A DNA stretch of 64,000 nt. Origin: Brenneria bubanii (GTDB lineage Bacteria; Pseudomonadota; Gammaproteobacteria; Enterobacterales; Enterobacteriaceae). Position numbers and translations under genes: made by a program. Positions 1-64,000 of this stretch are shown piece after piece (the first letter of the stretch is position 1; the number at the start of each line of letters is the position of its first letter). The notes under the pieces are model-generated. The model was not told the origin of the DNA, made no database searches, and saw nothing but the letters and a program-made list of their open reading frames with translations. Where the stretch lies: assembly GCF_022378355.1 (NCBI RefSeq), contig NZ_JAKMAJ010000003.1, positions 342,222 through 406,221 of the forward strand. The letters are read 5' to 3'.

Positions 1-468
1 AGATTCGCTACCGCCAGCGGCAAAGCCGAGTTCAGCCATGGGCCGCTGCCGGATTCGTTGTTTCCGCAACTGGGTGAACAAAAGGTGCCCTTTACGCTGC
101 AAACGCTGCGTTCGCACGATCAGTACAACACCACGATTTATGGCCTGGACGATCGCTATCGCGGCGTTTACGGTCAGCGCGAAGTGCTGTTTATCCACCC
201 TGACGACATGGCGGCGCAAGGGCTGGCGGACGGCGATCTGGTGGACATCGAAACCCTGTGGCATGACGGCATTACCCGTAAGGTAAACGGCTTTCGTCTG
301 GTCGGCTATAACATTCCGCGCGGTAATCTGGCGGCCTATTATCCGGAAACCAATCCGCTGGTGCCCCTTTCCAGCTATGGCGATGAAACCTTTACCCCGA
401 CGTCAAAATCGGTACCGGTGAAAATTTCCCGCAGTGAACAAAGCGAGCCGCTGCTGCGCATTGCCTGA
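1..468 (+). CDS. Molybdopterin oxidoreductase, FdhF/YdeP family (C-terminal part)
   Basis: The frame is open from base 1 to a TGA at 466-468, so only about 155 C-terminal residues are present. They read as the molydopterin-dinucleotide-binding barrel of a formate dehydrogenase-like enzyme: a TLRSHDQYNT stretch, then VLFIHPDDMAAQGLADGDLV, where cofactor-binding domains place their 'substrate must be D/G-rich' turn, and a closing segment rich in NP/YYPETNPL. That last pattern resembles YdeP-type proteins rather than respiratory FdhF. The electron donor and partner cannot be told from the fragment. The gene is followed by 117 bp and a separate regulator on the same strand. Confidence 0.75.
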   Translation, partial: RFATASGKAEFSHGPLPDSLFPQLGEQKVPFTLQTLRSHDQYNTTIYGLDDRYRGVYGQREVLFIHPDDMAAQGLADGDLVDIETLWHDGITRKVNGFRLVGYNIPRGNLAAYYPETNPLVPLSSYGDETFTPTSKSVPVKISRSEQSEPLLRIA

Positions 469-585
469 ACCCTGACGCGGCGTAACAAGACCAACGCTGA
501 TTGGCGCATAATAGATATCTGTTATGCGCCGATGGGATATGGTTGAATAGGCGTTCTATTATCGGCAAAAAAAAAGTGACACGGC

Positions 586-1275
586 ATGTCCCGCGCTCAA
601 CGCTTACTTGATTTGATTCAGATGCTCCGCCGCCATCGTTTCCCGGTGACCGGAGCCAATTTGGCGGCGGAGTTGGGCATTAGCTTACGGACCCTTTATC
701 GTGATATCGCGACATTGCAGGCGCAAGGCGCGGATATCGAAGGCGAAGCCGGTCTCGGCTACATTTTACGCCCCGGCTTTATGCTGCCGCCGCTGATGTT
801 TTCCGAGGAAGAGATCGAAGCCTTGGTTCTGGGGTCGCGTTGGGTGGCCAGCCGCGGCGATCAGCCCCTCAGTAACGCTGCCCGGTGCGCGCTTGCCAAA
901 ATTTCAGCCGTACTGCCTGACGATCTGCGCAACCAACTTGATGCCGCTGCCCTGCTGATCGGCCCGGGAACCGCGCCTCAAACCGATGATCATGCGCTCT
1001 CGGTTATTCGCCACGCCATTCGCAGCGAACGTAAGCTCGAAATCCATTACCGTGACGTTAATGACGCGCAAACCCGGCGCATCGTCTGGCCCTTCGCGTT
1101 GGGTTATTTCGATCATACCCGCGTGCTTGCGGCATGGTGTGAAACGCGTCGGGCTTTCCGCCATTTTCGCACCGAGCGTATTGCTCAACTGTCGCTTGTG
1201 AAACAGCGCTATCCACGGCGACGTCAGGTTTTACTGAAAGAATGGCGAGACAGCGAAGGCATTCCGCCGCAATAG
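586..1275 (+). CDS. YafY-type transcriptional regulator (HTH + WYL domain)
   Basis: A 229-residue protein with an N-terminal DeoR/HTH_11-type helix-turn-helix (residues 1-60, including LAAELGISLRTLYRDIATL) followed by a WYL-type sensor domain (about 140-205, with KLEIHYRDVNDAQTRRIVWP and a later WCETRRAFRHFRTERI). This is the domain layout of YafY-family regulators, which bind DNA as dimers and sense a ligand through the WYL fold. The ligand and targets are unknown. It stands alone between the oxidoreductase and an AraC-type gene and may act on either. Length is normal for the family. Confidence 0.8.
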   Translation: MSRAQRLLDLIQMLRRHRFPVTGANLAAELGISLRTLYRDIATLQAQGADIEGEAGLGYILRPGFMLPPLMFSEEEIEALVLGSRWVASRGDQPLSNAARCALAKISAVLPDDLRNQLDAAALLIGPGTAPQTDDHALSVIRHAIRSERKLEIHYRDVNDAQTRRIVWPFALGYFDHTRVLAAWCETRRAFRHFRTERIAQLSLVKQRYPRRRQVLLKEWRDSEGIPPQ

Positions 1276-1359
1276 CCACCACCTAATGGTCCATCAAGTT
1301 ATATGAATTCGCAATCTTGTCCATGTATCCGGCTTTAACGACTAAAAAGGCGACAAGTT

Positions 1360-2178
1360 ATGTATCGCAATGCTATCAAAAATGACTGGGTTAAACTCGC
1401 GCCCTCTTCGGCCAAGTTTGAACGTCTGGAGGCATTTTTTACCGGTCATGGGTATGAGCCGCATCGCCATGACACCTACGCCATCGGCCGGACCCTATCC
1501 GGCATACAGAGTTTTCGCTATCGAGGCGGTCTAAGGCATAGCTTGGCGGGACATACGATGGTGCTCCACCCGGATGAGATCCACGATGGCAAAGCCGGTT
1601 CGGCGGATGGATTCCACTACCGTATGATTTATATAGCCCCCTCAGCTATCCAGAAAGTGCTCGGCGGCCGTCCGCTGCCTTTCATTAAAGGTGGAACATC
1701 CACCGATCAACGCCTTGTCGCAGCGACGGAATCTTTACTCAAAGCCATGGACGATACCCTCGAGCCATTGGAGGAGGATGACGCTATTTATGATCTGGCT
1801 AACGTGCTTGCTGAAATAGGAGGACAACGGACTAAACGGAGATCCTATGATTACCATGCCGCTGAACGTGCTCGTGAATATATAAACGATTTATTTACAG
1901 ACGCCATCACGCTCGATTCACTTTCTTTAATCAGCGGCAGAGATCGATGGAATTTGTCCCGAAATTTCCGTCTGCTCTATGGAACAAGCCCATACAGATA
2001 CGTGATCATGCAGCGTCTTGAATATTGCCGAAGGCTGATGTTTACAGGTCGGGATTTGGCCGATATCGCGCTTATTTCCGGTTTTGCCGATCAAAGCCAT
2101 ATGACTCGTCATTTTGTCAAAGCGTTTGGAATTTCACCGGGAACCTGGCTGAAAATAATAACAAAGGGTTTGCGCTGA
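1360..2178 (+). CDS. AraC family transcriptional regulator
   Basis: A 272-residue regulator with an N-terminal AraC-type cupin sensor (about 20-150; FFTGHGYEPHRHDTYAIGRT and HTMVLHPDEIHDG give the metal-cupin-like histidine pattern) and a C-terminal double helix-turn-helix (about 170-268; YINDLFTDAITLDSLSLISG, then LADIALISGFADQSHMTRHF and FGISPGTW). This is the standard architecture of AraC activators. The next gene, a small cupin beginning 77 bp downstream on the same strand, is a plausible co-transcribed partner or target. The inducer cannot be predicted. Confidence 0.88.
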   Translation: MYRNAIKNDWVKLAPSSAKFERLEAFFTGHGYEPHRHDTYAIGRTLSGIQSFRYRGGLRHSLAGHTMVLHPDEIHDGKAGSADGFHYRMIYIAPSAIQKVLGGRPLPFIKGGTSTDQRLVAATESLLKAMDDTLEPLEEDDAIYDLANVLAEIGGQRTKRRSYDYHAAERAREYINDLFTDAITLDSLSLISGRDRWNLSRNFRLLYGTSPYRYVIMQRLEYCRRLMFTGRDLADIALISGFADQSHMTRHFVKAFGISPGTWLKIITKGLR

Positions 2179-2255
2179 ATAGGTTGCACAAACGTTCAAG
2201 ACTGAAAAAATCTCGTCATATTAGGATGTATGCTAATTCAAGCCGGAGAGATAAC

Positions 2256-2618
2256 ATGTGTAAATCCATTAACTTCACACACAAACTTTCATTATTCAGC
2301 GAGCAATGGACACCCAAAGTCATTGCTGAAATGAACGACTATCAATTCAAGATAGTCAAAATACAGGGCGACTTTGTTTGGCACGCTCACAGCGACACCG
2401 ACGAAACATTCATCGTTCTTGATGGCGCATTGCGTATCGATTTTCGTGATGGATTCGTTAATGTGAATGCTGGCGAAATGTTTGTGGTAAAACGTGGAAT
2501 CGAGCATAAGCCCTACGCAGATAAAGAAGTAAAACTTCTACTGATAGAACCCCAGGGAGTATTAAACACCGGTGATGAAGTTGGGGAAAGAACCGCCCAA
2601 AATGACGTTTGGATTTGA
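2256..2618 (+). CDS. Small cupin-domain protein
   Basis: A 120-residue single-domain cupin. The start is set at the ATG at 2256 because GGAGAG lies 5 bases upstream and homologous cupins begin at the MCKSINFTHKL segment. The first cupin motif is WHAHSDTDETFIVLDGAL (two His, Asp/Glu), the second is NAGEMFVVKRGIEHKP with one His. This motif set normally binds a divalent metal. Similar proteins are usually annotated 'cupin domain-containing' with no proven reaction. It follows the AraC regulator on the same strand and is closed by a strong terminator. Confidence 0.78.
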   Translation: MCKSINFTHKLSLFSEQWTPKVIAEMNDYQFKIVKIQGDFVWHAHSDTDETFIVLDGALRIDFRDGFVNVNAGEMFVVKRGIEHKPYADKEVKLLLIEPQGVLNTGDEVGERTAQNDVWI

Positions 2619-2935
2619 TATCCATCACCCATAATTAAAAAGGTCGGCAAACGCACCCATGTGCTTGCCGGCCTTCATTTTTTCTTTAGCGAACAAAATT
2701 TCTCACTTCAGCCCATTCTGATGCGGCTTATGGGATTTCCTGCGCATCGACACTGGTTTAGTCATGTGAGCGACGTCCAGTCAAACGTTTACTCACTCAG
2801 GCGTCCGTTCACAATTGCCAGTCAAGATCATTAGACTACTGACAGAAATTGTCAGCATAGCGCTCTAGTATGGCTTCGAATGAGGTTTATCCCTTCAATT
2901 CCAACGTATTTACTAAACCATATGGAGAATAATTA
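2619..2935. other. Intergenic region with a perfect inverted repeat
   Basis: After the terminator this 317-bp stretch has no coding signal. At 2839-2855 it carries CTGACAGAAATTGTCAG, a perfect 6-bp inverted repeat around five bases, about 80 bp upstream of the glyoxalase-fold pseudogene. It could be an operator for a dimeric regulator such as the nearby YafY or AraC proteins. No convincing -10/-35 pair was picked out. Confidence 0.4.
2639..2685 (+). terminator. Rho-independent terminator after the cupin gene
   Basis: An 11-bp stem (AAGGTCGGCAA pairing with TTGCCGGCCTT, one G-U) with a short loop is followed by CATTTTTTCTTT, a clear U tract in the cupin transcript. Confidence 0.8.
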
Positions 2936-3303
2936 ATGACGACTCCTGACATGATCATTTTGTATGTCGACAGTCCGGCTAACAGCGGTCGGTTTTATAC
3001 TGATTTATTCGATAAATCGCCGATTGAAGCCTCAGTAACCTTTGCCCTGTTCGCTCTTGATTCGGGCTTGATGCTGGGACTCTGGTCTAAACATATGTCG
3101 AACCTGCGGCGCAGACCACCGGGGATGGCGGTGAACTGGCATTTCCGCAGTCCTGCAATGAGGACGTTGATGCGCTGTTCGACTTATGGCGCCAGCAAAA
3201 TCTGCACATAGCGCAAGCACCGACGTATCTGGATTTCGGTTATACCTTCGTTGTCACGGATCCAGACGGACACCGACTGCGCGTCTTTTCCCCCGCCGGA
3301 TAA
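2936..3303 (+). pseudogene. Glyoxalase/bleomycin-resistance (VOC) family protein, frameshifted
   Basis: The first 54 codons from ATG 2936 read as a VOC-fold half module (FYTDLFDKSPIEASVTFALF, then SGLMLGLWSK). Around 3095-3099 the meaningful frame moves: the second half continues one base out of register as EPAAQTTGDGGELAFP, then LDFGYTFVVTDPDGHRLRVF and ends at TAA 3301-3303. The last part is the canonical VOC C-terminus (DPDGHRL). One missing base near 3096 would restore a protein of about 122 residues. In the window as given the gene is broken, by true mutation or by sequencing error. A ribosome site, GGAGAAT, precedes the ATG. Confidence 0.8.
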
Positions 3304-3493
3304 CGCACGTTGGGACGATCGGCCCCCCGCTCGTCCCGCATAGTTGCTCGGCTAAACTATCGCCGTCGATCATGCCGGCAGTCTTGTTACACCTCGGTCA
3401 ATTATCCTGATATCAACGCTTGCCGCCGGCACCCGATTCGCGTAAAACTGTGAGCCGCTAATCGAGCTACTTATAACCGTATTTCTGGACGCT

Positions 3494-5428
3494 ATGTTTC
3501 AAGATAATCCGCTGCTTGCACAGCTAAAACAGCAACTTCACTCACAGACGCCACGGGTTGAAGGTGTCGTCAAAGGCACTGATAAAGGGTTTGGCTTTCT
3601 TGAAGCTGACGCGCAAAAAAGCTATTTCATCCCGCCGCCGCACATGAAAAAAGTCATGCACGGCGACCGTATCACCGCCACGCTGCATACTGAAAAAGAT
3701 CGCGAGATCGCCGAGCCGGAAACGCTGATAGAGCCGTTCCTGAGCCGCTTTGTCGGCCGCGTTCAGAAAAAAGACGATCGTCTCTCCATTATCCCCGACC
3801 ATCCGCTACTCAAGGACGCCATTTTCTGCCGTCCAGCGCGTAGCGTCAGCCATGCGTTTCAGAATGGCGACTGGGCGGTTGCCGAAATGCGTCGTCACCC
3901 GCTCAAGGGCGACCGCGGATTCCATGCCGAATTGACCCAATTCATCACCACCGGCGACGATCCGCTGGCGCCGTGGTGGGTGACATTGTCACGTCACAAT
4001 CTGGAACGCGCCGCTCCCGAGGCCGATGCCACCGAACGCAACGATGGTTCATTGGTGCGTGAAGATCTGACCGCTCTGGACTTCGTTACCATCGACAGCG
4101 CCAGTACCGAAGACATGGATGATGCGCTGTATGTGCAGGACGGCGGTGACGGCGCGTTGCGGTTGATTATCGCCATCGCCGATCCTACCGCCTATGTCGA
4201 GGCAGGCAGCGAACTGGATAATATTGCTCGCCAGCGCGCCTTCACCAATTATCTGCCCGGCTTCAATATTCCAATGTTGCCGCGCCAATTGTCGGACGAT
4301 ATCTGCTCGTTGCGCCCCAATGAGCGCCGCCCGGTTCTCGCCTGCCGCGTCACCATCGCCGCAGACGGATCGCTGGACGACGATATCCAGTTTTTTGCCG
4401 CCTGGATCGAATCCAAAGCCAAGCTGGCCTACGACGACGTATCCGACTGGTTGGAACAACAAGGCCAATGGCTACCGCCCAGCGATGCTATCGCGCAACA
4501 AATCCGCCTGCTGCAACGCGTTTGTTTGGCGCGCAGCGAATGGCGCAAGACAAACGCGCTGGTATTCAAAGATCGCCCTGACTACCGCTTCCTGCTGGGA
4601 GAAAAAGGCGAAGTCCTGGATATCGTGGTTGAGCCAAGACGCATAGCCAATCGCATCGTCGAAGAAGCGATGATCGCGGCGAACGTCTGCGCCGCCATTG
4701 TGCTGCGTGACAAACTGGGTTTCGGCATCTACAACGTCCACAACGGCTTTGATCCGGCGTCCGTCGAGCAGGCTGTCGCGGTGCTGGACGCTTTCGGCAT
4801 ACAGGCCGATGCTCAGGCCTTGCTGACGCTTGACGGTTTTTGTTCCCTGCGTCGCGAACTGGATGCCTTACCTACCCAGTTCCTGGACAACCGGATCCGT
4901 CGTTTTCAGTCTTTCGCCGAGGTCAGCACCACGCCCGGCCCACACTTCGGTCTGGGACTTGAAGCCTATGCCACCTGGACGTCACCGATTCGCAAATACG
5001 GCGATATGGTTAACCATCGCTTGCTGAAAGCGGCGATCGCCGGTCAATCGGCTGAGAAACCGCAGGATGAGGTTACCGTGCAGCTGGCCGAGCGTCGCCG
5101 GCTCAACCGCATGGCGGAGCGGGACGTCGGCGACTGGCTATACGCCCGCTTCCTGAAGGATAAAGCGGGCACCGATACGCGCTTCCCGGCGGAGATCATG
5201 GATGTCACCCGCGGCGGTCTGCGCGTGCGGCTGCTGGATAACGGCGCGGTGGCGTTTATTCCTTCCTCCTTTATTCACGCGGTGCGCGACGAACTGGTAT
5301 GCAGCCAGGATACCGGTACGGTATTGGTCAAGGGCGAAGAAGTTTATCGCCAGGGCGACGCCCTTGATGTCGTCATTGCGGAAGTCCGCCTCGAAACCCG
5401 CAGCATCATCGCCAAACCCGTCGCTTAG
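3494..5428 (+). CDS. rnb: Exoribonuclease II
   Basis: A 644-residue protein, exactly the E. coli RNase II length, degrading RNA processively 3' to 5'. It has an N-terminal cold-shock domain pair ([20 protein letters not shown]), the RNB catalytic domain with the acidic cluster [12 protein letters not shown] near residue 200 that holds the Mg ions, and a C-terminal S1 domain ([17 protein letters not shown]). It begins [11 protein letters not shown] as in E. coli. It stands alone, upstream of cstA on the same strand. Confidence 0.98.
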
Positions 5429-5438
5429 CGCTATCCCG

Positions 5439-5465
5439 GTTGCCGGTCCCTTTGGGGCCGGCAAC
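5439..5465 (+). terminator. GC-rich hairpin after rnb
   Basis: GTTGCCGGTCCC pairs with GGGGCCGGCAAC (12 bp including one G-U) around a TTT loop, 10 bases after the rnb stop. No U tract follows, so it may be a 3' stabiliser or a weak terminator. Confidence 0.45.
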
Positions 5466-5653
5466 GCTATATGTCGGGTGAATGCCCAGGCTCCTTCTGA
5501 GCGCCGCACCGCAGATTTAAATTTATTTACATAAATTCATTGCCGCTCACACTTTCTTATTCAGGCCCTTCTCTTCGTCATCAAACCCTCTATTGTTAAA
5601 TTGCATTAACAGTCGCGCTACACATCTTTCTGCGTAACGAAGGAGCCGTTGTT

Positions 5654-7723
5654 ATGAATAACGTTAAGAGCATCGTGATCTGGCTGTCGGTCGGTCTGGC
5701 GGGCGCTATCGCGTTCGCCATGCTGGCGTTGAGCCGCGGTGAGCACGTGAATGCCGTCTGGTTGGTTATCGCATCCATCGCTTGTTACAGCATTGCCTAC
5801 CGTTTCTACAGCCTGTTCATTGCCAGGAAAGTCTTTGAGCTGGATGATCGACGCTTAACGCCAGCGGAACGCCGCAATGATGGACTGGATTACGTTCCGA
5901 CGAATAAATGGGTGCTGTTCGGCCACCATTTCGCCGCCATTGCGGGAGCCGGGCCGCTGGTGGGCCCCATTCTCGCCGCCCAGATGGGCTTCCTGCCCGG
6001 AACGATCTGGATCCTGGTGGGCGTCATGCTTGCCGGCGCGGTACAGGACTTTCTGGTGTTGTTTATATCAACCCGGCGCGACGGCCGCTCTCTCGGAGAG
6101 ATAGCCAAGCAGGAACTGGGCGCCTTCGCCGGCGTGATTACCATGCTTGGCGCATTAGGCGTGATGATCATCATCCTGTCCGCGCTGGCGCTGGTGGTGG
6201 TAAAAGCATTGGCGGACAGCCCCTGGGGGTTATTCACCATCGCCGCGACCATTCCGATTGCGCTGTTTATGGGCGTATATATGCGTTTCCTGCGGCCGGG
6301 GAAAATCGCGGAGGTATCCGTCATCGGTTTTGTTCTGATGATGCTGGCGATTGTCTATGGCGGCAATATTGCTGCGCATCCCTACTGGGGACCGTTTTTT
6401 ACCTTAAAAGGCACCTCGCTGACCTGGGTGCTGGTCATTTACGGTTTTATCGCCTCAGTGCTGCCGGTCTGGCTACTGTTGGCGCCGCGCGATTATCTCT
6501 CCACCTTCCTGAAAATCGGCGTGATCGTCGGGCTGGCGGTCGGTATCGTCTTTGCCATGCCGGAAATGAAAATGCCCGCCGTTTCCCGCTTTATCGACGG
6601 TAGCGGACCGGTGTTCTCCGGCAGTCTGTTCCCCTTCCTGTTTATCACCATTGCCTGCGGCGCGATTTCCGGCTTCCATGCGCTGGTTGCCAGCGGCACC
6701 ACGCCAAAACTGATCGAGCGCGAGAGCCATATCCGTTTCATCGGCTACGGCGCCATGCTGATGGAATCTTTTGTCGCCATCATGGCGTTAATATGCGCCT
6801 CGGTGATCGAACCCGGCGTTTATTTCGCCATGAACTCGCCGGCGGCGCTTATCGGCACCACGGTGGAAAATGCTGCGCAGGTCATTAATGGCTGGGGATT
6901 CGTAATTACGCCGGAAGCGCTTTCCGCCATTGCCGGCGACGTAGGCGAAGCCTCGATTTTGTCCCGTGCGGGAGGCGCGCCGACCTTCGCCGTAGGAATG
7001 GCCTTTATCATTACCGAGATCTTCAACAGTCGCGCGATGATGGCGTTTTGGTATCACTTCGCCATTCTTTTTGAAGCACTGTTCATTCTTACCGCGGTAG
7101 ATGCCGGTACGCGCGCCTGCCGCTTTATGGTGCAGGATCTGGTGGGCGTGGTGATCCCAAGACTGGCGAATAGCCGCTCATGGTTGGGAAATCTTGCCGG
7201 CACTACGGTGGCCGTGGCCGGCTGGGGATTCTTCGTTTATCAAGGCGTTATCGATCCGCTGGGCGGCATCAATACCCTATGGCCGCTGTTCGGTATCGGC
7301 AACCAGATGCTGGCGTCCATGGCGTTGATTCTCGGCACCGTGGTGCTGTTCAAGATGAAAAAGCAGCGCTATGCCTGGGTCACCATCCTACCCACGGTGT
7401 GGCTGTTTATCACCTCCATGACCGCGGGCTGGCAAAAGATATTCCATGAACAACCCAGTATCGGCTTCCTGGCGCAGGCCAAACGTTTTTCCGCCGGTAT
7501 TGAGCAAGGCACGCTGATTGCCCCGGCCAAAACCATCAGGGATATGGAAACCATTGTATTCAGCAATCAGATTAACGCCGCGCTGTGCGGCTTCTTTATG
7601 CTGGTTGCCGTCACCATGCTCGTCGCGGCGTTGTTCGTTATCCGGCGCGCGTTGAACAGTGAAAAGCCGACAACCCATGAAACCGCGGTAACGTTACGTG
7701 AGGAAACCCAGGCGGTTAAGTGA
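5654..7723 (+). CDS. cstA: Carbon starvation protein A family transporter
   Basis: A 689-residue, many-spanning inner-membrane protein of the CstA family, which imports pyruvate or peptides during carbon limitation. The N-terminal signature is complete: FGHHFAAIAGAGPLVGPILA (about residues 90-110), preceded by the hydrophobic ASIACYSIAYRFYSLFIA. It starts at ATG 5654 with AAGGAG 11 bases upstream. The family in E. coli has CstA and BtsT (YjiY); assignment to CstA rather than BtsT is by overall resemblance and is less certain. It is convergent with araD and closed by a shared terminator. Confidence 0.88.
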   Translation: MNNVKSIVIWLSVGLAGAIAFAMLALSRGEHVNAVWLVIASIACYSIAYRFYSLFIARKVFELDDRRLTPAERRNDGLDYVPTNKWVLFGHHFAAIAGAGPLVGPILAAQMGFLPGTIWILVGVMLAGAVQDFLVLFISTRRDGRSLGEIAKQELGAFAGVITMLGALGVMIIILSALALVVVKALADSPWGLFTIAATIPIALFMGVYMRFLRPGKIAEVSVIGFVLMMLAIVYGGNIAAHPYWGPFFTLKGTSLTWVLVIYGFIASVLPVWLLLAPRDYLSTFLKIGVIVGLAVGIVFAMPEMKMPAVSRFIDGSGPVFSGSLFPFLFITIACGAISGFHALVASGTTPKLIERESHIRFIGYGAMLMESFVAIMALICASVIEPGVYFAMNSPAALIGTTVENAAQVINGWGFVITPEALSAIAGDVGEASILSRAGGAPTFAVGMAFIITEIFNSRAMMAFWYHFAILFEALFILTAVDAGTRACRFMVQDLVGVVIPRLANSRSWLGNLAGTTVAVAGWGFFVYQGVIDPLGGINTLWPLFGIGNQMLASMALILGTVVLFKMKKQRYAWVTILPTVWLFITSMTAGWQKIFHEQPSIGFLAQAKRFSAGIEQGTLIAPAKTIRDMETIVFSNQINAALCGFFMLVAVTMLVAALFVIRRALNSEKPTTHETAVTLREETQAVK

Positions 7724-7754
7724 GCGGCGCGGAACGCATCATTCGACCGGCATT

Positions 7755-7782
7755 AACTCCCTCCGCGACGGAGGGATTTTCA
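7755..7782 (+). terminator. Terminator between cstA and araD
   Basis: TCCCTCCG/CGGAGGGA (8 bp, CGA loop, 7758-7776) is followed by TTTT in the cstA direction. It abuts the araD stop codon on the other strand. Confidence 0.7.
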
Positions 7783-8475
7783 TTGTCCGTAGTAGGCCTT
7801 CTTGCCGTGTTTACGCAGGTAGTGTTTATCCAGCAAGGTTTGCTGCATAACGTTCAGGCCGGGCGTGAGCTGACGGGAGAAAATGCCCATATAGGCAATT
7901 TCTTCCAATACCACCGCATTGTGCACCGCATTGTCGGCATCTTTGCCCCAGGAAAAAGGGCCGTGCGAATTGACTAATACCGCCGGAATATCGCTGGGCG
8001 AAAGATGCCGGTCATGAAAGGTTTCAACAATCACCCGACCCGTTTCCCACTCATAGCGACCATTAATTTCTTCATCCGTCATCAAACGCGTGCAGGGGAT
8101 CGCGCCATAGAAATAATCCGCGTGCGTCGTTCCCCAGGCGGGAATATCTTTACCAGCCTGCGCCCAGATAGTGGCATGCCGGGAATGGGTATGAACGATA
8201 GCGCCAATATCGGGAAATTCCAAATACAGCACGCGATGGGTATCGGTATCCGAAGAGGGTTTTTTCGCGCCGTCAACCACCTTTCCACTCGCAAGTTCAA
8301 CGACGACCATATCGTCCGCCGTCATTACGGCATACTCGACGCCGGAAGGTTTGATCACCATGAGTCCCCGCGACCGGTCGACCGCGCTGACATTGCCCCA
8401 GGTAAATGTCACTAACTGATGTTGCGGCAAAGCCAGATTGGCTTTCAACACCTGTGTTTTGAGTTCGTCTAACAT
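7780..8475 (-). CDS. araD: L-ribulose-5-phosphate 4-epimerase
   Basis: A 231-residue class II aldolase-fold enzyme that interconverts L-ribulose-5-phosphate and D-xylulose-5-phosphate using zinc. Length equals E. coli AraD, and it ends [12 protein letters not shown], nearly the AraD C-terminus. Motifs seen are [11 protein letters not shown] near the start, [12 protein letters not shown] near residue 95 (zinc-binding HTHS), and the HGPFSWG segment carrying a further zinc histidine. The paralogues UlaF and SgbE are alternatives, but the C-terminus favours AraD. No araBA genes are adjacent, which is unusual compared with E. coli. Confidence 0.9.
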
Positions 8476-8804
8476 GGTCGGCTCCCGATCTAGCTATCAA
8501 ACCATTGTCCCGGCCATGGCGCGCCGTCGCTATGGGCTAAATTGCTAAAGATCGGGCAGCGTTCTGCTGTAAGCCGTTTTATTTTTATTCCCGCGTCGGC
8601 GCGTGGCCGCTTTACCAATTATTGCTATCGGTATCGTAACGTAAGGGAATTAAGATTTTTTACCTGTTGCGGTTTTTCCCGATGATTATACTGAGCGCCA
8701 GACAATGAAAGGCTTTGCCTGTTTATTTAATACCGTAAAAAAGTCGCAATGCGCTATTTTCTTCAGTTTAAGAAAATAGTATCAGGCGTAAAAAGGGGAA
8801 CAAT
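8476..8804. other. araD-osmB divergent intergenic region
   Basis: This 329-bp region should hold both promoters. A TTATACT hexamer-like element near 8686 (GATGATTATACTGAG) resembles an extended sigma-S/sigma-70 -10 and could serve osmB, which is stress-induced in E. coli. At 8754-8779 the sequence CTATTTTCTT/AAGAAAATAG forms a perfect 10-bp stem with a six-base loop, 25 bp before the osmB ATG, so it would lie in the leader mRNA. Confidence 0.45.
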
Positions 8805-9017
8805 ATGAAAGTGAACAAACAGTTTACGACTGCGGTTTTAGCCATAGCCTTAACAATTGCGTTAGCTGGCTGTTCAAATATGTCCAAGCGCGACCGCAAC
8901 ACCGCTATTGGCGCGGGTGCCGGCGCAGTTGGCGGCGCGGTGCTGACGGGCGGCGGAACATTAGGCACGCTGGGCGGCGCAGCCATTGGAGGCCTTATTG
9001 GCCGTCAGGTCGATTAA
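8805..9017 (+). CDS. osmB: Osmotically inducible lipoprotein OsmB
   Basis: A 70-residue outer-membrane lipoprotein. It has a signal peptide ending in the lipobox LAGC (Cys near residue 23), then SNMSKRDRNTAIGAGAGAVG and a glycine-zipper segment (GGGTLGTLGGAAIGGLIG) typical of OsmB. E. coli OsmB has 72 residues. AGGGGAAC precedes the ATG. In E. coli it responds to osmotic and stationary-phase stress. Gene order osmB-yciH-pyrF is as in E. coli. Confidence 0.95.
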   Translation: MKVNKQFTTAVLAIALTIALAGCSNMSKRDRNTAIGAGAGAVGGAVLTGGGTLGTLGGAAIGGLIGRQVD

Positions 9018-9027
9018 TCCGTTTCCG

Positions 9028-9065
9028 ACGGCAGGCAACAAAACCGACTTTTCGGTGCCTGCCGT
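9028..9065. terminator. Hairpin between convergent osmB and yciH
   Basis: ACGGCAGGCA pairs with TGCCTGCCGT (10 bp) enclosing an inner ACCGA/TCGGT stem. It lies 11 bases after the osmB stop and before the yciH stop on the other strand. There is no long U run on either side. Confidence 0.55.
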
Positions 9066-9099
9066 GACTCGATACCGATAGCGGCTAATTGTTACCCTG

Positions 9100-9429
9100 T
9101 CACCCACCGGCCAGTTTAACTTTCATGCCCTTGGCTTCCAGTAATTGTTTCAACAAGTCGCGCTTATCGCCCTGAATTTCAATCACGCCCGCTTTTATCG
9201 CCCCGCCGCATCCGCATTTTTTCTTTAATTCGGCCGCGAGTTTGCCAAGCGCATCATCATCGAGATCGACGCCGCTGATAACGCAAACACCCTTCCCTTT
9301 GCGCCCGCTGGTCTGGCGCTGTATTCGGACGATGCCGTCGCCTCGCGCTCTAACCACCGGTTCGTCTTCCTGCTTGATGCGCCCGCTTTCTGTTGAATAC
9401 ACCAGCCTGCTGTCATCATTACGCGCCAT
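9100..9429 (-). CDS. yciH: SUI1-domain translation factor YciH
   Basis: A 109-residue homologue of eukaryotic eIF1 (SUI1). The core VCVISGVDLDDDALGKLAAE, followed by LKKKCGCGGAIKAGVIEIQG, is the SUI1 fold signature, and it ends MKVKLAGG. E. coli YciH has 108 residues and discriminates against aberrant initiation complexes, probably under stress. The start is 3 bases downstream of the pyrF stop on the same strand, so the two are co-transcribed as in E. coli. Confidence 0.95.
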   Translation of the reverse strand: MARNDDSRLVYSTESGRIKQEDEPVVRARGDGIVRIQRQTSGRKGKGVCVISGVDLDDDALGKLAAELKKKCGCGGAIKAGVIEIQGDKRDLLKQLLEAKGMKVKLAGG

Positions 9430-9432
9430 CGC

Positions 9433-10170
9433 TCACGCCTCCGTGGTCAATGACGCACGGATATCACGCAGCGTTTGCGCCGGATCGGCAGACTGAGTGA
9501 TCGGACGGCCGATCACCATATAGTCCGCGCCGGCCTGCTGCGCCTGAATCGGCGTCATAATGCGGCGCTGGTCGCCAGCGTCGCTGCCCGCAGGGCGGAT
9601 CCCCGGCGTAATCAGCTTAAAGTTCGCATCGCAGACCTGCTTCAGCCGTTCGGCTTCGTGTGCGGAACAGACTACGCCATCGAGGCCGCAGTTATAGGTT
9701 AGCAACGCCAGCCTTTCCGCCTGCTCCGCCGGACTGGCCGTAATGCCCAGATCGCGCAGATCTTCCGCTTCCATACTGGTCAGGACCGTAACGGCAATCA
9801 GCAACGGCGCATCGTCGCCAAACGGCAATAAGGCGTCTTTCGCCGCCATCATCATTCGCGTACCGCCGCTGGCATGCACATTGACCATCCATACGCCTAA
9901 ATCGGCGGCGGCGGCCACCGCATGAGCGACGGTATTTGGGATATCATGAAATTTCATATCGAGGAACACGTCGAAACCACGCTGCTGAAGCGCCGTCACA
10001 AACTGCGGGCCGAACAGGGTGAACATCTCCTTGCCCACTTTCAACCGGCAATCCTGCGGGGAGATCCGATCAACAAACGACAACGCCGCCCCTTGATCGG
10101 CATAGTCCAGAGCCACAATGATGGGGGATGATGTAGCCAGGTCATTTTCTTTTAGATTTTCGTGTTTCAC
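9433..10170 (-). CDS. pyrF: Orotidine-5'-phosphate decarboxylase
   Basis: A 245-residue TIM-barrel enzyme making UMP from OMP in pyrimidine synthesis, the same length as in E. coli. The first strand, [11 protein letters not shown], carries the substrate aspartate, and [13 protein letters not shown] carries a lysine. The catalytic set is in [13 protein letters not shown] (Lys-Asp pair). The phosphate-binding C-terminal part is VTPGIRPAG...[10 protein letters not shown]. It shares a transcript with yciH downstream. Confidence 0.97.
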
Positions 10171-10375
10171 TTGTCACCCCTTGATTTAACAAAGTCAGTA
10201 TTCGCGACTAAAATTCCCGCCGCATTCTACATGCCCCGCAGCCGAAATCCCAGCCGCCTGTACAGCGAATATCATCACCTTTAGTGGCTGAAACCCTGTA
10301 GGGTTGTTAAATTAATAGTATGTTGTAACTAAAGCGAGCATCCCGGACACACCCAATGGTTTAAGCGCGATGGTG

Positions 10376-11545
10376 TTATTGCCCGTCTAATCCGCGGATA
10401 GGTTTCATGCTGGCCCAACTGCGGCAGGAAGGACAATGCCAATACAAAGACTGCGAGGTAAAACCGCATTTGCGGCAGCTATAGCGCGGTTTGGTGCGAA
10501 TTTGCTCGCCCACCATATCGCGCAACACCAGCAGGCTCTCTTTCGCGCGGCCGTCTTCCGCTTCATTCAAATGGTAATCCATCAGACGATGAAACACGCG
10601 CATCGTCTGATGCCGCTGAAGTTGGCGGTTGATATAGACCTGTGCCGCTTCCGAGCCCTGATCGCGTTCGATGATATCGGCGAGCATCAGCTCAGCGGTG
10701 GCTCCTGACTTCTCTTCGACACAGCGCGTCAGAAAAGCAGCCCAGTCCTCAGGCTGCTGTAAATACTGATAGCACTCTTGCAGCATCGCCAGCGTTTCGC
10801 TGACCAGTTCCTTGTCCTGTTCAAGCACCAGTTGCAGGGAATCAACGGCTCGCGCGTACTGCTGCTGCGCCATGTAGATGCGTCCCATCATGATCGAAAC
10901 GCGCGCGCACTGTTTATCAGCCACCGCGCCCTTTTTCAGTAAAGCCAGCGCTTTATCCTGATCGTCGCTGCCCATGGCCAGCAAAGCCAGCTCGCAGTAA
11001 AAATGAGCGATATCCGCGCGCAGCTGCGCTTCCCCCATTTTTACCAGCGTTTCCGCAACGTCGATGGCATTAAGCCAGTCGCTGGTCGCCTGATGGATCT
11101 GCAAAAGCTGCTGCAGGGCGCTGTGTCGAAAATCTGCTTCGTCCACCAGCTGTTTGAGAATTTCTTCGGCACGATCGTACAGGCCCGCGGCCATATAATC
11201 CCGGCCAAGCTGTTGAACCGCCAGCAGGCGTTGTTCAAATGAAAGCGAGGTGCTTTCAGTCAGCGCCTGATGGATCCGGATAGCGCGATCGACCTCCCCG
11301 CGTGAGCGGAACAGATTGCCCAGGGTAAGGTGCGCCTCAAAGGTGTTGCTATCGTCCTTGAGCATGTCAAGAAACAGTTCAACCGCTTTATCCTGCTGGT
11401 TAGAGAGCAGGAAGTTGACCCCGGTGACATACTCGCGCGACAGTCGGTTAGACTCCTGCTCTTTATCCTGCTGCGCACTTCTGCGGCCCATGTACCAACC
11501 ATAAGCGGCGGCCACTGGCAGCAACAGAAACAGCAGTTCTAGCAT
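10376..11545 (-). CDS. lapB: Lipopolysaccharide assembly protein B
   Basis: A 389-residue protein, as in E. coli. It has one N-terminal membrane anchor (LLFLLLPVAAAYGWYMG), about nine TPR repeats (from NFLLSNQQDKAVELFLDML onward) and a C-terminal rubredoxin-type zinc/iron knuckle made of CRKCGF and HCPSCRSW. LapB acts at the inner face of the membrane, presenting LpxC to FtsH and so limiting LPS synthesis. It lies 13 bases after lapA and the two genes form the conserved pair. Confidence 0.97.
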   Translation of the reverse strand: MLELLFLLLPVAAAYGWYMGRRSAQQDKEQESNRLSREYVTGVNFLLSNQQDKAVELFLDMLKDDSNTFEAHLTLGNLFRSRGEVDRAIRIHQALTESTSLSFEQRLLAVQQLGRDYMAAGLYDRAEEILKQLVDEADFRHSALQQLLQIHQATSDWLNAIDVAETLVKMGEAQLRADIAHFYCELALLAMGSDDQDKALALLKKGAVADKQCARVSIMMGRIYMAQQQYARAVDSLQLVLEQDKELVSETLAMLQECYQYLQQPEDWAAFLTRCVEEKSGATAELMLADIIERDQGSEAAQVYINRQLQRHQTMRVFHRLMDYHLNEAEDGRAKESLLVLRDMVGEQIRTKPRYSCRKCGFTSQSLYWHCPSCRSWASMKPIRGLDGQ

Positions 11546-11558
11546 AGAGAATAATTCC

Positions 11559-11867
11559 TTAGTGGGTGGCAGGCTGCGCCGGCGGCGCTACGCTGTCTTC
11601 ATTCGAAGCAGAAAGCTGTTGCTCCAGACGCTTGATTTTACGTTGAGCGCGGCCGAGCGCAATGCGCTGACGCAAATAAAACAAGCCGCAAATTATCCAA
11701 CCAAGGACGAAGCCCATCGCGAATAGCGAAGCTAATAGCGTCGATATGCGATAATCGCCTTGCGCCAGCAGATAATTAAACGTAATCGTCTGATCGTTGT
11801 GCGCACCCAGTGTGACAGAAATGATGAATATCGCCAGCACGAGTAAAAAAATCAGCAAGTATTTCAC
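11559..11867 (-). CDS. lapA: Lipopolysaccharide assembly protein A
   Basis: A 102-residue inner-membrane protein (DUF1049) with two membrane segments: LLIFLLVLAIFIISVTLG at residues 4-21 and STLLASLFAMGFVLGWIICG at about 43-62. A basic coiled-coil tail follows (RIALGRAQRKIKRLEQQLSA). It is the partner of LapB in LPS assembly and is encoded directly upstream of it. Confidence 0.95.
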   Translation of the reverse strand: MKYLLIFLLVLAIFIISVTLGAHNDQTITFNYLLAQGDYRISTLLASLFAMGFVLGWIICGLFYLRQRIALGRAQRKIKRLEQQLSASNEDSVAPPAQPATH

Positions 11868-12124
11868 GTTCTATTTCCTGTGATATCCCATTAACCAAAT
11901 GAATTATGCCAAATTTTGGCGATAAACCCCATAAAATTACGACCTTCCCGACCGACCGCGCGGATCTGTGCGTCGCCATCCCGTGATCTGCTCTGCCATC
12001 ATCGGATGGCGAGGCAGAGAGAGGGGCGCGGCCTGCCCCGGTTATTCAAGACCGAATAAAAAGGATAGCCCCATGTCGGCGGAAGGGAGAAAAATATTAA
12101 ACCAAGATGGGCAACGCCAGCCGG

Positions 12125-12886
12125 TTACGCTTTGTCTTCGGCGGTCTGTTGTTCAATCTCTTGCCGTTGCGGCGAAAGCGGACCGCACCAACGCTGTGCG
12201 AGCCAGCAGGCGATAACAACCAGCAGCCAGCTTATCAGCGTCGCAACAATCAGGTCTCGCGGCCAGTGCATACCCAGAACCAGACGGCTGCCCATAACGG
12301 ATGTCGCCCATAGCATTAATACCACGACCGTTTTGTAATGCCGGCGCGACCACAATAGTCCCACGCCCAGCAACGCCCAGGTGGCGGCGAACATGGTATG
12401 TCCGGAAGGAAAAGCGAATCCGGTTTCAGCCTGCCAGTGATGCCGCAGCCAGTGGGGGACCTGCTGCTGGTTTAGCAGTTGGTTTTTTACCAGATCGGCG
12501 CGAGCTTTACGCGGCAAGGAATAAAAGTAGCTGTTGTCAATCTGATGATTTTTTTCCAGCCAGACGACAAACGGACGAGGCTCCTGCACCCAGGTTTTAA
12601 TCGCTGATTTCATGCCCTGCCCCATGATCACCGTGATGATCATGATCACCAGCAACCCGATCGCCGGTTTCATGCGAAAGCGCAGACACCACAAAAACCA
12701 GGCGCCCAATACCGCGCTGGTTAAAATCCCCCATGGCGACGTCACCGTTTCCGTTGTCCAGAACAGCATGCGTAGCCATAAGCCACGATCCCCAGGCTGC
12801 CATTGCCAGCCGCTGGCCCAAATAAGCAATGGCATTATCAGCAAAATTACCGCGCCGACAGCGGTTCGCTTGGCGATATCGTACAT
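12125..12886 (-). CDS. pgpB: Phosphatidylglycerophosphatase B (PAP2 family)
   Basis: A 253-residue inner-membrane lipid phosphatase. The three PAP2 phosphatase signatures are present: KTWVQEPRPFVV (motif 1), PSGHTMFAA (motif 2), and SRLVLGMHWPRDLIV (motif 3, catalytic His). Hydrophobic stretches support six membrane segments. In E. coli, PgpB dephosphorylates phosphatidylglycerophosphate, phosphatidate and undecaprenyl pyrophosphate. Its position next to ribA, on the opposite strand, matches E. coli. Confidence 0.95.
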   Translation of the reverse strand: MYDIAKRTAVGAVILLIMPLLIWASGWQWQPGDRGLWLRMLFWTTETVTSPWGILTSAVLGAWFLWCLRFRMKPAIGLLVIMIITVIMGQGMKSAIKTWVQEPRPFVVWLEKNHQIDNSYFYSLPRKARADLVKNQLLNQQQVPHWLRHHWQAETGFAFPSGHTMFAATWALLGVGLLWSRRHYKTVVVLMLWATSVMGSRLVLGMHWPRDLIVATLISWLLVVIACWLAQRWCGPLSPQRQEIEQQTAEDKA

Positions 12887-13322
12887 TTTTTCTCCCTATA
12901 ATTCAGCGTCATGCCTGCAACAATATTGTCACAATTGTATCAAAAAAAACGACATACAGAGTCAGTATGGCGTAAAATAGCGTGCGGTTCAGTCAATGAG
13001 TAGCCGATCGTATTACTCTTTCTGGACCGGCAAGACGTGAGCGGCGGGCGTCGCGAACAGACTTTGTCTTCCGGTTCGCTGCGATGTCGGCTTTTAACGT
13101 TATCCGGCTTCATTGCGAGGTCGCTGTCAACTGTACGCAAATCTGCTTCAGGCCGGCTTGGCGCGCCTATCGCTTAACGTTTATCGCGCGCCTGGAGGCG
13201 CATTTCACTGCCGCATGGCCGCCCCTTGAATCCCCTGACGGGATAGCGATGTTTTTTGCTGGTCAAGGCTCCCTTAGGGCAGTAGGATGCGCGTCAGCAT
13301 TTTTGTTTTTTTGGAGAATAAT
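12887..13322. other. pgpB-ribA divergent intergenic region
   Basis: A 436-bp stretch with no supported gene. The last part before ribA is T-rich (TTTTTGTTTTTTT ending at about 13311) and leads into GGAGAATAATATG, the ribA ribosome site. No FMN riboswitch structure was recognised. Small open frames here lack a ribosome site and family resemblance. Confidence 0.5.
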
Positions 13323-13916
13323 ATGCAGCTAAAACGGGTGGCGGAAGCCAAATTACCCACCCTCTGGGGCGATTTCCTGATGGTAGGATTTGAAGAGATA
13401 GCCACAGGACATGATCATCTCGCATTGGTTTATGGTGATATTTCCGGCCCGACGCCAGTACTGGCGCGCGTTCACTCCGAATGTTTAACGGGTGACGCCT
13501 TATTTAGCCTGCGTTGTGACTGTGGGTTTCAGCTCGAAGCCGCGCTGCGGCATATTGCCGAAGAAGGACGTGGCGTACTGCTGTATCACCGGCAGGAAGG
13601 TCGCAATATCGGTTTACTGAACAAAATTCGCGCTTATGCATTGCAGGATCTGGGCGCGGATACCGTCGAGGCGAATCATCAATTGGGTTTTGCCGCTGAT
13701 GAACGTGACTTCACGCTGTGTGCGGACATGTTCAAGCTACTCGGCGTTAACGAAGTCCGGTTGCTGACCAATAATCCGCAAAAAGTAAAAATTCTCAATG
13801 AAGCGGGGATCAATATCGTTGAGCGAGTGCCGTTGATCGTTGGCCGCAACCCGCAAAATGAGCGTTATCTGGAGACCAAAGAGGCCAAACTGGGGCATCT
13901 GTTGAATATGAAGTAA
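13323..13916 (+). CDS. ribA: GTP cyclohydrolase II
   Basis: A 197-residue enzyme for the first committed step of riboflavin synthesis, opening GTP to a diaminopyrimidine, formate and pyrophosphate. Zinc ligands are in [16 protein letters not shown] (Cys, Cys, Cys). The tyrosine/arginine GTP-binding part is [20 protein letters not shown]. The ATG at 13323 is chosen because of GGAG 8 bases upstream and the E. coli-like [13 protein letters not shown] start. It is single-gene and convergent with an OppA-like gene. Confidence 0.97.
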
Positions 13917-13928
13917 CGCGAAACAACG

Positions 13929-13954
13929 TGAATGCCAGGTCGCACTGGCATTCA
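13929..13954. terminator. Hairpin between ribA and the OppA-like gene
   Basis: TGAATGCCAG pairs with CTGGCATTCA (perfect 10 bp, 6-base loop) 13 bases after ribA. It has no strong U tract but sits exactly between two convergent genes. Confidence 0.55.
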
Positions 13955-13961
13955 TCCGGTC

Positions 13962-15674
13962 TTAATGCTTGATGATATATATATCCTTGCTGTAGATATC
14001 CGCCCGCTGATCGGGCATAAAACCGCCGATATAGGGTTTTACCAACCGGGCGCGCACATAGTAATAGATCGGCAGCAACGGGACCTGCCGCTGAAGAATT
14101 TTTTCCGCCTGGTGATAGTCGTCATTACGCGCCGCAGAGGTCTGCGCATTGAGCGCGCGATCCAGCAGGGCATCATATTCCGCGTCGGTGAACTTCCCCT
14201 GGTTGTTGCTGTTGCCGGTGCGAAAAATATCAAAATAGGTCGAGGGTTCATTATAATCCGGCGCCCAGGACGTTCTGATCACCTCGAAATCGCCGGTGCG
14301 CATTGTGTCCAGCATAGTCTTCCACTCCTGGTTTTTCAGCCGGGCCTCCACGCCCAGCGCCTGTTTCCACATAGCGCTGGCGGCAATGGCTACCCGCTGA
14401 TGCGATTCGGAAGTATTGTACAGCAGATCGAATGTTAACGGCCGCTGCGCGCTGAATCCCGCCTCCGACAGCAGTTTTTTCGCCTCGGCGTTTCTTTGCT
14501 GCTGAGTCCAGGCCGCTGATTCAGGCTGCTCGCTGGCATAGCCGGCCATTCCGGGCGGTAAAGGACTGTAGGCCGGTAGCTGCCCCATGCCCAGCACCTT
14601 TTCGGCGATCACTTTTTTATCCAGCGCCAGATCCAGGGCGCGCCTGACGCGCGGGTCGTTAAACGGCGGTTTTTGCGTATTGAATTTATAGTAGTAGGTG
14701 GATAACTGCGGGTTGATTTTAACCTGATCGGGCAGCTCGGTCTTTAACGCATTGAACAGATGCGGCGGCAGAGTAAACGTCATCTCCACCTCGCCCGCCT
14801 TGTAACGGTTCACTTCCGCGGTATTAGACACAATGGGCAGATAGGTCACTTTGTCCAGGACGGTATGTTCATTGTCCCAATAATGAGGATTGCGTTTAGC
14901 GACAATCCGCTCGTTGACCACCCACTGGTCAAGGGTGAAGGGGCCGCTGCTGACGAAGTGGCCGGGTTGCGTCCATTTGTCGCCATACTTTTCAATCGTC
15001 GCTTGCGGCAATGTGACAATGGCATAGTGGTCGGTCATCGCCAAAAAATAGGACAACGGCCGATCCAGCTCGATCTGCACCCGTTGCTGATCCAGCGCCT
15101 TGATCCCCAACGCGCTGGCGGGCTTCTTCCCTGCCGCGATATCCTCGGCATTGAGCACATGCATACTGGGAATATAAGACTGGTAGGGGGACAGCGTGCG
15201 CGGGTCAACCAGACGCCGCCAGCTGAACACAACGTCATCGGCGGTGATCGGACTGCCGTCCGACCATTTCAGCCCCGGACGCAAATGGAAGGTCCAGATC
15301 CGCTGATCCTGCTGCTCCCATTTATCAGCCAATCCGCCGGTAATGGTACCGTCATCATGCACCAAAATCAGTTTTTCAAAGAAATCATGCACGAGGTTGC
15401 TTTCGACATCGCTCTCGCTTTTATGCGGATCAAGCGAGGCGGGTTCAGAGCCGTTAGCGCGAATAAACGTCTGTTGCGCAGCCAACTGCACGCCGGCCGG
15501 CACCTCGGCGGCGTTAACCGTAACCGCGCCTATTAATGAGCAAAGCGGCAACATTAGCGCGCACAGGCGCGCTTGATGACGGACGTTCAGCGTCGCGCGT
15601 TTCGCACCGCCGTTCACGGCGTTAACCTTCCCCACAGGCAATTTTTTATTGCCGACATCTAACGGAAAATTCAT
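13962..15674 (-). CDS. Periplasmic oligopeptide/murein-peptide binding protein (OppA/MppA-like)
   Basis: A 570-residue extracellular solute-binding protein family 5 member. Its signature region includes FHLRPGLKWSDGSPITADDV (about residues 130-150) and the family C-terminus. The start at 15674 is supported by AAGGAAATAAT before ATG. The signal peptide has an unusually long charged leader (about 36 residues) before the hydrophobic core ALMLPLCSLIGAVTVNA. No permease or ATPase genes are adjacent, so it probably works with an Opp system elsewhere, as MppA does in E. coli. Specificity for murein tripeptide or other peptides cannot be decided. Confidence 0.88.
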   Translation of the reverse strand: MNFPLDVGNKKLPVGKVNAVNGGAKRATLNVRHQARLCALMLPLCSLIGAVTVNAAEVPAGVQLAAQQTFIRANGSEPASLDPHKSESDVESNLVHDFFEKLILVHDDGTITGGLADKWEQQDQRIWTFHLRPGLKWSDGSPITADDVVFSWRRLVDPRTLSPYQSYIPSMHVLNAEDIAAGKKPASALGIKALDQQRVQIELDRPLSYFLAMTDHYAIVTLPQATIEKYGDKWTQPGHFVSSGPFTLDQWVVNERIVAKRNPHYWDNEHTVLDKVTYLPIVSNTAEVNRYKAGEVEMTFTLPPHLFNALKTELPDQVKINPQLSTYYYKFNTQKPPFNDPRVRRALDLALDKKVIAEKVLGMGQLPAYSPLPPGMAGYASEQPESAAWTQQQRNAEAKKLLSEAGFSAQRPLTFDLLYNTSESHQRVAIAASAMWKQALGVEARLKNQEWKTMLDTMRTGDFEVIRTSWAPDYNEPSTYFDIFRTGNSNNQGKFTDAEYDALLDRALNAQTSAARNDDYHQAEKILQRQVPLLPIYYYVRARLVKPYIGGFMPDQRADIYSKDIYIIKH

Positions 15675-15793
15675 ATTATTTCCTTATATTTCAAATCAAT
15701 AAGCAATCACCACCAGAAATACCCTTTTGCCGCTATCTATTCAAGCGGATCAAATCAATATTGATAAACTCCGGACAACAATCCGCGCCGGCA

Positions 15794-18469
<2,676 letters not shown>

Positions 18470-18858
18470 GCTTCCTCCAACGTGATCTGATTAATCATTA
18501 TTTTTGTCGAACCGCCATTCGATACCCAGCCTGAAGGTACGGTCTTGTTTAAAGATAACACAAACAAAAAATAACGTTTTCATAACAATCAACATAAGCA
18601 CATCGATAGGAACGAGCTATTAATAAGACTTTGGAAACGCAATTTTGACAGCTGATAAATTAAGTAAAGTCAGCGCCTATTTTTGCCGATAACGATAGAG
18701 CTGAGCATCAAGTTTTAGCGATATTCGACACAGAAAATGTTCAGCTGAGTGCCTCACGACCAGATATTGCGGTATGCAGTAAAAGTAAATGACCCGTTTA
18801 TTTAATAAACGACAGCCCATCTTTCGGTGGATAAAATAATAATATCAAGGGGTTATGC
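18470..18858. other. acnA-gstA divergent intergenic region
   Basis: A 389-bp, AT-rich stretch that must carry both promoters. A TTGACA element occurs near 18645 in the gstA direction, but I could not pair it with a well-spaced -10. No gene is supported here. Confidence 0.45.
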
Positions 18859-19467
18859 ATGAAACTGTTTTACAAGCCTGAAAGCAGCTCCCTTTTTACT
18901 CATATTGTCTTGCTGGAGTCAAAATTGGACTTCAAGCTTGAGAAGGTAGATCTTAAGTCCAAGAAGACCGAGCGCGGTGCGGATTATCTGTCAATCAACC
19001 CCAAAGGATTGGTGCCGGCCCTGCTGCTTGACGATGGGAGCGTGCTTACTGAAGGCGTCTCCATTGCTTTGTACGTGGCAGACAAGGTTCCCCACTGTAA
19101 TCTGATCGCGCCGACAGGCAGCATGGCGCGCTATCACACCATTGAATGGCTGAACTACATCTCTGCTGAACTGCATAAAAGTTTTTCCCCGATATTCCGA
19201 CGCAGTACGCCAGAAACCTATAAGGAACTGATTATTGAGTACCTACAGGTAAAATTCCGCTATATAAATCTGGTATTGAGCGAGCAGAAGTATCTGGTGG
19301 CCAACCGTTTTAGCGTGGCCGACGCCTACTTGTTCACCGTGATGCGCTGGGCACAGTCTTTGAAGCTGGATATGTTCCGTTATCCGGCGCTTTCCGCGTA
19401 TCTTGAGCACATCGCGGAGCGGCCCTCGGTAGTGACGGCGCTGAAGGTTGAAAGGCTGAAAGGCTGA
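18859..19467 (+). CDS. gstA: Glutathione S-transferase GstA
   Basis: A 202-residue beta-class glutathione transferase. The N-terminal thioredoxin-like domain has MKLFYKPESSSLFTHIVLLE and the glutathione-binding LVPALLLDDGSVLTEGVSIA (cis-Pro and Glu/Ser). The C-terminal helical domain includes FSVADAYLFTVMRWA. E. coli GstA is 201 residues. AAGGGGTT precedes the ATG. Next to pdxY as in E. coli, except that the peptide transporter gene dtpA that lies between them there is missing. Confidence 0.95.
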   Translation: MKLFYKPESSSLFTHIVLLESKLDFKLEKVDLKSKKTERGADYLSINPKGLVPALLLDDGSVLTEGVSIALYVADKVPHCNLIAPTGSMARYHTIEWLNYISAELHKSFSPIFRRSTPETYKELIIEYLQVKFRYINLVLSEQKYLVANRFSVADAYLFTVMRWAQSLKLDMFRYPALSAYLEHIAERPSVVTALKVERLKG

Positions 19468-19469
19468 AA

Positions 19470-19497
19470 AAAAGAGCGCGGTTATCCGCGCCCTTTG
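19470..19497. terminator. Bidirectional terminator between gstA and pdxY
   Basis: GCGCGG-TTAT-CCGCGC (6-bp perfect stem) is preceded by a run of A and followed by CCTTTGTT, fitting termination of both convergent genes. Confidence 0.65.
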
Positions 19498-19532
19498 TTA
19501 CCAGACATTGTCTGGGTAGCCGCGGCGATGGA

Positions 19533-20390
19533 CTATAAACGCACCGCCTGGAAATGATGGCGCGGGTTCGCAATACCCTCCTGAGCCGCGACCAATTGCA
19601 GCTCATATTCGCCCATTTCTTTCGTCATCAGCATTACATCATAAACGGCCGCGGTGGTGTGCTCCAACGCCTTGTCCAACGCGACCCCTTTCAGTAGATT
19701 CACCAGTAATAATCCACTGGTCAGATCGCCAACGCCGACCGGCTGACGTTCAAATTCAATCAGGGGACGGCTGATATGCCAGGCATCCGTCAAGGTGACC
19801 AGCAGCATTTCAAAACTGTCGTCACGATACGCGGCACGGCTGAGATGCTTGACCAGGACGATTTTTGGTCCCTGGGCGCACAGGTTTCTGGCCGTTTCCA
19901 CGGCTTCCGCCACGTTGTGCACCCGATGACCGCTCAGCTGTTCGAGTTCGGGCAAATTGGGCGCAATCACATCCGCCGCCTGCAGCGACTGACGACAATG
20001 AAAGTCCGATACCCCGGGTGCGACGATGCAGCCTTTCTCTGGCGATCCCATCACCGGATCGCAGAAATACAACGCTTCCGGGTTTGCCGCTTTCACCTGG
20101 CGAACGATGCCCAGAATATGCTCACCCTGTTCAGCCGAGCCGATATAACCACTCAGCACCGCATCGCAGCTTTTTAATTTATCGATATCCGCGATTCCCT
20201 GCACGATCTCGGTCAAATGAGCAGCCGGCATCACGCACCCGGTCCAGTGACCATACTGCGTGTGGTTGGAAAACTGCACCGTATTCAATGGCCAAACGTT
20301 TGCGCCCATCCGCCGCATAGGAAACTCAGCCGCGCTGTTTCCCGCGTGTCCAAAAACAACATGTGATTGAATAGAAAGTATATTTTTCAT
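19533..20390 (-). CDS. pdxY: Pyridoxal kinase PdxY
   Basis: A 285-residue ribokinase-fold enzyme phosphorylating pyridoxal in the vitamin B6 salvage pathway. It starts [20 protein letters not shown], the PdxY/PdxK start. Later segments are [18 protein letters not shown] (substrate site), [15 protein letters not shown], and [15 protein letters not shown], where the GVGD aspartate acts as the base. E. coli PdxY is 287 residues. It follows tyrS and pdxH on the same strand, an order conserved with E. coli. Confidence 0.96.
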
Positions 20391-20558
20391 TAGATACGAC
20401 TCAAATCCTTGCCAGCGCCATTGCGGCGCGATAAGCGCTAAATAAAGCCCGGAGCATTGCCTTTATGACCCCCTTCCCGCCCTTACCCCTTTTAATCAGA
20501 GCAAATCAGGACGGGATCCATCAACCTCAGGGAGCTGATGCCCCCTGATTAGCGGCGG

Positions 20559-21836
20559 TCATGCCTTCCAGCAAATCAGGCAATAGTGTTTCTTGCCCCG
20601 ACGCAGCAATGTGTAACGATCAAACAGGCGATCGGCGGTGCTGAAGGTATATTCCGGATTGCTCTGCTTTTCACCATTAACCGCCACCGCGTTGGATGAA
20701 ATCATGGTGCGCGCCTGCCCCCTCGACGGCACTAGCTGCGCATCGACCAGCGCCTGCTGTAAGTCGGCATCTTGCGCCAATTCCACGATCGGCATGCCAT
20801 CCTGCGCCAGTTGAGCGAAATCGTCCTCGGTCATATCCTGCAAGGCGCCGGAAAACAGGCTCTGCGTAATACGACGAGCGGCGGCCAGCCCCGCTTCGCC
20901 GTGAACCATGCGGGTTACTTCTTCCGCCAGCACATATTGAGCGCGCGGCGCCTTACCGCTGTTTTTGTCCTCTTCCTCCAGCGCATCAATCTCTTCCAGA
21001 CTCATGAAGGTGAAGAATTTCAGGAAGCGGTAAACGTCGGCGTCCGCCGTGTTGATCCAGAATTGATAGAATTTGTAAGGGCTGGTTTTGCTGGCATCCA
21101 GCCAGATTGCGCCGCCTTCGGTTTTACCGAATTTGGTGCCGTCGGACTTGGTGATCAGCGGTACGGTCATGCCGTAAACCTGCTTCTGGTTCATTCTGCG
21201 GGTTAAATCAATGCCCGACGTGATGTTGCCCCACTGATCGGAACCGCCGATTTGCAGTTCCACATCATGCTGTTTGTTCAGGCAGGTGAAATCGTACCCC
21301 TGCAGCAGGTTGTATGAAAATTCGGTAAAGGAGATGCCCACATCGTCGCGATTCAGCCGCTGTTTCACCGCTTCTTTATTTATCATTTGGTTAACAGAGA
21401 AGTGCTTGCCGATGTCGCGCAGAAACGTCAGCACATTCATTTCACCGAACCAATCATAGTTGTTGGCGGCAATGGCGCTGTTGTCACCACAGTCAAAATC
21501 CAGGAAAGGCGAAACCTGATGACGGATCTTATCGACCCACTCCTTGACGGTTTCCACGGTGTTCAGTTTACGCTCCGTCGCTTTGAAGCTTGGATCACCG
21601 ATCAGACCGGTCGCCCCGCCCACCAGCGCAACGGGTTTATGCCCTGCGAGCTGGAAACGTTTCAGGCAAAGCAGCGGAACCAGATGCCCCAAATGCAAGC
21701 TGTCGGCGGTGGGATCGAAGCCGCAATACAGCGCGATTGGCCCTTGCGCCAGTCGCTCCGCTAACGCTTCCTCATCCGTCACCTGGGCGATCAAGCCCCG
21801 CTCTTGCAATTGTTTAACCAGGTTACTACTCGCCAT
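20559..21836 (-). CDS. tyrS: Tyrosyl-tRNA synthetase
   Basis: A 425-residue class I synthetase. The ATP-binding HIGH motif appears as HLGH in [17 protein letters not shown]. The tyrosine-binding part is [20 protein letters not shown], and the KMSKS-like motif is KFGKTEGG. The C-terminal S4 domain ([20 protein letters not shown]) binds tRNA. The start is at 21836 ([10 protein letters not shown]), as in E. coli; an upstream in-frame ATG at 21848 would add four residues. It ends with one extra alanine relative to E. coli. Confidence 0.98.
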
Positions 21837-22028
21837 CGATAACTCCATTTGTATGCAAAATATCGTGTTATATGCAAGGCAAGCTAACTTGCGGTTGCAC
21901 CTTTAATTGGTTTGAACCCGCCGTCTTGCCGATAGCAGCGTGATGGTCTGCAAGGCTGACGGCGCGAAATGACATAGGATAAAGCGCTCACAGCGGGAGC
22001 GCCAGAGTTTAACGAGGATAATTCATGA

Positions 22029-22712
22029 TTAGGGCGCTAAACGATCAACTTGCCAGCCATCATTCTGTCGTTGGTAGAAAAAGCGGTCATGCAGACGGTG
22101 TTCCCCCCCTTGCCAGAACTCCATGGACTCAATGGTCACGCGAAAGCCGCCCCAGAAGCTTGGCAACGGCACCTCACCGCTTTGGAACTTTTGTTTTAGC
22201 TCCAAAAATTTACTTTCCAGAATGCCGCGAGTCGAAATACGGCTCGACTGTTTGGAAACCCATGCGCCAATCTGGCTGTCTTTCGGGCGGCTATGAAAAT
22301 ATTTCAAAACATCCAGGGCGGGCAGTTTCTCGGCATGACCGGACACCATAACCTGGCGATCCAACATATGCCAGGGAAACAGCAGGCTGATTTTCGGGTT
22401 ATGCATCAGATGTTGCGCCTTACGGCTTCCCATATTGGTATAAAACACCATACCTTTTTCATCGTAATGTTTTAACAACACAATGCGTTGATACGGCTGA
22501 CCCTGCTCATCCACGGTGGCAACCGACATCGCCGTCGGATCGGCCAGCTTCGCCTCACAGGCCTGCCTTAACCAGCGCTCGAACAGATCCAGCGGGTTGT
22601 CGGTGAGGTCGCTGCGACGGAGTCCCCCACGGGTGTATTCACGGCGCAGATCGGCGATATCGTTTTCTTGAAACGGCGGGATGGAGTTTGAAGGCGTGCT
22701 TTCCTGTGTCAT
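22029..22712 (-). CDS. pdxH: Pyridoxine/pyridoxamine 5'-phosphate oxidase
   Basis: A 227-residue FMN enzyme making pyridoxal 5'-phosphate. The start ATG at 22712 ([14 protein letters not shown]) fits the family; the frame is open further upstream but without homology. FMN- and substrate-binding segments include [40 protein letters not shown] and the C-terminal WGGFRV...[20 protein letters not shown]. The last residues match the conserved PdxH ending. It lies upstream of tyrS and pdxY, so two vitamin B6 enzymes flank tyrS. Confidence 0.96.
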
Positions 22713-22903
22713 AGCGTCATGATGTCCTGCGGTGGCAATAGCGAGTCGGGAAAAGAACATAATTCTATTATTCTGCGCCCCTCTCTGGAAAATCTCAATC
22801 AGCAACGCGACGAATGGCGCATGACCAACCCGGCGGCAATCCATTAAAAAGCGAGAAAAAAACGTCAATCTGTCATCGGTGCGGCCACCGCGCCACGGCG
22901 GTT

Positions 22904-23215
22904 TTATCGTAAAGTGCAATCATCGACAATCACCCTCTCACCGCGTTGAACAAAGGCATGATTACCTTTACCCCAAAAGGTGTAGGCTCCATCGCTGTAT
23001 TTCATCCCTGAGGCGGAAACCACCTCAGGTAGCGTATGGCGATCGCCATCCAGCAGAAAACTGACCTGAGACGGCGACTTACCGCCCTGTTGCATCGTCA
23101 CCGTCAGCGGCATCGTTCCGCACTGGTAAGACAAGGTCTCGACCGACTGTTGATGGCCAAAATAGCTGCACCCGCTTAATAAGATCAGTGCCGCCCCTGT
23201 CAGCAGTGGTTTCAT
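22904..23215 (-). CDS. mliC: Membrane-bound lysozyme inhibitor of C-type lysozyme
   Basis: A 103-residue lipoprotein. The signal peptide [20 protein letters not shown] contains the lipobox LSGC. The MliC/YdhA domain follows: [20 protein letters not shown], then [20 protein letters not shown], which contains the loop that inserts into the lysozyme active site (Ser and Lys in this kind of loop), and VDDCTLR at the end. A disulfide between the two cysteines is expected. It follows anmK on the same strand. Confidence 0.93.
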
Positions 23216-23347
23216 CGTTACGCTCTCCTTTTGTTATTGTTACTTCTTATTTCAGCGACTTTCGCCCCGGTTAGTGAAATAGCAGCGAGTTATTGCTGAA
23301 TATCAGTGTAACCATAGGTCGCTTAGTCAAACCTAAGCAAAATCCGA

Positions 23348-24460
23348 TTAGTTGGTTATGACCGGATAGATGGCGCCCAACAGCGTTTCCTGGCTTGCGC
23401 CCGTTACCGACGGCAAATTCCCCGGCAGACCCGATAAGGTGCGCGCCGCCAGCCAGGCAAAAGCCAGCGCCTCCATATCGTCGCCGCTGACGCCGAATTC
23501 ATCCGTGGTATTGACCTCAATGCCCGGCAGCAATGCCGAAAGCCGCGACATGATAAGAGGATTGCGGGCGCCGCCGCCGCACACCAGTAAACGCTCGCAG
23601 CCACCGATTAATAGCACCTGATCGGCGATACTGCGCGCCGTCAACTCAACCAGCGTCGCCTGAACATCCTGCGGCGCTATCGGCGCCAGACCAGCCAGCA
23701 TGTTTTCCAACCAGCCCAGGTTGAAGTATTCACGCCCGGTGCTTTTGGGCGCGCTGAGAGAAAAATAGGGATCGGCCAGCATGCGGCGCAACAACCCCAG
23801 GTTTACCTGCCCGGACATCGCCCATTCGGCATCTTTGTCATAAGGTTGCGCGCAATGACGCCAGATCCAGGCGTCTGACAGCATATTGCCCGGTCCGGTA
23901 TCGTAACCGCGCGTCACGACGCCAGGCGCCAGTAACGACAGGTTGGCAATACCGCCGATATTAAGCACGATGCGCCGCTCAACCGGATGGCGCAATAACG
24001 CGTGGTGAAAAGCGGGCACCAGCGGCGCGCCCTGCCCGCCATAGGCCAGATCGCGACGGCGAAAATCGCCTACGGTGGTAATGCCGGTCATCGCCGCAAT
24101 CCGGTTATTGTCGCCGATTTGTAGCGTACAGGGCGCCTCGCCGTTTGGTTCATGCCATACGGTCTGCCCGTGGCAACCGATCGCCGTAATATCCCGAGCG
24201 CTTAGTCCCGATTTGTTGAGCAACGCCAGAACCGCCTCAGCGAACACGATTCCCAGTTGAGTATCTAACTGACCGAAGGCGGACAGCGTGACGTCCTGCC
24301 CCTGGCACATGCCCAGAATGGCCTTTTTTATATTTTGCGGTATCGGATGATTATGACTGGCTTGCTGCGCAACCGTGTTTTCATCAATGGCGGCCATCAC
24401 GACGTCGATACCGTCTAGGCTGGTGCCGGACATTACGCCAATGTATCTGCCTGATCTCAT
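23348..24460 (-). CDS. anmK: Anhydro-N-acetylmuramic acid kinase
   Basis: A 370-residue kinase that opens and phosphorylates 1,6-anhydro-MurNAc in cell-wall recycling. The ATP motif [19 protein letters not shown] is at residues 8-26; further family segments are [33 protein letters not shown] (catalytic Asp in the middle), [26 protein letters not shown], and [16 protein letters not shown]. coli AnmK has 369 residues. It precedes mliC on the same strand. Confidence 0.98.
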
Positions 24461-24782
24461 TTCATGACCTTTTCCGTCAAGGGATAAAGAAAACGATCAC
24501 CTGAAAAGATGACTAACCTAAAAATAGCATTTTAAAACACTGAATTATTATATTTTTTGTGTTTTGTTATCTCGGTTATTTTTTTGTTAAGGCAGAGCCG
24601 GTCCCGGTTGTTTAAACAAATCCGCGTTACCGTTTACCATCTATGTAAGAACACTATTATATTCTGAAAAAAATAGTAAAAAGAGTGGAATGGAACGTCG
24701 AGCCAGACCATACTTCATAGGTTTATATTCATCGGCCAAGGGTGAACCAACCCGACATATCGCCATTACAGGAGTGTTAATT
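24461..24782. other. anmK-slyB divergent intergenic region
   Basis: A 322-bp AT-rich region. At 24608-24619 it has the perfect 12-bp palindrome TTGTTTAAACAA. In Salmonella and E. coli, slyB is a PhoP target with paired GTTTA repeats; GTTTA elements occur at 24610 and 24631, but not at the standard spacing, so PhoP control is not shown. Confidence 0.4.
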
Positions 24783-25250
24783 ATGATGAAGCGTTTGCTT
24801 GTGGTCACGCTAGCGGGCGTCACACTGGCTGGCTGTGCCAATACCAGTACGCTTTCTGGAGATGTTTACAGTGCCTCGGAAGCGAAACAGGTGCAGACCG
24901 TTACTTACGGTACTATTGTCTCAACGCGTCCGGTACAGATTCAGGCGGGTGAAGATTCCAACGTAATTGGCGCCCTCGGCGGCGCGGTTCTTGGCGGTTT
25001 TCTGGGTAATACCATCGGCGGCGGAAGCGGTCGTGGTTTAGCGACGGCGGCGGGCGCGGTTGCCGGTGGCGTAGCGGGCCAAAGCGCTACGGGGGCGTTA
25101 AACCGTACTCAGGGCGTTGAGCTGGAAATTCGCAGGGATGACGGCAGCACCATCATGGTCGTGCAAAAGCAAGGAAATACCAAGTTCAGCACCGGCCAGC
25201 GGGTGGCGATGGCCAGCAATGGCCGGAGCATCACCGTTTCTCCTCGCTAA
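24783..25250 (+). CDS. slyB: Outer-membrane lipoprotein SlyB
   Basis: A 155-residue lipoprotein, the same length as E. coli SlyB. The start is at the ATG doublet at 24783, with AGGAG 9 bases upstream. The signal peptide ends in LAGC (VVTLAGVTLAGCANTS). A glycine-zipper segment spans about residues 60-100 (GALGGAVLGGFLGNTIGGGS), and the C-terminal domain holds ELEIRRDDGSTIMVVQKQG. SlyB stabilises outer-membrane proteins under stress. It is convergent with slyA, as in E. coli. Confidence 0.96.
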   Translation: MMKRLLVVTLAGVTLAGCANTSTLSGDVYSASEAKQVQTVTYGTIVSTRPVQIQAGEDSNVIGALGGAVLGGFLGNTIGGGSGRGLATAAGAVAGGVAGQSATGALNRTQGVELEIRRDDGSTIMVVQKQGNTKFSTGQRVAMASNGRSITVSPR

Positions 25251-25258
25251 TACGCAAT

Positions 25259-25289
25259 AATAATCACCACCCCTGCGGTGGTGATTATT
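25259..25289. terminator. Bidirectional terminator between slyB and slyA
   Basis: AATAATCACCACC pairs perfectly with GGTGGTGATTATT (13 bp, 5-base loop), with AT-rich flanks on both sides, between two convergent genes. Confidence 0.75.
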
Positions 25290-25385
25290 ATCGATAATCA
25301 GACCCCTACACCAATTGCCATCAGTAATAAGCTGAATAATACCGCCGGGATTTATCCTTTTTTTTCAAAACAGTGCGCACAACGG

Positions 25386-25835
25386 TTAAGATTGAGTCTC
25401 AGTCTGACTTTCATGTAGTGCCAGTATATTTTGTTCAAGACGAGAGATCAGTAAAGCTAATTCATCGACCTGTTCGGGTGTGATGCCAAATAGAATTTCA
25501 TTACGAGTATGGCTAATTACGTCATTAACCGCTTTTATTATCGGTTCCGCCGCTTCGGTCAGCATTATGCGCTTGGCGCGCCTGTCGTGTGAGCATACAT
25601 GCCGGGTAATCAATCCCTTTTCTTCCAGTTGATCTAGTGTTCGGACCAATGAAGGTTGCTCGATCCCTATAGCTTTAGCCAGTTGAATCTGTGATTGTCC
25701 CGGAGGAAGGTGATAGATGTTGTGTAAAGTCACCCAGTGGGTCTGCGTCAACTCAAGTGGTTTTAACCGATGATCAATCAAGGCACGCCACACGCGCACT
25801 AAACGGGCTAAATCAGATCCTAATGGCAATTCCAT
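25386..25835 (-). CDS. slyA: MarR-family regulator SlyA
   Basis: A 149-residue winged-helix regulator. It begins [20 protein letters not shown] like SlyA/Hor/Rap proteins. The recognition region is [20 protein letters not shown] with [20 protein letters not shown], and the wing has [15 protein letters not shown]. In plant-pathogenic relatives, the homologue (Hor/Rap) controls antibiotic, pigment and exoenzyme genes, often by countering H-NS. E. coli SlyA has 144 residues. Confidence 0.96.
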
Positions 25836-26003
25836 AAACTCTCCTTATAATTAGCATGCTAAGTTATATCCCTGGATTGCAATCAATTCTGATTTATAAA
25901 AATAGAAAAGTGTCTTTATTCTTTTGAAGAAAAAGATTCTACCAAATTAAATTCTTTTAAAAATGATCTTATACTTATTTTATTCAGTAAACTTCAGGCC
26001 ACG

Positions 26004-26243
26004 TTAAAATAAAGTCGGTTGCTGAGGATCTACTGGCTGTGCTGTCTTCACCATCCGTTGCTGACGCTTCATTCTTTGCCTGCACAAACGCAGGACATCC
26101 TGCTTTTGAACATCGCTCATCTGTCCCCAGGTAAAACGCTCGTTTCTACTGCGAAAACAACCGCGGCAAAAACCGCTATCGCCGGCCTGACAAATACCGC
26201 GACATGGATTGGGAACAGCAAAGAGTTCAAGTTGCTCAGGCAC
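26004..26243 (-). CDS. ydhL: DUF1289 protein YdhL
   Basis: A 79-residue protein with the DUF1289 signature: PNPCRGICQAGDSGFCRGCF, four cysteines that probably bind a metal, followed by RSRNERFTWGQMSDVQKQDV. Function is unknown. Neighbours slyA and gloA are as in E. coli. Confidence 0.88.
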   Translation of the reverse strand: MPEQLELFAVPNPCRGICQAGDSGFCRGCFRSRNERFTWGQMSDVQKQDVLRLCRQRMKRQQRMVKTAQPVDPQQPTLF

Positions 26244-26586
26244 TGGACCTCCGTCTACACCCGTTTATTGAAGCCTTGTTCTTCCTCTCTGGCAAGCCTT
26301 TGCTTGGGGTAACGACAAAAATATTAGGTAATCATTGTTATTTCGGATGATTCTCCTGCCGCGCGAGCGATTTTTTCCGCAAAAATCGCCTATTTTTCAG
26401 CCTGGCGCCTTCATCGTCGCCTCAACACCCGGTGTGTGGACGGCCTGGATACCACTGGGTATTCGCTTGGACTCGGTATGGGCCCAACGTTATAATTCCC
26501 TCTTGCTATACGCGTCATGCATCAAGCCGATAGCTTTTTTGCTATGTTGCAGTTCACCCACAATAGCCAATGAGGAAATTGAAATT
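26244..26586. other. ydhL-gloA intergenic region
   Basis: A 343-bp divergent region. It contains the candidate gloA promoter listed separately. E. coli has nemRA in this position upstream of gloA; neither gene is present here. No other gene is supported. Confidence 0.5.
26467..26496 (+). promoter_or_regulatory. Candidate sigma-70 promoter for gloA
   Basis: TTGGAC (26467-26472) and TATAAT (26491-26496) are separated by 18 bp, about 90 bp before the gloA ATG. The -10 is a perfect match to consensus. Confidence 0.55.
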
Positions 26587-26994
26587 ATGCGCCTGCTTCA
26601 CACCATGCTGCGTGTTGGTAATTTACAGCGCTCCATCGATTTTTATACCAATGTGTTGGGTATGCGCCTGCTGCGTACCAGTGAAAATACTGAATATCAA
26701 TATACGCTGGCCTTCGTTGGTTATACCGAAGAAAGCGAAGGAGCAGTCATAGAATTAACTTATAACTGGGGCGTCGAGAGTTACGATCTGGGTAACGCGT
26801 ACGGCCATATCGCGCTGGCTGTCGAGGATGTCGCCGCAACCTGCGAGAATATTCGCCAGGCCGGAGGAAAAGTCACCCGCGAAGCAGGGCCGGTTAAGGG
26901 CGGCACAACGATAATTGCATTCGTTGAAGACCCAGACGGTTATAAGATCGAGCTGATTGAAAAATCACAATCCGGCCAGGGGCTCGGACAGTAA
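26587..26994 (+). CDS. gloA: Lactoylglutathione lyase (glyoxalase I)
   Basis: A 135-residue nickel-dependent enzyme that converts the methylglyoxal-glutathione adduct to S-lactoylglutathione. Metal ligands are His near residue 5 ([10 protein letters not shown]), Glu in [12 protein letters not shown], His in [14 protein letters not shown] and Glu in [11 protein letters not shown]. The length equals E. coli GloA. GAGGAAATTGAAATT precedes the ATG. It is followed by rnt. Confidence 0.98.
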
Positions 26995-27004
26995 TGTTCT
27001 TTTC

Positions 27005-27070
27005 GCTATCCTGGCGGCAAGCGTCAGGATAGCCATGGTGAGGATTCCGCAGTGACGCATCTCACCATGG
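27005..27070. other. Two consecutive inverted repeats between gloA and rnt
   Basis: GCTATCCTG/CAGGATAGC (9 bp, 27005-27033) is immediately followed by CCATGGTGAG/CTCACCATGG (10 bp, 27033-27070). The first probably ends or protects the gloA mRNA. No U tract follows either. The pair could also be an intergenic repeat element, which would need a genome-wide copy search. Confidence 0.5.
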
Positions 27071-27197
27071 TAACGCCAGGCACCTCGATTCAGATGCGAT
27101 CAGCCGGTTATCATACGCCGCGTTCTTCGCGCTTACTGCATCTCCTGTCAAAGTTTGCCATAATGCGCGCTGCATTTTGCTAAAGATTAAGAGACTA

Positions 27198-27869
27198 ATG
27201 GCTGATAAAAATGACCTGAACGCCCTGAGTGGTCGTTTCCGTGGGTTTTACCCGGTGGTGATTGATGTTGAAACTGCCGGGTTTAATGCTAAGACTGATG
27301 CATTACTGGAAGTTGCAGCAATAACATTGAAAATGGATGCCGATGGTTGGTTACAGCCGGATGAAACTTTGCACTTTCATATTGATCCGTTCGAAGGCGC
27401 TGTATTAGAGCCTGCCGCGCTGGCGTTCAACGGTATTGACCCCAGCAATCCGTTACGGGGCGCAGTCAGCGAATATGAAGCGCTGCATGAAATTTTCAAA
27501 ATGGTGCGCAAGGGATTAAAAGAGCAAGGCTGTAACCGAGCGATTATCGTGGCGCACAACGCCACCTTTGACCACAGCTTCATGATGGCGGCGGCCGAAC
27601 GTTGCAGTCTGAAACGCAATCCTTTCCACCCTTTCGCCACCTTCGATACCGCGGCACTGAGCGGTCTGGTATTGGGTCAAACCGTGCTTGCCAAAGCCTG
27701 CATCACCGCGGGCATCGATTTTGACTCCAGTCAGGCGCACTCGGCGCTTTACGATACCAACCAGACGGCGCAGCTCTTTTGTGAACTGGTTAACCGCTGG
27801 AAACGTATGGGCGGCTGGCCTATCGCTTTTGATGAAAAACCATTAGAGAAAACATCCACAGCCGATTGA
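27198..27869 (+). CDS. rnt: Ribonuclease T
   Basis: A 223-residue DEDDh exoribonuclease that trims 3' ends of tRNA and other stable RNA. The four acidic catalytic residues lie in [20 protein letters not shown] (Asp, Glu), [19 protein letters not shown] (Asp) and [16 protein letters not shown] (His, Asp). The ATG at 27198 is used, as its MADKND start matches E. coli RNase T in length (E. coli 215). It is followed by a strong terminator. Confidence 0.97.
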
Positions 27870-27883
27870 GTTGACCGCATATA

Positions 27884-27919
27884 AAAAAAGAGGGGGGCTT
27901 GCGCTCCCCCTCTTTTTTT
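27884..27919. terminator. Rho-independent terminator, rnt/grxD
   Basis: AAAGAGGGGG pairs with CCCCCTCTTT around GCTTGCGCT-type loop bases, flanked by A and T runs. It can serve rnt and, in reverse, grxD. Confidence 0.85.
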
Positions 27920-27958
27920 CTGAATCCGCCGCGCGTTAAAACGCGCGCCTGTCGCGGA

Positions 27959-28309
27959 TTACTCCTGCCCTTCCTGCTGGGATTTGTATTTCTCGGCCGT
28001 TTCTTTGACTAACTGCTGCAGCTCGCCACGTTGGAACATTTCGATAACGATATCGCAGCCGCCGACTAACTCGCCGTCGACCCACAGCTGCGGGAATGTC
28101 GGCCAGTTGGCAAATTTAGGCAGCTCGGCGCGAATATCCGGATTCTGCAGGATATCGACATAGGCAAAACGTTCGCCACAAGCAGACAACGCCTGTACCG
28201 CCTGAGCGGAGAACCCGCAGCTTGGCAACTTGGGCGAACCTTTCATATACAGCAGGATCGGGTTTTCAGCGATCTGGCGCTGAATTTTATCAATTGTCGT
28301 TGTCGTCAT
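27959..28309 (-). CDS. grxD: Monothiol glutaredoxin GrxD
   Basis: A 116-residue monothiol glutaredoxin that carries [2Fe-2S] clusters. The active site is LPSCGFSAQAVQAL (CGFS), with the glutathione-binding lysine in YMKGSPK and the WPTFPQLWV and VGGCDIVIEM segments. E. coli Grx4 has 115 residues. The gene is single, in the same place as in E. coli between rnt and mepH. Confidence 0.98.
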   Translation of the reverse strand: MTTTTIDKIQRQIAENPILLYMKGSPKLPSCGFSAQAVQALSACGERFAYVDILQNPDIRAELPKFANWPTFPQLWVDGELVGGCDIVIEMFQRGELQQLVKETAEKYKSQQEGQE

Positions 28310-28718
28310 TCTCTTGCTTCCTTAAACCTATAGGATGGCTAACGTCGTGTTCATTAACCATGAGCATCTATCAGATGTGCCACTACAGCGCCATCCACTC
28401 AATTATATTGTACCGATGGCGGCGGCCACAAAAAAACGCCATTTTTTGTGTGGATATGATTCACCCTACCATAAATTACCGGTGATGAAACGCAGGGGGA
28501 ATGCCGCGGATAAAAACAGCGAAAAAGAAGCGATAGCCGCATTCAGCGCCGAACCGGGGGCGTTCCTACAGTGCACGGGACGCCATAAAAATACCGCCAT
28601 TAACTTTTTTTCACTATTTTGTGTGAATAAAGAAGCCGATCCCACTTTTTTACAATGCCGTTTTCGGGAATACTGTGCGGACTCAGAGAGTTAATAACAA
28701 TGAGCGATCACGGCTATC
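28310..28718. other. grxD-mepH divergent intergenic region
   Basis: A 409-bp stretch. A 119-codon open frame (28335-28694) lies here but has no ribosome site and no recognisable family, and looks accidental. CACAAAAAA/TTTTTTGTG (28427-28450) forms a short A/T hairpin. Both promoters must lie here. Confidence 0.45.
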
Positions 28719-29564
28719 ATGCGTTTGTTCCTTACCATTTTTATATTGTTTTTCAGCAACCTATTCCTGAATTTAGCACAGGCGTCGCCTCATACGCCGA
28801 ATTTATCGCCGCGAAAAGCCAGCGTAAACAGTGAGGAAAATCATAAAAAAAGCAAGCCGACCAAGAAAAACAGTCAAAAATCGTCCGCGCCGCTAAAAGT
28901 AAAAAACAAAACGGCGGACGCCGCCGAAACAAATACTGCCGCCAAAAAAATTAAAGTACTGCATCTTACCAAGCGGAAACAGCAACAGACGCCGTCGAGA
29001 ACCAAGCTCGGCCCCCCCGCGTTGGTTGAGAGAAATCTCAAAAAAAACCATTCAGAAGACCAATCCCGCCATATCGCCTCACGAACTAAAATAAAAGTCG
29101 GCCTGAAAAGCGCAACGGAAAAAGAGTTAACGCTGAGCGAAGCTCACAAAAAACGTTACCAGCACGCAAAATTGACCGCGATGAATAAGCTGATGGGGCA
29201 AGTCGGTAAACCCTATCACTGGGGCGGCTCATCGCCCTTTACCGGATTCGACTGTAGCGGGTTGGTTTATTATGCCTACAAAGACGTTGTGAAAATCCCC
29301 ATTCCTCGCACCGCTAATGAGATGTACCACTTGCGCGATGCGGCGCCGATTAAAAAAAGCGAACTGGAAAGCGGCGATTTGGTTTTCTTCCGCATCAATA
29401 ACCGCGGTGCGGCCGACCACGTCGGCGTCTATGTCGGCAATGGAAAGTTCATCCAGTCGCCGCGTACGGGCCTGGATATCCGCATTAGTAAACTGAGCGA
29501 GGACTACTGGCAGGATCACTACGTCGGCGCGCGCCGGGTCGTCACGCCGCAAACCATGCGCTAG
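28719..29564 (+). CDS. mepH: NlpC/P60 murein endopeptidase
   Basis: A 281-residue periplasmic enzyme that cuts cross-linked peptidoglycan peptides. It has an N-terminal signal (LTIFILFFSNLFLNLAQA), a long lysine/serine-rich linker (residues 30-140, low complexity) and a C-terminal NlpC/P60 domain. The catalytic Cys is in FTGFDCSGLVYYAYK, the His in RGAADHVGVYVGNGKFIQSP, and the third residue is in the following strand. Gene position between grxD and purR supports MepH (YdhO, 271 residues in E. coli). The linker composition is unlike the E. coli protein. Confidence 0.9.
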   Translation: MRLFLTIFILFFSNLFLNLAQASPHTPNLSPRKASVNSEENHKKSKPTKKNSQKSSAPLKVKNKTADAAETNTAAKKIKVLHLTKRKQQQTPSRTKLGPPALVERNLKKNHSEDQSRHIASRTKIKVGLKSATEKELTLSEAHKKRYQHAKLTAMNKLMGQVGKPYHWGGSSPFTGFDCSGLVYYAYKDVVKIPIPRTANEMYHLRDAAPIKKSELESGDLVFFRINNRGAADHVGVYVGNGKFIQSPRTGLDIRISKLSEDYWQDHYVGARRVVTPQTMR

Positions 29565-29615
29565 GACTCGACATCTGTTCTGAATATCTGGTCTGTATGA
29601 TGGAACAAAAGATAT

Positions 29616-29648
29616 TCGGGCGCGTTTTAGCGTGTAAAACGCGCCCGA
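29616..29648. terminator. Long hairpin between mepH and ynhF
   Basis: TCGGGCGCGTTTTA pairs with TAAAACGCGCCCGA (perfect 14 bp, 5-base loop). In the ynhF direction it is followed by ATATCTTTT, giving a weak U tract. It separates convergent mepH and ynhF. Confidence 0.6.
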
Positions 29649-29686
29649 CAAACAGTGAGTTAAACCGCGACACGGCTCAACGGCGA

Positions 29687-29776
29687 TTAACTCAGTACAG
29701 CGACAAAGCTAAATGCGACAACCAGCGCCAATGCGCCGACGGTGGCCAGCAGCGAAATTTTCAGGTCAGCATCCAT
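29687..29776 (-). CDS. ynhF: Small membrane protein YnhF
   Basis: A 29-residue protein read from ATG 29776 to TAA at 29687. It begins MDADLKISLLATVGALALVV and continues as one hydrophobic helix ending VLS. E. coli YnhF is 29 residues, starts MSTDLKFSL and is encoded in the same position upstream of purR. Ribosome site is weak (GGATAG, 4 bases from ATG). E. coli YnhF is a membrane protein accumulated under stress and of unknown function. Too short for normal gene calling. Confidence 0.85.
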   Translation of the reverse strand: MDADLKISLLATVGALALVVAFSFVAVLS

Positions 29777-30150
29777 TAGTCTATCCTTTATGTACAAAAA
29801 TCATCAGAAAAACATTGACCATCTTAGAGCCCGGGAACCACAATATTGGGCTAAAGCAGCAACTTGTATAACAATAGCAACTATCTCATAGTCTGCCTGA
29901 AAAAACTCATGTCCATGCATCACTAATAGTACAAATTAGCGCTTTCACTTTCATGGCAAATCGGACAGAATTCGCTGTTTGACGACACGCCGCGTATTGG
30001 TCGAAAAGTCAGCCTTGCCCCTTCAGGTACAAAATTCGGCATTCTCCTTCTGAAACTCTGTTTTTTTGCCAAGAAAGAGAACGTTAAACGCAGGCAAACG
30101 ATTAACAACATACATACCACTATAGACAGTCGGTTAGGAGTCATTTTTAC
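29777..30150. other. ynhF-purR intergenic region
   Basis: 374 bp with a candidate PurR operator (listed separately) 44 bp before purR. No gene is supported in the rest. Confidence 0.5.
30092..30107 (+). promoter_or_regulatory. Candidate PurR operator (autoregulation)
   Basis: AGGCAAACGATTAACA resembles the PUR box (ANGCAAACGNTTNCNT) in the left half and core. In E. coli, purR represses itself from a box in its own leader region, so this position fits. Confidence 0.6.
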
Positions 30151-31176
30151 ATGGCAACGATTAAAGATGTGGCAAAACGCGCTGGCGTTTCGACCACAAC
30201 CGTATCACACGTGATAAATAAAACACGTTTCGTCGCCGAAGAAACCAAGGCCGCCGTCAGAGCCGCTATTAAAGAATTACGCTATTCGCCCAGCGCCGTC
30301 GCACGAAGCCTTAAGGTGAATAACACCAAATCTATCGGTCTACTGGCGACCTCCAGTGAGGCGCCCTACTTTGCCGAGATTATCGAATCCGTTGAAAATA
30401 GCTGCTATGCCAAAGGCTATACCCTGATTTTGTGTAATTCGCACAACGATATCGATAAGCAGCGCGCATATCTTGCCATGCTGGCGCAAAAGCGCGTCGA
30501 CGGTCTACTGGTGATGTGCGCTGAATATCCGCCCCAATTGCTTTCCATGCTGGAGGATTATCGCAGTATTCCAATGGTAGTGATGGATTGGGGACAGGCG
30601 CGCAGCGACTTTACCGATACCATCATTGATAACGCGTTTGAAGGCGGTTATCTGGCCGGACGCTATCTTATCGAGCGCGGCCACCGGGATATCGGCGTCA
30701 TTCATGGCATACTCGAACGCAATACCGGCAGCGGGCGCTACCTTGGTTTTCTAAAAGCGCTGAGCGACGCCGAAATCCCGATGCATGAAGAATGGGTTGT
30801 TCGGGGCGATTTCGAGCCTGAGTCCGGCTATAAAGCAATGCACCAAATTCTGGCGCAGAAGCATCGCCCCACGGCGGTATTCTGCGGGGGCGATATTATG
30901 GCGATGGGCGCAATCTGCGCGGCGGATGAGCTGGGGCTGCGGGTTCCCCAGGATATTTCGGTAATTGGCTACGACAATGTTCGCCATGCCCGTTTTTTCA
31001 CCCCGGCGCTTACCACCATCCATCAACCGAAAGAACGGCTCGGGCAATCGGCTCTGTCGATGCTTTTAGACCGCATCACCAGCAAACGTGAAGATGCCCA
31101 GGTCATTGAGGTCCATCCGACGCTGATAGAACGTCGCTCCGTTGCCGATGGTCCGTTCCGCGATTATCGACGATAA
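30151..31176 (+). CDS. purR: Purine repressor PurR
   Basis: A 341-residue LacI-family repressor, the same length as in E. coli. The DNA-binding head is [20 protein letters not shown] with the hinge helix [11 protein letters not shown]. The hypoxanthine/guanine-binding core follows, including [20 protein letters not shown] and [20 protein letters not shown]. It represses purine synthesis when purines are plentiful. A putative PUR box precedes it. Its presence is relevant to the purine-like locus at 55-60 kb, though regulation there is unproven. Confidence 0.98.
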
Positions 31177-31530
31177 TCCCGACAAACTGAGGATGTAGCC
31201 TACTCCGCGACGGCAAAACGCGCTTATGCTGCTTCAGCCAATTTAAACTTGTACCCTGGCTGAAGCAGTCATAAACTGATCGGCAAACCGACGATAACAA
31301 CCATATCTATATCTTATTCACTGTCCTTTAGTGTGAGCGCACAGCGGATGTGCGTGTTTATTTTAAGGATGAGTGCCCCTACGCATTTGCGTACCGGCTT
31401 TTTTCTCTTCATTTTCCTCTTAGTTATTCAGAGGGTAGACGATGGGTAATACCCACCGATGCCAACAACGGGTAAATTGTCTATGCTTTCCTTGCAGTCG
31501 TCACCGTAAGCAGCAAGGTAGGGAGAAATT
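31177..31530. other. purR-cfa intergenic region with a strong hairpin
   Basis: 354 bp. CTGCTTCAGCCA pairs perfectly with TGGCTGAAGCAG (12 bp, 31229-31268, 16-base loop) 53 bp after purR; it lacks a U tract but probably ends the transcript. E. coli has ydhB and ydhC here; they are absent. The cfa promoter and leader should lie at 31300-31530. Confidence 0.5.
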
Positions 31531-32691
31531 ATGAGTTCATCATGTGTAGAGGATGTAGAACAACTGGGGAGCCATGGAAAATCCTGGTTTCAAATCGTGC
31601 GTGAACTACTGGATACTGCCGATATCAAAATCAACGGTTCCCGCCCTTTTGATATCAAAATCAAAAACCCCGATTTTTTCAAACGCGTATTGCGTGAAGG
31701 CTCATTAGGATTGGGTGAAAGCTACATGGACGGTTGGTGGGAATGCGAAAGGCTGGATATGTTTTTCCATCGCATATTGCGCGCCGGCGTGGATAAAAAA
31801 GTGCCCCACCACCTAAAAGATGTCGTGCGCGTCGTCGCCGCCAGAGTAATTAACCTGCAATCCAGGAGACGAGCCTGGATTGTGGGTAAAGAACACTATG
31901 ATTTAGGCAACGACCTCTTTTCGCTGATGTTGGATCCCTATATGCAGTACTCTTGCGGCTATTGGAAGCAGGCATCCACGCTGGAACAGGCGCAGGAAGA
32001 TAAACTGCGGATGATCTGCGAGAAACTACAGCTCAAACCCGGTATGACGCTGTTGGATATCGGCTGCGGCTGGGGCGGACTGTCCGAATTTGCCGCACGT
32101 CGTTACGGCGTATCCGTCGTCGGCGTCACCATTTCCAAAGAGCAACAGAAATTGGCCCAACAGCGCTGCCAGGATCTGGACGTGACGATTTTGTTGCAGG
32201 ATTACCGCGATTTGGACCGACAATTCGATCGCGTGGTTTCCGTTGGCATGTTTGAACATGTGGGTCCCAAGAATTACGATACCTATTTTCAGGTGGTGAA
32301 TAAGAACCTGAAGCCCGATGGATTATTTTTACTGCACACCATCGGCGCCATAAAAACCGACTCTGAAGTCGATCCCTGGATTAATAAATACATCTTCCCC
32401 AACGGTTGCCTTCCCTCCGTGCAGCATATCGCGCATGCCAGCGAGTCTTATATGGTGATGGAAGACTGGCATAATTTCGGCGCTGATTACGACCGCACGC
32501 TGATGGCATGGTTCGATCGTTTCCAGCAGCACTGGCCCGCGCTTTCCGACCGTTATTCGGCGCGTTTCCACCGTATGTTCAGCTACTACCTGAATGCCTG
32601 CGCCGGCGCCTTCCGCGCTCGCAATATTCAGCTCTGGCAGGTGCTGTTCAGTAAGCATGGCGTCGAAGGGGGGATACGCGTTCCGCGCTGA
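31531..32691 (+). CDS. cfa: Cyclopropane fatty acyl phospholipid synthase
   Basis: A 386-residue SAM-dependent enzyme adding a methylene group across unsaturated acyl chains in membrane phospholipids. SAM-binding motif: LLDIGCGWGGLSEFAARRYG (about residue 170). The N-terminal substrate domain includes VLREGSLGLGESYMDGWWEC. Other segments: EHYDLGNDLFSLMLDP and SVGMFEHVGPKNYDTYF. E. coli Cfa has 382 residues. The start ATG 31531 has AGGGAG 7 bases upstream. Confidence 0.98.
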   Translation: MSSSCVEDVEQLGSHGKSWFQIVRELLDTADIKINGSRPFDIKIKNPDFFKRVLREGSLGLGESYMDGWWECERLDMFFHRILRAGVDKKVPHHLKDVVRVVAARVINLQSRRRAWIVGKEHYDLGNDLFSLMLDPYMQYSCGYWKQASTLEQAQEDKLRMICEKLQLKPGMTLLDIGCGWGGLSEFAARRYGVSVVGVTISKEQQKLAQQRCQDLDVTILLQDYRDLDRQFDRVVSVGMFEHVGPKNYDTYFQVVNKNLKPDGLFLLHTIGAIKTDSEVDPWINKYIFPNGCLPSVQHIAHASESYMVMEDWHNFGADYDRTLMAWFDRFQQHWPALSDRYSARFHRMFSYYLNACAGAFRARNIQLWQVLFSKHGVEGGIRVPR

Positions 32692-32705
32692 TTGACGTTG
32701 TGATT

Positions 32706-32750
32706 TGACCGTCAGGGCGATTTTTGATGACCACGCGTCCCTGGCGGTCA
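32706..32750. terminator. Hairpin between convergent cfa and ribE
   Basis: TGACCGTCAGGG pairs with CCCTGGCGGTCA (12 bp, one G-U) around a 21-base loop containing TTTTT. Location suggests termination of cfa. Confidence 0.4.
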
Positions 32751-32807
32751 CCAATCGGGCCGTCGACGCGCGACGCCCCATACCGGCGCTGACGTTTTAG
32801 AGGGGAA

Positions 32808-33443
32808 TTATTCTTCGCTACCTGGATCCTTGACCTGCTGGCTGGCCAATACCCGCTCTACCGTATCCACTACGGCCTGCGTTTGCGGGTCGATTTCGAT
32901 ATTCACCCGCTGCCCCAACTTCCTCTGTCCCAACGTCGTACGGTTTAACGTCTCAGGAATCAAATGCACGCAAAAACGGCTGCGGGATACTTCGCCGATT
33001 GTCAGGCTGATACCGTCGATACCGATAAAACCTTTATGCAATACGTACTTCATCAGCGATTCGTCCGCCAGACGGAACCATATCTGATGGTTATTTTCGG
33101 AAACCAGAATTTTAACCACTTCCGCCGTACAGATGATATGACCCGACATAACGTGCCCGCCGATTTCATCGCCAAACTTGGCCGCGCGCTCAAGATTTAC
33201 GCTATCGCCTTCCCTGACATCGCCCAGGTTGGTTAATCTGAGCGTTTCTTTCATAAGATCAAAACTAACGCGATCGCCTTCCACGGCCGTCACCGTCAGA
33301 CAGCAGCCATTGTTGGCGACCGAGGCGCCCGGCACCAGTCCCGGCAACAGATCGGGCGGCAGTTGAACAACGTGTGTGCGAAAATTGATTTTTTCATCAA
33401 TAGACACCACCGGCGCGGTGCCCTGAACAATACCGGTAAACAT
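32808..33443 (-). CDS. ribE: Riboflavin synthase alpha subunit
   Basis: A 211-residue enzyme forming riboflavin from two lumazine molecules. It begins [16 protein letters not shown] and consists of two similar barrels, each with the GxS/GCCLTV-type motif: [20 protein letters not shown] in the first and [20 protein letters not shown] in the second. The HVMSGHI segment is also conserved. It is also called ribC in older E. coli naming. It is divergent from mdtK, as in E. coli. Confidence 0.97.
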
Positions 33444-33870
33444 ACGGCCTGCCTCTCAAAAATGATGTAAATGGAATGAGTGCTAAGCAATACGGGTAAC
33501 AACTCATTACTGATTAATCTTCGCCAAAAAAATTCAAGATACGGAACGTCGGCAATCGAACGAATCCGTCACGTTTAACAGACAAAGAACGCGGACGAAC
33601 GGAAGCGGTCAACTCACCGGCGGCCTGACGTATGACGAATATAAATGGCTATTATGCAGTTTGCCCGATATTAAGATGAAAACCAAACCTGATTGCCAAT
33701 CATCAGTTGGCGTTTAAACCATTATTGAACCTTTGGTTAATTTATTTTCCAGCGGGCTGATTTACCTTTGGCAAGCCGTTACAATGATGCGCTCGTCGCT
33801 ATTTGCGGTACCAGCGTATTTATCCACGGTTAATAGCCCCGCTAAGCTCGTCAATTCAAGGTAGGTATGT
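33444..33870. other. ribE-mdtK divergent intergenic region
   Basis: 427 bp holding both promoters. A TACAAT -10-like hexamer at about 33780 could serve mdtK but has no good -35. No FMN riboswitch was seen. No coding signal. Confidence 0.45.
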
Positions 33871-35244
33871 GTGCAGAAGTATCTGTCAGAAGCGCGTAAA
33901 TTATTAGCGCTCGCGATTCCTGTCATTATCGCGCAAGTGTCTCAAACGTCCATGGGCGTGGTGGATACCATCATGGCCGGAGCATACAGCGCGACGGATA
34001 TGGCGGCCGTCGCAGTCGGCACCTCCATCTGGCTACCGGCCATTCTTTTTGGGCACGGCCTGTTAATCGCGCTGATTCCTGTAGTCGCTCAGTTAAACGG
34101 CTCGGGTCGTCGCGACCGCATCGCTCATCAAATAAGGCAAGCGTTCTTTCTGGCGCTGATCGTGTCCCTGCTGACCATGCTGGCGCTCCATCAGGGGGAA
34201 CATATTATCCGCCTGATGAATGACGACTCGCCCGAACTGGTGGAAAAAGCCGTCGGCTATCTGCAGGCACTGCTTTGGGGCGTGCCGGGTTATCTTTTTT
34301 ACCAGGTTTTACGCGGCCAAAACGAAGGGCTGTCCAAAACGATGCCGGGGATGGTCATTGGCTTCGTCGGCCTGTTAATCAATATGCCCATCAACTATAT
34401 CCTGATTCACGGCAAATTCGGCATGCCGGAACTGGGCGGCGTGGGTTGCGGTTTCGCCACCGCTTCGGTTTATTGGATCATGTTCCTGCTGATGGCCGCC
34501 TATAGCAAACGCGCCAACTGGCTGCGGGATATCAAATTACAGCAGCCGGGATTCAAACCCGACTGGCCGGCATTAAAGCGGTTGTTCACCCTGGGTTTGC
34601 CTATCGCGCTGGCGCTGCTGTTTGAAGTAACGCTATTCGCCGTGGTAGCGTTACTGGTGCTGCCGCTTGGCGTAGTGGATGTCGCCGGTCACCAGATCGC
34701 GCTCAATTTCAGTTCACTGATGTTCGTACTGCCGCTTTCTGTTGGTATTGCAACCACCATCCGCGTGGGGCACCGACTGGGGGAAGGATCGGTCGAAAAT
34801 GCGCGTATCGCCTCCTATACCGGCATCATGTGCGGCGTCGCGCTGGCGTTTTGCACCGCCTTGTTTACCGGCCTGTTACGCGAACCTATCGCCCGATTGT
34901 ACAATGAGGATCCCGCCGTGGTGGCCATGGCATCGCAGCTTATGCTGCTAGCCGCCGTGTATCAAATATCCGATGCCATACAGACTATCGGCAGCAGCGT
35001 GCTGAGAGGATATAAAGATACCCGGTCGATCTTCTATATTACTTTCGTCGCTTACTGGGTACTGGGTCTTCCAAGCGGTTATCTGCTGGCGTTAACCGAT
35101 TACGCGGTTCCCCGCATGGGCCCCGCCGGTTTTTGGTGTGGATTTATCATTGGGCTGACCTCTTCCGCAATTATGATGGTCGCGCGTATCCGCCAGCTTC
35201 AGCGCCAGCCCGCCGAATTGATCCTGGCAAGAGCGGCGCACTGA
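33871..35244 (+). CDS. mdtK: Multidrug efflux protein MdtK (MATE family)
   Basis: A 457-residue, 12-helix MATE exporter that expels cationic drugs in exchange for sodium or protons. It begins with GTG at 33871 (read as Met) and runs [20 protein letters not shown], the E. coli NorM/MdtK start. Family segments include [20 protein letters not shown] and [21 protein letters not shown]. coli MdtK is also 457 residues. GGTAGG lies upstream of the GTG. An ATG four bases upstream is out of frame. Confidence 0.96.
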
Positions 35245-35436
35245 TTATAGGCGGCAACTCGCCATGGACGGCGAATGATGATGGAAAAATCAGCGAAATG
35301 AATAGAAGCTCGGCAATCGCACCGAACCAAGACACAAATTTGCATTTTTCCTCTTGCCAGCAGCGATAGCCCCCGTTAATATCCGTCCCCGCTGTCAGGC
35401 AGCCGATAAGTTTTAAAGCCTGTTATCTCTCTGAAT

Positions 35437-35513
35437 GCGTTCTTAGCTCAGTTGGTTAGAGCACCACCTTGACATGGTGGGGGTCGATGGTTCGAATCCA
35501 TTAGAACGCACCA
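35437..35513 (+). tRNA. tRNA-Val (GAC)
   Basis: A 77-nt cloverleaf: acceptor GCGTTCT pairs with AGAACGC, then discriminator A and encoded CCA. The D arm is TAGCTCAGTTGGTTAGAGCA, the anticodon stem CCACC/GGTGG encloses TTGACAT (anticodon GAC), and the T arm has GGTTCGAATCC. E. coli has two tandem copies (valV, valW) near mdtK; only one is here. It marks the end of the conserved core segment. Confidence 0.98.
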
Positions 35514-36754
35514 TTTCTTGTTCCATAGACGTCTGCTAATATCCATAACTCATTGAAATAAAAGATAAAACACCCCTCTGGATTCCAGCGCCTTCCGCTG
35601 ATTTTTACCTGCATACATTACATTTACGTTCATTTTTAATCTCTATCGGAAACCCACTTGAGTTCGCGTCCGGATTGTTGCTGCTGTGGACAAAGGGAAC
35701 GAAGGTGAACCTCTCCTCGATGCGGATCGAAAACCGCATCTGGTGCGCCATCGTGGCCATCCTGTTTGCCCGCGTGCCCTACACCGACCGGGACCTCGCG
35801 ACCATCAAGTTGGAGAGATCCCCATCGGCACGGCTGTCGCGGCCATCCCTAGCGGCGTGGACCTGCGGCAAATGCGGATGGAGTTCGACAGTACCCGCAT
35901 CGATGATCCGGCCCAGGCCCAAGAAGGCGCTGACGAACGATGTGACCTGAATCGGCTCGCGATTCTTCATCAACACTCCCGGCAGCTACGACACCTGCCG
36001 TTCGCGCACGGCATGGCCCTCGATGACGGGTTTGCACAGGTGGACAGCGCATTACCTGTCCTTTTTCCATCGATAGACGCGTGCGGAGCTACCCAGCTCA
36101 AAATTTCGCTGGGACAATTAAGCATCAATGATTGAATTCCGCGCCTTTTCTTATAAATAACTTGTTTTTTTCATCGAATGACGGCGATGAGAGAAATGAA
36201 ATCTGATTCCATCTCGAAAATAAAGGTACTTCTTCAAAAGTGTCCTAATATGCATGGTAAACGTCTGCATTATTCAGCCCTTCTTTATGCAGAAGGCGCT
36301 TCATTTCTCTGTCAAAACGCTTCATAGCCAGTCATCCACATTTCACCCATGATCTTTCGACTATTTTTCCCTTTTTCTGGTTGATAGCACTTAGCCTTGC
36401 GGTTGCGGCGTACCCCGGTCAGATTGCCCGCGCCGTTGCGTCAGAGCAGGATTCAGCATCCCCTAGAGATCGCCTACGAACCAATCACTTAAAGTACCGG
36501 GCAGGATCGAACAAGCGCGGGCTAAATGTTTTTTCTCCCCCATGGCGAAACTTTCGCTAACTTTCAGCCGGTTTGGACCGATAAATAGTAGAGTTTTCCA
36601 TGCAGTCTATCGACGAAGCCGATTGCCGCCCTTCGCCATTTCGTTGCGAAAGACGGCATCTCGCCGATCGACTATGTTAAAGATATTTACAACCGTCCAG
36701 GGTGGCTTGAGCGGCGCACCCGGTTTCACTTATTCGATATTCAGGTAGGTAACT
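35514..36754. other. Decayed, gene-poor stretch next to tRNA-Val
   Basis: About 1.2 kb without a convincing gene. From 35690 to 36130 it is GC-rich with open frames on both strands (for example 35686-36135 on +, and 35779-35976 on -), none with a ribosome site or a family I recognise; the pattern suggests a remnant of imported DNA. A short frame, 36589-36795, with no ATG reads a protein-like KDGISPIDYVKDIYNRPGWL and runs into the start of the EAL gene, and may be a gene fragment. No integrase or IS ends were found. Confidence 0.5.
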
Positions 36755-37522
36755 ATGAATCCTCCGGCTCTTCATGCGGTCCCCGCCCCCTGCGGGCGAT
36801 GTAAAAATAGCGATAACTTAGGTTTTGATTTCACCATGGCGTTCCAACCGATAGTAGACTGCGCCAGCCGACGAATTTTCGGCTACGAAGCGTTAGTGCG
36901 GGGAACAAATAATGAGTCGGCGTACAGCATTATTTCCCAGGTTACAGAGGATAAGCTTTATGGATTCGATCAGCAGTGCCGTGTCAAGGCGATTGCCCTG
37001 GCGGCCAAACTGCAGTTGTCCGGTATGCTCAGCATTAATTTTTTACCCAACGCCATCTACCAGCCGGAGCGCTGTATCCGCTCTACGCTGGAGGCGGCGC
37101 GACGCAACGGTTTTCCCGTCGAAAAGATTATGTTTGAATTCACCGAGACCGAACAGGCCATCGACAATAAACATATCCAGCATATCGTCTCCTACTATCA
37201 AAGCCTCGGTTTTCACACCGCCATCGATGATTTCGGCGCAGGCTATTCCGGGCTGAATCTGCTGGCGGACTTTCAGACCAACATCGTAAAGCTGGATATG
37301 GCGCTGATACGCAATATCGATATGGACCAAACGCGGCAAATTATCGTGGTCAGTACTGTTCGCATGTTGAAAGAACTGAACGTCAGCGTACTGGCGGAAG
37401 GGATTGAAACCCGGCAGGAGTACGCGTTTCTTCGTGGGCTAGGCATCGACTACGCGCAGGGATACTATTTCGCACGGCCGGGTTTTGAATCCCTGCCGAA
37501 GGTCGATCTGGCGTTGATTTAG
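36755..37522 (+). CDS. Stand-alone EAL-domain cyclic-di-GMP phosphodiesterase
   Basis: A 255-residue protein that is almost entirely an EAL domain. All the catalytic signatures look intact: FGYEALVRG (EAL), LSINFLPNA (Asn), FEFTETEQ (Glu), HTAIDDFGAGYSGLNLL (Asp pair), IVKLDMALI (Lys), VLAEGIETRQE (Glu) and YAQGYYFARP (Gln). Active hydrolysis of c-di-GMP is therefore likely. There is no sensor domain except a short N-terminal segment with two cysteines (CGRC). It lies next to a LuxR gene and a fimbrial cluster, so it may adjust c-di-GMP during the switch between motility and adhesion. That link is inference. Confidence 0.92.
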   Translation: MNPPALHAVPAPCGRCKNSDNLGFDFTMAFQPIVDCASRRIFGYEALVRGTNNESAYSIISQVTEDKLYGFDQQCRVKAIALAAKLQLSGMLSINFLPNAIYQPERCIRSTLEAARRNGFPVEKIMFEFTETEQAIDNKHIQHIVSYYQSLGFHTAIDDFGAGYSGLNLLADFQTNIVKLDMALIRNIDMDQTRQIIVVSTVRMLKELNVSVLAEGIETRQEYAFLRGLGIDYAQGYYFARPGFESLPKVDLALI

Positions 37523-37780
37523 CGCAAACGGCCAGCGGATGGCTTTAACGCTTCCGAATGCCAGACCCTGTATTTTAACGGAACTGTTTGTCGGCAGCGA
37601 GAACAGCGGTGCGGCGGCACCAAAAGGCGAAGCAAAAGCGCGTAAGCAGCGTTTTCTTTCTAGGCTGATTGATGATTTCTCGCGACCCGAACAACGTCTG
37701 GTTCAGCAAGCCTGCTAGTAGGTACCCGCTGCTGCAGCGCAGACAGACTCAGGCGCCAGGATGCGTATCAAAATCGTCGC

Positions 37781-38917
37781 TTAATAATAAATCCAGCGAA
37801 TCAGTTGGTGCAATAATGCGATGAGCTCAATTTTGTTTTTCGTCCCGGTTTTACCTAATATTATTTTTATCCGCTGGCGGGCATGCTCATAGCTAATGCC
37901 GACCCTCTCTGCTGACTCGATTAAACTAAATCCCTTCGCTAATTGATGACAAAGCTTCGCTTCAGTAGCAGTGACCTTGTAAAGGTTCTTCAACAGATTG
38001 ATATCCACCTCGCCTTTGCGGAGCCCGGCGTCGGTTATTGAAATTAAAATCAGCGCAGGCGTATTCAACAAGGGCTTGCCAAGATCTCTGCTGACGCGAG
38101 TAAATTTTATCATTAGGTTTTTAAAACCATACTGTATTCCGAGTATCTGTGGAGATCCAAGCGGCGACGCATTCAGCGTTTTAACCTTCTCAACAAGAAT
38201 ATTATTCAATGCATCATTTCTGCACCTGATCACGCCCTGCCGGCAGCGAAGGAAACTCCCTTCAGAAATAAGCGCCTCAGCCTGCTGGTTCAGCTCAAAA
38301 AGTTTCATTTTCTCATCAACCACCAGCGATGCATCCATTGACGATAAGGATACCGCCGTTTTCGCAGCTACGCGCTGCCGTATGCCATTAACACGCTTTT
38401 CCTCCTCAAGGAGTCTTAACAGCGGCATTTTAATGGCGGCCAGCAGTTGGGGACAGTATGAGTCGAGCTTCCTGCCGGCGCTTAACGAATAATTTAGACC
38501 AAGGAAAAAATTATCACGAGGTCCGACATCTATTTTTATACCGGACCAGGCAACTCGCTGTCCTAATTTAGAATGATAGTCGCAATAATATTCAGTATTT
38601 TTAAACATATAAGCTGGCATTTCTTTTTCAGAAACAAATATTGTCCCGCTTGGTCGAACGGCAAGAATCGGAGCCCATGGGTTAATACCAATATAATAAC
38701 GTTTATAGCTGTCCGCGATGACGTCATCAACACCATACCAGCTAAGAGTCAGCGCTTTACTGGCAAATGGATCATGGTGAATTGAGTGTAATGACGTATC
38801 GGGGATAACCTCTGCCATTCGCTTTAACACCTCCTGCCAGGTGATGTCTCCCCACGTCGCGCTTTCCAATATATAAGCTATTTCAACGGCATCGCCGTCT
38901 AACGTGTTTTTTTTCAT
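37781..38917 (-). CDS. LuxR-type HTH transcriptional regulator
   Basis: A 378-residue regulator with a C-terminal LuxR/GerE-type helix-turn-helix (about 312-372: LYKVTATEAKLCHQLAKGFS, then AERVGISYEHARQRIKIILG). The N-terminal 300 residues have no recognised domain, although the central part is predicted PAS-like only by its size and position before the HTH. It is transcribed divergently from ecpR across a 539-bp AT-rich region, which makes control of the ecp cluster possible. Strong RBS is not obvious. Confidence 0.8.
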   Translation of the reverse strand: MKKNTLDGDAVEIAYILESATWGDITWQEVLKRMAEVIPDTSLHSIHHDPFASKALTLSWYGVDDVIADSYKRYYIGINPWAPILAVRPSGTIFVSEKEMPAYMFKNTEYYCDYHSKLGQRVAWSGIKIDVGPRDNFFLGLNYSLSAGRKLDSYCPQLLAAIKMPLLRLLEEEKRVNGIRQRVAAKTAVSLSSMDASLVVDEKMKLFELNQQAEALISEGSFLRCRQGVIRCRNDALNNILVEKVKTLNASPLGSPQILGIQYGFKNLMIKFTRVSRDLGKPLLNTPALILISITDAGLRKGEVDINLLKNLYKVTATEAKLCHQLAKGFSLIESAERVGISYEHARQRIKIILGKTGTKNKIELIALLHQLIRWIYY

Positions 38918-39456
38918 TTTAAATTACCCGTAGAAAACCGAAAGATAAAATGCAAAAAAGAACAGCTTAGCTATTCATGCTTATAATATTTCTTACAACC
39001 ACTCCCAAACGGGAGGTTTTAATGCTGAGATTTATATGCAAAATTCAAAAAAAACATAACACTTACATGCGATAGCAACTTATTTAAGGCAATAACGCCG
39101 GCAAGCTATGAGAACAATAAATAGCGAATCAGAAACGATAACTGGTATCAACAAATTAAATACATTTCAACTTTTTGCTCAAATTTTAACTACAAAACCA
39201 AAAAACCTAACGGCAATGGCAGAGATCGGACTAACCGTTAAATCAGGCAGCGGATTATCAATTTTATCAGATTGAATCTATACGGCGCAGAGGATCGAAA
39301 ATCAGAAAAGGCAAGGCAGATAAACAGCCGATATCCAGCGGTGAAGGATTCTTTCGCGGCAACGCCTGACAACAGCTTTCGCCGGTTCTTGATATAAACC
39401 GCTGCCATCAAGTCAGCATTTGCAAAGAAAAATCATGCGGAGGAATAGAGACAAAA
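38918..39456. other. AT-rich divergent region between the LuxR-type gene and ecpR
   Basis: 539 bp clearly richer in A and T than the surroundings, the composition typical of H-NS-silenced fimbrial promoters. CTCCC-AAAC-GGGAG followed by GTTTT at 39002-39020 could form a small attenuator-like hairpin. GGAGGAATAG lies 10 bases before the ecpR start. No gene is supported. Confidence 0.5.
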
Positions 39457-39960
39457 ATGACAACCGCTCCGTTTAATCATTATTTTTTTAATTTGGGTAT
39501 CAGATATTTACATGAATTAACCCAAACACGGCAGAACCGCATCCTTTATTTGGATTTTTCCCGTAGAGGCTTTAAGGATTTTTCAGCAAAAATTATTTTA
39601 ATATACGTTTCAGCGGGAAATAAAGTGGCGCTATTTTGCGATGACCACACGCTTCCTGTTGCATTATACCTTCGCGAAATATCAAAAAATATCTTCGTAA
39701 TCAGAATAGAAGCGGGGAACGACGCATTATTGCATGACCTGCGGCTAGTGGCTAAAGGAAAACAACCCGTCATTCCAGAAGAAAATCTGAAGAATAGTCT
39801 GGCAAGAAAGGAATTCAATCTATTAGATAAAATCTTGCGCGGGAAAAGCATTGTTTCGATAGCAAGAGAAAACCTTGAATCAAGTAAGACAATCTATTCA
39901 CGCGTTAAGAGTATTACCAGAAAAATGAAAATAAAAAAAATTACCATGCTGATTATTTAA
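39457..39960 (+). CDS. ecpR: Fimbrial regulator EcpR-like (LuxR-type HTH)
   Basis: A 167-residue protein with a C-terminal HTH (about 115-165: KEFNLLDKILRGKSIVSIAR, then SSKTIYSRVKSITRKMKIKK). It is the first gene before a pilin-chaperone-usher-adhesin-chaperone set in the order ecpA-E, which in E. coli is preceded by ecpR (matA, 196 residues). In E. coli, EcpR activates its own operon against H-NS and represses flagellar flhDC. The N-terminal part is weakly conserved, so the name rests mostly on the HTH and position. Confidence 0.8.
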   Translation: MTTAPFNHYFFNLGIRYLHELTQTRQNRILYLDFSRRGFKDFSAKIILIYVSAGNKVALFCDDHTLPVALYLREISKNIFVIRIEAGNDALLHDLRLVAKGKQPVIPEENLKNSLARKEFNLLDKILRGKSIVSIARENLESSKTIYSRVKSITRKMKIKKITMLII

Positions 39961-40056
39961 TTAATAAGTATGTAAGCACTTAGGAAACCCGCCTAAGAAA
40001 TCAATGCGGTATCGCAGTAAAAATCACTATCGGTCATCAAATATAAGGAAGTTTCA

Positions 40057-40635
40057 ATGAAAAAATTACTATTAGCCACATTAACCGCCTCATCATTCAT
40101 TAGCTTCTCCGCCTTAGCCGACGTTACGGCGTCCGCCACGGCAAGCTGGGATGCCAGCGCAACCAAAGACACGACCAGCGCGCTGGTCGTTACCCCGCTA
40201 AAATCGCTGACGTTCGAATACGCGGAAGGCACCCAGGGTTTCAATACTCAGGATGGCGCTTTCGATATCACGATTCAAGGTCAATCCGGCGCAACCGACT
40301 TTACCCTGACGTCTCAGATTGTCAGCAATACTCTGACGCGCAGTACCGACGCATCCACGCTGGACGTAGGCATCGACTGGAACGGCGCCGCCCTGTCAAA
40401 CAGCAGCGCAACAACGCTGATCGATACGGCCAATAGCGTCTCTTCCGGTCTGGAAGCGCTGGCGGTCAGTACGGCCTACGCCGGCAGCGATCGTACCAGC
40501 GCCCAGGGCGCCTTCACCTTTTCCATAGATTCCGCCACCTCTGACGGCACCACTGCGGCGGCATTCGCCGATCTGGCGGACGGTTACTGGAGCGGCGACG
40601 TAAAAGTTCAGTTTACCGCTAACTGGACGATCTAA
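40057..40635 (+). CDS. ecpA: Common pilus major subunit EcpA
   Basis: A 192-residue pilin with signal peptide MKKLLLATLTASSFISFSALA. The mature part begins DVTASATASWDASATKDTTS and continues LVVTPLKSLTFEYAEG, nearly the E. coli EcpA sequence, and ends WSGDVKVQFTANWTI (E. coli ends WSGDVSVQFDATWTS). E. coli EcpA has 195 residues. It forms the shaft of the common pilus (Mat fimbria). RBS AAGGAAG lies 6-12 bases before the ATG. Confidence 0.97.
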   Translation: MKKLLLATLTASSFISFSALADVTASATASWDASATKDTTSALVVTPLKSLTFEYAEGTQGFNTQDGAFDITIQGQSGATDFTLTSQIVSNTLTRSTDASTLDVGIDWNGAALSNSSATTLIDTANSVSSGLEALAVSTAYAGSDRTSAQGAFTFSIDSATSDGTTAAAFADLADGYWSGDVKVQFTANWTI

Positions 40636-40726
40636 TCGTTCCTGAGGCGCGCCGGCTGAACCCGCTCGTGTTTAATATCGCTCAAAATTAAAGGAGGGGA
40701 TTTCCCCTTCTTTACTGGGGTTATGT

Positions 40727-41404
40727 ATGAAGACGTTTTGTATTTTCGTCTGGTCTGTTTTCTCGCTGCTGCCGGTAATGGCCCAGGCGGTGAATGTCGG
40801 CGAGGTGACATCCATAATGGCGCCTGATGAATTCAGCCTGTCGAAAGAGATTGCCAATACGACCGATTCCGCGCGCTTTGTCAGCGTCACGGTTTATCGT
40901 TTATCTTCCCCGATGGCCGAAGGCGTTATTATTCCGATGGAAAGTAAAGCCGAATTATTATCCACGCCTGCAAACCTGATTTTACCAGGCAACACCAAAG
41001 ATAATTTCCGTTTTTTCTATCAAGGCCCCGATGACGATAAGGAGCGCTATTACCGGCTTTCATGGACGGATGAACCCATTATGGAATCAGGCTATACGCA
41101 TAAAATCAAACAGGGTCAGGCGACGACGTCCGCCGTCATCAATACCATATTGGTCGTGGGGCCGCGGCGAAAAAACTTCGATTACAGACGCTCCGGCGAC
41201 ACGCTATATAACAGCGGCAATGCGGCATTTCGTGTTATTTCATTCGGCGCATGTAAAGACAAAAAGCTGGATCAGGGCAAAGGCTGCCGTGAAAGGTATT
41301 ACGTTATGCCGGGTATGAGCGTCAAAATAAAATATACCGACATCAGCAATAAAAACACACGCATCGGCATTTGGCACGGCAAAACCTATATAAATGTAAA
41401 ATAA
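40727..41404 (+). CDS. ecpB: Common pilus chaperone EcpB
   Basis: A 225-residue periplasmic chaperone with signal peptide (FCIFVWSVFSLLPVMAQA). The Ig-like pilus chaperone pattern is present in MAPDEFSLSKEIANTTDSAR and FFYQGPDDDKERYYRLSW. E. coli EcpB has 222 residues. It resembles the other chaperone EcpE at 45.6 kb, and both share a KERYYR segment. It is 11 bases upstream of the usher gene. Confidence 0.93.
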   Translation: MKTFCIFVWSVFSLLPVMAQAVNVGEVTSIMAPDEFSLSKEIANTTDSARFVSVTVYRLSSPMAEGVIIPMESKAELLSTPANLILPGNTKDNFRFFYQGPDDDKERYYRLSWTDEPIMESGYTHKIKQGQATTSAVINTILVVGPRRKNFDYRRSGDTLYNSGNAAFRVISFGACKDKKLDQGKGCRERYYVMPGMSVKIKYTDISNKNTRIGIWHGKTYINVK

Positions 41405-41414
41405 AGAGCGGAAT

Positions 41415-43958
41415 ATGGATAAAAGGACGGGGTGCATAAAAGCGTCGGTGATGGGTGTTTTTTTTGTTTCTTATTCTTCGCTTAGCGCCGAAAAACAAAC
41501 ACCGGTAAAACTAGGCGAATATATTATCCCTGGCATATTCGCCAGTGCGCTGTATCAGGGTATGCGAGTTCCCGTGTTTATTAAATACAGCGGTGATGCG
41601 GAAAATAAAAAAAGCCGGCAAAAAATCGCTGACGCCGTGCTCGCCATTGACGAAAACGGCTTCCTTATCCGCGAAGTGGCGCTGACGGATTTACCGAACA
41701 ACACCGCGTTATCCGCCGCGACAAAAGCGATAATCACCGGCCTGAAGGATAAACATTTCACCGACGGGACCACACTACGACTCGGCGACGACGCGACCCT
41801 CAGTCTTGATATCAAGTCATTTTATCTTGAGCTGGCCGTTAACCAACAGGCGCTGGCCGCGGCGATTATCCCGCGCAGCAATCTACTTGGCGAATCGACG
41901 TCAACCGAACTTTCCTCCGTGCTGAACTATAGAATCGGCAGCTATTACCATAAATATTCAGACCGCGACAACGGCAGCAGTTATATCTCGTTGGATAACA
42001 CCACTTCACTGCGGGAGAGCCACGTCAACCTGAATGGCTCCCTTTACGGCTTGGGAACCGGCGCTAGCAGCGGCGACCTGTATCGCGCCATGTATGAGCG
42101 CGACTATCAGGGCCGCAGACTGGCGCTGGGCATGGTCGATACCTGGAACCTACAGTCCATCGCCAGTATGAGCGCCCTGAACGCCAGCAAAATCTATGGG
42201 ATCAGCTACGGCAATAAAAGCAGTACGCAGATTGAAGACAATACGCTGTCATTAACGCCAATCACCGTATTTCTGCCCAGCGCCGGCGAGGTGCACGTCT
42301 ATCGTGAAGGCCGCTTGCTCAGCATCCAGAATTTCGCCATGGGCAGTTATGAAATCGACACCAGCAAATTGCCATTCGGGGTTTACAACGTCGACGTGCA
42401 GGTGGTGGTCAACGGCATGCCGGTTAGCAACCGCATCGCCCAGATCAACAAGACATTTTCGCGAAACAGCAGCCTGACCGGACAGGTAGCCTGGCAAGTC
42501 TTCAGCGGCATGCTGCGTTATCACCGAATGGACTATCGCCGCGATTTCAACAGCGATCTGGGAGCGAAAGAAACCTGGCTTGCCGGCGGCGCGGCGGCGA
42601 TAACCCTGCCTTACCTGTCGGGGGTATCGCTTAAATCCACGCTCTACGGCTTTGATCACGCCGGCGTCAACGAGAGTGAGGCCAACGTGTCCCTCAATGA
42701 CGCGGTCAGTATTAACCAGCAGGTGATGGCCGCCACGGACGCCTCCTGGAAAAGCATCAGCACGCTCAATCTGCGCATCCCTGACGGCTATGGCTCGCTA
42801 TGGGGGTCGCGCGAATTTAGCCATGTCGGCAATAAATTACCGCTTGAAAAAGGCGATTTTTACTCGCTCGGCGCCACGTTAAACCTGCGAAGGCTAACGC
42901 CGTATCTCGGCAGCCTCTCCCTCAGCAGAACCGTGAATCATTATACCGGCAACCAGTATACCAACGCCGACTACAGCCAGACGCTGTACAACACGCGTTA
43001 CGCCACCATTAGCCTGCGTACCGGCATACAGCGTTATTACTACCACAAAAGCAATGACGATGGCCTGCAAGATAAATACATCAACATAGAGCTATCCATG
43101 CCGCTGGCGACCTGGCTCAGCGCGGGCGTATCGAGCGAAAACGGCAACATGCTGGCCAATGCCAGCATCCGCAAACGCTTTGAAGACAGCGTCATTACCA
43201 ACGCCGGCGCGTCATTAGCCAAACGGATCAAGGGCGGCGGCGATGATAATCGCTATAACGCGGACGATTACTCACTGAATGGCTTTGCCTCTTACGATAC
43301 CAAGTACAATGCCGGAACGCTGGCGATGACCCATACCTCGAGAAATAACGCCAACCTGAGTCTCAGTTCGCAAGGATCGCTGGCCTGGTCCGGACGCGAT
43401 ATGGCGCTGAGCAAAGACAGTCAGCGTTCGGGCGTGTTGGTCAATACCGGCTTCGCGCAAAAAGGCACGGTGGCGGCGCAGGTCAATGGCCGCAATTATG
43501 CGCTGTCCGGTAAATCCAATTTTATCGCCCTCCCCCCCTACGCAAAATACACCGTTGAATTAATGAACGATAAAAATTCGGCGGACAGCGTGGATATCAT
43601 CAGCGGCCGCAAAAACAGCGTGGTGCTTTATCCGGGCAACGTCAGCGTGGTTAACCCGGAGATCCGACAGTTGGTGACGGTATTCGGCCGCGTCCGCCTC
43701 GCGAACGGCAAGCCGGCGGTGAATAGCGATATTCAGAACCCTCTCGGTAAAACGCAAACCGACGAGAAAGGCGAATTCGCCTTGGATGTGGATAAAAAAC
43801 ACCCGTTCATCACCCTGATGGAAAAGAATGGCGGCGTCTGCGAAGCCGAACTCAACTTACAGGAAGCAAGAGGCGCCGTATGGCTTGGCGATATTCTCTG
43901 CGTCCGCCAAAATCAGACCGCGCGGCAGGAAGATCAGGAGCGTAAAAATGTTTATTAA
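41415..43958 (+). CDS. ecpC: Common pilus usher EcpC
   Basis: An 847-residue outer-membrane protein that exports and assembles pilus subunits; E. coli EcpC has 841. It has an N-terminal signal (SVMGVFFVSYSSLSA), an extracellular/plug region (TPITVFLPSAGEVHVYREGR), a long beta-barrel rich in Tyr/Asn/Ser, and a C-terminal part ending with two Cys. It overlaps ecpD by 11 bases, showing translational coupling. This alpha-type usher differs from the classical FimD family. Confidence 0.95.
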   Translation: MDKRTGCIKASVMGVFFVSYSSLSAEKQTPVKLGEYIIPGIFASALYQGMRVPVFIKYSGDAENKKSRQKIADAVLAIDENGFLIREVALTDLPNNTALSAATKAIITGLKDKHFTDGTTLRLGDDATLSLDIKSFYLELAVNQQALAAAIIPRSNLLGESTSTELSSVLNYRIGSYYHKYSDRDNGSSYISLDNTTSLRESHVNLNGSLYGLGTGASSGDLYRAMYERDYQGRRLALGMVDTWNLQSIASMSALNASKIYGISYGNKSSTQIEDNTLSLTPITVFLPSAGEVHVYREGRLLSIQNFAMGSYEIDTSKLPFGVYNVDVQVVVNGMPVSNRIAQINKTFSRNSSLTGQVAWQVFSGMLRYHRMDYRRDFNSDLGAKETWLAGGAAAITLPYLSGVSLKSTLYGFDHAGVNESEANVSLNDAVSINQQVMAATDASWKSISTLNLRIPDGYGSLWGSREFSHVGNKLPLEKGDFYSLGATLNLRRLTPYLGSLSLSRTVNHYTGNQYTNADYSQTLYNTRYATISLRTGIQRYYYHKSNDDGLQDKYINIELSMPLATWLSAGVSSENGNMLANASIRKRFEDSVITNAGASLAKRIKGGGDDNRYNADDYSLNGFASYDTKYNAGTLAMTHTSRNNANLSLSSQGSLAWSGRDMALSKDSQRSGVLVNTGFAQKGTVAAQVNGRNYALSGKSNFIALPPYAKYTVELMNDKNSADSVDIISGRKNSVVLYPGNVSVVNPEIRQLVTVFGRVRLANGKPAVNSDIQNPLGKTQTDEKGEFALDVDKKHPFITLMEKNGGVCEAELNLQEARGAVWLGDILCVRQNQTARQEDQERKNVY

Positions 43959-45558
43959 ACCATATCGAACGCTGTACGCATTGTTCTGTCTGACGTACGG
44001 CGCAGCCGCGCTGGCCGCGACCGCCATCAGCAGCGGCGCCGGCAGCAATACTTACCTGTTTATCGAAAATAACATCGATAGTGAATATGTTATTACGCCG
44101 GGCGCCCTCGATCCGCGTTTTTCCGGCGCCAACGTCTGGACCCAATATTCGACCAACCAGACCAGTCTGGGTTACATGGGCTATGTCGGCTGGGCATCCG
44201 CCAACACCTACTATGATATGTGGATCGATAACTCGCCCATCACGGAGCCATTGCGCGGCATACGCTGCATGACCTCGGGCAGCACCTGTCCCGCCGTCGG
44301 CTATATTGTCGGCGCGACGAGCGACGCCGACGGCTTTTACCATGCGTTGGCCGGCAGCAGCGTTTATAACGGCAGCTACGGCTTCGCTTCGTTTTCGGAT
44401 TCGGCTTATCAGTATTTCAGAGAGAAGTCCGTTGGCTCCAGCGATAGCTTTACCCTTAACTGGTGCTATACCACGACCGATTATGACTATGCGGCGGGCG
44501 TTCGCTGCAAAGATCTGACCAGCAATGCGACATGGTACTACTACAGGCTCACGACCGCCAAGGTCGGTCATTTAACGCTTAACAGCACCGGCGCCATGTC
44601 GGAAGTCTGGGTAGCCAGCGACGGCTCACCCAGCGTGAATAGCGGCAGCGACATGTGCAGCCTCGGCACCGTTGGCGGCGCGTCCGGCGTCATTTGCAAA
44701 ATGGTGTCCTATTCTTTGCAGCAGAGCCGGCAGGTCACCGCCTCGTTGTATTTCAGAATGGTGCTGGATACCGCCACATTAGGCTTTACGCCCGCCGCCG
44801 CCACGGTGAGATACAGCGGCAACGGCTCCACCTGGTACAACTACGGCGCCAATACGGCCTATAGCAACGTATTTACCACTTCGGGCGACTATGTGTATGT
44901 CTTTCTCTCCAATACCTTCTTTAGCAATATTCTCAACAACGGCGTCGCCATTGCTAATAATAACTCGCTGTTTACCTTCTATTTTACTAACGCGCTGACG
45001 CCGGAATCCGGCTATTACCAGTTCACGGCGTCCAATGCGCTCAGCGTTATCCCGAAAGAATACGGCATTAGTATTGTCGCCACCGATGGTTCAGCCAACC
45101 CAAGCGCATCCGGGAGCATCGGCAGCGGCTCGCCGATAGCGTTCGACTATAGGGTCACCACGTCCGCCTCCCGGCAGGCGGACGCCATTACCGCGCAGGT
45201 CACGGGCAACAGCGTCACCCTCAACGGTATTCCCTACTGTTTATTCACCTCGGAGGACGGCGAGATAAAGGTGCCGATCCCGGCCTATTTGTCCTATGTC
45301 TCGTCAACCGGCGCGACGGTCGAAAGCCGCAATAGCTGTAGCGAAGCGGCGATTGATATCACCGACGCCAACTGGACGCAAACCGCCTGGAATGCGGCGG
45401 TCGACGATGGCTACTACTTCACCACCACGCTCCGGCTGCTGTTCCCGATGAATGATACCCGCTCGCAGTACGGGGTAAACGGCGATGAATGGGCCGGTAC
45501 GGTCAGCGCCAGCGGCGAAGTGAATGTCAGCGCGATCTGGGTCGGCGTTGACCGGTAA
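43948..45558 (+). CDS. ecpD: Common pilus tip adhesin EcpD
   Basis: A 536-residue protein with signal peptide MFIKPYRTLYALFCLTYGAA. The start at 43948 is chosen because it gives this signal and a length close to E. coli EcpD (547). The mature protein is rich in Ser, Tyr, Thr and Gly and has several Cys, as expected for a tip adhesin that also joins the pilin fibre. It contacts host surfaces. Confidence 0.9.
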   Translation: MFIKPYRTLYALFCLTYGAAALAATAISSGAGSNTYLFIENNIDSEYVITPGALDPRFSGANVWTQYSTNQTSLGYMGYVGWASANTYYDMWIDNSPITEPLRGIRCMTSGSTCPAVGYIVGATSDADGFYHALAGSSVYNGSYGFASFSDSAYQYFREKSVGSSDSFTLNWCYTTTDYDYAAGVRCKDLTSNATWYYYRLTTAKVGHLTLNSTGAMSEVWVASDGSPSVNSGSDMCSLGTVGGASGVICKMVSYSLQQSRQVTASLYFRMVLDTATLGFTPAAATVRYSGNGSTWYNYGANTAYSNVFTTSGDYVYVFLSNTFFSNILNNGVAIANNNSLFTFYFTNALTPESGYYQFTASNALSVIPKEYGISIVATDGSANPSASGSIGSGSPIAFDYRVTTSASRQADAITAQVTGNSVTLNGIPYCLFTSEDGEIKVPIPAYLSYVSSTGATVESRNSCSEAAIDITDANWTQTAWNAAVDDGYYFTTTLRLLFPMNDTRSQYGVNGDEWAGTVSASGEVNVSAIWVGVDR

Positions 45559-45624
45559 ACCGCCGCTCGGCCGGCCGCGCCGGGGGCGGTCGACATCGAC
45601 CACTTAACCTATTGAGAACCCGCC

Positions 45625-46305
45625 GTGACCAGACTCATCACCTTAATCGTTCTTTGGCTGTTTTCAGCCGGCGCGCAGGCGGTTTATTTTGACGCCATTA
45701 TTTACGAGATGCCGGCGGACAGAGACTTTATTGCCAGGCCGCTCGTTAATGACACGCCAAACCATAATATCTACCGCATTTCCGCCTACCGCATAAATCG
45801 CCCCGGAGCAGCCGGCGAACGCCGGTTGCCGATGGAAAACGGCGAATTGCTCTACGCGCCGTTGAAATTCACCGTCGCCGCCAGCGGCAAAGAGTACTTC
45901 AAAATTTATTATCGCGGCCCGCGCGATGATAAAGAGCGCTATTATCGCATCACCTTCAAAGAGTCGCCGCTGAGGTTGTTTCCGTTTAAATCGACGACCC
46001 AGAATACCTATATCCTGCCTGTGGTCGCCATGAACACCATTTTGGTGGTGCGGCCGAGAACGCTGCATTTTTCCTACCGTTTGGATGAACGCCGCGCAAC
46101 CTTGCAAAACAACGGCAATACTTTTTTCCGCGTCATCATTCAAAAAGGCTGCAATGGCGATGATGAAAGTTCGACCCAGTTTTATATGCTGCCCGGCGAA
46201 ACCTATAAAAACAAAAATCTCAGCGAGAAAAACAAGAAATATATCGTGGCGATGGGGAAATATATAAAACTCGGAGAACGCTGTTTTAATCATCTTTCGC
46301 AATAA
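45625..46305 (+). CDS. ecpE: Second common pilus chaperone EcpE
   Basis: A 226-residue chaperone beginning with GTG at 45625; no in-frame ATG lies close by with a better site. The signal is LITLIVLWLFSAGAQA. The Ig-like fold pattern contains FKIYYRGPRDDKERYYRITF, close to EcpB. E. coli EcpE has 236 residues. It sits 66 bases after ecpD and closes the ecp operon. Confidence 0.9.
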   Translation: MTRLITLIVLWLFSAGAQAVYFDAIIYEMPADRDFIARPLVNDTPNHNIYRISAYRINRPGAAGERRLPMENGELLYAPLKFTVAASGKEYFKIYYRGPRDDKERYYRITFKESPLRLFPFKSTTQNTYILPVVAMNTILVVRPRTLHFSYRLDERRATLQNNGNTFFRVIIQKGCNGDDESSTQFYMLPGETYKNKNLSEKNKKYIVAMGKYIKLGERCFNHLSQ

Positions 46306-46619
46306 AAATCAGAACATCAGATATTGCCGGCCGAGGATGTCGACAATATCCCCGCACGCTTATCGCCGCCCTGAATACTGACATTTTCATTTTCCCACTC
46401 GCCCGCTTACCGCATTATTCAATCCGCCGCCGCCAGCGTTGCGTTTTTTGCAATAAGGCATGGCGAATTCTGATTTTGACAACATTGCCGCTGGGTTGAT
46501 AGCGTGGGGCCACAACAACACAAGTCACTGATGACGCAGGGTTTCGCTATTTTATTAGCGCGCCTCTGGCGCAATGCGCCAGGTTGCCGGCCCGCGTCGA
46601 TATTAATTGGAATAATGAA
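46306..46619. other. Region between ecpE and the microcompartment operon, with a perfect palindrome
   Basis: 314 bp expected to contain the promoter of the BMC operon. At 46566-46582 CTGGCGCA-A-TGCGCCAG is a perfect inverted repeat, ending 37 bases before the first ATG. It could be a regulator's operator or a leader hairpin. No gene is supported. Confidence 0.5.
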
Positions 46620-47180
46620 ATGAGAATTGTCGTGGGAATAACGGGAGCGAGCGGTGCTATTTATGCCTACACGCTTATTTCCGCGCTCTATCAGCAATCC
46701 GTCGAAATAGAAATCGTCGCCAGTAAAATGGGCTGGCAAGTTCTGGAATTCGAATGCGGGGTCTCCAGAGACGATATCGCCAAATTCGGTACGGTACACG
46801 ACAACGATGATCTATTCGCCCCCATCGCCAGCGGATCCTATCGGTGCGACGGCATGGTCGTGGTCCCCTGCTCGATGAATACGCTGGGCGCGATGGCCAA
46901 CGGCATGGGCGATTCTTTACTGTTAAGAGCCGCCTCGGTCACGCTTAAGGAGAGGCGGCCGTTATTGGTCGTGCCGCGCGAAACGCCGCTCAGTATTATT
47001 CAGATCGACAATATGGCGACGCTCGCCCGGGCCGGCGGCATCATTATGCCCGCCGCGCCGGGCTTCTACTCCCGCCCCACCAAGCTCTCGCAACTGGTCA
47101 GCGGCATGGTCGGCCGGATGATGGACAATCTGGGAATAGACAATGATGTGGCTGCCCGCTGGGACGGGGGGCGATCATGA
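46620..47180 (+). CDS. Flavin prenyltransferase, UbiX/Pad1 family
   Basis: A 186-residue protein making prenylated FMN, the cofactor of UbiD-type decarboxylases. The start at 46620 gives MRIVVGITGASGAIYAYTLI, the family's FMN-binding start. Other signatures: VVVPCSMNTLGAMANGMGDS, LLRAASVTLKERRPLLVVPR, and PAAPGFYSRPTKLSQLVSGM. GGAAT lies before the ATG. The next gene, a UbiD homologue, overlaps by ATGA, so the pair works as one unit, as in BsdBC/VdcBC aromatic decarboxylase pairs. It is the first gene of the BMC operon. Confidence 0.92.
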   Translation: MRIVVGITGASGAIYAYTLISALYQQSVEIEIVASKMGWQVLEFECGVSRDDIAKFGTVHDNDDLFAPIASGSYRCDGMVVVPCSMNTLGAMANGMGDSLLLRAASVTLKERRPLLVVPRETPLSIIQIDNMATLARAGGIIMPAAPGFYSRPTKLSQLVSGMVGRMMDNLGIDNDVAARWDGGRS

Positions 47181-48523
47181 ACCGAAAAGACCTGCGCGGC
47201 TTCCTCGCCACGCTTGAACAACATAACCTGCTGCGGCGCGTCACCCGCACCGTCAGCGCCGATCATGAAGCCGCCGCGCTCATCAAGAAGACCGACGGCA
47301 AGATCCCGCTCTATTTCGAGCATATCGACCACTACGCCACGCCGCTGGTGGCCGGACTGGGCGGCACCAGACAAACGCTGGCCTTGAACCTGGGCGTCAA
47401 GCCGGAGGATCTGGTCGCCAGGCTGGCGTCGGCCATCGTCAACCCCATCCCGCCCACTCAGGTCACGCAGGCGAATGTGCAGCAAAACGTGGTGAATGCG
47501 CCGTTCGATCTGGATGCCTACTTCCCGGTTTTGCGCTACAGCGATCGGGACCCGGGACGTTTTCTGGTTTCCGGCGTGATGACCGCGACGGATATCAACG
47601 GCGTCAAAACCTACACCTCGATTCGTCGCATGCAGTACCTGGGCGGCAACCGCTGCTGCCTGTTGGTGACATCTCACGACATGAAACAGCAGATCCGCTA
47701 TTACGAAAGCCGGCGCCAACCCATGGAGATCGCCGTTATGTTCGGCGTTAATCCGGCGGTCATTCTGGCTTCACAGATCAGCACCCATACCTATAACGTC
47801 GACAAGCTGGCCGTGACCGGCGCCCTGCTGGATCAGGCGCTGGAGGTGGTGCGCGCCAAAACCGTGGATATCAACGTGCTGGCCGATGCCGAAATGGTGC
47901 TTGAAGGCCATCTCTACCCCTGGATAAAAGAGACGGAAGGCCCCTTCGGCGAGCTCGCCGGCTACTACGGCGGGGTATCCCAGCAACCGGTGGTGGAGTT
48001 CTCCGCGATGACCTTTCGCAATCACCCCATTACGCAAACCATACTGGCGGGCAGTTGCGAAGAAAAACTGCCGGAAGCCATCGCCAGAGAGGTCACATTG
48101 CTGGCGGCCGTGCGGCAGACCGTCCCCGGCGTGACCGCCGTCCATATTTCCCTCGCCGCGGTAGGTCGCTTTCATGCGGTTATCCAGCTTGATAAAACAT
48201 CGCCGGGCGACGGCAAACAGGCGGTACTGGCCGCATTCAGCGCCGACAAAGACCTTAAACACGCCGTCGCCGTCGACGTCGACGTCGATCTCTTCAGTGC
48301 GCAAGACGTCGAGTGGGCCATCGCCACCCGCGTACAGGCTGACATCGATGTCTTTATTATTCCCGGCGCCAATGGCTCGCCGCTTGAGCCGTCGCACCTT
48401 GAGCGCGGCATGACGGCCAAAATGGGCATTGACGCCACCTGTCCTCTCGGTAACGCCGCATACCGGCGGGTTTCCATTCCCGGCGAGGCGGAGATGAACA
48501 TTTCGGACTACATCCATGACTAA
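47177..48523 (+). CDS. UbiD-family prenyl-FMN decarboxylase
   Basis: A 448-residue enzyme that reversibly (de)carboxylates unsaturated or aromatic acids using prenyl-FMN. The catalytic Arg is in YTSIRRMQYLGGN, and the Glu pair in KETEGPFGELAGYY (EGPFGE). It also has NPAVILASQ and a C-terminal PGEAEMNISDYIHD. Length and motif spacing are those of the BsdC/VdcC group. Here it is followed 15 bases later by a shell gene, so its substrate is unlikely to be ubiquinone precursors. The substrate is unknown. Confidence 0.92.
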   Translation: MNRKDLRGFLATLEQHNLLRRVTRTVSADHEAAALIKKTDGKIPLYFEHIDHYATPLVAGLGGTRQTLALNLGVKPEDLVARLASAIVNPIPPTQVTQANVQQNVVNAPFDLDAYFPVLRYSDRDPGRFLVSGVMTATDINGVKTYTSIRRMQYLGGNRCCLLVTSHDMKQQIRYYESRRQPMEIAVMFGVNPAVILASQISTHTYNVDKLAVTGALLDQALEVVRAKTVDINVLADAEMVLEGHLYPWIKETEGPFGELAGYYGGVSQQPVVEFSAMTFRNHPITQTILAGSCEEKLPEAIAREVTLLAAVRQTVPGVTAVHISLAAVGRFHAVIQLDKTSPGDGKQAVLAAFSADKDLKHAVAVDVDVDLFSAQDVEWAIATRVQADIDVFIIPGANGSPLEPSHLERGMTAKMGIDATCPLGNAAYRRVSIPGEAEMNISDYIHD

Positions 48524-48538
48524 TTCAGGGGCGGCATT

Positions 48539-48826
48539 ATGGCAGCGGTAGGCTTAATCGAAACCAGAGGACTGCCGGAAGCGCTTGAGGCGCTGGACGC
48601 GATGTGCAAGGCGGCGAACATCGGCATGATCGAAACCAAACGCATCGGCGGCGGGCTGGTCACGCTAATTGTAAACGGCGACGTCGCCGCGGTCAGCGCG
48701 GCCGTAGACTGCGGCGTCAGCGTGCTGAAACGCAATGGGGGCGAGATTATCTGTTCCTGCGTGATCCCTAATCCGCACGCTGATTTATCAAAATACCTAA
48801 CGGCGGGAGCGTCAATCAATGGATAA
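48539..48826 (+). CDS. BMC-H shell protein 1 (PduA/EutM-like)
   Basis: A 95-residue hexameric shell protein. It starts MAAVGLIETRGLPEALEALD and has AMCKAANIGMIETKRIGGGL, then LIVNGDVAAVSAAVDCG, the BMC-H pattern. In PduA the pore loop reads IGSGLVTV; here it is IGGGLVTL, so the pore would be lined by glycine and wider. Two or three Cys are in the C-terminal half (CGVSV, IICSCVIP). Overlaps the next gene by 8 bases. Confidence 0.93.
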   Translation: MAAVGLIETRGLPEALEALDAMCKAANIGMIETKRIGGGLVTLIVNGDVAAVSAAVDCGVSVLKRNGGEIICSCVIPNPHADLSKYLTAGASING

Positions 48827-49640
48827 GTTTGTCGAAAATATTGTGGACAGCGTACTGGGCGCCAGTGCAAAACCGGATGACGGCCTCTCCCGCCCAAACT
48901 ATCAGCGCAGGAAAACGCAGAGCCGCCTTATCGTGAGCGAGATAACGCCGCCATCCGACGCGTCGGGCGACGCGGCGCCGACCGCCGCCGATCCCTGTCC
49001 CGCCATACGGCGGGCGTCGCTGGCGGCAATGGTTCCTTGTCAGGCCGCCGAGCCGCCGGCGCAACCCGCCCGCCAGGGGTGTCGGTGTCAATCGTCGGGC
49101 GCGACCTTTCAGCAGGTGGACGACGCGCCGCGTTCCCTCGGCGACGTGCTGAGCATCCGCCTGCGCGGCGGCGAATCCATCGTCAGCATCTCCGTGCTCT
49201 GCGCCGATACCGGGCGGCTGGTCGCCAGCGATGAACTGCTGGATCGTCATCATATCGGGCCGGAAGCCATAACCTATGCAACCGTTGGTCAGCGCGAACT
49301 GCTCATCGCCTTCGCCGCCGACGCCGCAACGGCGACCGCGCTACTGGGCGAGCTGCGCACGCTTTGGCAGGGGTGTGCAAACTGCGGGCAAGGCGCCCTG
49401 TCGCCCGCGCCTTCAAGCAAACTGCTCAATCACCTCGGCATCGCGCGCCGCGGCGCCCTTGGCATCGTGGAAGGACGCAACGCCGCCGAGGTCACCGCCG
49501 CGCTGGGCGTTTATCTGAAAAGCGCGGCCAAAACGGACGTGCGGCTTATCGAGCGCGCGGCATGTCTTCACGGCAGCCTCGATGCGGTACGCAGCGGCGT
49601 TGAACTGTTGAATTCAATCATGGCGACCATCAGGCGGTGA
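48819..49640 (+). CDS. Cysteine-rich protein with shell-like (BMC-T-like) domains, not recognised
   Basis: A 273-residue protein of uncertain family. Residues 1-18 (MDKFVENIVDSVLGASAK) look like an amphipathic encapsulation helix. A linker follows, with Cys at 60, 74, 88 and 90. A middle domain (about 105-182; IVSISVLCADTGRLVASDEL, then RELLIAFAADAATATALLGE) and a C-terminal domain (about 212-273; GALGIVEGRNAAEVTAALGV, then LDAVRSGVELLNSIMATIRR) each resemble a degenerate BMC fold, and CANC lies between them at 186-189. It may be a divergent tandem-domain shell protein (BMC-T) or a scaffold that binds cargo to the shell, perhaps holding a metal or Fe-S site. The overlap with its neighbours shows it belongs to the operon. 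Confidence 0.55.
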   Translation: MDKFVENIVDSVLGASAKPDDGLSRPNYQRRKTQSRLIVSEITPPSDASGDAAPTAADPCPAIRRASLAAMVPCQAAEPPAQPARQGCRCQSSGATFQQVDDAPRSLGDVLSIRLRGGESIVSISVLCADTGRLVASDELLDRHHIGPEAITYATVGQRELLIAFAADAATATALLGELRTLWQGCANCGQGALSPAPSSKLLNHLGIARRGALGIVEGRNAAEVTAALGVYLKSAAKTDVRLIERAACLHGSLDAVRSGVELLNSIMATIRR

Positions 49641-49645
49641 ACGTT

Positions 49646-49933
49646 ATGCAACGAAGAGCAATGGGATTCGTCGAAACCGTCGGCTTCGCCAGCGCCATCA
49701 TGGCGGCGGACGTAGCCCTGAAAGCAGCCAACGTCGCGCTGATCAGAATGGAGTCGGTGATTGGCGTAGGTAAAAGTATCGGCGTAACGGTTTATTTCAC
49801 CGGCGATGTCGCCGCCGTACAGGCGGCGGTGGAGCGCGCCAAATCGGCGGTTTCCGCACTTGATACATTGGTTTCGGTCCACGTCATCGCCAGTGTCGAT
49901 ACCGAGACGCAAGCAAAACTTATCCGTATTTAG
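49646..49933 (+). CDS. BMC-H shell protein 2 (divergent)
   Basis: A 95-residue hexameric shell protein. It has [20 protein letters not shown] followed by [20 protein letters not shown], then [20 protein letters not shown]. The helix pattern and the GDVAAV motif are typical of BMC-H. The pore region (IGVGKSIGV) differs from the usual IGSGLVTV. A GTG at 49637 overlapping the previous stop would add three residues. A Met at 49646 is used. Confidence 0.85.
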
Positions 49934-49958
49934 TCACTATCACAGAGGGGAACACATC

Positions 49959-50264
49959 ATGCAGGAAGCTTTAGGGCTTATTGAAACCAAAGGCCTGGTC
50001 GGCGCTATTGAAGCAGCCGATGCCATGGTCAAAGCAGCCAATGTTGAAATCACTGGCTATGAAAAAATCGGCTTCGGGCTGGTCACCATCATGATCCGCG
50101 GCGACGTCGGCGCAGTCAAGGCGGCAACGGACGCCGGAGCCGAGGCCGCTCGTCGCGTGGGCGAAGTGACGTCGGTGCACGTTATTCCGCGCCCGCACAG
50201 CGAAGTGGAGAAAACGATTCTGGCCGGCCCGAGCGTCGGCGTCAAAGCGAAAACCGGCGCATAG
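49959..50264 (+). CDS. BMC-H shell protein 3 (PduA-like, phenylalanine in the pore loop)
   Basis: A 101-residue protein very close to Pdu[21 protein letters not shown], then [40 protein letters not shown] and [20 protein letters not shown]. Where PduA has IGSGLV, this has IGFGLV, putting Phe39 in the pore. AGAGGGG lies 9 bases before the ATG. It is probably the main shell facet protein of this compartment. Confidence 0.95.
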
Positions 50265-50321
50265 GGTCCGCGGTCAGCCGATGTTACGTCGTCACGTGAA
50301 TCGCGGTTTATCTGGAGTTGA

Positions 50322-50930
50322 ATGACGATGTCGTCAGTACTGGTGATCTATCAACAAGGTTTGCACGCGCGCGGGCTGGCGCGGATCCTCAGCGCGCTGG
50401 GGCGGCTGCCGGTAAGGCTCTCCACCTGCACCTTCGAGCAAGAGACGGATCGGCCTCAGCCGCTTGAACAGGATATCGAGGCGTTGCTGGCGCGCACTGA
50501 CCGTCTGGTTATCGCGGGCGCCACGTTGAATTTACTGCGTCAGACGGTCGAGCTCGACGACCGCCGCCCGCTGTGCGCGCTGGTGCTTTACGCCCTGGCG
50601 ATGGGCATTGCCGTATCCGCGGTGCGCGAGACGATCGATCCGCGCCTTTATCTGCCGCTCAAAGGGCAATCCTCGGTTCAGTTCGGCAGACGAATCGACG
50701 AACTGCTGTCGGAATTAGCTTCATTGGGTATCGATATCGTGCCGGAGTCGGCGCTGGCGTCCATGGACGGGTGCCGACCGGCGCAGGCGATCGTGACGCT
50801 TAAAGATGTTCAGCAGGCCGCCGCTCAGGGCGACCCCATATCGGCAAGTTTCGGCGGACGCTTTACGCCGGCGGCCAAAGATTGGCTGCGCGAATACGCC
50901 TTACGGCAAACGACACAGGAGAAGGTGTAA
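50322..50930 (+). CDS. Flavoprotein-fold protein of the BMC operon
   Basis: A 202-residue protein not clearly assigned. The stretch DRLVIAGATLNLLRQTVELD, then ALVLYALAMGIAVSAVRETI, resembles the flavoprotein (UbiX/Dfp-type, PF02441-like) fold, where an Asn-Leu pair follows the sheet and binds FMN. Members of this family are known in other BMC loci as accessory proteins with unclear roles. ATG 50322 and 50328 are both possible; TCTGGAG lies upstream. It overlaps the next gene by one base (taATG). Confidence 0.5.
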   Translation: MTMSSVLVIYQQGLHARGLARILSALGRLPVRLSTCTFEQETDRPQPLEQDIEALLARTDRLVIAGATLNLLRQTVELDDRRPLCALVLYALAMGIAVSAVRETIDPRLYLPLKGQSSVQFGRRIDELLSELASLGIDIVPESALASMDGCRPAQAIVTLKDVQQAAAQGDPISASFGGRFTPAAKDWLREYALRQTTQEKV

Positions 50931-51208
50931 TGAAGCTTGGATTAGTGATCGGGCAGGTTATCGCTACGCGCAAGGATCAACGGCTGGTGGGCTGCAAACT
51001 GCTGATCACACAGCCTATTCGTCCAGACGGCAGCGCCATCAGCGATCCCGTGGTGGCCATCGATCTGCTCGGCGCCGGCGAAGGCGACCGCGTGCTGTAC
51101 GCATCGGGTTCTGTCGCCTCCAGAGTGCCGCGCGATCCCTCCGCACCGGTGGATGTGGCGATCGTGGGCATCGTCGATAGCGTCGATTGCGCCTCGAATA
51201 TCAAATAA
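50930..51208 (+). CDS. BMC-P vertex protein (EutN/CcmL family)
   Basis: A 92-residue pentamer-forming protein that caps the shell's vertices. It begins MKLGLVIGQVIATRKDQRLV and has GCKLLITQPI, AIDLLGAGEGDRVLYASGS and DVAIVGIVDSVDC, the EutN/CcmL pattern. The family is usually 85-100 residues. A complete BMC needs at least one, and only this one is present in the window. Confidence 0.95.
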   Translation: MKLGLVIGQVIATRKDQRLVGCKLLITQPIRPDGSAISDPVVAIDLLGAGEGDRVLYASGSVASRVPRDPSAPVDVAIVGIVDSVDCASNIK

Positions 51209-51221
51209 TGGGAGAAAAACA

Positions 51222-53039
51222 ATGACGCAAGCCGCCTCTCTTGCTCGGCGGATGAGCTGCTATCGCCGTATGATAGACAAACTGCTGGATCACGGACAGT
51301 TCGCCGATCTGGTGCTGCGCGGCGGCACCCTGGTCAACGTACTGACCAGAGAGCTTTATCAGGCCGACGTCGCGGTTGCCGGCGAATACATACTGTTGGT
51401 CGGCGACTGCGGCGAGCTGGTCGGCCCCAAGACGCAGCTTATCGATGTCGCCGGGAAATTCATCGCCCCGGGATTCATCGACTCGCATATGCATTTTGAG
51501 AGCGCCATGCTCACGCTCTCCGAGTTTTCCCGCTTTTCCATCGCGTCGGGCACCACCACCCTATTCGCCGATCCGCATGAAATCGGCAACGTCAGCGGCA
51601 TAAGCGGAATTGGCGCCATGCTGGAGGAAGCCGCCACCCTGCCGAACCGCGTCTTGTTTACCGTCCCCTGCCTGACGCCGGATATTCCCGGGTTTGAAAC
51701 CGCAGGCAGCGAAATTACCTCGCGTAATCTTGATGCCCTGATCAAACACCCGCTGGTGCAAGGACTGGGGGAAATGCAAGGATTCAGCAGCGTCCGCCCC
51801 GTCTATTCGCGCTCGCCGGCGATCGTCGACGATCTGCTGTCGAGCGTCTTTCAGGCTCATGAACGGCACAAAACGGTGGAAGGCAATGCCCCTTCGCTGT
51901 TCGGCGCCGAGCTGGCGGCGCATATTCTGGCCTGCGGCGGACGAACCTCCTGCCACGAGACCACCAGCAAAGACGAATGCGTTGAAAAACTGAGGGCCGA
52001 CGTCACGGTCTTCATGCGAGAGGGCTCGACGCAGAAAAATATGGCCGAATGCATCAGGGCCGTGACGGAAGAAGGCATGGATTCCCGAAATCTGGTGCTG
52101 GTCAGCGACGATATGCTATCGGAGGATCTGGTTAACTTCGGCCACATGAATGAGCTGATCCGGCGCACCATCGCTCAGGGCATCGACCCCGTGGAAGCCA
52201 TTCAGATGGCGACCATCAACGCGGCGCGTCATTTTGGCCGTAACGACATCGGTTGCCTGGCGCCGGGCAAGGCGGCGGATATTGTCATTATCCGCGATCT
52301 GCGCACCATCGACGTCGAAATGGTGATCATGGGCGGACGACTGGTGGCGCAAAACCGCCAGCTGCTGATTGATATCCCGCGCTACACCTATCCCGACGCG
52401 GTCAAATCCACGGTCAAACGCCAGGCCGTCAAGCCGGATGAGCTCAAAGTCGCGGCCGGCGGCAACCGCGCCGATGTCCAGGGGCTGGTTATCGTACCCG
52501 ATCAGAATATCACCCATGCGTTCTCCGCCGCCCTGACGGTGGAGAACGGCTGGGTGACGCCCGATATCGCGCAGGACGTATTGCCGATCGTGGTGGTGGA
52601 GCGCCACGGGCGCAGCGGCGACATCGGCAAAAGCTTCGTCAAAGGCCTGGGTCTCAGAGAGGGCGCCATTGCGCTCAGCGTCGGTCACGATACGCACAAT
52701 ATCGTGGCGTGCGGCGCCAACTACGTCGATCTTTCCATCGCCATCAACCGGGTGATCGCCATGCAGGGCGGCCTGGCGCTGGTTAAAGACCATAAAGTCG
52801 TCGGCGATATGCGGCTGCCGATAGCGGGTCTGATGACGGACGAATGCAGCGCCGAAGAGGTTAGCGCGCGGCTGACCCTGCTGGACGACAAAGCGCGCGA
52901 GTCGCTTGGTTGTCATCTGCATGCGCCGTTCATGCACCTGTCATTTCTGACGCTGGTGACCAGCCCAAGCCGTAAAATCACCGACAAGGGGCTGGTCGAT
53001 ACGGAAAATCTGCGGCTAATTGACACGATCATGCAGTAA
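51222..53039 (+). CDS. Adenine deaminase-like amidohydrolase with a changed metal ligand
   Basis: A 605-residue protein of the adenine deaminase (Ade) family. Motifs: FIDSHMHFESAML (His89, His91), ADPHEIGNVSGI, GLGEMQGF (Glu184), SCHETTSKDE (His245), FMREGSTQKNM, SDDMLSEDLVNFGH (Asp297), and CLAPGKAADIVII. In E. coli Ade the fifth-strand histidine lies in a DGHCPG segment; here the same place reads EGNAPS with Asn222 (codon AAT at 51885-51887). Adenine may therefore not be the substrate. Its partner genes suggest another amino- or amide-bearing heterocycle. GGAGAAAAAC precedes the ATG at 51222. Confidence 0.85.
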   Translation: MTQAASLARRMSCYRRMIDKLLDHGQFADLVLRGGTLVNVLTRELYQADVAVAGEYILLVGDCGELVGPKTQLIDVAGKFIAPGFIDSHMHFESAMLTLSEFSRFSIASGTTTLFADPHEIGNVSGISGIGAMLEEAATLPNRVLFTVPCLTPDIPGFETAGSEITSRNLDALIKHPLVQGLGEMQGFSSVRPVYSRSPAIVDDLLSSVFQAHERHKTVEGNAPSLFGAELAAHILACGGRTSCHETTSKDECVEKLRADVTVFMREGSTQKNMAECIRAVTEEGMDSRNLVLVSDDMLSEDLVNFGHMNELIRRTIAQGIDPVEAIQMATINAARHFGRNDIGCLAPGKAADIVIIRDLRTIDVEMVIMGGRLVAQNRQLLIDIPRYTYPDAVKSTVKRQAVKPDELKVAAGGNRADVQGLVIVPDQNITHAFSAALTVENGWVTPDIAQDVLPIVVVERHGRSGDIGKSFVKGLGLREGAIALSVGHDTHNIVACGANYVDLSIAINRVIAMQGGLALVKDHKVVGDMRLPIAGLMTDECSAEEVSARLTLLDDKARESLGCHLHAPFMHLSFLTLVTSPSRKITDKGLVDTENLRLIDTIMQ

Positions 53040-53050
53040 GGAGCGGTTTT

Positions 53051-53746
53051 ATGGGCAGCAAAATCATCGATCTTTCGCAGGAAATTTATCAAGGCATGCC
53101 GGTTTTTCCACCGCATCAGCCGACGATGATTTTCCCTAACATCAGCCATGAGGAGAGCCTCAAGCGTTCGGGGTTCATGTTCGCGACCAATAACCTGTTG
53201 ATCAGCGAACACGGGCCGACCCATACCGATGCGCCCTACGAATACGATCCGCAAGGCGACACTATCGATCGCGTCGACCTTTCGCGCTTTTTTGGTCCGG
53301 CCTATGGACTGGATGTATCGCACGTATCCCCCGACGACTTTATCACCCGGCATGATATCGAGACCGCGCTGGCGCGCCATGGATTCACCCTGGCGCGCGG
53401 CGATATCATCATGCTCTACACCGGGCATTATCAACGCGCCTACGGCACCCCGGCGTGGCTGGATCGCTATACCGGCCTGGACATGGCCGCCGCCGAATTT
53501 CTGGCGCAGTCCGGCGTAGGCATGGTCGGCGTGGATTCGCCCTCCATCGACAAAACCGGCGACGACAATTTTTGCGGGCACACCGTTTGCCGACGTTCCG
53601 GCATGCTCAATACCGAGAACATGTGCAATCTGGACAAGGTGGCCGGCAAACGCTTTCTCTACATCGGCTTTCCACTGAAAATACGTAACGGCACCGGTTC
53701 GCCCGTCAGGGCTATCGCCGTACTTAACGAAGGAGAGAATCAATGA
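53051..53746 (+). CDS. Cyclase / kynurenine formamidase-like hydrolase
   Basis: A 231-residue member of the cyclase family (metal-dependent amide/ester hydrolases such as KynB and isatin hydrolase). The signature HGPTHTDAPYEYDPQG is near residue 57, a variant of HxGTHxDxPxH. Further segments are DIIMLYTGHYQ, VGVDSPSIDKTG and NLDKVAGKRFLYIGFPLK. The metal is probably Mn or Zn. It overlaps the next gene by 4 bases. In this setting it could open a ring amide or remove a formyl group. Confidence 0.85.
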   Translation: MGSKIIDLSQEIYQGMPVFPPHQPTMIFPNISHEESLKRSGFMFATNNLLISEHGPTHTDAPYEYDPQGDTIDRVDLSRFFGPAYGLDVSHVSPDDFITRHDIETALARHGFTLARGDIIMLYTGHYQRAYGTPAWLDRYTGLDMAAAEFLAQSGVGMVGVDSPSIDKTGDDNFCGHTVCRRSGMLNTENMCNLDKVAGKRFLYIGFPLKIRNGTGSPVRAIAVLNEGENQ

Positions 53747-54354
53747 CCCCGAGGGCACGGATCCGCGAACGTTTTGTTATTCCGCCTTACTCCGCCCACG
53801 CGGTGGAGGTATTGGCCGGCGAAGAGCTCTGTATTATTGATGTAGAGGGCCAGCAGGTCAGCGACTTTATTTGCTTTAACCGCGACGACCTCGCCGAGTT
53901 TGTCTCCCCAGTCCATATGCGCTCATCCCTGTCCAGCATTCGGCTGAAAATCGGCGATGCGCTTTACAGCAACCGGCGGGACAAGCTGATGACGCTGATG
54001 GAAGATACGGTCGGCAAGCATGACTTCTTCTTTCCGGCCTGCGATTACTATCGCTATAAAGTCGATTTTAACGTCGAAAATCATCCTAACTGTCATGATA
54101 ATCTGGTCAATGCGCTGGCGGAGCGCGGCGTACGGCTGAACGAAATTCCCGATCCCATCAACTGGTTTATGAATAACGCCATGGATGATGACGGCGATTA
54201 CACCATCAAGGCGCCGCTCTCCAGACCCGGGGATTTCGTCAGATTAAAGGCGCTAAAGAACTGTCTGGTCGCCTGCACCACCTGTTCTCAAGACTATGTC
54301 CCCGTTAACGGCATGAAGGTCACGCCCATCGAGCTGCAGGTTATTGCTGTTTGA
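53743..54354 (+). CDS. DUF1989 (urea carboxylase-associated) family protein
   Basis: A 203-residue member of DUF1989, a family found beside urea carboxylase and urea-amidolyase genes. Segments: VEVLAGEELCIIDVEGQQVS, DFICFNRDDLAEFVSPVHMR, then DYYRYKVDFNVENHPNCHDN and CLVACTTCSQDYVPVNGMKV. Conserved Cys and His suggest a metal or redox site. A likely role is in handling guanidine, carboxyguanidine or urea-type nitrogen; not shown for this one. It is the last gene of the BMC operon. Confidence 0.88.
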   Translation: MTPRARIRERFVIPPYSAHAVEVLAGEELCIIDVEGQQVSDFICFNRDDLAEFVSPVHMRSSLSSIRLKIGDALYSNRRDKLMTLMEDTVGKHDFFFPACDYYRYKVDFNVENHPNCHDNLVNALAERGVRLNEIPDPINWFMNNAMDDDGDYTIKAPLSRPGDFVRLKALKNCLVACTTCSQDYVPVNGMKVTPIELQVIAV

Positions 54355-54563
54355 GCGGAAATCGCTATCCCTCCCGGCGCCGCCGCCGCCGGAGAGGCCA
54401 ATCATCTCGTCTGATTTTACGTTTCGACGCGCGTCTCGTTTTGATGGGCGCGTTGATGTAATGTAATCATTTGAATTATCAAGTTAATCAAACAATCCAT
54501 TGTACTATTTCGCTAACTCTGCTAAGGCTCGCGTCCATCACGGCGCGATGAAAAGTCACTGAA

Positions 54564-55502
54564 ATGGCTACCAAATACGAAAATCTGAACGAAGTAGAAA
54601 TGTGGGCGTTTTCCCGTTTCGTACGCTATTTCTGCGCCACCGCCCAGCACGGCACCATGCGCCGCGCCGGGGATGAGCTGCATGTCTCCCCCTCTTCGGT
54701 CGATCGTCAGATACTCAGCATTGAGGAAAAATTGGGCGTCCGGCTGTTTGAGCGGCTGCCCCAGGGATTACGGCTCACCTCGGCCGGGGAGCTGGTGCTG
54801 TACCGGATTAACCGCTGGCAGCAGGAAATGAGCCAGCTTAAAATCGATATCGAAGATCTCAAGGGAATGCATCGGGGTCACGTTACGATAGCCATCGTTG
54901 AGGGCACCATCGAATGGGCGACATCCATCCTGGCCGGATTCCATCAAAAATACCCCGGCATCAGCTATGAGATTCAGGTTCACGGCGCCGATCAGGTCGT
55001 CAGACTGGTGCTGGAAAATATCGTCGATATCGGTTTATCCGTCAATCCGGCCATCATGTCCGGCCTGAAAGTACTGACGTCCATCGAGTTCAGATTAGGC
55101 ATTATCGCCAGCAGCAGTCATCCGATTAGCCAGCGGACTTCCGCCCGTTTATCCGACTGCATAGACTACCCGGTGGTGATACCGGACGCCTCGTTAACGC
55201 TGCGCGGAGTTATCGATCGGCTAATGACGACGTCGGTCACCGAGTTCAACGTGGTCGCCACCTCCAACAGTCTGCAAATGGTTAAACAACTGGTTTGCCA
55301 GAATGTCGGCATCGGGCTGGCGACCTATATCGATGTCGCCGACGAGATAAAAAACGGCAAAATCTGTTTTATTCCGTTGGAAAATCAGAACGTTCATCCC
55401 TCGTTTCTCTCCCTCTGTCTGGCGGAAAACCGTCAGCTTTCTCGCGTCACCACGCAACTGGTGAACGAATTTGATCACGCGATGAATGCGCTGCTGAACT
55501 AA
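54564..55502 (+). CDS. LysR-family transcriptional regulator of the BMC/ureide locus
   Basis: A 312-residue LysR regulator. The N-terminal HTH is AFSRFVRYFCATAQHGTMRR with AGDELHVSPSSVDRQILSIE, followed by KLGVRLFERLPQGLRLTSAG. The remainder is the two-lobe effector domain. It lies between the BMC operon (upstream, same strand) and the convergent hydrolase operon, so it is the obvious candidate controller of both. The effector is unknown. Confidence 0.92.
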   Translation: MATKYENLNEVEMWAFSRFVRYFCATAQHGTMRRAGDELHVSPSSVDRQILSIEEKLGVRLFERLPQGLRLTSAGELVLYRINRWQQEMSQLKIDIEDLKGMHRGHVTIAIVEGTIEWATSILAGFHQKYPGISYEIQVHGADQVVRLVLENIVDIGLSVNPAIMSGLKVLTSIEFRLGIIASSSHPISQRTSARLSDCIDYPVVIPDASLTLRGVIDRLMTTSVTEFNVVATSNSLQMVKQLVCQNVGIGLATYIDVADEIKNGKICFIPLENQNVHPSFLSLCLAENRQLSRVTTQLVNEFDHAMNALLN

Positions 55503-55600
55503 TCCTCTCGCCCTTTTTGCCGTCCTGCCCGCCGCCGATAATCCCGAGCCGTCTCGGTGGCGCCGGACGGCATGGCTACCGCCGTTTATCCCGGCTAACG

Positions 55601-57043
55601 CTAGGGTTGGATCACCTCAGAGGACGCGATGGGGGATGGCGCCAACGTCTTCTGCGGCGCCGCGTGGCGACGGGTGCGCATACTGCCGTAGGGCAAGCAC
55701 AGATTCATGATGATGGCGATGATGCCGCCGGCGCTGATGGGATTTTCCAGCAGCATCGAAATGCTGCCGGGCATCAGATGGAACACCTCCGGCTCATAAG
55801 AGATGCCTAACCCCAATCCCAGCGATGTCGCCACAATCAGCGTTTCTCGGCGGTCAAGTCCATGGGGGCCGGCCAGGATGATGCGCAAACCGGCCAGCGA
55901 AATCATGGCGAACATCAGCAGCGTGGCGCCGCCCATCACCGACGCGGGAATGGTGGTGAAAAACCGGCCGATAACCGGAAACAGCCCCATACCCACCAGA
56001 ATCACGGCGATGAATTTACCAACGTGACGCGATGCGACGCCGGTCATCTGTATGACGCCGTTATTTTGCGCGAAGGTGGTCAGCGGCAGCGACCCCATGG
56101 CCGTGGCGATCACCGACACCAGTCCGTCGGTCAGTACGCCGCCGGATAAACGGGAGGAGAAACTGTCGTTGTCGATGGCGCAATGCGAGACCATCGCCGT
56201 GGCGGTGATGTCGCCGACCGCTTCCAGCACGCTCAACAGATATATCGCGCCGGCCACCAGAAAAACCTGGAAGTCGAAGGTGAATCCATATTTGAACGGC
56301 ACCGGAATTGAAACCAGCGGCTGCCCCAGCAACGAAGAAAAATCCACCACGCCCAGCGCCAGCGCCGCCACATAGCCAACCAGCATGCCGACCACGATGC
56401 CGCTCATGCGCAGCACCGGCCGCTTGCTGCTATTGACGGCGATAACCACCACAATCACCAGCATACCCAGTCCAATATTCTGCAAACTGCCGAAGGTATT
56501 GCTTTTCATAGCGGCGAACCCGCCGGCGAAATCCACCATGCCGACTTTGATCAGACTGAGGCCGATCATCAGCACCACTACGCCGCTAACGGTCGGGGTG
56601 ATAACGCGTTTCAGGTACGGCAGAACGAAGGAGGCGCCGACCACCAGGAACGCCCCGACGAACGATACCCCCAGCAGGGTGGAAAGAATCAATTCTTCAT
56701 GCAAACCATCGCGCCGCATCGTCGATCCCAGCGCGATCATTACCGTGACAAAAGAAAAATTCACCGACTGAATCGACAGCAGTCCGGACCCCACCCGGCC
56801 ATAGCGGTTCACCTGCAGCCAGGTGCCGATACCGGAAGCGATCATGGCCATGGACACCATATAGGCGGTGGAATCATTCGACAATCCCAGCGCGCCGCCG
56901 ACAATCAGCGCCGGCGCCACCATGGGAACCAGAATGGCGAACAGATGGGTCAGCGCGCTCATCAGGGTTTGCAAAAGCGACGGTTTATCTTCCAGGGCAT
57001 AAATCAGGTCAGCCCCGGTTTCGGTTTCAGATAGCTCAGACAT
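55601..57043 (-). CDS. NCS2-family purine permease
   Basis: A 480-residue transporter with about 14 membrane segments. Start taken as ATG 57043 (MSELSETETGAD). The NCS2 signature QNNGVIQMTGVASRHVGKFI, near residue 320, matches the purine group of this family (xanthine and urate carriers) rather than the uracil group. The first helix carries the expected His (SALTHLFAILV). It is the last gene of an operon encoding ureide-type hydrolases, so it probably imports the pathway's starting heterocycle. Confidence 0.9.
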   Translation of the reverse strand: MSELSETETGADLIYALEDKPSLLQTLMSALTHLFAILVPMVAPALIVGGALGLSNDSTAYMVSMAMIASGIGTWLQVNRYGRVGSGLLSIQSVNFSFVTVMIALGSTMRRDGLHEELILSTLLGVSFVGAFLVVGASFVLPYLKRVITPTVSGVVVLMIGLSLIKVGMVDFAGGFAAMKSNTFGSLQNIGLGMLVIVVVIAVNSSKRPVLRMSGIVVGMLVGYVAALALGVVDFSSLLGQPLVSIPVPFKYGFTFDFQVFLVAGAIYLLSVLEAVGDITATAMVSHCAIDNDSFSSRLSGGVLTDGLVSVIATAMGSLPLTTFAQNNGVIQMTGVASRHVGKFIAVILVGMGLFPVIGRFFTTIPASVMGGATLLMFAMISLAGLRIILAGPHGLDRRETLIVATSLGLGLGISYEPEVFHLMPGSISMLLENPISAGGIIAIIMNLCLPYGSMRTRRHAAPQKTLAPSPIASSEVIQP

Positions 57044-57102
57044 TATTATTACTCCCCAAAGTGTTGCAACAATTCTTCTATCCCTGCCGGACCCAATGGA
57101 TC

Positions 57103-58377
57103 TCAATCGACAACCAGCCCTGCCAGCGCGCTAACGCATCGGGTCAATACTCGCGCGCACTGGTAAAGATCTTCACTGGCGGTGAATTCATCGGGATGAT
57201 GGCTAATGCCCGCGCGGCTTGGCGAGAAGATCATCCCCGTCGGGCACAACGTCGCCAGATTCAGCGCGTCGTGGAAGGCGCCGGAAATCAATCGCGTCGA
57301 AGCCGCGCCAAGCGCGGCGCTGTGCGTTTCAATCATGCGGATAATTCGGTCATCAAAGAGTACCGTCGGGCTGGCGAAAATAACCTCCGCCGATGCCCCG
57401 ACCGGCAGAAACGCCTCGATTTGACGGCTGACGTCATCCAATCGCGCCGCGTCGGGGTGACGCATATCGACCGTGAAGGAAACGGCGTTGGCGATGGTAT
57501 TGATGGCGTTGGGCGACGCCTGCCAACGGCCGATGGTTAAACGCAGCTCCTCGTCGCCACTGCGGGCAAGCGCCAGAATCTCGCCGGCCAGCTGCACGGC
57601 CTTGGCCATGGCGTCATCGCGCGCCGACAGCGGCGTGGTGCCGGCGTGGGCGCTCTGCCCGCGTACCGCTATCGACAGCCAGCGCACCGCCTGAATCCCC
57701 GTGACGCAGCCCACCGGCGTTTGAAGCCGCTCCAGAATCGGGCCTTGCTCGATGTGCGCCTCCAGATAAGCCTGCACGCCGACGCCGAGCGGTCGTCTGG
57801 CGAGCCGCTCGCCATGATCGGCAACAAAGCTCTCCATATCGCAACACGCCTGGCGACAGGCGTCGCTCATCCGTTGCCCGTCGCTGTCGGCGATCGCATC
57901 GAGTTCCGCCAAACGCGCCGGATGAGAAAATACGCCGGACCCGGTGAGGCCGGGAGAAAAACGCACCCCCTCCTCGTTATTCCAGATGACCACCTCAATG
58001 GGCGCCCGGGTCACGACCGCCGCCGCATCCAGCGCATCCAGCATTTCAAGCCCGGCGCACACGCCGAACGCCCCATCGTAGCGGCCGCCGGCCGGCTGTG
58101 TATCAATATGGCTGCCGGCCAGCACGCAAGGCGCCCGCGCCTCGCTCCCCGCACGGCGAATAAACAGATTGGCCGCGTCATCTACGGCGAGCTGATAGTC
58201 GCGCCGCGCCAGAAACGGCGCGACCAGCCAGCGACGCGCGGCCAGCTCTTGCGGACACAGCGCCAGACGGTCGACGCCGCCGTCGGGTCGGGCGCCGAAT
58301 TCGGCAAGGCCGGAGAGCCGGGAATTCAGTCTCGATGCGGATACGGCCGCCTCGGTTAGCAACGAATCTTGCAGCAT
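57103..58377 (-). CDS. M20-family allantoate / N-carbamoyl amidohydrolase
   Basis: A 424-residue zinc or manganese hydrolase. Metal ligands are visible in AGSHIDTQPAGGRYDGAFGV (His, Asp), WNNEEGVRFSPGL (Glu), LEAHIEQGPIL (His) and GISHHPDEFTA (His). The dimerisation segment has GQSAHAGTTPLSARDDAM. AllC-type enzymes (E. coli AllC, 411 residues) and HyuC-type carbamoyl hydrolases look alike, so allantoate or an N-carbamoyl amino acid are the candidate substrates. It is followed by the permease 59 bases later. Confidence 0.88.
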   Translation of the reverse strand: MLQDSLLTEAAVSASRLNSRLSGLAEFGARPDGGVDRLALCPQELAARRWLVAPFLARRDYQLAVDDAANLFIRRAGSEARAPCVLAGSHIDTQPAGGRYDGAFGVCAGLEMLDALDAAAVVTRAPIEVVIWNNEEGVRFSPGLTGSGVFSHPARLAELDAIADSDGQRMSDACRQACCDMESFVADHGERLARRPLGVGVQAYLEAHIEQGPILERLQTPVGCVTGIQAVRWLSIAVRGQSAHAGTTPLSARDDAMAKAVQLAGEILALARSGDEELRLTIGRWQASPNAINTIANAVSFTVDMRHPDAARLDDVSRQIEAFLPVGASAEVIFASPTVLFDDRIIRMIETHSAALGAASTRLISGAFHDALNLATLCPTGMIFSPSRAGISHHPDEFTASEDLYQCARVLTRCVSALAGLVVD

Positions 58378-58482
58378 GAGCGGTTAGGCTCCTCGGTATT
58401 GGGATGCTGATTAATAAAGGGCGCCGGACGACGCTCAGCCCACTGCTGAGTGATCCAAACGTCATCCGTAGCGCCGTTCGCC

Positions 58483-59094
58483 TTATTCCACGCGGTTTTC
58501 CTGATCGCCGCCGCCGACCCAGGGATCGCGCCCGGCCTCCCAGTCGGCCATGTAGTCATCGATGCTGATAATCTTCGAAAACAGACTCAGGTCGGTCAGC
58601 CCATGTTTGTGCATCTCGTCGTTCTTCGACTGAACGCCGTCGCTGAGCGTAATCACTTTATAAGCGTTGGCCAGCGCATCCGCGCCGGTTGACCGCACGC
58701 ATACATTGGTCCACACACCGGTCAGCACCACGGTATCGATGCTTTCCTCACGCAGATAAAGGTCAAGATCGGTATGCTGGAAACCGCTGTGCCGACGTTT
58801 CGGCACAATGTATTCATCTTCCTGCGGATAAAGTTCTTTGATGAAATCGGACCCCCAACTGCCCTTCACCGCATGTACCGGCCGCACGCGAAAGTCGGCG
58901 TCGTTCTTCCGGTGCGCTTCCTGAATGAAAACCAGCTCAATATCCGTTTTGCCCTGTTGACGGCGTTCACGCACCCAACTGAACAGGCGCTGTAGATTTT
59001 CGATAATCAAATCGCCGCCGGGACAGCGCAGCGGCGCCTTTTCGCCGATAAAGTCATTGAGCATATCGATAACGAGAATTGCGTGTTTGGCCAT
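58483..59094 (-). CDS. Isochorismatase-fold amidohydrolase
   Basis: A 203-residue cysteine hydrolase. The start is at ATG 59094 (MAKHAILVIDMLNDFIGE), with AAGGAATTAT upstream. The catalytic triad is Asp (VIDMLNDF), Lys (IVPKRRHSGF) and Cys (GVWTNVCVRSTGADALA). Relatives hydrolyse N-carbamoyl sarcosine, biuret, ureidoacrylate or nicotinamide. It lies 29 bases after the hydantoinase stop, so it probably cleaves the ureide product of that enzyme. Confidence 0.88.
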   Translation of the reverse strand: MAKHAILVIDMLNDFIGEKAPLRCPGGDLIIENLQRLFSWVRERRQQGKTDIELVFIQEAHRKNDADFRVRPVHAVKGSWGSDFIKELYPQEDEYIVPKRRHSGFQHTDLDLYLREESIDTVVLTGVWTNVCVRSTGADALANAYKVITLSDGVQSKNDEMHKHGLTDLSLFSKIISIDDYMADWEAGRDPWVGGGDQENRVE

Positions 59095-59123
59095 GGCATA
59101 ATTCCTTTGAGGTAACTGTTTGA

Positions 59124-60662
59124 TCAAGAGATGACGTTGTTAATGTTCTTCCGATGCACGTTGTCGAACAGATCGGAAGAAACCGCGCGGTAGTTGGCGA
59201 AGGTGATTTGATTGGTAAGCTGTTGAATCGACTGCCTACGAACGAACTGACCAAAGCCCGGCTTAACCAGAATCGTCCCCTGGGTCTCCTGCGCCGTCTC
59301 TTCATAAATCGTCTGCCCGCGCAGCACGGTTTTCACCACCTTGCCGGTCAGCTGCATGCCGTGCAGCGGCGTGTATTTGTTCTTCATAAAAGAGAGGTCT
59401 TTATCTATCGCCCACTGCTTATTCAGGTCGATAATGGCGAAATCGGCATCGGCGCCTACCGACATCGCGCCTTTTTTAGGGAACAAACCATAGTGGACGG
59501 CGGCGTTGCGGCTTAATACCTCGACCAGACGCTGCAAAGTCAGACGTCCCTGGTTGTAGCCCTCGCTAACGAGAATGTTTACCATGGTTTCGGTGCCGGG
59601 GATCCCCGGGAAAGCGGTCCAGATATTCATTCCCGGCGCATCTTTCTCTACCGGGACGTCGTCGAGATCCTTGTTGGCCTGTACCTTGTACGGCGCGTGA
59701 TCGGTCGCCACGAAGTCGATGCTGCCGTTGGCCAGCCCTTCCCACAGTTCCTTGTTATCCTGCTTGGTACGCAGCGGCGGCGCGATTTTGGCCATCGCGC
59801 CATAGGTGGTCATGGCCTCGGGCGCGTTCAGCACCAGATAGTGCGGGCAGACTTCGGCCGTGACGGCAAGCCCGCGTCGTTTGGCTTCGGCGACCAGACG
59901 AGCGCCAATACCGGTGCTCATATGCACCACATGGAAACGGCACTCGGTTTCTTCAGCGAAGGCGATCCCCAGTTGAATCGCCGCTTTCTCAGCCAGCTCC
60001 AGGCGCGCTTCCGACCATGCCGGACCGTCCAGACGGCCTTCGCCCTTATACTTGTTGACGTAGTAGTCGCACATGGCGAAGTTTTCGGCATGTACGCCGA
60101 CGGCAAGCCCGGTCTTCTCGACGATTTTGAAGACTTCGTGCATTTCAGGATCGGTCACGCGGTTATAGGTCGGCACCGACGGCGTCATATACACCTTGAA
60201 GGCGACGACGCCGACGTCGGCCTGCGCCTTGACGTTTTCCAGCCGCCCTTCGCGGACGTCTTCCCCGGTCACCCCGCCCCACATGGCGTAATCGACGATA
60301 GCCTGCGGCGCCACCGCATCCAGTTTCTCGTTCAGGGAGCTGACGTCGCGCACCGAACGCGGCGAAGAGCAACAGGGCATATCGATAATGGTGGTTACGC
60401 CGCCGGCCGCGGCCTGACTGGTTCCGGTCAGGAAGGTTTCGCGGTGGGTGAATCCGGGATCCATAAAGTGGGTGTGGGAATCGATGCAGCCCGGAATAAC
60501 CAGATTGCCTTCGGCATCAATGACTTCCTGCGCATCAACGGTCGTGCCGCAGGCCAGGAAGCCGGCGATCTTGCCCTCGGCGACAGCGATATCGACGTTT
60601 GCGACGTCGTTGTCCTTCATGAGAGGAATAACAGCATTTTTTATCAGCAGATCATAGGTCAT
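59124..60662 (-). CDS. Allantoinase/hydantoinase-type amidohydrolase with a C-terminal extension
   Basis: A 512-residue cyclic-amide hydrolase. Motifs: CIDSHTHFMDPGFTHRETFL (His, His), VAFKVYMTPSVPT (Lys expected to be carbamylated), GVHAENFAMCDYY (His), FHVVHMSTGIG (His) and DFVATDHAPYKV (Asp). It resembles AllB, including the LRGQTIYEE and GQFV ending, but goes on for about 38 residues after that point (RRQSIQQLTNQITFANYRAV and on). It starts the minus-strand operon. The substrate may be allantoin, a hydantoin or a dihydropyrimidine. Confidence 0.88.
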   Translation of the reverse strand: MTYDLLIKNAVIPLMKDNDVANVDIAVAEGKIAGFLACGTTVDAQEVIDAEGNLVIPGCIDSHTHFMDPGFTHRETFLTGTSQAAAGGVTTIIDMPCCSSPRSVRDVSSLNEKLDAVAPQAIVDYAMWGGVTGEDVREGRLENVKAQADVGVVAFKVYMTPSVPTYNRVTDPEMHEVFKIVEKTGLAVGVHAENFAMCDYYVNKYKGEGRLDGPAWSEARLELAEKAAIQLGIAFAEETECRFHVVHMSTGIGARLVAEAKRRGLAVTAEVCPHYLVLNAPEAMTTYGAMAKIAPPLRTKQDNKELWEGLANGSIDFVATDHAPYKVQANKDLDDVPVEKDAPGMNIWTAFPGIPGTETMVNILVSEGYNQGRLTLQRLVEVLSRNAAVHYGLFPKKGAMSVGADADFAIIDLNKQWAIDKDLSFMKNKYTPLHGMQLTGKVVKTVLRGQTIYEETAQETQGTILVKPGFGQFVRRQSIQQLTNQITFANYRAVSSDLFDNVHRKNINNVIS

Positions 60663-61021
60663 ATTTAGTTACCACAGTGATGTTAACGGCATCAAAGCGG
60701 ATGAACGGCCAGTACCGCCGGCGGCATCCACAATGGCGATTATCAATACTGTTTGTAATGCTATTTCAAGCGACGTTGCGCCACCAGCGCAGTTAATACA
60801 ATGTTGCGATGCGAAAAACGGGACGCGTTAACCTGGGCAACACCGGAGCCGGTTGGCGGGCGACGATGCCTTAAAAAACGCTTATGGAGATGAATCAGAG
60901 GTGAAACGGCGGCGATATGCCGCGAAAGGCGGCGGCTTGCGCGGCAAGTGAAATGGTCGCGGAAAGATTTCCGGCGTCTGCGGACTGGCGCGGTGGATCA
61001 GTCCGCAGACGCCGGAGAGAA
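60663..61021. other. Promoter region of the ureide operon and end of the MFS gene
   Basis: 359 bp. TTGCGCCA at 60776-60783 is the reverse complement of the TGGCGCAA half-site seen in the palindrome at 46566-46582. The far end has a long perfect hairpin (see next entry). No gene is supported. Confidence 0.4.
60970..61016 (-). terminator. Perfect 18-bp hairpin after the MFS transporter gene
   Basis: TCCGGCGTCTGCGGACTG and CAGTCCGCAGACGCCGGA pair perfectly (18 bp, 11-base loop), ending 5 bases after the MFS stop on the minus strand. It is followed by AAATCTTTCC, a weak U tract. Probably a terminator or mRNA end protector. Confidence 0.65.
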
Positions 61022-62260
61022 TTACAGCGCTATCTGCTTCGTTTCTTTACCCAGAATCACAGTCGCCAGCACCGCCAGCAAAATCGCCGCGCTGAACAGT
61101 GAGAAGATGCCGCCGATGGGGATGCCGGCCGAAACCATGTATCCCACCATCAGGGGACCGAGTATCCCCCCGATGCGCCCGATAGCAGCGGCGACGCCGG
61201 CGCCGGTGGTTCTTATCCGGGTGGGGTATTGCTCCGGCGTATAGGCATACAGCGCGCCCCAGGCGCCCAGGTTAAAGAAGGAGAGCAAAGAGCCGGAAAA
61301 CAGCAGTTGGGCGCCGGTGTCGGCATTGCCGAAAAGATAGGCGCTGACCAGCGTACCCAGCAGATAGACCGCCAGCACCCAGCGCCGCCCGACGCGTTCA
61401 ATCAGCCAGGCCACCGAAAAATAGCCCGGCAGTTGGGCGAAGGTCATGACCAGGACATAGCCGAAACTCTTCACCAGATCGAATCCCTTGATCATCATTA
61501 CGCTCGGCAGCCACAGGAACATGCCGTAATAGGAAAAAACCACGCAGAACCACACTATCCACAGCATGAGGCTGCAACGGCGGTACTCGCCGCTCCATAA
61601 GGTCGCTATCTTGCTGAGGAACGATGATTGTTTATCCTGCCGGCTCATATGAAGATAGTGCGGCGAATCCGGCAGGCTGAAGCGCAGGTAGAGCGCATAA
61701 AACGCCGGCAATGCGCACAGAAGCATCGCGCCGCGCCAGCCGAAGCTGGGCAACGGAATAAGGAAGTAGGCGATCAGCGCCGCCAGCAGCCAGCCCACGG
61801 CCCAAAAGCTTTCCAGCAGCACCACCACGCGTCCGCGCACCGTCGGCGAAACGCTTTCGCTGACCAGCGTCGACGCGACCGGCAATTCGCCGCCCAGCCC
61901 CATGCCGATGAAAAAACGCAACGTCAGCAGGCTGCCGAATCCCCAGGCAAAGGCGCTCAGCCCGCTGGCGACGCTGAACATCAGCAGCGTAAGCATAAAG
62001 GCCGACTTGCGCCCTTTTCTGTCGGCATAAAGGCCGAAAATAAAGGCGCCGACCGCCATGCCGACGGAGTTTACGCTGCCAATCAGCCCCATCTGGGCGG
62101 CCGTCAGCCCCCAGTCCTGCTTCAGGGCGGCCAAAATGAAGGACAGTAACCCGACGTCCATTGCATCGAACAGCCACCCGGTTCCGCATACCAACAACAA
62201 TTTATTGTGCGAGAAAGCGCCTTGCCGAACCTGAGACAACATCATGATGGTCTTTATCAT
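61022..62260 (-). CDS. MFS transporter (NiaP/aromatic-acid-type metabolite:H+ symporter)
   Basis: A 412-residue, 12-helix major facilitator. It begins with TGWLFDAMDVGLLSFILAAL, the family's TM1 with its Asp. The MFS loop motif LYADRKGRKSAFM follows, with RFFIGMGLGGELPVASTLVS in TM4 and SVSPTVRGRVVVLLES after. This pattern is seen in niacin (NiaP) and related symporters. Substrate not determined. It could serve the ureide pathway or aromatic-acid use (padC lies next to it). Confidence 0.8.
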   Translation of the reverse strand: MIKTIMMLSQVRQGAFSHNKLLLVCGTGWLFDAMDVGLLSFILAALKQDWGLTAAQMGLIGSVNSVGMAVGAFIFGLYADRKGRKSAFMLTLLMFSVASGLSAFAWGFGSLLTLRFFIGMGLGGELPVASTLVSESVSPTVRGRVVVLLESFWAVGWLLAALIAYFLIPLPSFGWRGAMLLCALPAFYALYLRFSLPDSPHYLHMSRQDKQSSFLSKIATLWSGEYRRCSLMLWIVWFCVVFSYYGMFLWLPSVMMIKGFDLVKSFGYVLVMTFAQLPGYFSVAWLIERVGRRWVLAVYLLGTLVSAYLFGNADTGAQLLFSGSLLSFFNLGAWGALYAYTPEQYPTRIRTTGAGVAAAIGRIGGILGPLMVGYMVSAGIPIGGIFSLFSAAILLAVLATVILGKETKQIAL

Positions 62261-62345
62261 ATCAAGGTGAAGGTCCGGGCATTATATCGAAACGGGCGAC
62301 ATACCGTGAGGGCCGCCTCCACATTTAGGCCCAATTGCCGATCGT

Positions 62346-62852
62346 CTATCGCAGGTTATTGGGAAAATCCTTTGGTAACTCGCTGGGCGCACAGGCAATT
62401 ACACCGTCATTATTTTCACCGCAATCGCGGATAAAGGTGATGGTCGCGAACTCATCGATCACTTCCGTTGGATACGTCGGTCCGGCCGCGCGGTACGCCT
62501 CCATTTCGGCGAGGTGATCATTCTGGAAACAGACGGTTTTCTCAGGGTGTTCGATTATCCAGCGAGGAAAGAATATGCTGCCGTGAAACAGGCGATCCTG
62601 GAGGTTGATAATCAGGCTGACATCGGTACCGGTAGGCTCAGTCCAGACCACTTTGTAGATATGTTCACCCACGCGAGCGATATAGACGCGCTGATCCTTG
62701 ACCCAGCGATTTCCCACAATACCGCTGTGAATACGGTAATCTATCGTCCGGCCGTTTTTGATGTAAATCTCGTAATTCCAGCCGTTGTCGTAGGTATAGA
62801 CCAGGTGTTTACCCACAAAACGTTGCAAGTCGTGTTTATCAAAACTACTCAT
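62346..62852 (-). CDS. padC: Phenolic acid decarboxylase
   Basis: A 168-residue, cofactor-free enzyme that decarboxylates ferulic, p-coumaric and caffeic acids to vinyl phenols. It has the PadC lipocalin-like barrel: YDNGWNYEIYIKNGRTIDYR, then SGIVGNRWVKDQRVYIARVG and LFHGSIFFPRWIIEHPEKTV. The catalytic Glu and Arg/Tyr residues are in these strands. B. subtilis PadC has 161 residues. It fits a plant-associated lifestyle and is unrelated to the UbiD-type decarboxylase at 47 kb. Confidence 0.93.
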   Translation of the reverse strand: MSSFDKHDLQRFVGKHLVYTYDNGWNYEIYIKNGRTIDYRIHSGIVGNRWVKDQRVYIARVGEHIYKVVWTEPTGTDVSLIINLQDRLFHGSIFFPRWIIEHPEKTVCFQNDHLAEMEAYRAAGPTYPTEVIDEFATITFIRDCGENNDGVIACAPSELPKDFPNNLR

Positions 62853-63008
62853 GGTTTATTTCTCCTCGGCGGACGAAGCAGTAAATACCTTAGTACGCCT
62901 GTTTAGAACAACGACAGGTTCCCGCCACATGGCTAAAACCTTGCCTGATGAATAGATCGCGGCAGCATTTACGCTAACGCCCCTCGCCGCGCCGGACTGA
63001 TGTTTGCT

Positions 63009-64000
63009 TTAATTATCGCGCTCGTCGGCGGCTATTTTCCCCTGCCGCCAGTTGAGCAAAGGCGTCACCGACATGCCATGAACCACCACGCTGGCGACGA
63101 TCAAGGTAAAGGCCATATCGGCCATTCTTGTTACGTCGTCGCCGGCCAGTCCGTGGGTATAGGCCCAGGCGATGTAGTTTATGCTGCCGATCCCGCGGAT
63201 CCCCAGCCACCCCAGCACCAGACGCTGTTCGCCCGGCACCTGCATGCCGAGAGTGGCAATCCATACCGACGCCGGTCGAATAATCAGAAACAGCAAAGCG
63301 GCCAGCAGCAATCCCATCGGATCCCAGTGCTGCGCCAGCGTAACGCCCAGCACGATAATGATCGCCGCGGCAAACAATCTTTCCACCATATCGCCGAACG
63401 ACAGGGCGTCGCCCACCACCAGGCCGACCGAACTGGCGGGATTGGTTGCGCGAGGTTCGTGGCGAATATGGGGGTTGACCAGCACCTCCGCCGGCGGGCG
63501 GTTGCCGCTGTCGGAAAAGTCATCGGCGGGCTGGCGATTGATGACGCGCATTTCCGCCCGGCGCAGCCCTACGCCGGCGGCAAACGCCGCCAGAAAACCG
63601 GATGCATCCAGCGCCTGCGCGGCGGCATAACTCAGGGCAATCAGCGCCAGCGCCAGAAAGTCGTTCGGCGCGACATCCTGGTGAGTATGCCGTAGATGGG
63701 TGGCGTACTGGCCGACGAAACGTCCCATGGCGAAGCCGATGCCCACCCCGGCGGTCACGGCCCACAGCACATCCACCAGCGCCCAGTGGCCGAATGCCGA
63801 CAGTGATACGCCGCCGGGCGTCGTCGACGCCATGACCGCCAGCATCAGCAGCGGCAACGCGCTGCCGTCATTCATTCCCGCCTCGCTGGAAAGCGAAACG
63901 CGCAGATTATCGTTATCGCTGGCGTCATTAACGGCGATTAAGCTGGCCAGTACCGGGTCGGGGGGGGGCGGCCCCAGCGCGCCACGCCCCCCGCACAGCC
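63009..64000 (-). CDS. CPA1 Na+/H+ antiporter (C-terminal part; cut by window end)
   Basis: The frame is open from the window end at 64000 to a stop at 63009, giving at least 330 residues. The part seen starts GALGPPPPDPVLASLIAVND, the DPVLA helix break of NhaP-type antiporters, then LSSEAGMNDGSALPLLMLAV, which has the conserved ND acidic pair of this family. About eight more membrane segments follow. A C8-9 tract near 63961-63969 encodes the Pro run. The N-terminus lies outside the window. Confidence 0.88.
   Translation of the reverse strand, partial: LCGGRGALGPPPPDPVLASLIAVNDASDNDNLRVSLSSEAGMNDGSALPLLMLAVMASTTPGGVSLSAFGHWALVDVLWAVTAGVGIGFAMGRFVGQYATHLRHTHQDVAPNDFLALALIALSYAAAQALDASGFLAAFAAGVGLRRAEMRVINRQPADDFSDSGNRPPAEVLVNPHIRHEPRATNPASSVGLVVGDALSFGDMVERLFAAAIIIVLGVTLAQHWDPMGLLLAALLFLIIRPASVWIATLGMQVPGEQRLVLGWLGIRGIGSINYIAWAYTHGLAGDDVTRMADMAFTLIVASVVVHGMSVTPLLNWRQGKIAADERDN

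Follow-up and report, generated by a model that had tools for sequence, protein, structure and literature searches.

Two convergent operons of Brenneria bubanii very probably encode an oxygen-independent xanthinase pathway whose middle steps run inside a BUF1/Xau-type microcompartment. The basis of this reading is gene content, homology, predicted fold, co-occurrence and phylogeny, from which we infer all catalytic assignments, the identity of the enclosed proteins and the reason for the shell. Within the window, the 64,000-nucleotide stretch of DNA analysed here, profile scans of the proteins indicated that eleven genes (46620-54354) form an operon. The unit is larger than the initial annotation reported, comprising this forward-strand operon plus the convergent operon at 60662-55601. 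That annotation's reading of a heterocycle-degrading compartment, and of its microcompartment class, stood; it did not name xanthine or BUF1/Xau, nor the convergent operon that carries the enzymes of the first two steps.

Genes of the two operons and their neighbours

46620..47180, forward: UbiX-type flavin prenyltransferase, prenyl-FMN supplier for UbiD (TIGR00421, 207 bits; cut-off 109)
47177..48523, forward: UbiD-family decarboxylase, proposed 4-amino-5-imidazolecarboxylate decarboxylase (TIGR00148, 297 bits; cut-off 245)
48539..48826, forward: BMC-H shell protein 1 (PF00936, 88 bits)
48819..49640, forward: degenerate PduB-type BMC-T, trimeric shell protein (predicted fold, domain layout)
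49637..49933, forward: BMC-H shell protein 2 (PF00936, 74.5 bits)
49956..50264, forward: BMC-H shell protein 3, EutM-like (PF00936, 104 bits)
50322..50930, forward: PduM/TIGR02536-like structural protein, UbiX/PPC-decarboxylase flavoprotein fold
50930..51208, forward: BMC-P, pentamer vertex, EutN/CcmL (PF03319, 97 bits)
51222..53039, forward: adenine-deaminase-like (Ade-like) amidohydrolase, proposed 4-aminoimidazole deaminase (PF13382, 192 bits)
53051..53746, forward: cyclase-family hydrolase (kynurenine formamidase/isatin hydrolase-like), proposed 4-imidazolonase (PF04199, 119 bits)
53743..54354, forward: DUF1989 protein, proposed N-formiminoglycine deiminase (PF09347, 174 bits)
54564..55502, forward: LysR-type regulator (PF00126/PF03466)
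55601..57106, reverse: NCS2 nucleobase permease, xanthine/urate type (TIGR00801, 388 bits; cut-off 292)
57103..58377, reverse: M20 hydantoinase/carbamoylase-family amidase, proposed N-formylglycine hydrolase (TIGR01879, 335 bits; cut-off 204)
58483..59127, reverse: isochorismatase-like cysteine hydrolase, proposed 4-ureido-5-imidazolecarboxylate hydrolase (match to 3hb7)
59124..60662, reverse: allantoinase/hydantoinase-like cyclic amidohydrolase, proposed xanthine amidohydrolase (xanthinase, XAH; TIGR03178, 359.3 bits; cut-off 357.9)
61022..62260, reverse: MFS transporter, aromatic acid/H+ type (PF07690)

Profile scores confirmed the eleven-gene operon with its UbiX/UbiD pair, three BMC-H proteins and one BMC-P. 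The decarboxylase carries three UbiD Pfam domains with UbiX adjacent, and the LysR-type regulator gene starts 209 bases downstream of the operon. For comparison we used 80 loci (L040-L119), the best 80 of 211, found with the isochorismatase-like protein and so confined to loci that carry it; several are cut by contig ends. The groups 'clos' (L041-L078) and 'bac' (L079-L119) follow list rank, not taxonomy, and contain labels such as L045 Calditrichales, L060 Lutibacter and L101 Pseudomonas. UbiX is 75% identical in L040 and 48-60% in other loci.

Comparison with known compartment types

In the excerpts of PMC4207490 and PMC6620236 used here, BUF/Xau loci combine amidohydrolases, a deaminase, a carboxy-lyase, an isochorismatase and a formiminotransferase with shell genes. 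The Firmicutes locus is named BUF1 in an excerpt of PMC8156839, and its Xau compartment is predicted in that of PMC6620236 to degrade xanthine. The window locus shares genes for three PF00936 proteins and one PF03319 protein, for a BMC-T in the form of the PduB-type protein, and for the amidohydrolases, deaminase, UbiD-type carboxy-lyase and isochorismatase; the same genes recur in Clostridia and Bacilli loci. These clostridial and Bacilli loci match the published BUF/Xau type, which supports the xanthine pathway.

No aldehyde dehydrogenase was found among the 17 proteins of 46620-62260, in line with the lack of aldehyde chemistry noted initially, and the locus thus differs from classical metabolosomes (Pdu, Eut, GRM), in which that enzyme accompanies a signature aldehyde-forming enzyme. 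An aldehyde-dehydrogenase-based operon elsewhere that might account for the shell genes was looked for, and the only BMC-domain genes found in the whole genome were those of the 46620-54354 operon. The 'BMC of unknown function' suggested earlier can now be matched to BUF1/Xau by gene content, and a compartment for decarboxylation and deamination or hydrolysis of a nitrogen heterocycle is supported by gene content and related loci. Unlike in Firmicutes BUF1/Xau, the host belongs to the Pseudomonadota, the genes are divided between two operons that converge, the formiminotransferase gives way to DUF1989 plus an M20 amidase, the xdh genes are ~200 kb away and the BMC-T is a degenerate PduB type. 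The enzyme families expected for the xanthinase pathway (genes of Tong 2023 as cited in an excerpt of PMC12507026) are all represented here, in gene neighbourhoods that match; according to that excerpt the pathway's gene cluster occurs in Clostridia and Bacilli, whereas the present host is a gamma-proteobacterium.

Proposed pathway

Xanthine would either enter through the NCS2 permease or be formed by the xanthine dehydrogenase that the genome encodes. Its pyrimidine ring would be opened by the cyclic amidohydrolase (59124-60662) to give 4-ureido-5-imidazolecarboxylate, from which the isochorismatase-like hydrolase (58483-59127) would take off the ureido group, leaving 4-amino-5-imidazolecarboxylate. 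Within a shell of three BMC-H, one PduB-type BMC-T, one BMC-P and the PduM-like protein, UbiD with prenyl-FMN would convert this to 4-aminoimidazole, the Ade-like enzyme would deaminate the product to 4-imidazolone, and the cyclase-family enzyme would open the ring to N-formiminoglycine. DUF1989 would then yield N-formylglycine and NH3, and the M20 amidase glycine and formate. The shell may serve to keep unstable 4-aminoimidazole and 4-imidazolone in, which we consider a likelier reason for it than a gas (CO2, NH3). The xanthinase pathway steps on which the order is based reportedly come from Tong et al. 2023. The order also rests on chemistry, and on the excerpts of PMC6620236, with its prediction, and PMC12507026, where Tong et al. 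are cited.

DUF1989 and the last stage

FTCD, a domain handling formimino groups, occurs in 22 of the 30 'clos' loci with UbiD, BMC-P and Ade (best 80 of 211) and is absent from the window locus and from the host's whole genome. Because 30 Bacilli-side loci (again of the best 80 of 211) also lack it, we read the missing formiminotransferase as the mark of a BUF1/Xau variant and not as an exclusion from that type. Across 27 whole genomes in two groups, chosen from the 80 loci (best 80 of 211), DUF1989 was present in 13/13 versus 0/14 and FTCD in 0/13 versus 13/14, counts that reflect one deep division plus the Pseudomonadota branch and not independent events; the L068 genome (1.5 Mb) has neither. 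This replacement of FTCD across whole genomes predicts that DUF1989 is a formiminoglycine deiminase. We tentatively propose, giving it a nearly even chance, that the xanthinase pathway has a second exit free of tetrahydrofolate, with DUF1989 acting as N-formiminoglycine deiminase ahead of an amidase; shell and exit would let facultative or aerobic bacteria run the pathway, and the Pseudomonadota version would have been assembled from two sources.

Six residues (D41, C44, H114, C117, C181 and D184) are invariant in 34 DUF1989 proteins of BMC loci. Q183 of the window protein aligns with an Asp of 9q59, one of two Asp that are Ala in the TMAO demethylase entry 9q5a; this glutamine weighs against the tetrahydrofolate-free exit. 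The protein shares the DUF1989 family and most motif residues with carboxyguanidine deiminase CgdAB and TMAO demethylase, but its scores (117 versus 285 and 61 versus 206 bits for the deiminase subunit models TIGR03424/5, and also 126 versus 1100) set it in a separate subfamily. In a further difference from CgdAB, no guanidine carboxylase or allophanate hydrolase was found among the 17 proteins scanned.

It is somewhat unlikely that DUF1989 is instead a structural or pseudo-subunit, or acts on guanidine or urea compounds, with a host enzyme handling formiminoglycine. Such a role would accommodate Q183 and the differing M20 partners between lineages, and carboxyguanidine deiminase is cited with an inactive cognate subunit in an excerpt of PMC11271267; against it stand the mutual exclusion with FTCD in the 27 genomes and the invariance of the six residues.

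Pairing of DUF1989 with an M20 amidase is conserved only in part. The window's enzyme, of the carbamoylase family, was found only in congener L037 and has no relative in L040-L119 (best 80 of 211) by tblastn. Bacilli loci carry either none or another M20, of the separate ArgE/DapE subfamily; in Fictibacillus L084 that position is taken by a deaminase-like amidohydrolase (5'-deoxyadenosine deaminase equivalog).

Adenine-deaminase-like protein and shell

Of 81 loci examined in Clostridia and Bacilli (80 being the best 80 of 211), 64 carry both the Ade-like protein and BMC-P, and none has just one of the two. Scoring 467.2 bits of the 472.5 required for the adenine deaminase equivalog (TIGR01178), and sharing up to 41% identity with Ade-like proteins of proteobacteria, the enzyme could be a true adenine deaminase in a general purine-salvage cluster, the shell serving the UbiD step alone. 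We regard this as improbable: the strict pairing with BMC-P would be needless for a peripheral salvage enzyme, and the locus would then lack a protein for deaminating what UbiD produces. An encapsulation peptide on the Ade-like enzyme was considered and rejected, as its ~25-residue N-terminal extension also occurs in L017-L035, proteobacterial relatives on 4.4-4.8 kb stretches without a match to the window's shell proteins. The extension has a low hydrophobic moment (mean 0.19 over 65 sequences), and no encapsulation peptide was demonstrable on any enzyme of the locus. The best solved relatives of the cyclase-family protein are isatin hydrolase and kynurenine formamidase.

BMC-H 3 is the most conserved shell protein, with a median identity of 82-84% in 'clos' and 'bac' loci (best 80 of 211). 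The 'odd shell-like protein' of the initial annotation is, by its predicted fold, a degenerate PduB-type BMC-T, with a helix (2-13), an RPNYQ motif (25-29), a disordered linker and tandem BMC-like domains (93-273); the shell-to-core linker of the BUF1/Xau type is probably a diverged PduB. Most rows of the family alignment were picked by the RPNYQ motif, so that its invariance is partly selection; the family profile also matched L083, L097 and L099, outside the motif list. The flavoprotein fold assigned earlier to the 50322..50930 protein was borne out as that of UbiX/PPC decarboxylase. This PduM-like protein scores 16.5 bits against PduM family TIGR04493 (cut-off 50), which 11 of 19 aligned relatives match (E 0.05 or better), and here and in L040 it lacks the N-terminal extension of its Bacilli and Clostridia relatives. 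As in the Pdu shell described in an excerpt of PMC12108088, the BMC-T has an N-terminal helix like that of PduB, and the PduM-like gene sits between BMC-H and BMC-P genes; in contrast to the Pdu proteins, the BMC-T has diverged beyond the reach of profile models, and a UbiX-type fold is clear in the PduM-like protein, which has no N-terminal extension.

Purine context

XAH is 83% identical in L040 and 81% in L042/L045, and it nests with five clostridial-type rows (support 100/100), which identifies it as an orthologue of xanthine amidohydrolase with that activity predicted. The isochorismatase-like protein matches the solved structure 3hb7, presumably from Alkaliphilus metalliredigens, with 354.5 bits over 203 residues, and is 85% identical in L040 and up to 78% in Clostridia (best 80 of 211). 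In 12 of 81 loci (80 being the best 80 of 211; some cut) the two are present while UbiD, Ade and shell proteins have no match, which fits a two-module pathway. The NCS2 permease scores 396 bits against TIGR03173 (pbuX), under the cut-off of 414. The MFS transporter is 92% identical in the congener and has no relative in L040-L119 (best 80 of 211).

Near the 81 loci (80 being the best 80 of 211), the xdh-type FAD subunit cluster occurs in 33 and the XdhC cluster in 17; the window's own genome has XdhB (1161 bits; cut-off 849.5). Purine riboswitches above the gathering score were found in 4 of 7 Bacilli loci scanned, directly ahead of xdh-type frames in L112 and L114 and of a deaminase gene in L084. 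Glycine riboswitches occur in L079 and L095. Beside L079 lie serine hydroxymethyltransferase, GcvH, formate dehydrogenase and L-serine dehydratase (alpha over its cut-off, beta slightly under); beside L095 lies GcvT, with the same glycine genes as L079 by eye. Such glycine and formate genes are the expected sinks for the pathway's glycine and formate. Six other loci scanned had no purine or glycine riboswitch, and the window had no RNA switch at gathering level, its one radC-like match being below cut-off and in coding sequence.

We think it quite improbable that a different nitrogen heterocycle (urate, hydantoin, dihydropyrimidine, or an imidazole or nicotinate derivative) is processed in the compartment through like hydrolases and a UbiD. 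The family annotations (allantoinase/hydantoinase, carbamoylase, NCS2 permease) are broad enough for this, and PMC6620236, in the excerpt used, arrived at xanthine by elimination from a set of nicotinamide, pyrimidines and purines. Yet XAH (up to 81%) and the isochorismatase (up to 78%) are close to those of loci with xdh-type genes and FTCD (best 80 of 211), and some Bacilli loci are flanked by purine riboswitches and by genes that use glycine.

Distribution and ancestry

Of 10 genomes of the genus, 2 carry the locus; a family sample of 295 held a single carrier, within its own genus. Window 1-25000 matches E. coli chromosomes at about 73% over acnA, ribA, pyrF and other genes, as expected of an enterobacterial gamma-proteobacterium. 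Searches of E. coli and plasmid nucleotides with the locus gave no match. By plasmid tblastn, none of 417 records for UbiD (best listed 39%) and, in the isochorismatase search, none of 987 reached at least 60% identity, and the PduB-type protein had no match; the two records with UbiD matches that were examined, one a plasmid of Geobacillus and the other from Azospirillum and unannotated, had no match to the window's shell proteins. The window UbiD groups with UbiD of Bacilli BMC loci (support 100/99), and the sequences point to a chimeric ancestry, the ring-opening pair appearing clostridial-like and the shell operon Bacilli-side. In congener G008, the same upstream neighbours are present, the proteins are 75-98% identical, and fifteen of the 17 genes are covered practically end to end in a single frame; UbiX falls across two sequence pieces, and BMC-H 1 has residues 1-77 in one frame, broken near its end. 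A recent foreign insertion, non-functional in the host, is highly improbable: the sparse distribution, the G+C content (0.595 versus 0.523 for window 1-46000) and the broken BMC-H 1 frame would suit it, but in the window all 17 reading frames are uninterrupted, and fifteen are near full length, with conserved neighbours, in G008.

Discussion

Most likely, the operon builds a protein-shelled compartment that degrades xanthine to glycine, with a different last stage that is probably folate-free. Against the published descriptions cited above, what appears new is a Pseudomonadota branch of BUF1/Xau, together with its chimeric ancestry, the replacement of the formiminotransferase by DUF1989 and the assignment of the odd shell protein to the PduB type. 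Excerpts of PMC4207490 and PMC6620236 describe a 'third paradigm' of bacterial microcompartments, with neither an aldehyde nor CO2 fixation. Our reading extends this proposed paradigm to a gamma-proteobacterium, the genes of which are perhaps handier than those of purinolytic clostridia, which would open the xanthine hypothesis and the shell rationale to direct tests. From the whole-genome replacement pattern, a DUF1989 clade is further predicted to have a catalytic role. If the proposed exit is real, a purine pathway that was first described in strict anaerobes could operate, with the shell, in Bacilli and a Pseudomonadota branch that are facultative or aerobic, and the Pseudomonadota version would join a clostridial-like ring-opening pair to a separate shell operon.

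Extent of the operon

The eleven-gene plus-strand run at 46620-54354 was borne out gene by gene, and the initial annotation's claim that it lacks classical aldehyde chemistry held: of the 17 proteins scanned (46620-62260), none was recognised as an aldehyde dehydrogenase, alcohol dehydrogenase or phosphotransacylase. The operon's three PF00936 domains are the only ones found in the 4.89-Mb genome, so the shell genes are not explained by another microcompartment operon. Positions 1-25000 of the window match E. coli chromosomes (5358 of 5426 genomes) at about 73% over acnA, ribA, pyrF and further genes, and the host is accordingly taken to be an enterobacterial gamma-proteobacterium. The unit exceeds 46620-54354, with a convergent minus-strand gene set added to it:

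46620-54354, plus strand: eleven-gene microcompartment run
60662-55601, minus strand: convergent set encoding XAH (an allantoinase/hydantoinase-like cyclic amidohydrolase, proposed xanthine amidohydrolase), an isochorismatase-like hydrolase, an amidase of the M20 family and a nucleobase permease of the NCS2 family
After the plus-strand operon: LysR gene
Upstream of the minus-strand set: MFS transporter gene

The isochorismatase-like protein matched PDB entry 3hb7 at 354.5 bits, with the runner-up at 90.6. At the C-terminus of XAH, in the window and in a Rhodospirillales metagenome-assembled genome (MAG; locus L040), a stretch of ~40 residues, seemingly missing from the clostridial relative L057, is a possible targeting segment. 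By eye, an open frame resembling phenolic acid decarboxylase (62346-62852, minus strand) adjoins the MFS gene.

Relationship to known compartment types

The window isochorismatase served as the query that defines our locus set (best 80 of 211 matches), and loci without this gene fall outside the counts. Within the set, matches came from Clostridia (59-78%), Bacilli (about 51-61%) and the Rhodospirillales MAG (85%). The MAG locus encodes UbiX, UbiD, three BMC-H proteins, the odd protein (in the window a degenerate PduB-type BMC-T), the PduM-like protein, BMC-P, the adenine-deaminase-like protein (Ade), cyclase, DUF1989, XAH and isochorismatase, at 38-89% identity to the window. Bacilli loci such as L112 run in the order NCS2-XAH-isochorismatase-UbiX-UbiD-shell genes-PduM-like-BMC-P-Ade-cyclase-DUF1989, adjoined by xanthine-dehydrogenase-type genes; in loci of Clostridia (L057 and L042, for example), the cyclase and a formiminotransferase-family protein (FTCD) are encoded upstream of XAH.

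In passages of Ravcheev 2019 (PMC6620236), the BMC locus type of PMC4207490 is interpreted as serving xanthine utilization in five Firmicutes genomes, and a passage of PMC12507026, citing Tong 2023, describes a recently identified xanthinase gene cluster present in Clostridia and Bacilli. That the window holds a real xanthine-type microcompartment locus of known type is well supported. As far as the literature surveyed goes, the host group, Pseudomonadota and here an enterobacterium, is new for this BUF1/Xau type; no report of the compartment in an enterobacterium was found in the literature matches listed, a scope that excludes subscription papers and supplements.

Between BMC-H 1 and BMC-H 2, clostridial loci encode small proteins of roughly 80-160 residues (for example L042 12946-13287, L057 12929-13411). 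Many begin with MANPL or a similar sequence and have a helix-like N-terminus; they occupy the slot held by the PduB-like protein in Bacilli and the window. The PduM-like family, in our alignment A2, links PduM, TIGR02536 'ethanolamine utilization' proteins and the UbiX-type flavoprotein fold; if it stands, this bridging would supply PduM with a fold and relatives.

Distribution and origin

Taking an isochorismatase match at E 1e-50 or better as presence, the locus is rare: within the genus, two genomes out of 10 were positive, the window's own included, and wider sampling of the family (295 genomes), class (369) and phylum (398) each time yielded the window's own genome only. The congener, G008, carries the locus at the same place with fimbrial genes upstream; in the window, a syntenic fimbrial chaperone-usher-like cluster, recognised by eye, lies directly upstream of the operon (40057-46305, plus strand). 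The congener's BMC-H 1 (L037 1654-1937) changes frame near its end in the available sequence, and residues 1-77 alone match in one frame.

We divided the related loci into 'clos' (L041-L078) and 'bac' (L079-L119) by rank in the match list, not by taxonomy. In the XAH tree, three Pseudomonadota sequences nest with five clostridial-type ones (support 100/100), and the isochorismatase falls among 'clos' rows (99/97). UbiD sides with the 'bac' rows (100/99), and a 100/99 split puts Ade on the 'bac' side, although the exact position of both is unsure because the Pseudomonadota branches are long (0.7-0.8). Median identities to 'clos' versus 'bac' agree with the trees: 62 versus 57 for XAH, 74 versus 58 for isochorismatase, 38 versus 53 for UbiD and 52 versus 63 for cyclase. 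Judged from these sequences, the window locus is chimeric in make-up. In the XAH and Ade trees, L101 (labelled Pseudomonas sp. ISL-84) and L060 (labelled Lutibacter sp. B2) nest inside Cytobacillus and clostridial rows; these records are probably mislabelled, or else represent transfers.

Proposed route and proposed role of the shell

Step assignments were drawn from enzyme families and from known anaerobic xanthine-breakdown chemistry, as set out in passages of PMC3519856 and PMC6620236. XAH would open xanthine, the isochorismatase-like enzyme would remove the ureido group, UbiD/UbiX would decarboxylate, the Ade-like enzyme would deaminate, and the cyclase-family enzyme would open the imidazolone to give formiminoglycine.

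Genomic context supports this route. The window's own genome encodes XdhB (TIGR02965, 1161 bits against a cut-off of 849.5); the XdhA frame, only part of which was scanned, scored 315 bits, below its cut-off of 467. In stretch L123 (G000:C3:180500-200400), open frames resembling NifK/NifD by eye (16253-19844, minus strand) lie about 7-10 kb from the xdh genes. Also in favour of the route, purine riboswitches over the gathering score occur in four of seven scanned Bacilli loci (L080, L084, L112, L114), that of L080 without clear link to its locus, and glycine riboswitches in two of the seven (L079, L095). Serine hydroxymethyltransferase, L-serine dehydratase, GcvH and formate dehydrogenase are encoded next to L079, and GcvT next to L095. 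Neither switch was found in six further loci scanned (L040 and five clostridial) or in the window.

Across 81 loci (the 80 plus the congener's), 64 carry Ade together with BMC-P, and neither was found without the other; 12 lack Ade, BMC-P and UbiD. UbiD occurs without BMC-P in five (L044, L070, L076-L078; three on contigs <10 kb) and BMC-P without UbiD in two (L098, L099). By these counts, the compartment accompanies the post-decarboxylation steps, where small imidazoles form. Both 4-aminoimidazole and 4-imidazolone are unstable, and we infer that the shell retains them.

Some fetched stretches hold XAH and isochorismatase without Ade or shell matches (L073, L075-L077 (Thermosyntropha), L088, L100, L103, L105, L106 (Paenibacillus)); the stretches of L073, L100, L103 and L106 are truncated close to the end of a contig, and L076 and L077 also carry UbiD. 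Such loci may represent an abbreviated pathway that supplies nitrogen only.

A variant last stage

Among loci having UbiD, BMC-P and Ade, the FTCD profile matched 22/30 'clos' and 0/30 'bac' loci, and DUF1989 0/30 and 30/30 of the same loci. In 27 whole genomes chosen from the 80 loci, FTCD was found in 0/13 (L040 and 12 Bacilli) versus 13/14 others, and DUF1989 in 13/13 versus 0/14, a split that reflects one deep division plus the Pseudomonadota branch, the counts not being independent events. In the window's own genome, DUF1989 is encoded within the operon (53743-54354) and FTCD is lacking.

Formiminoglycine is an amidine-type compound, as is carboxyguanidine. Passages of PMC11410670 and PMC11271267 include carboxyguanidine deiminase in the DUF1989 family. 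In an alignment to the TMAO demethylase 9q59, two Asp residues (Ala in entry 9q5a) pair with window D41, which is the same, and Q183, which differs. D41, Q183, C44, H114, C117, C181 and D184 are invariant across 34 BMC-locus DUF1989 proteins; the motif is therefore kept inside the BMC-locus group, yet differs in part from the TMAO demethylase motif.

We propose that the DUF1989 protein is an N-formiminoglycine deiminase; no paper among the matches listed, which exclude subscription papers and supplements, mentions 'DUF1989' and 'formiminoglycine' jointly. The M20 amidase may be the subsequent N-formylglycine hydrolase, a weaker proposal because Bacilli loci carry another M20 subfamily or none nearby. 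The variant last stage thereby gives a clear enzyme prediction.
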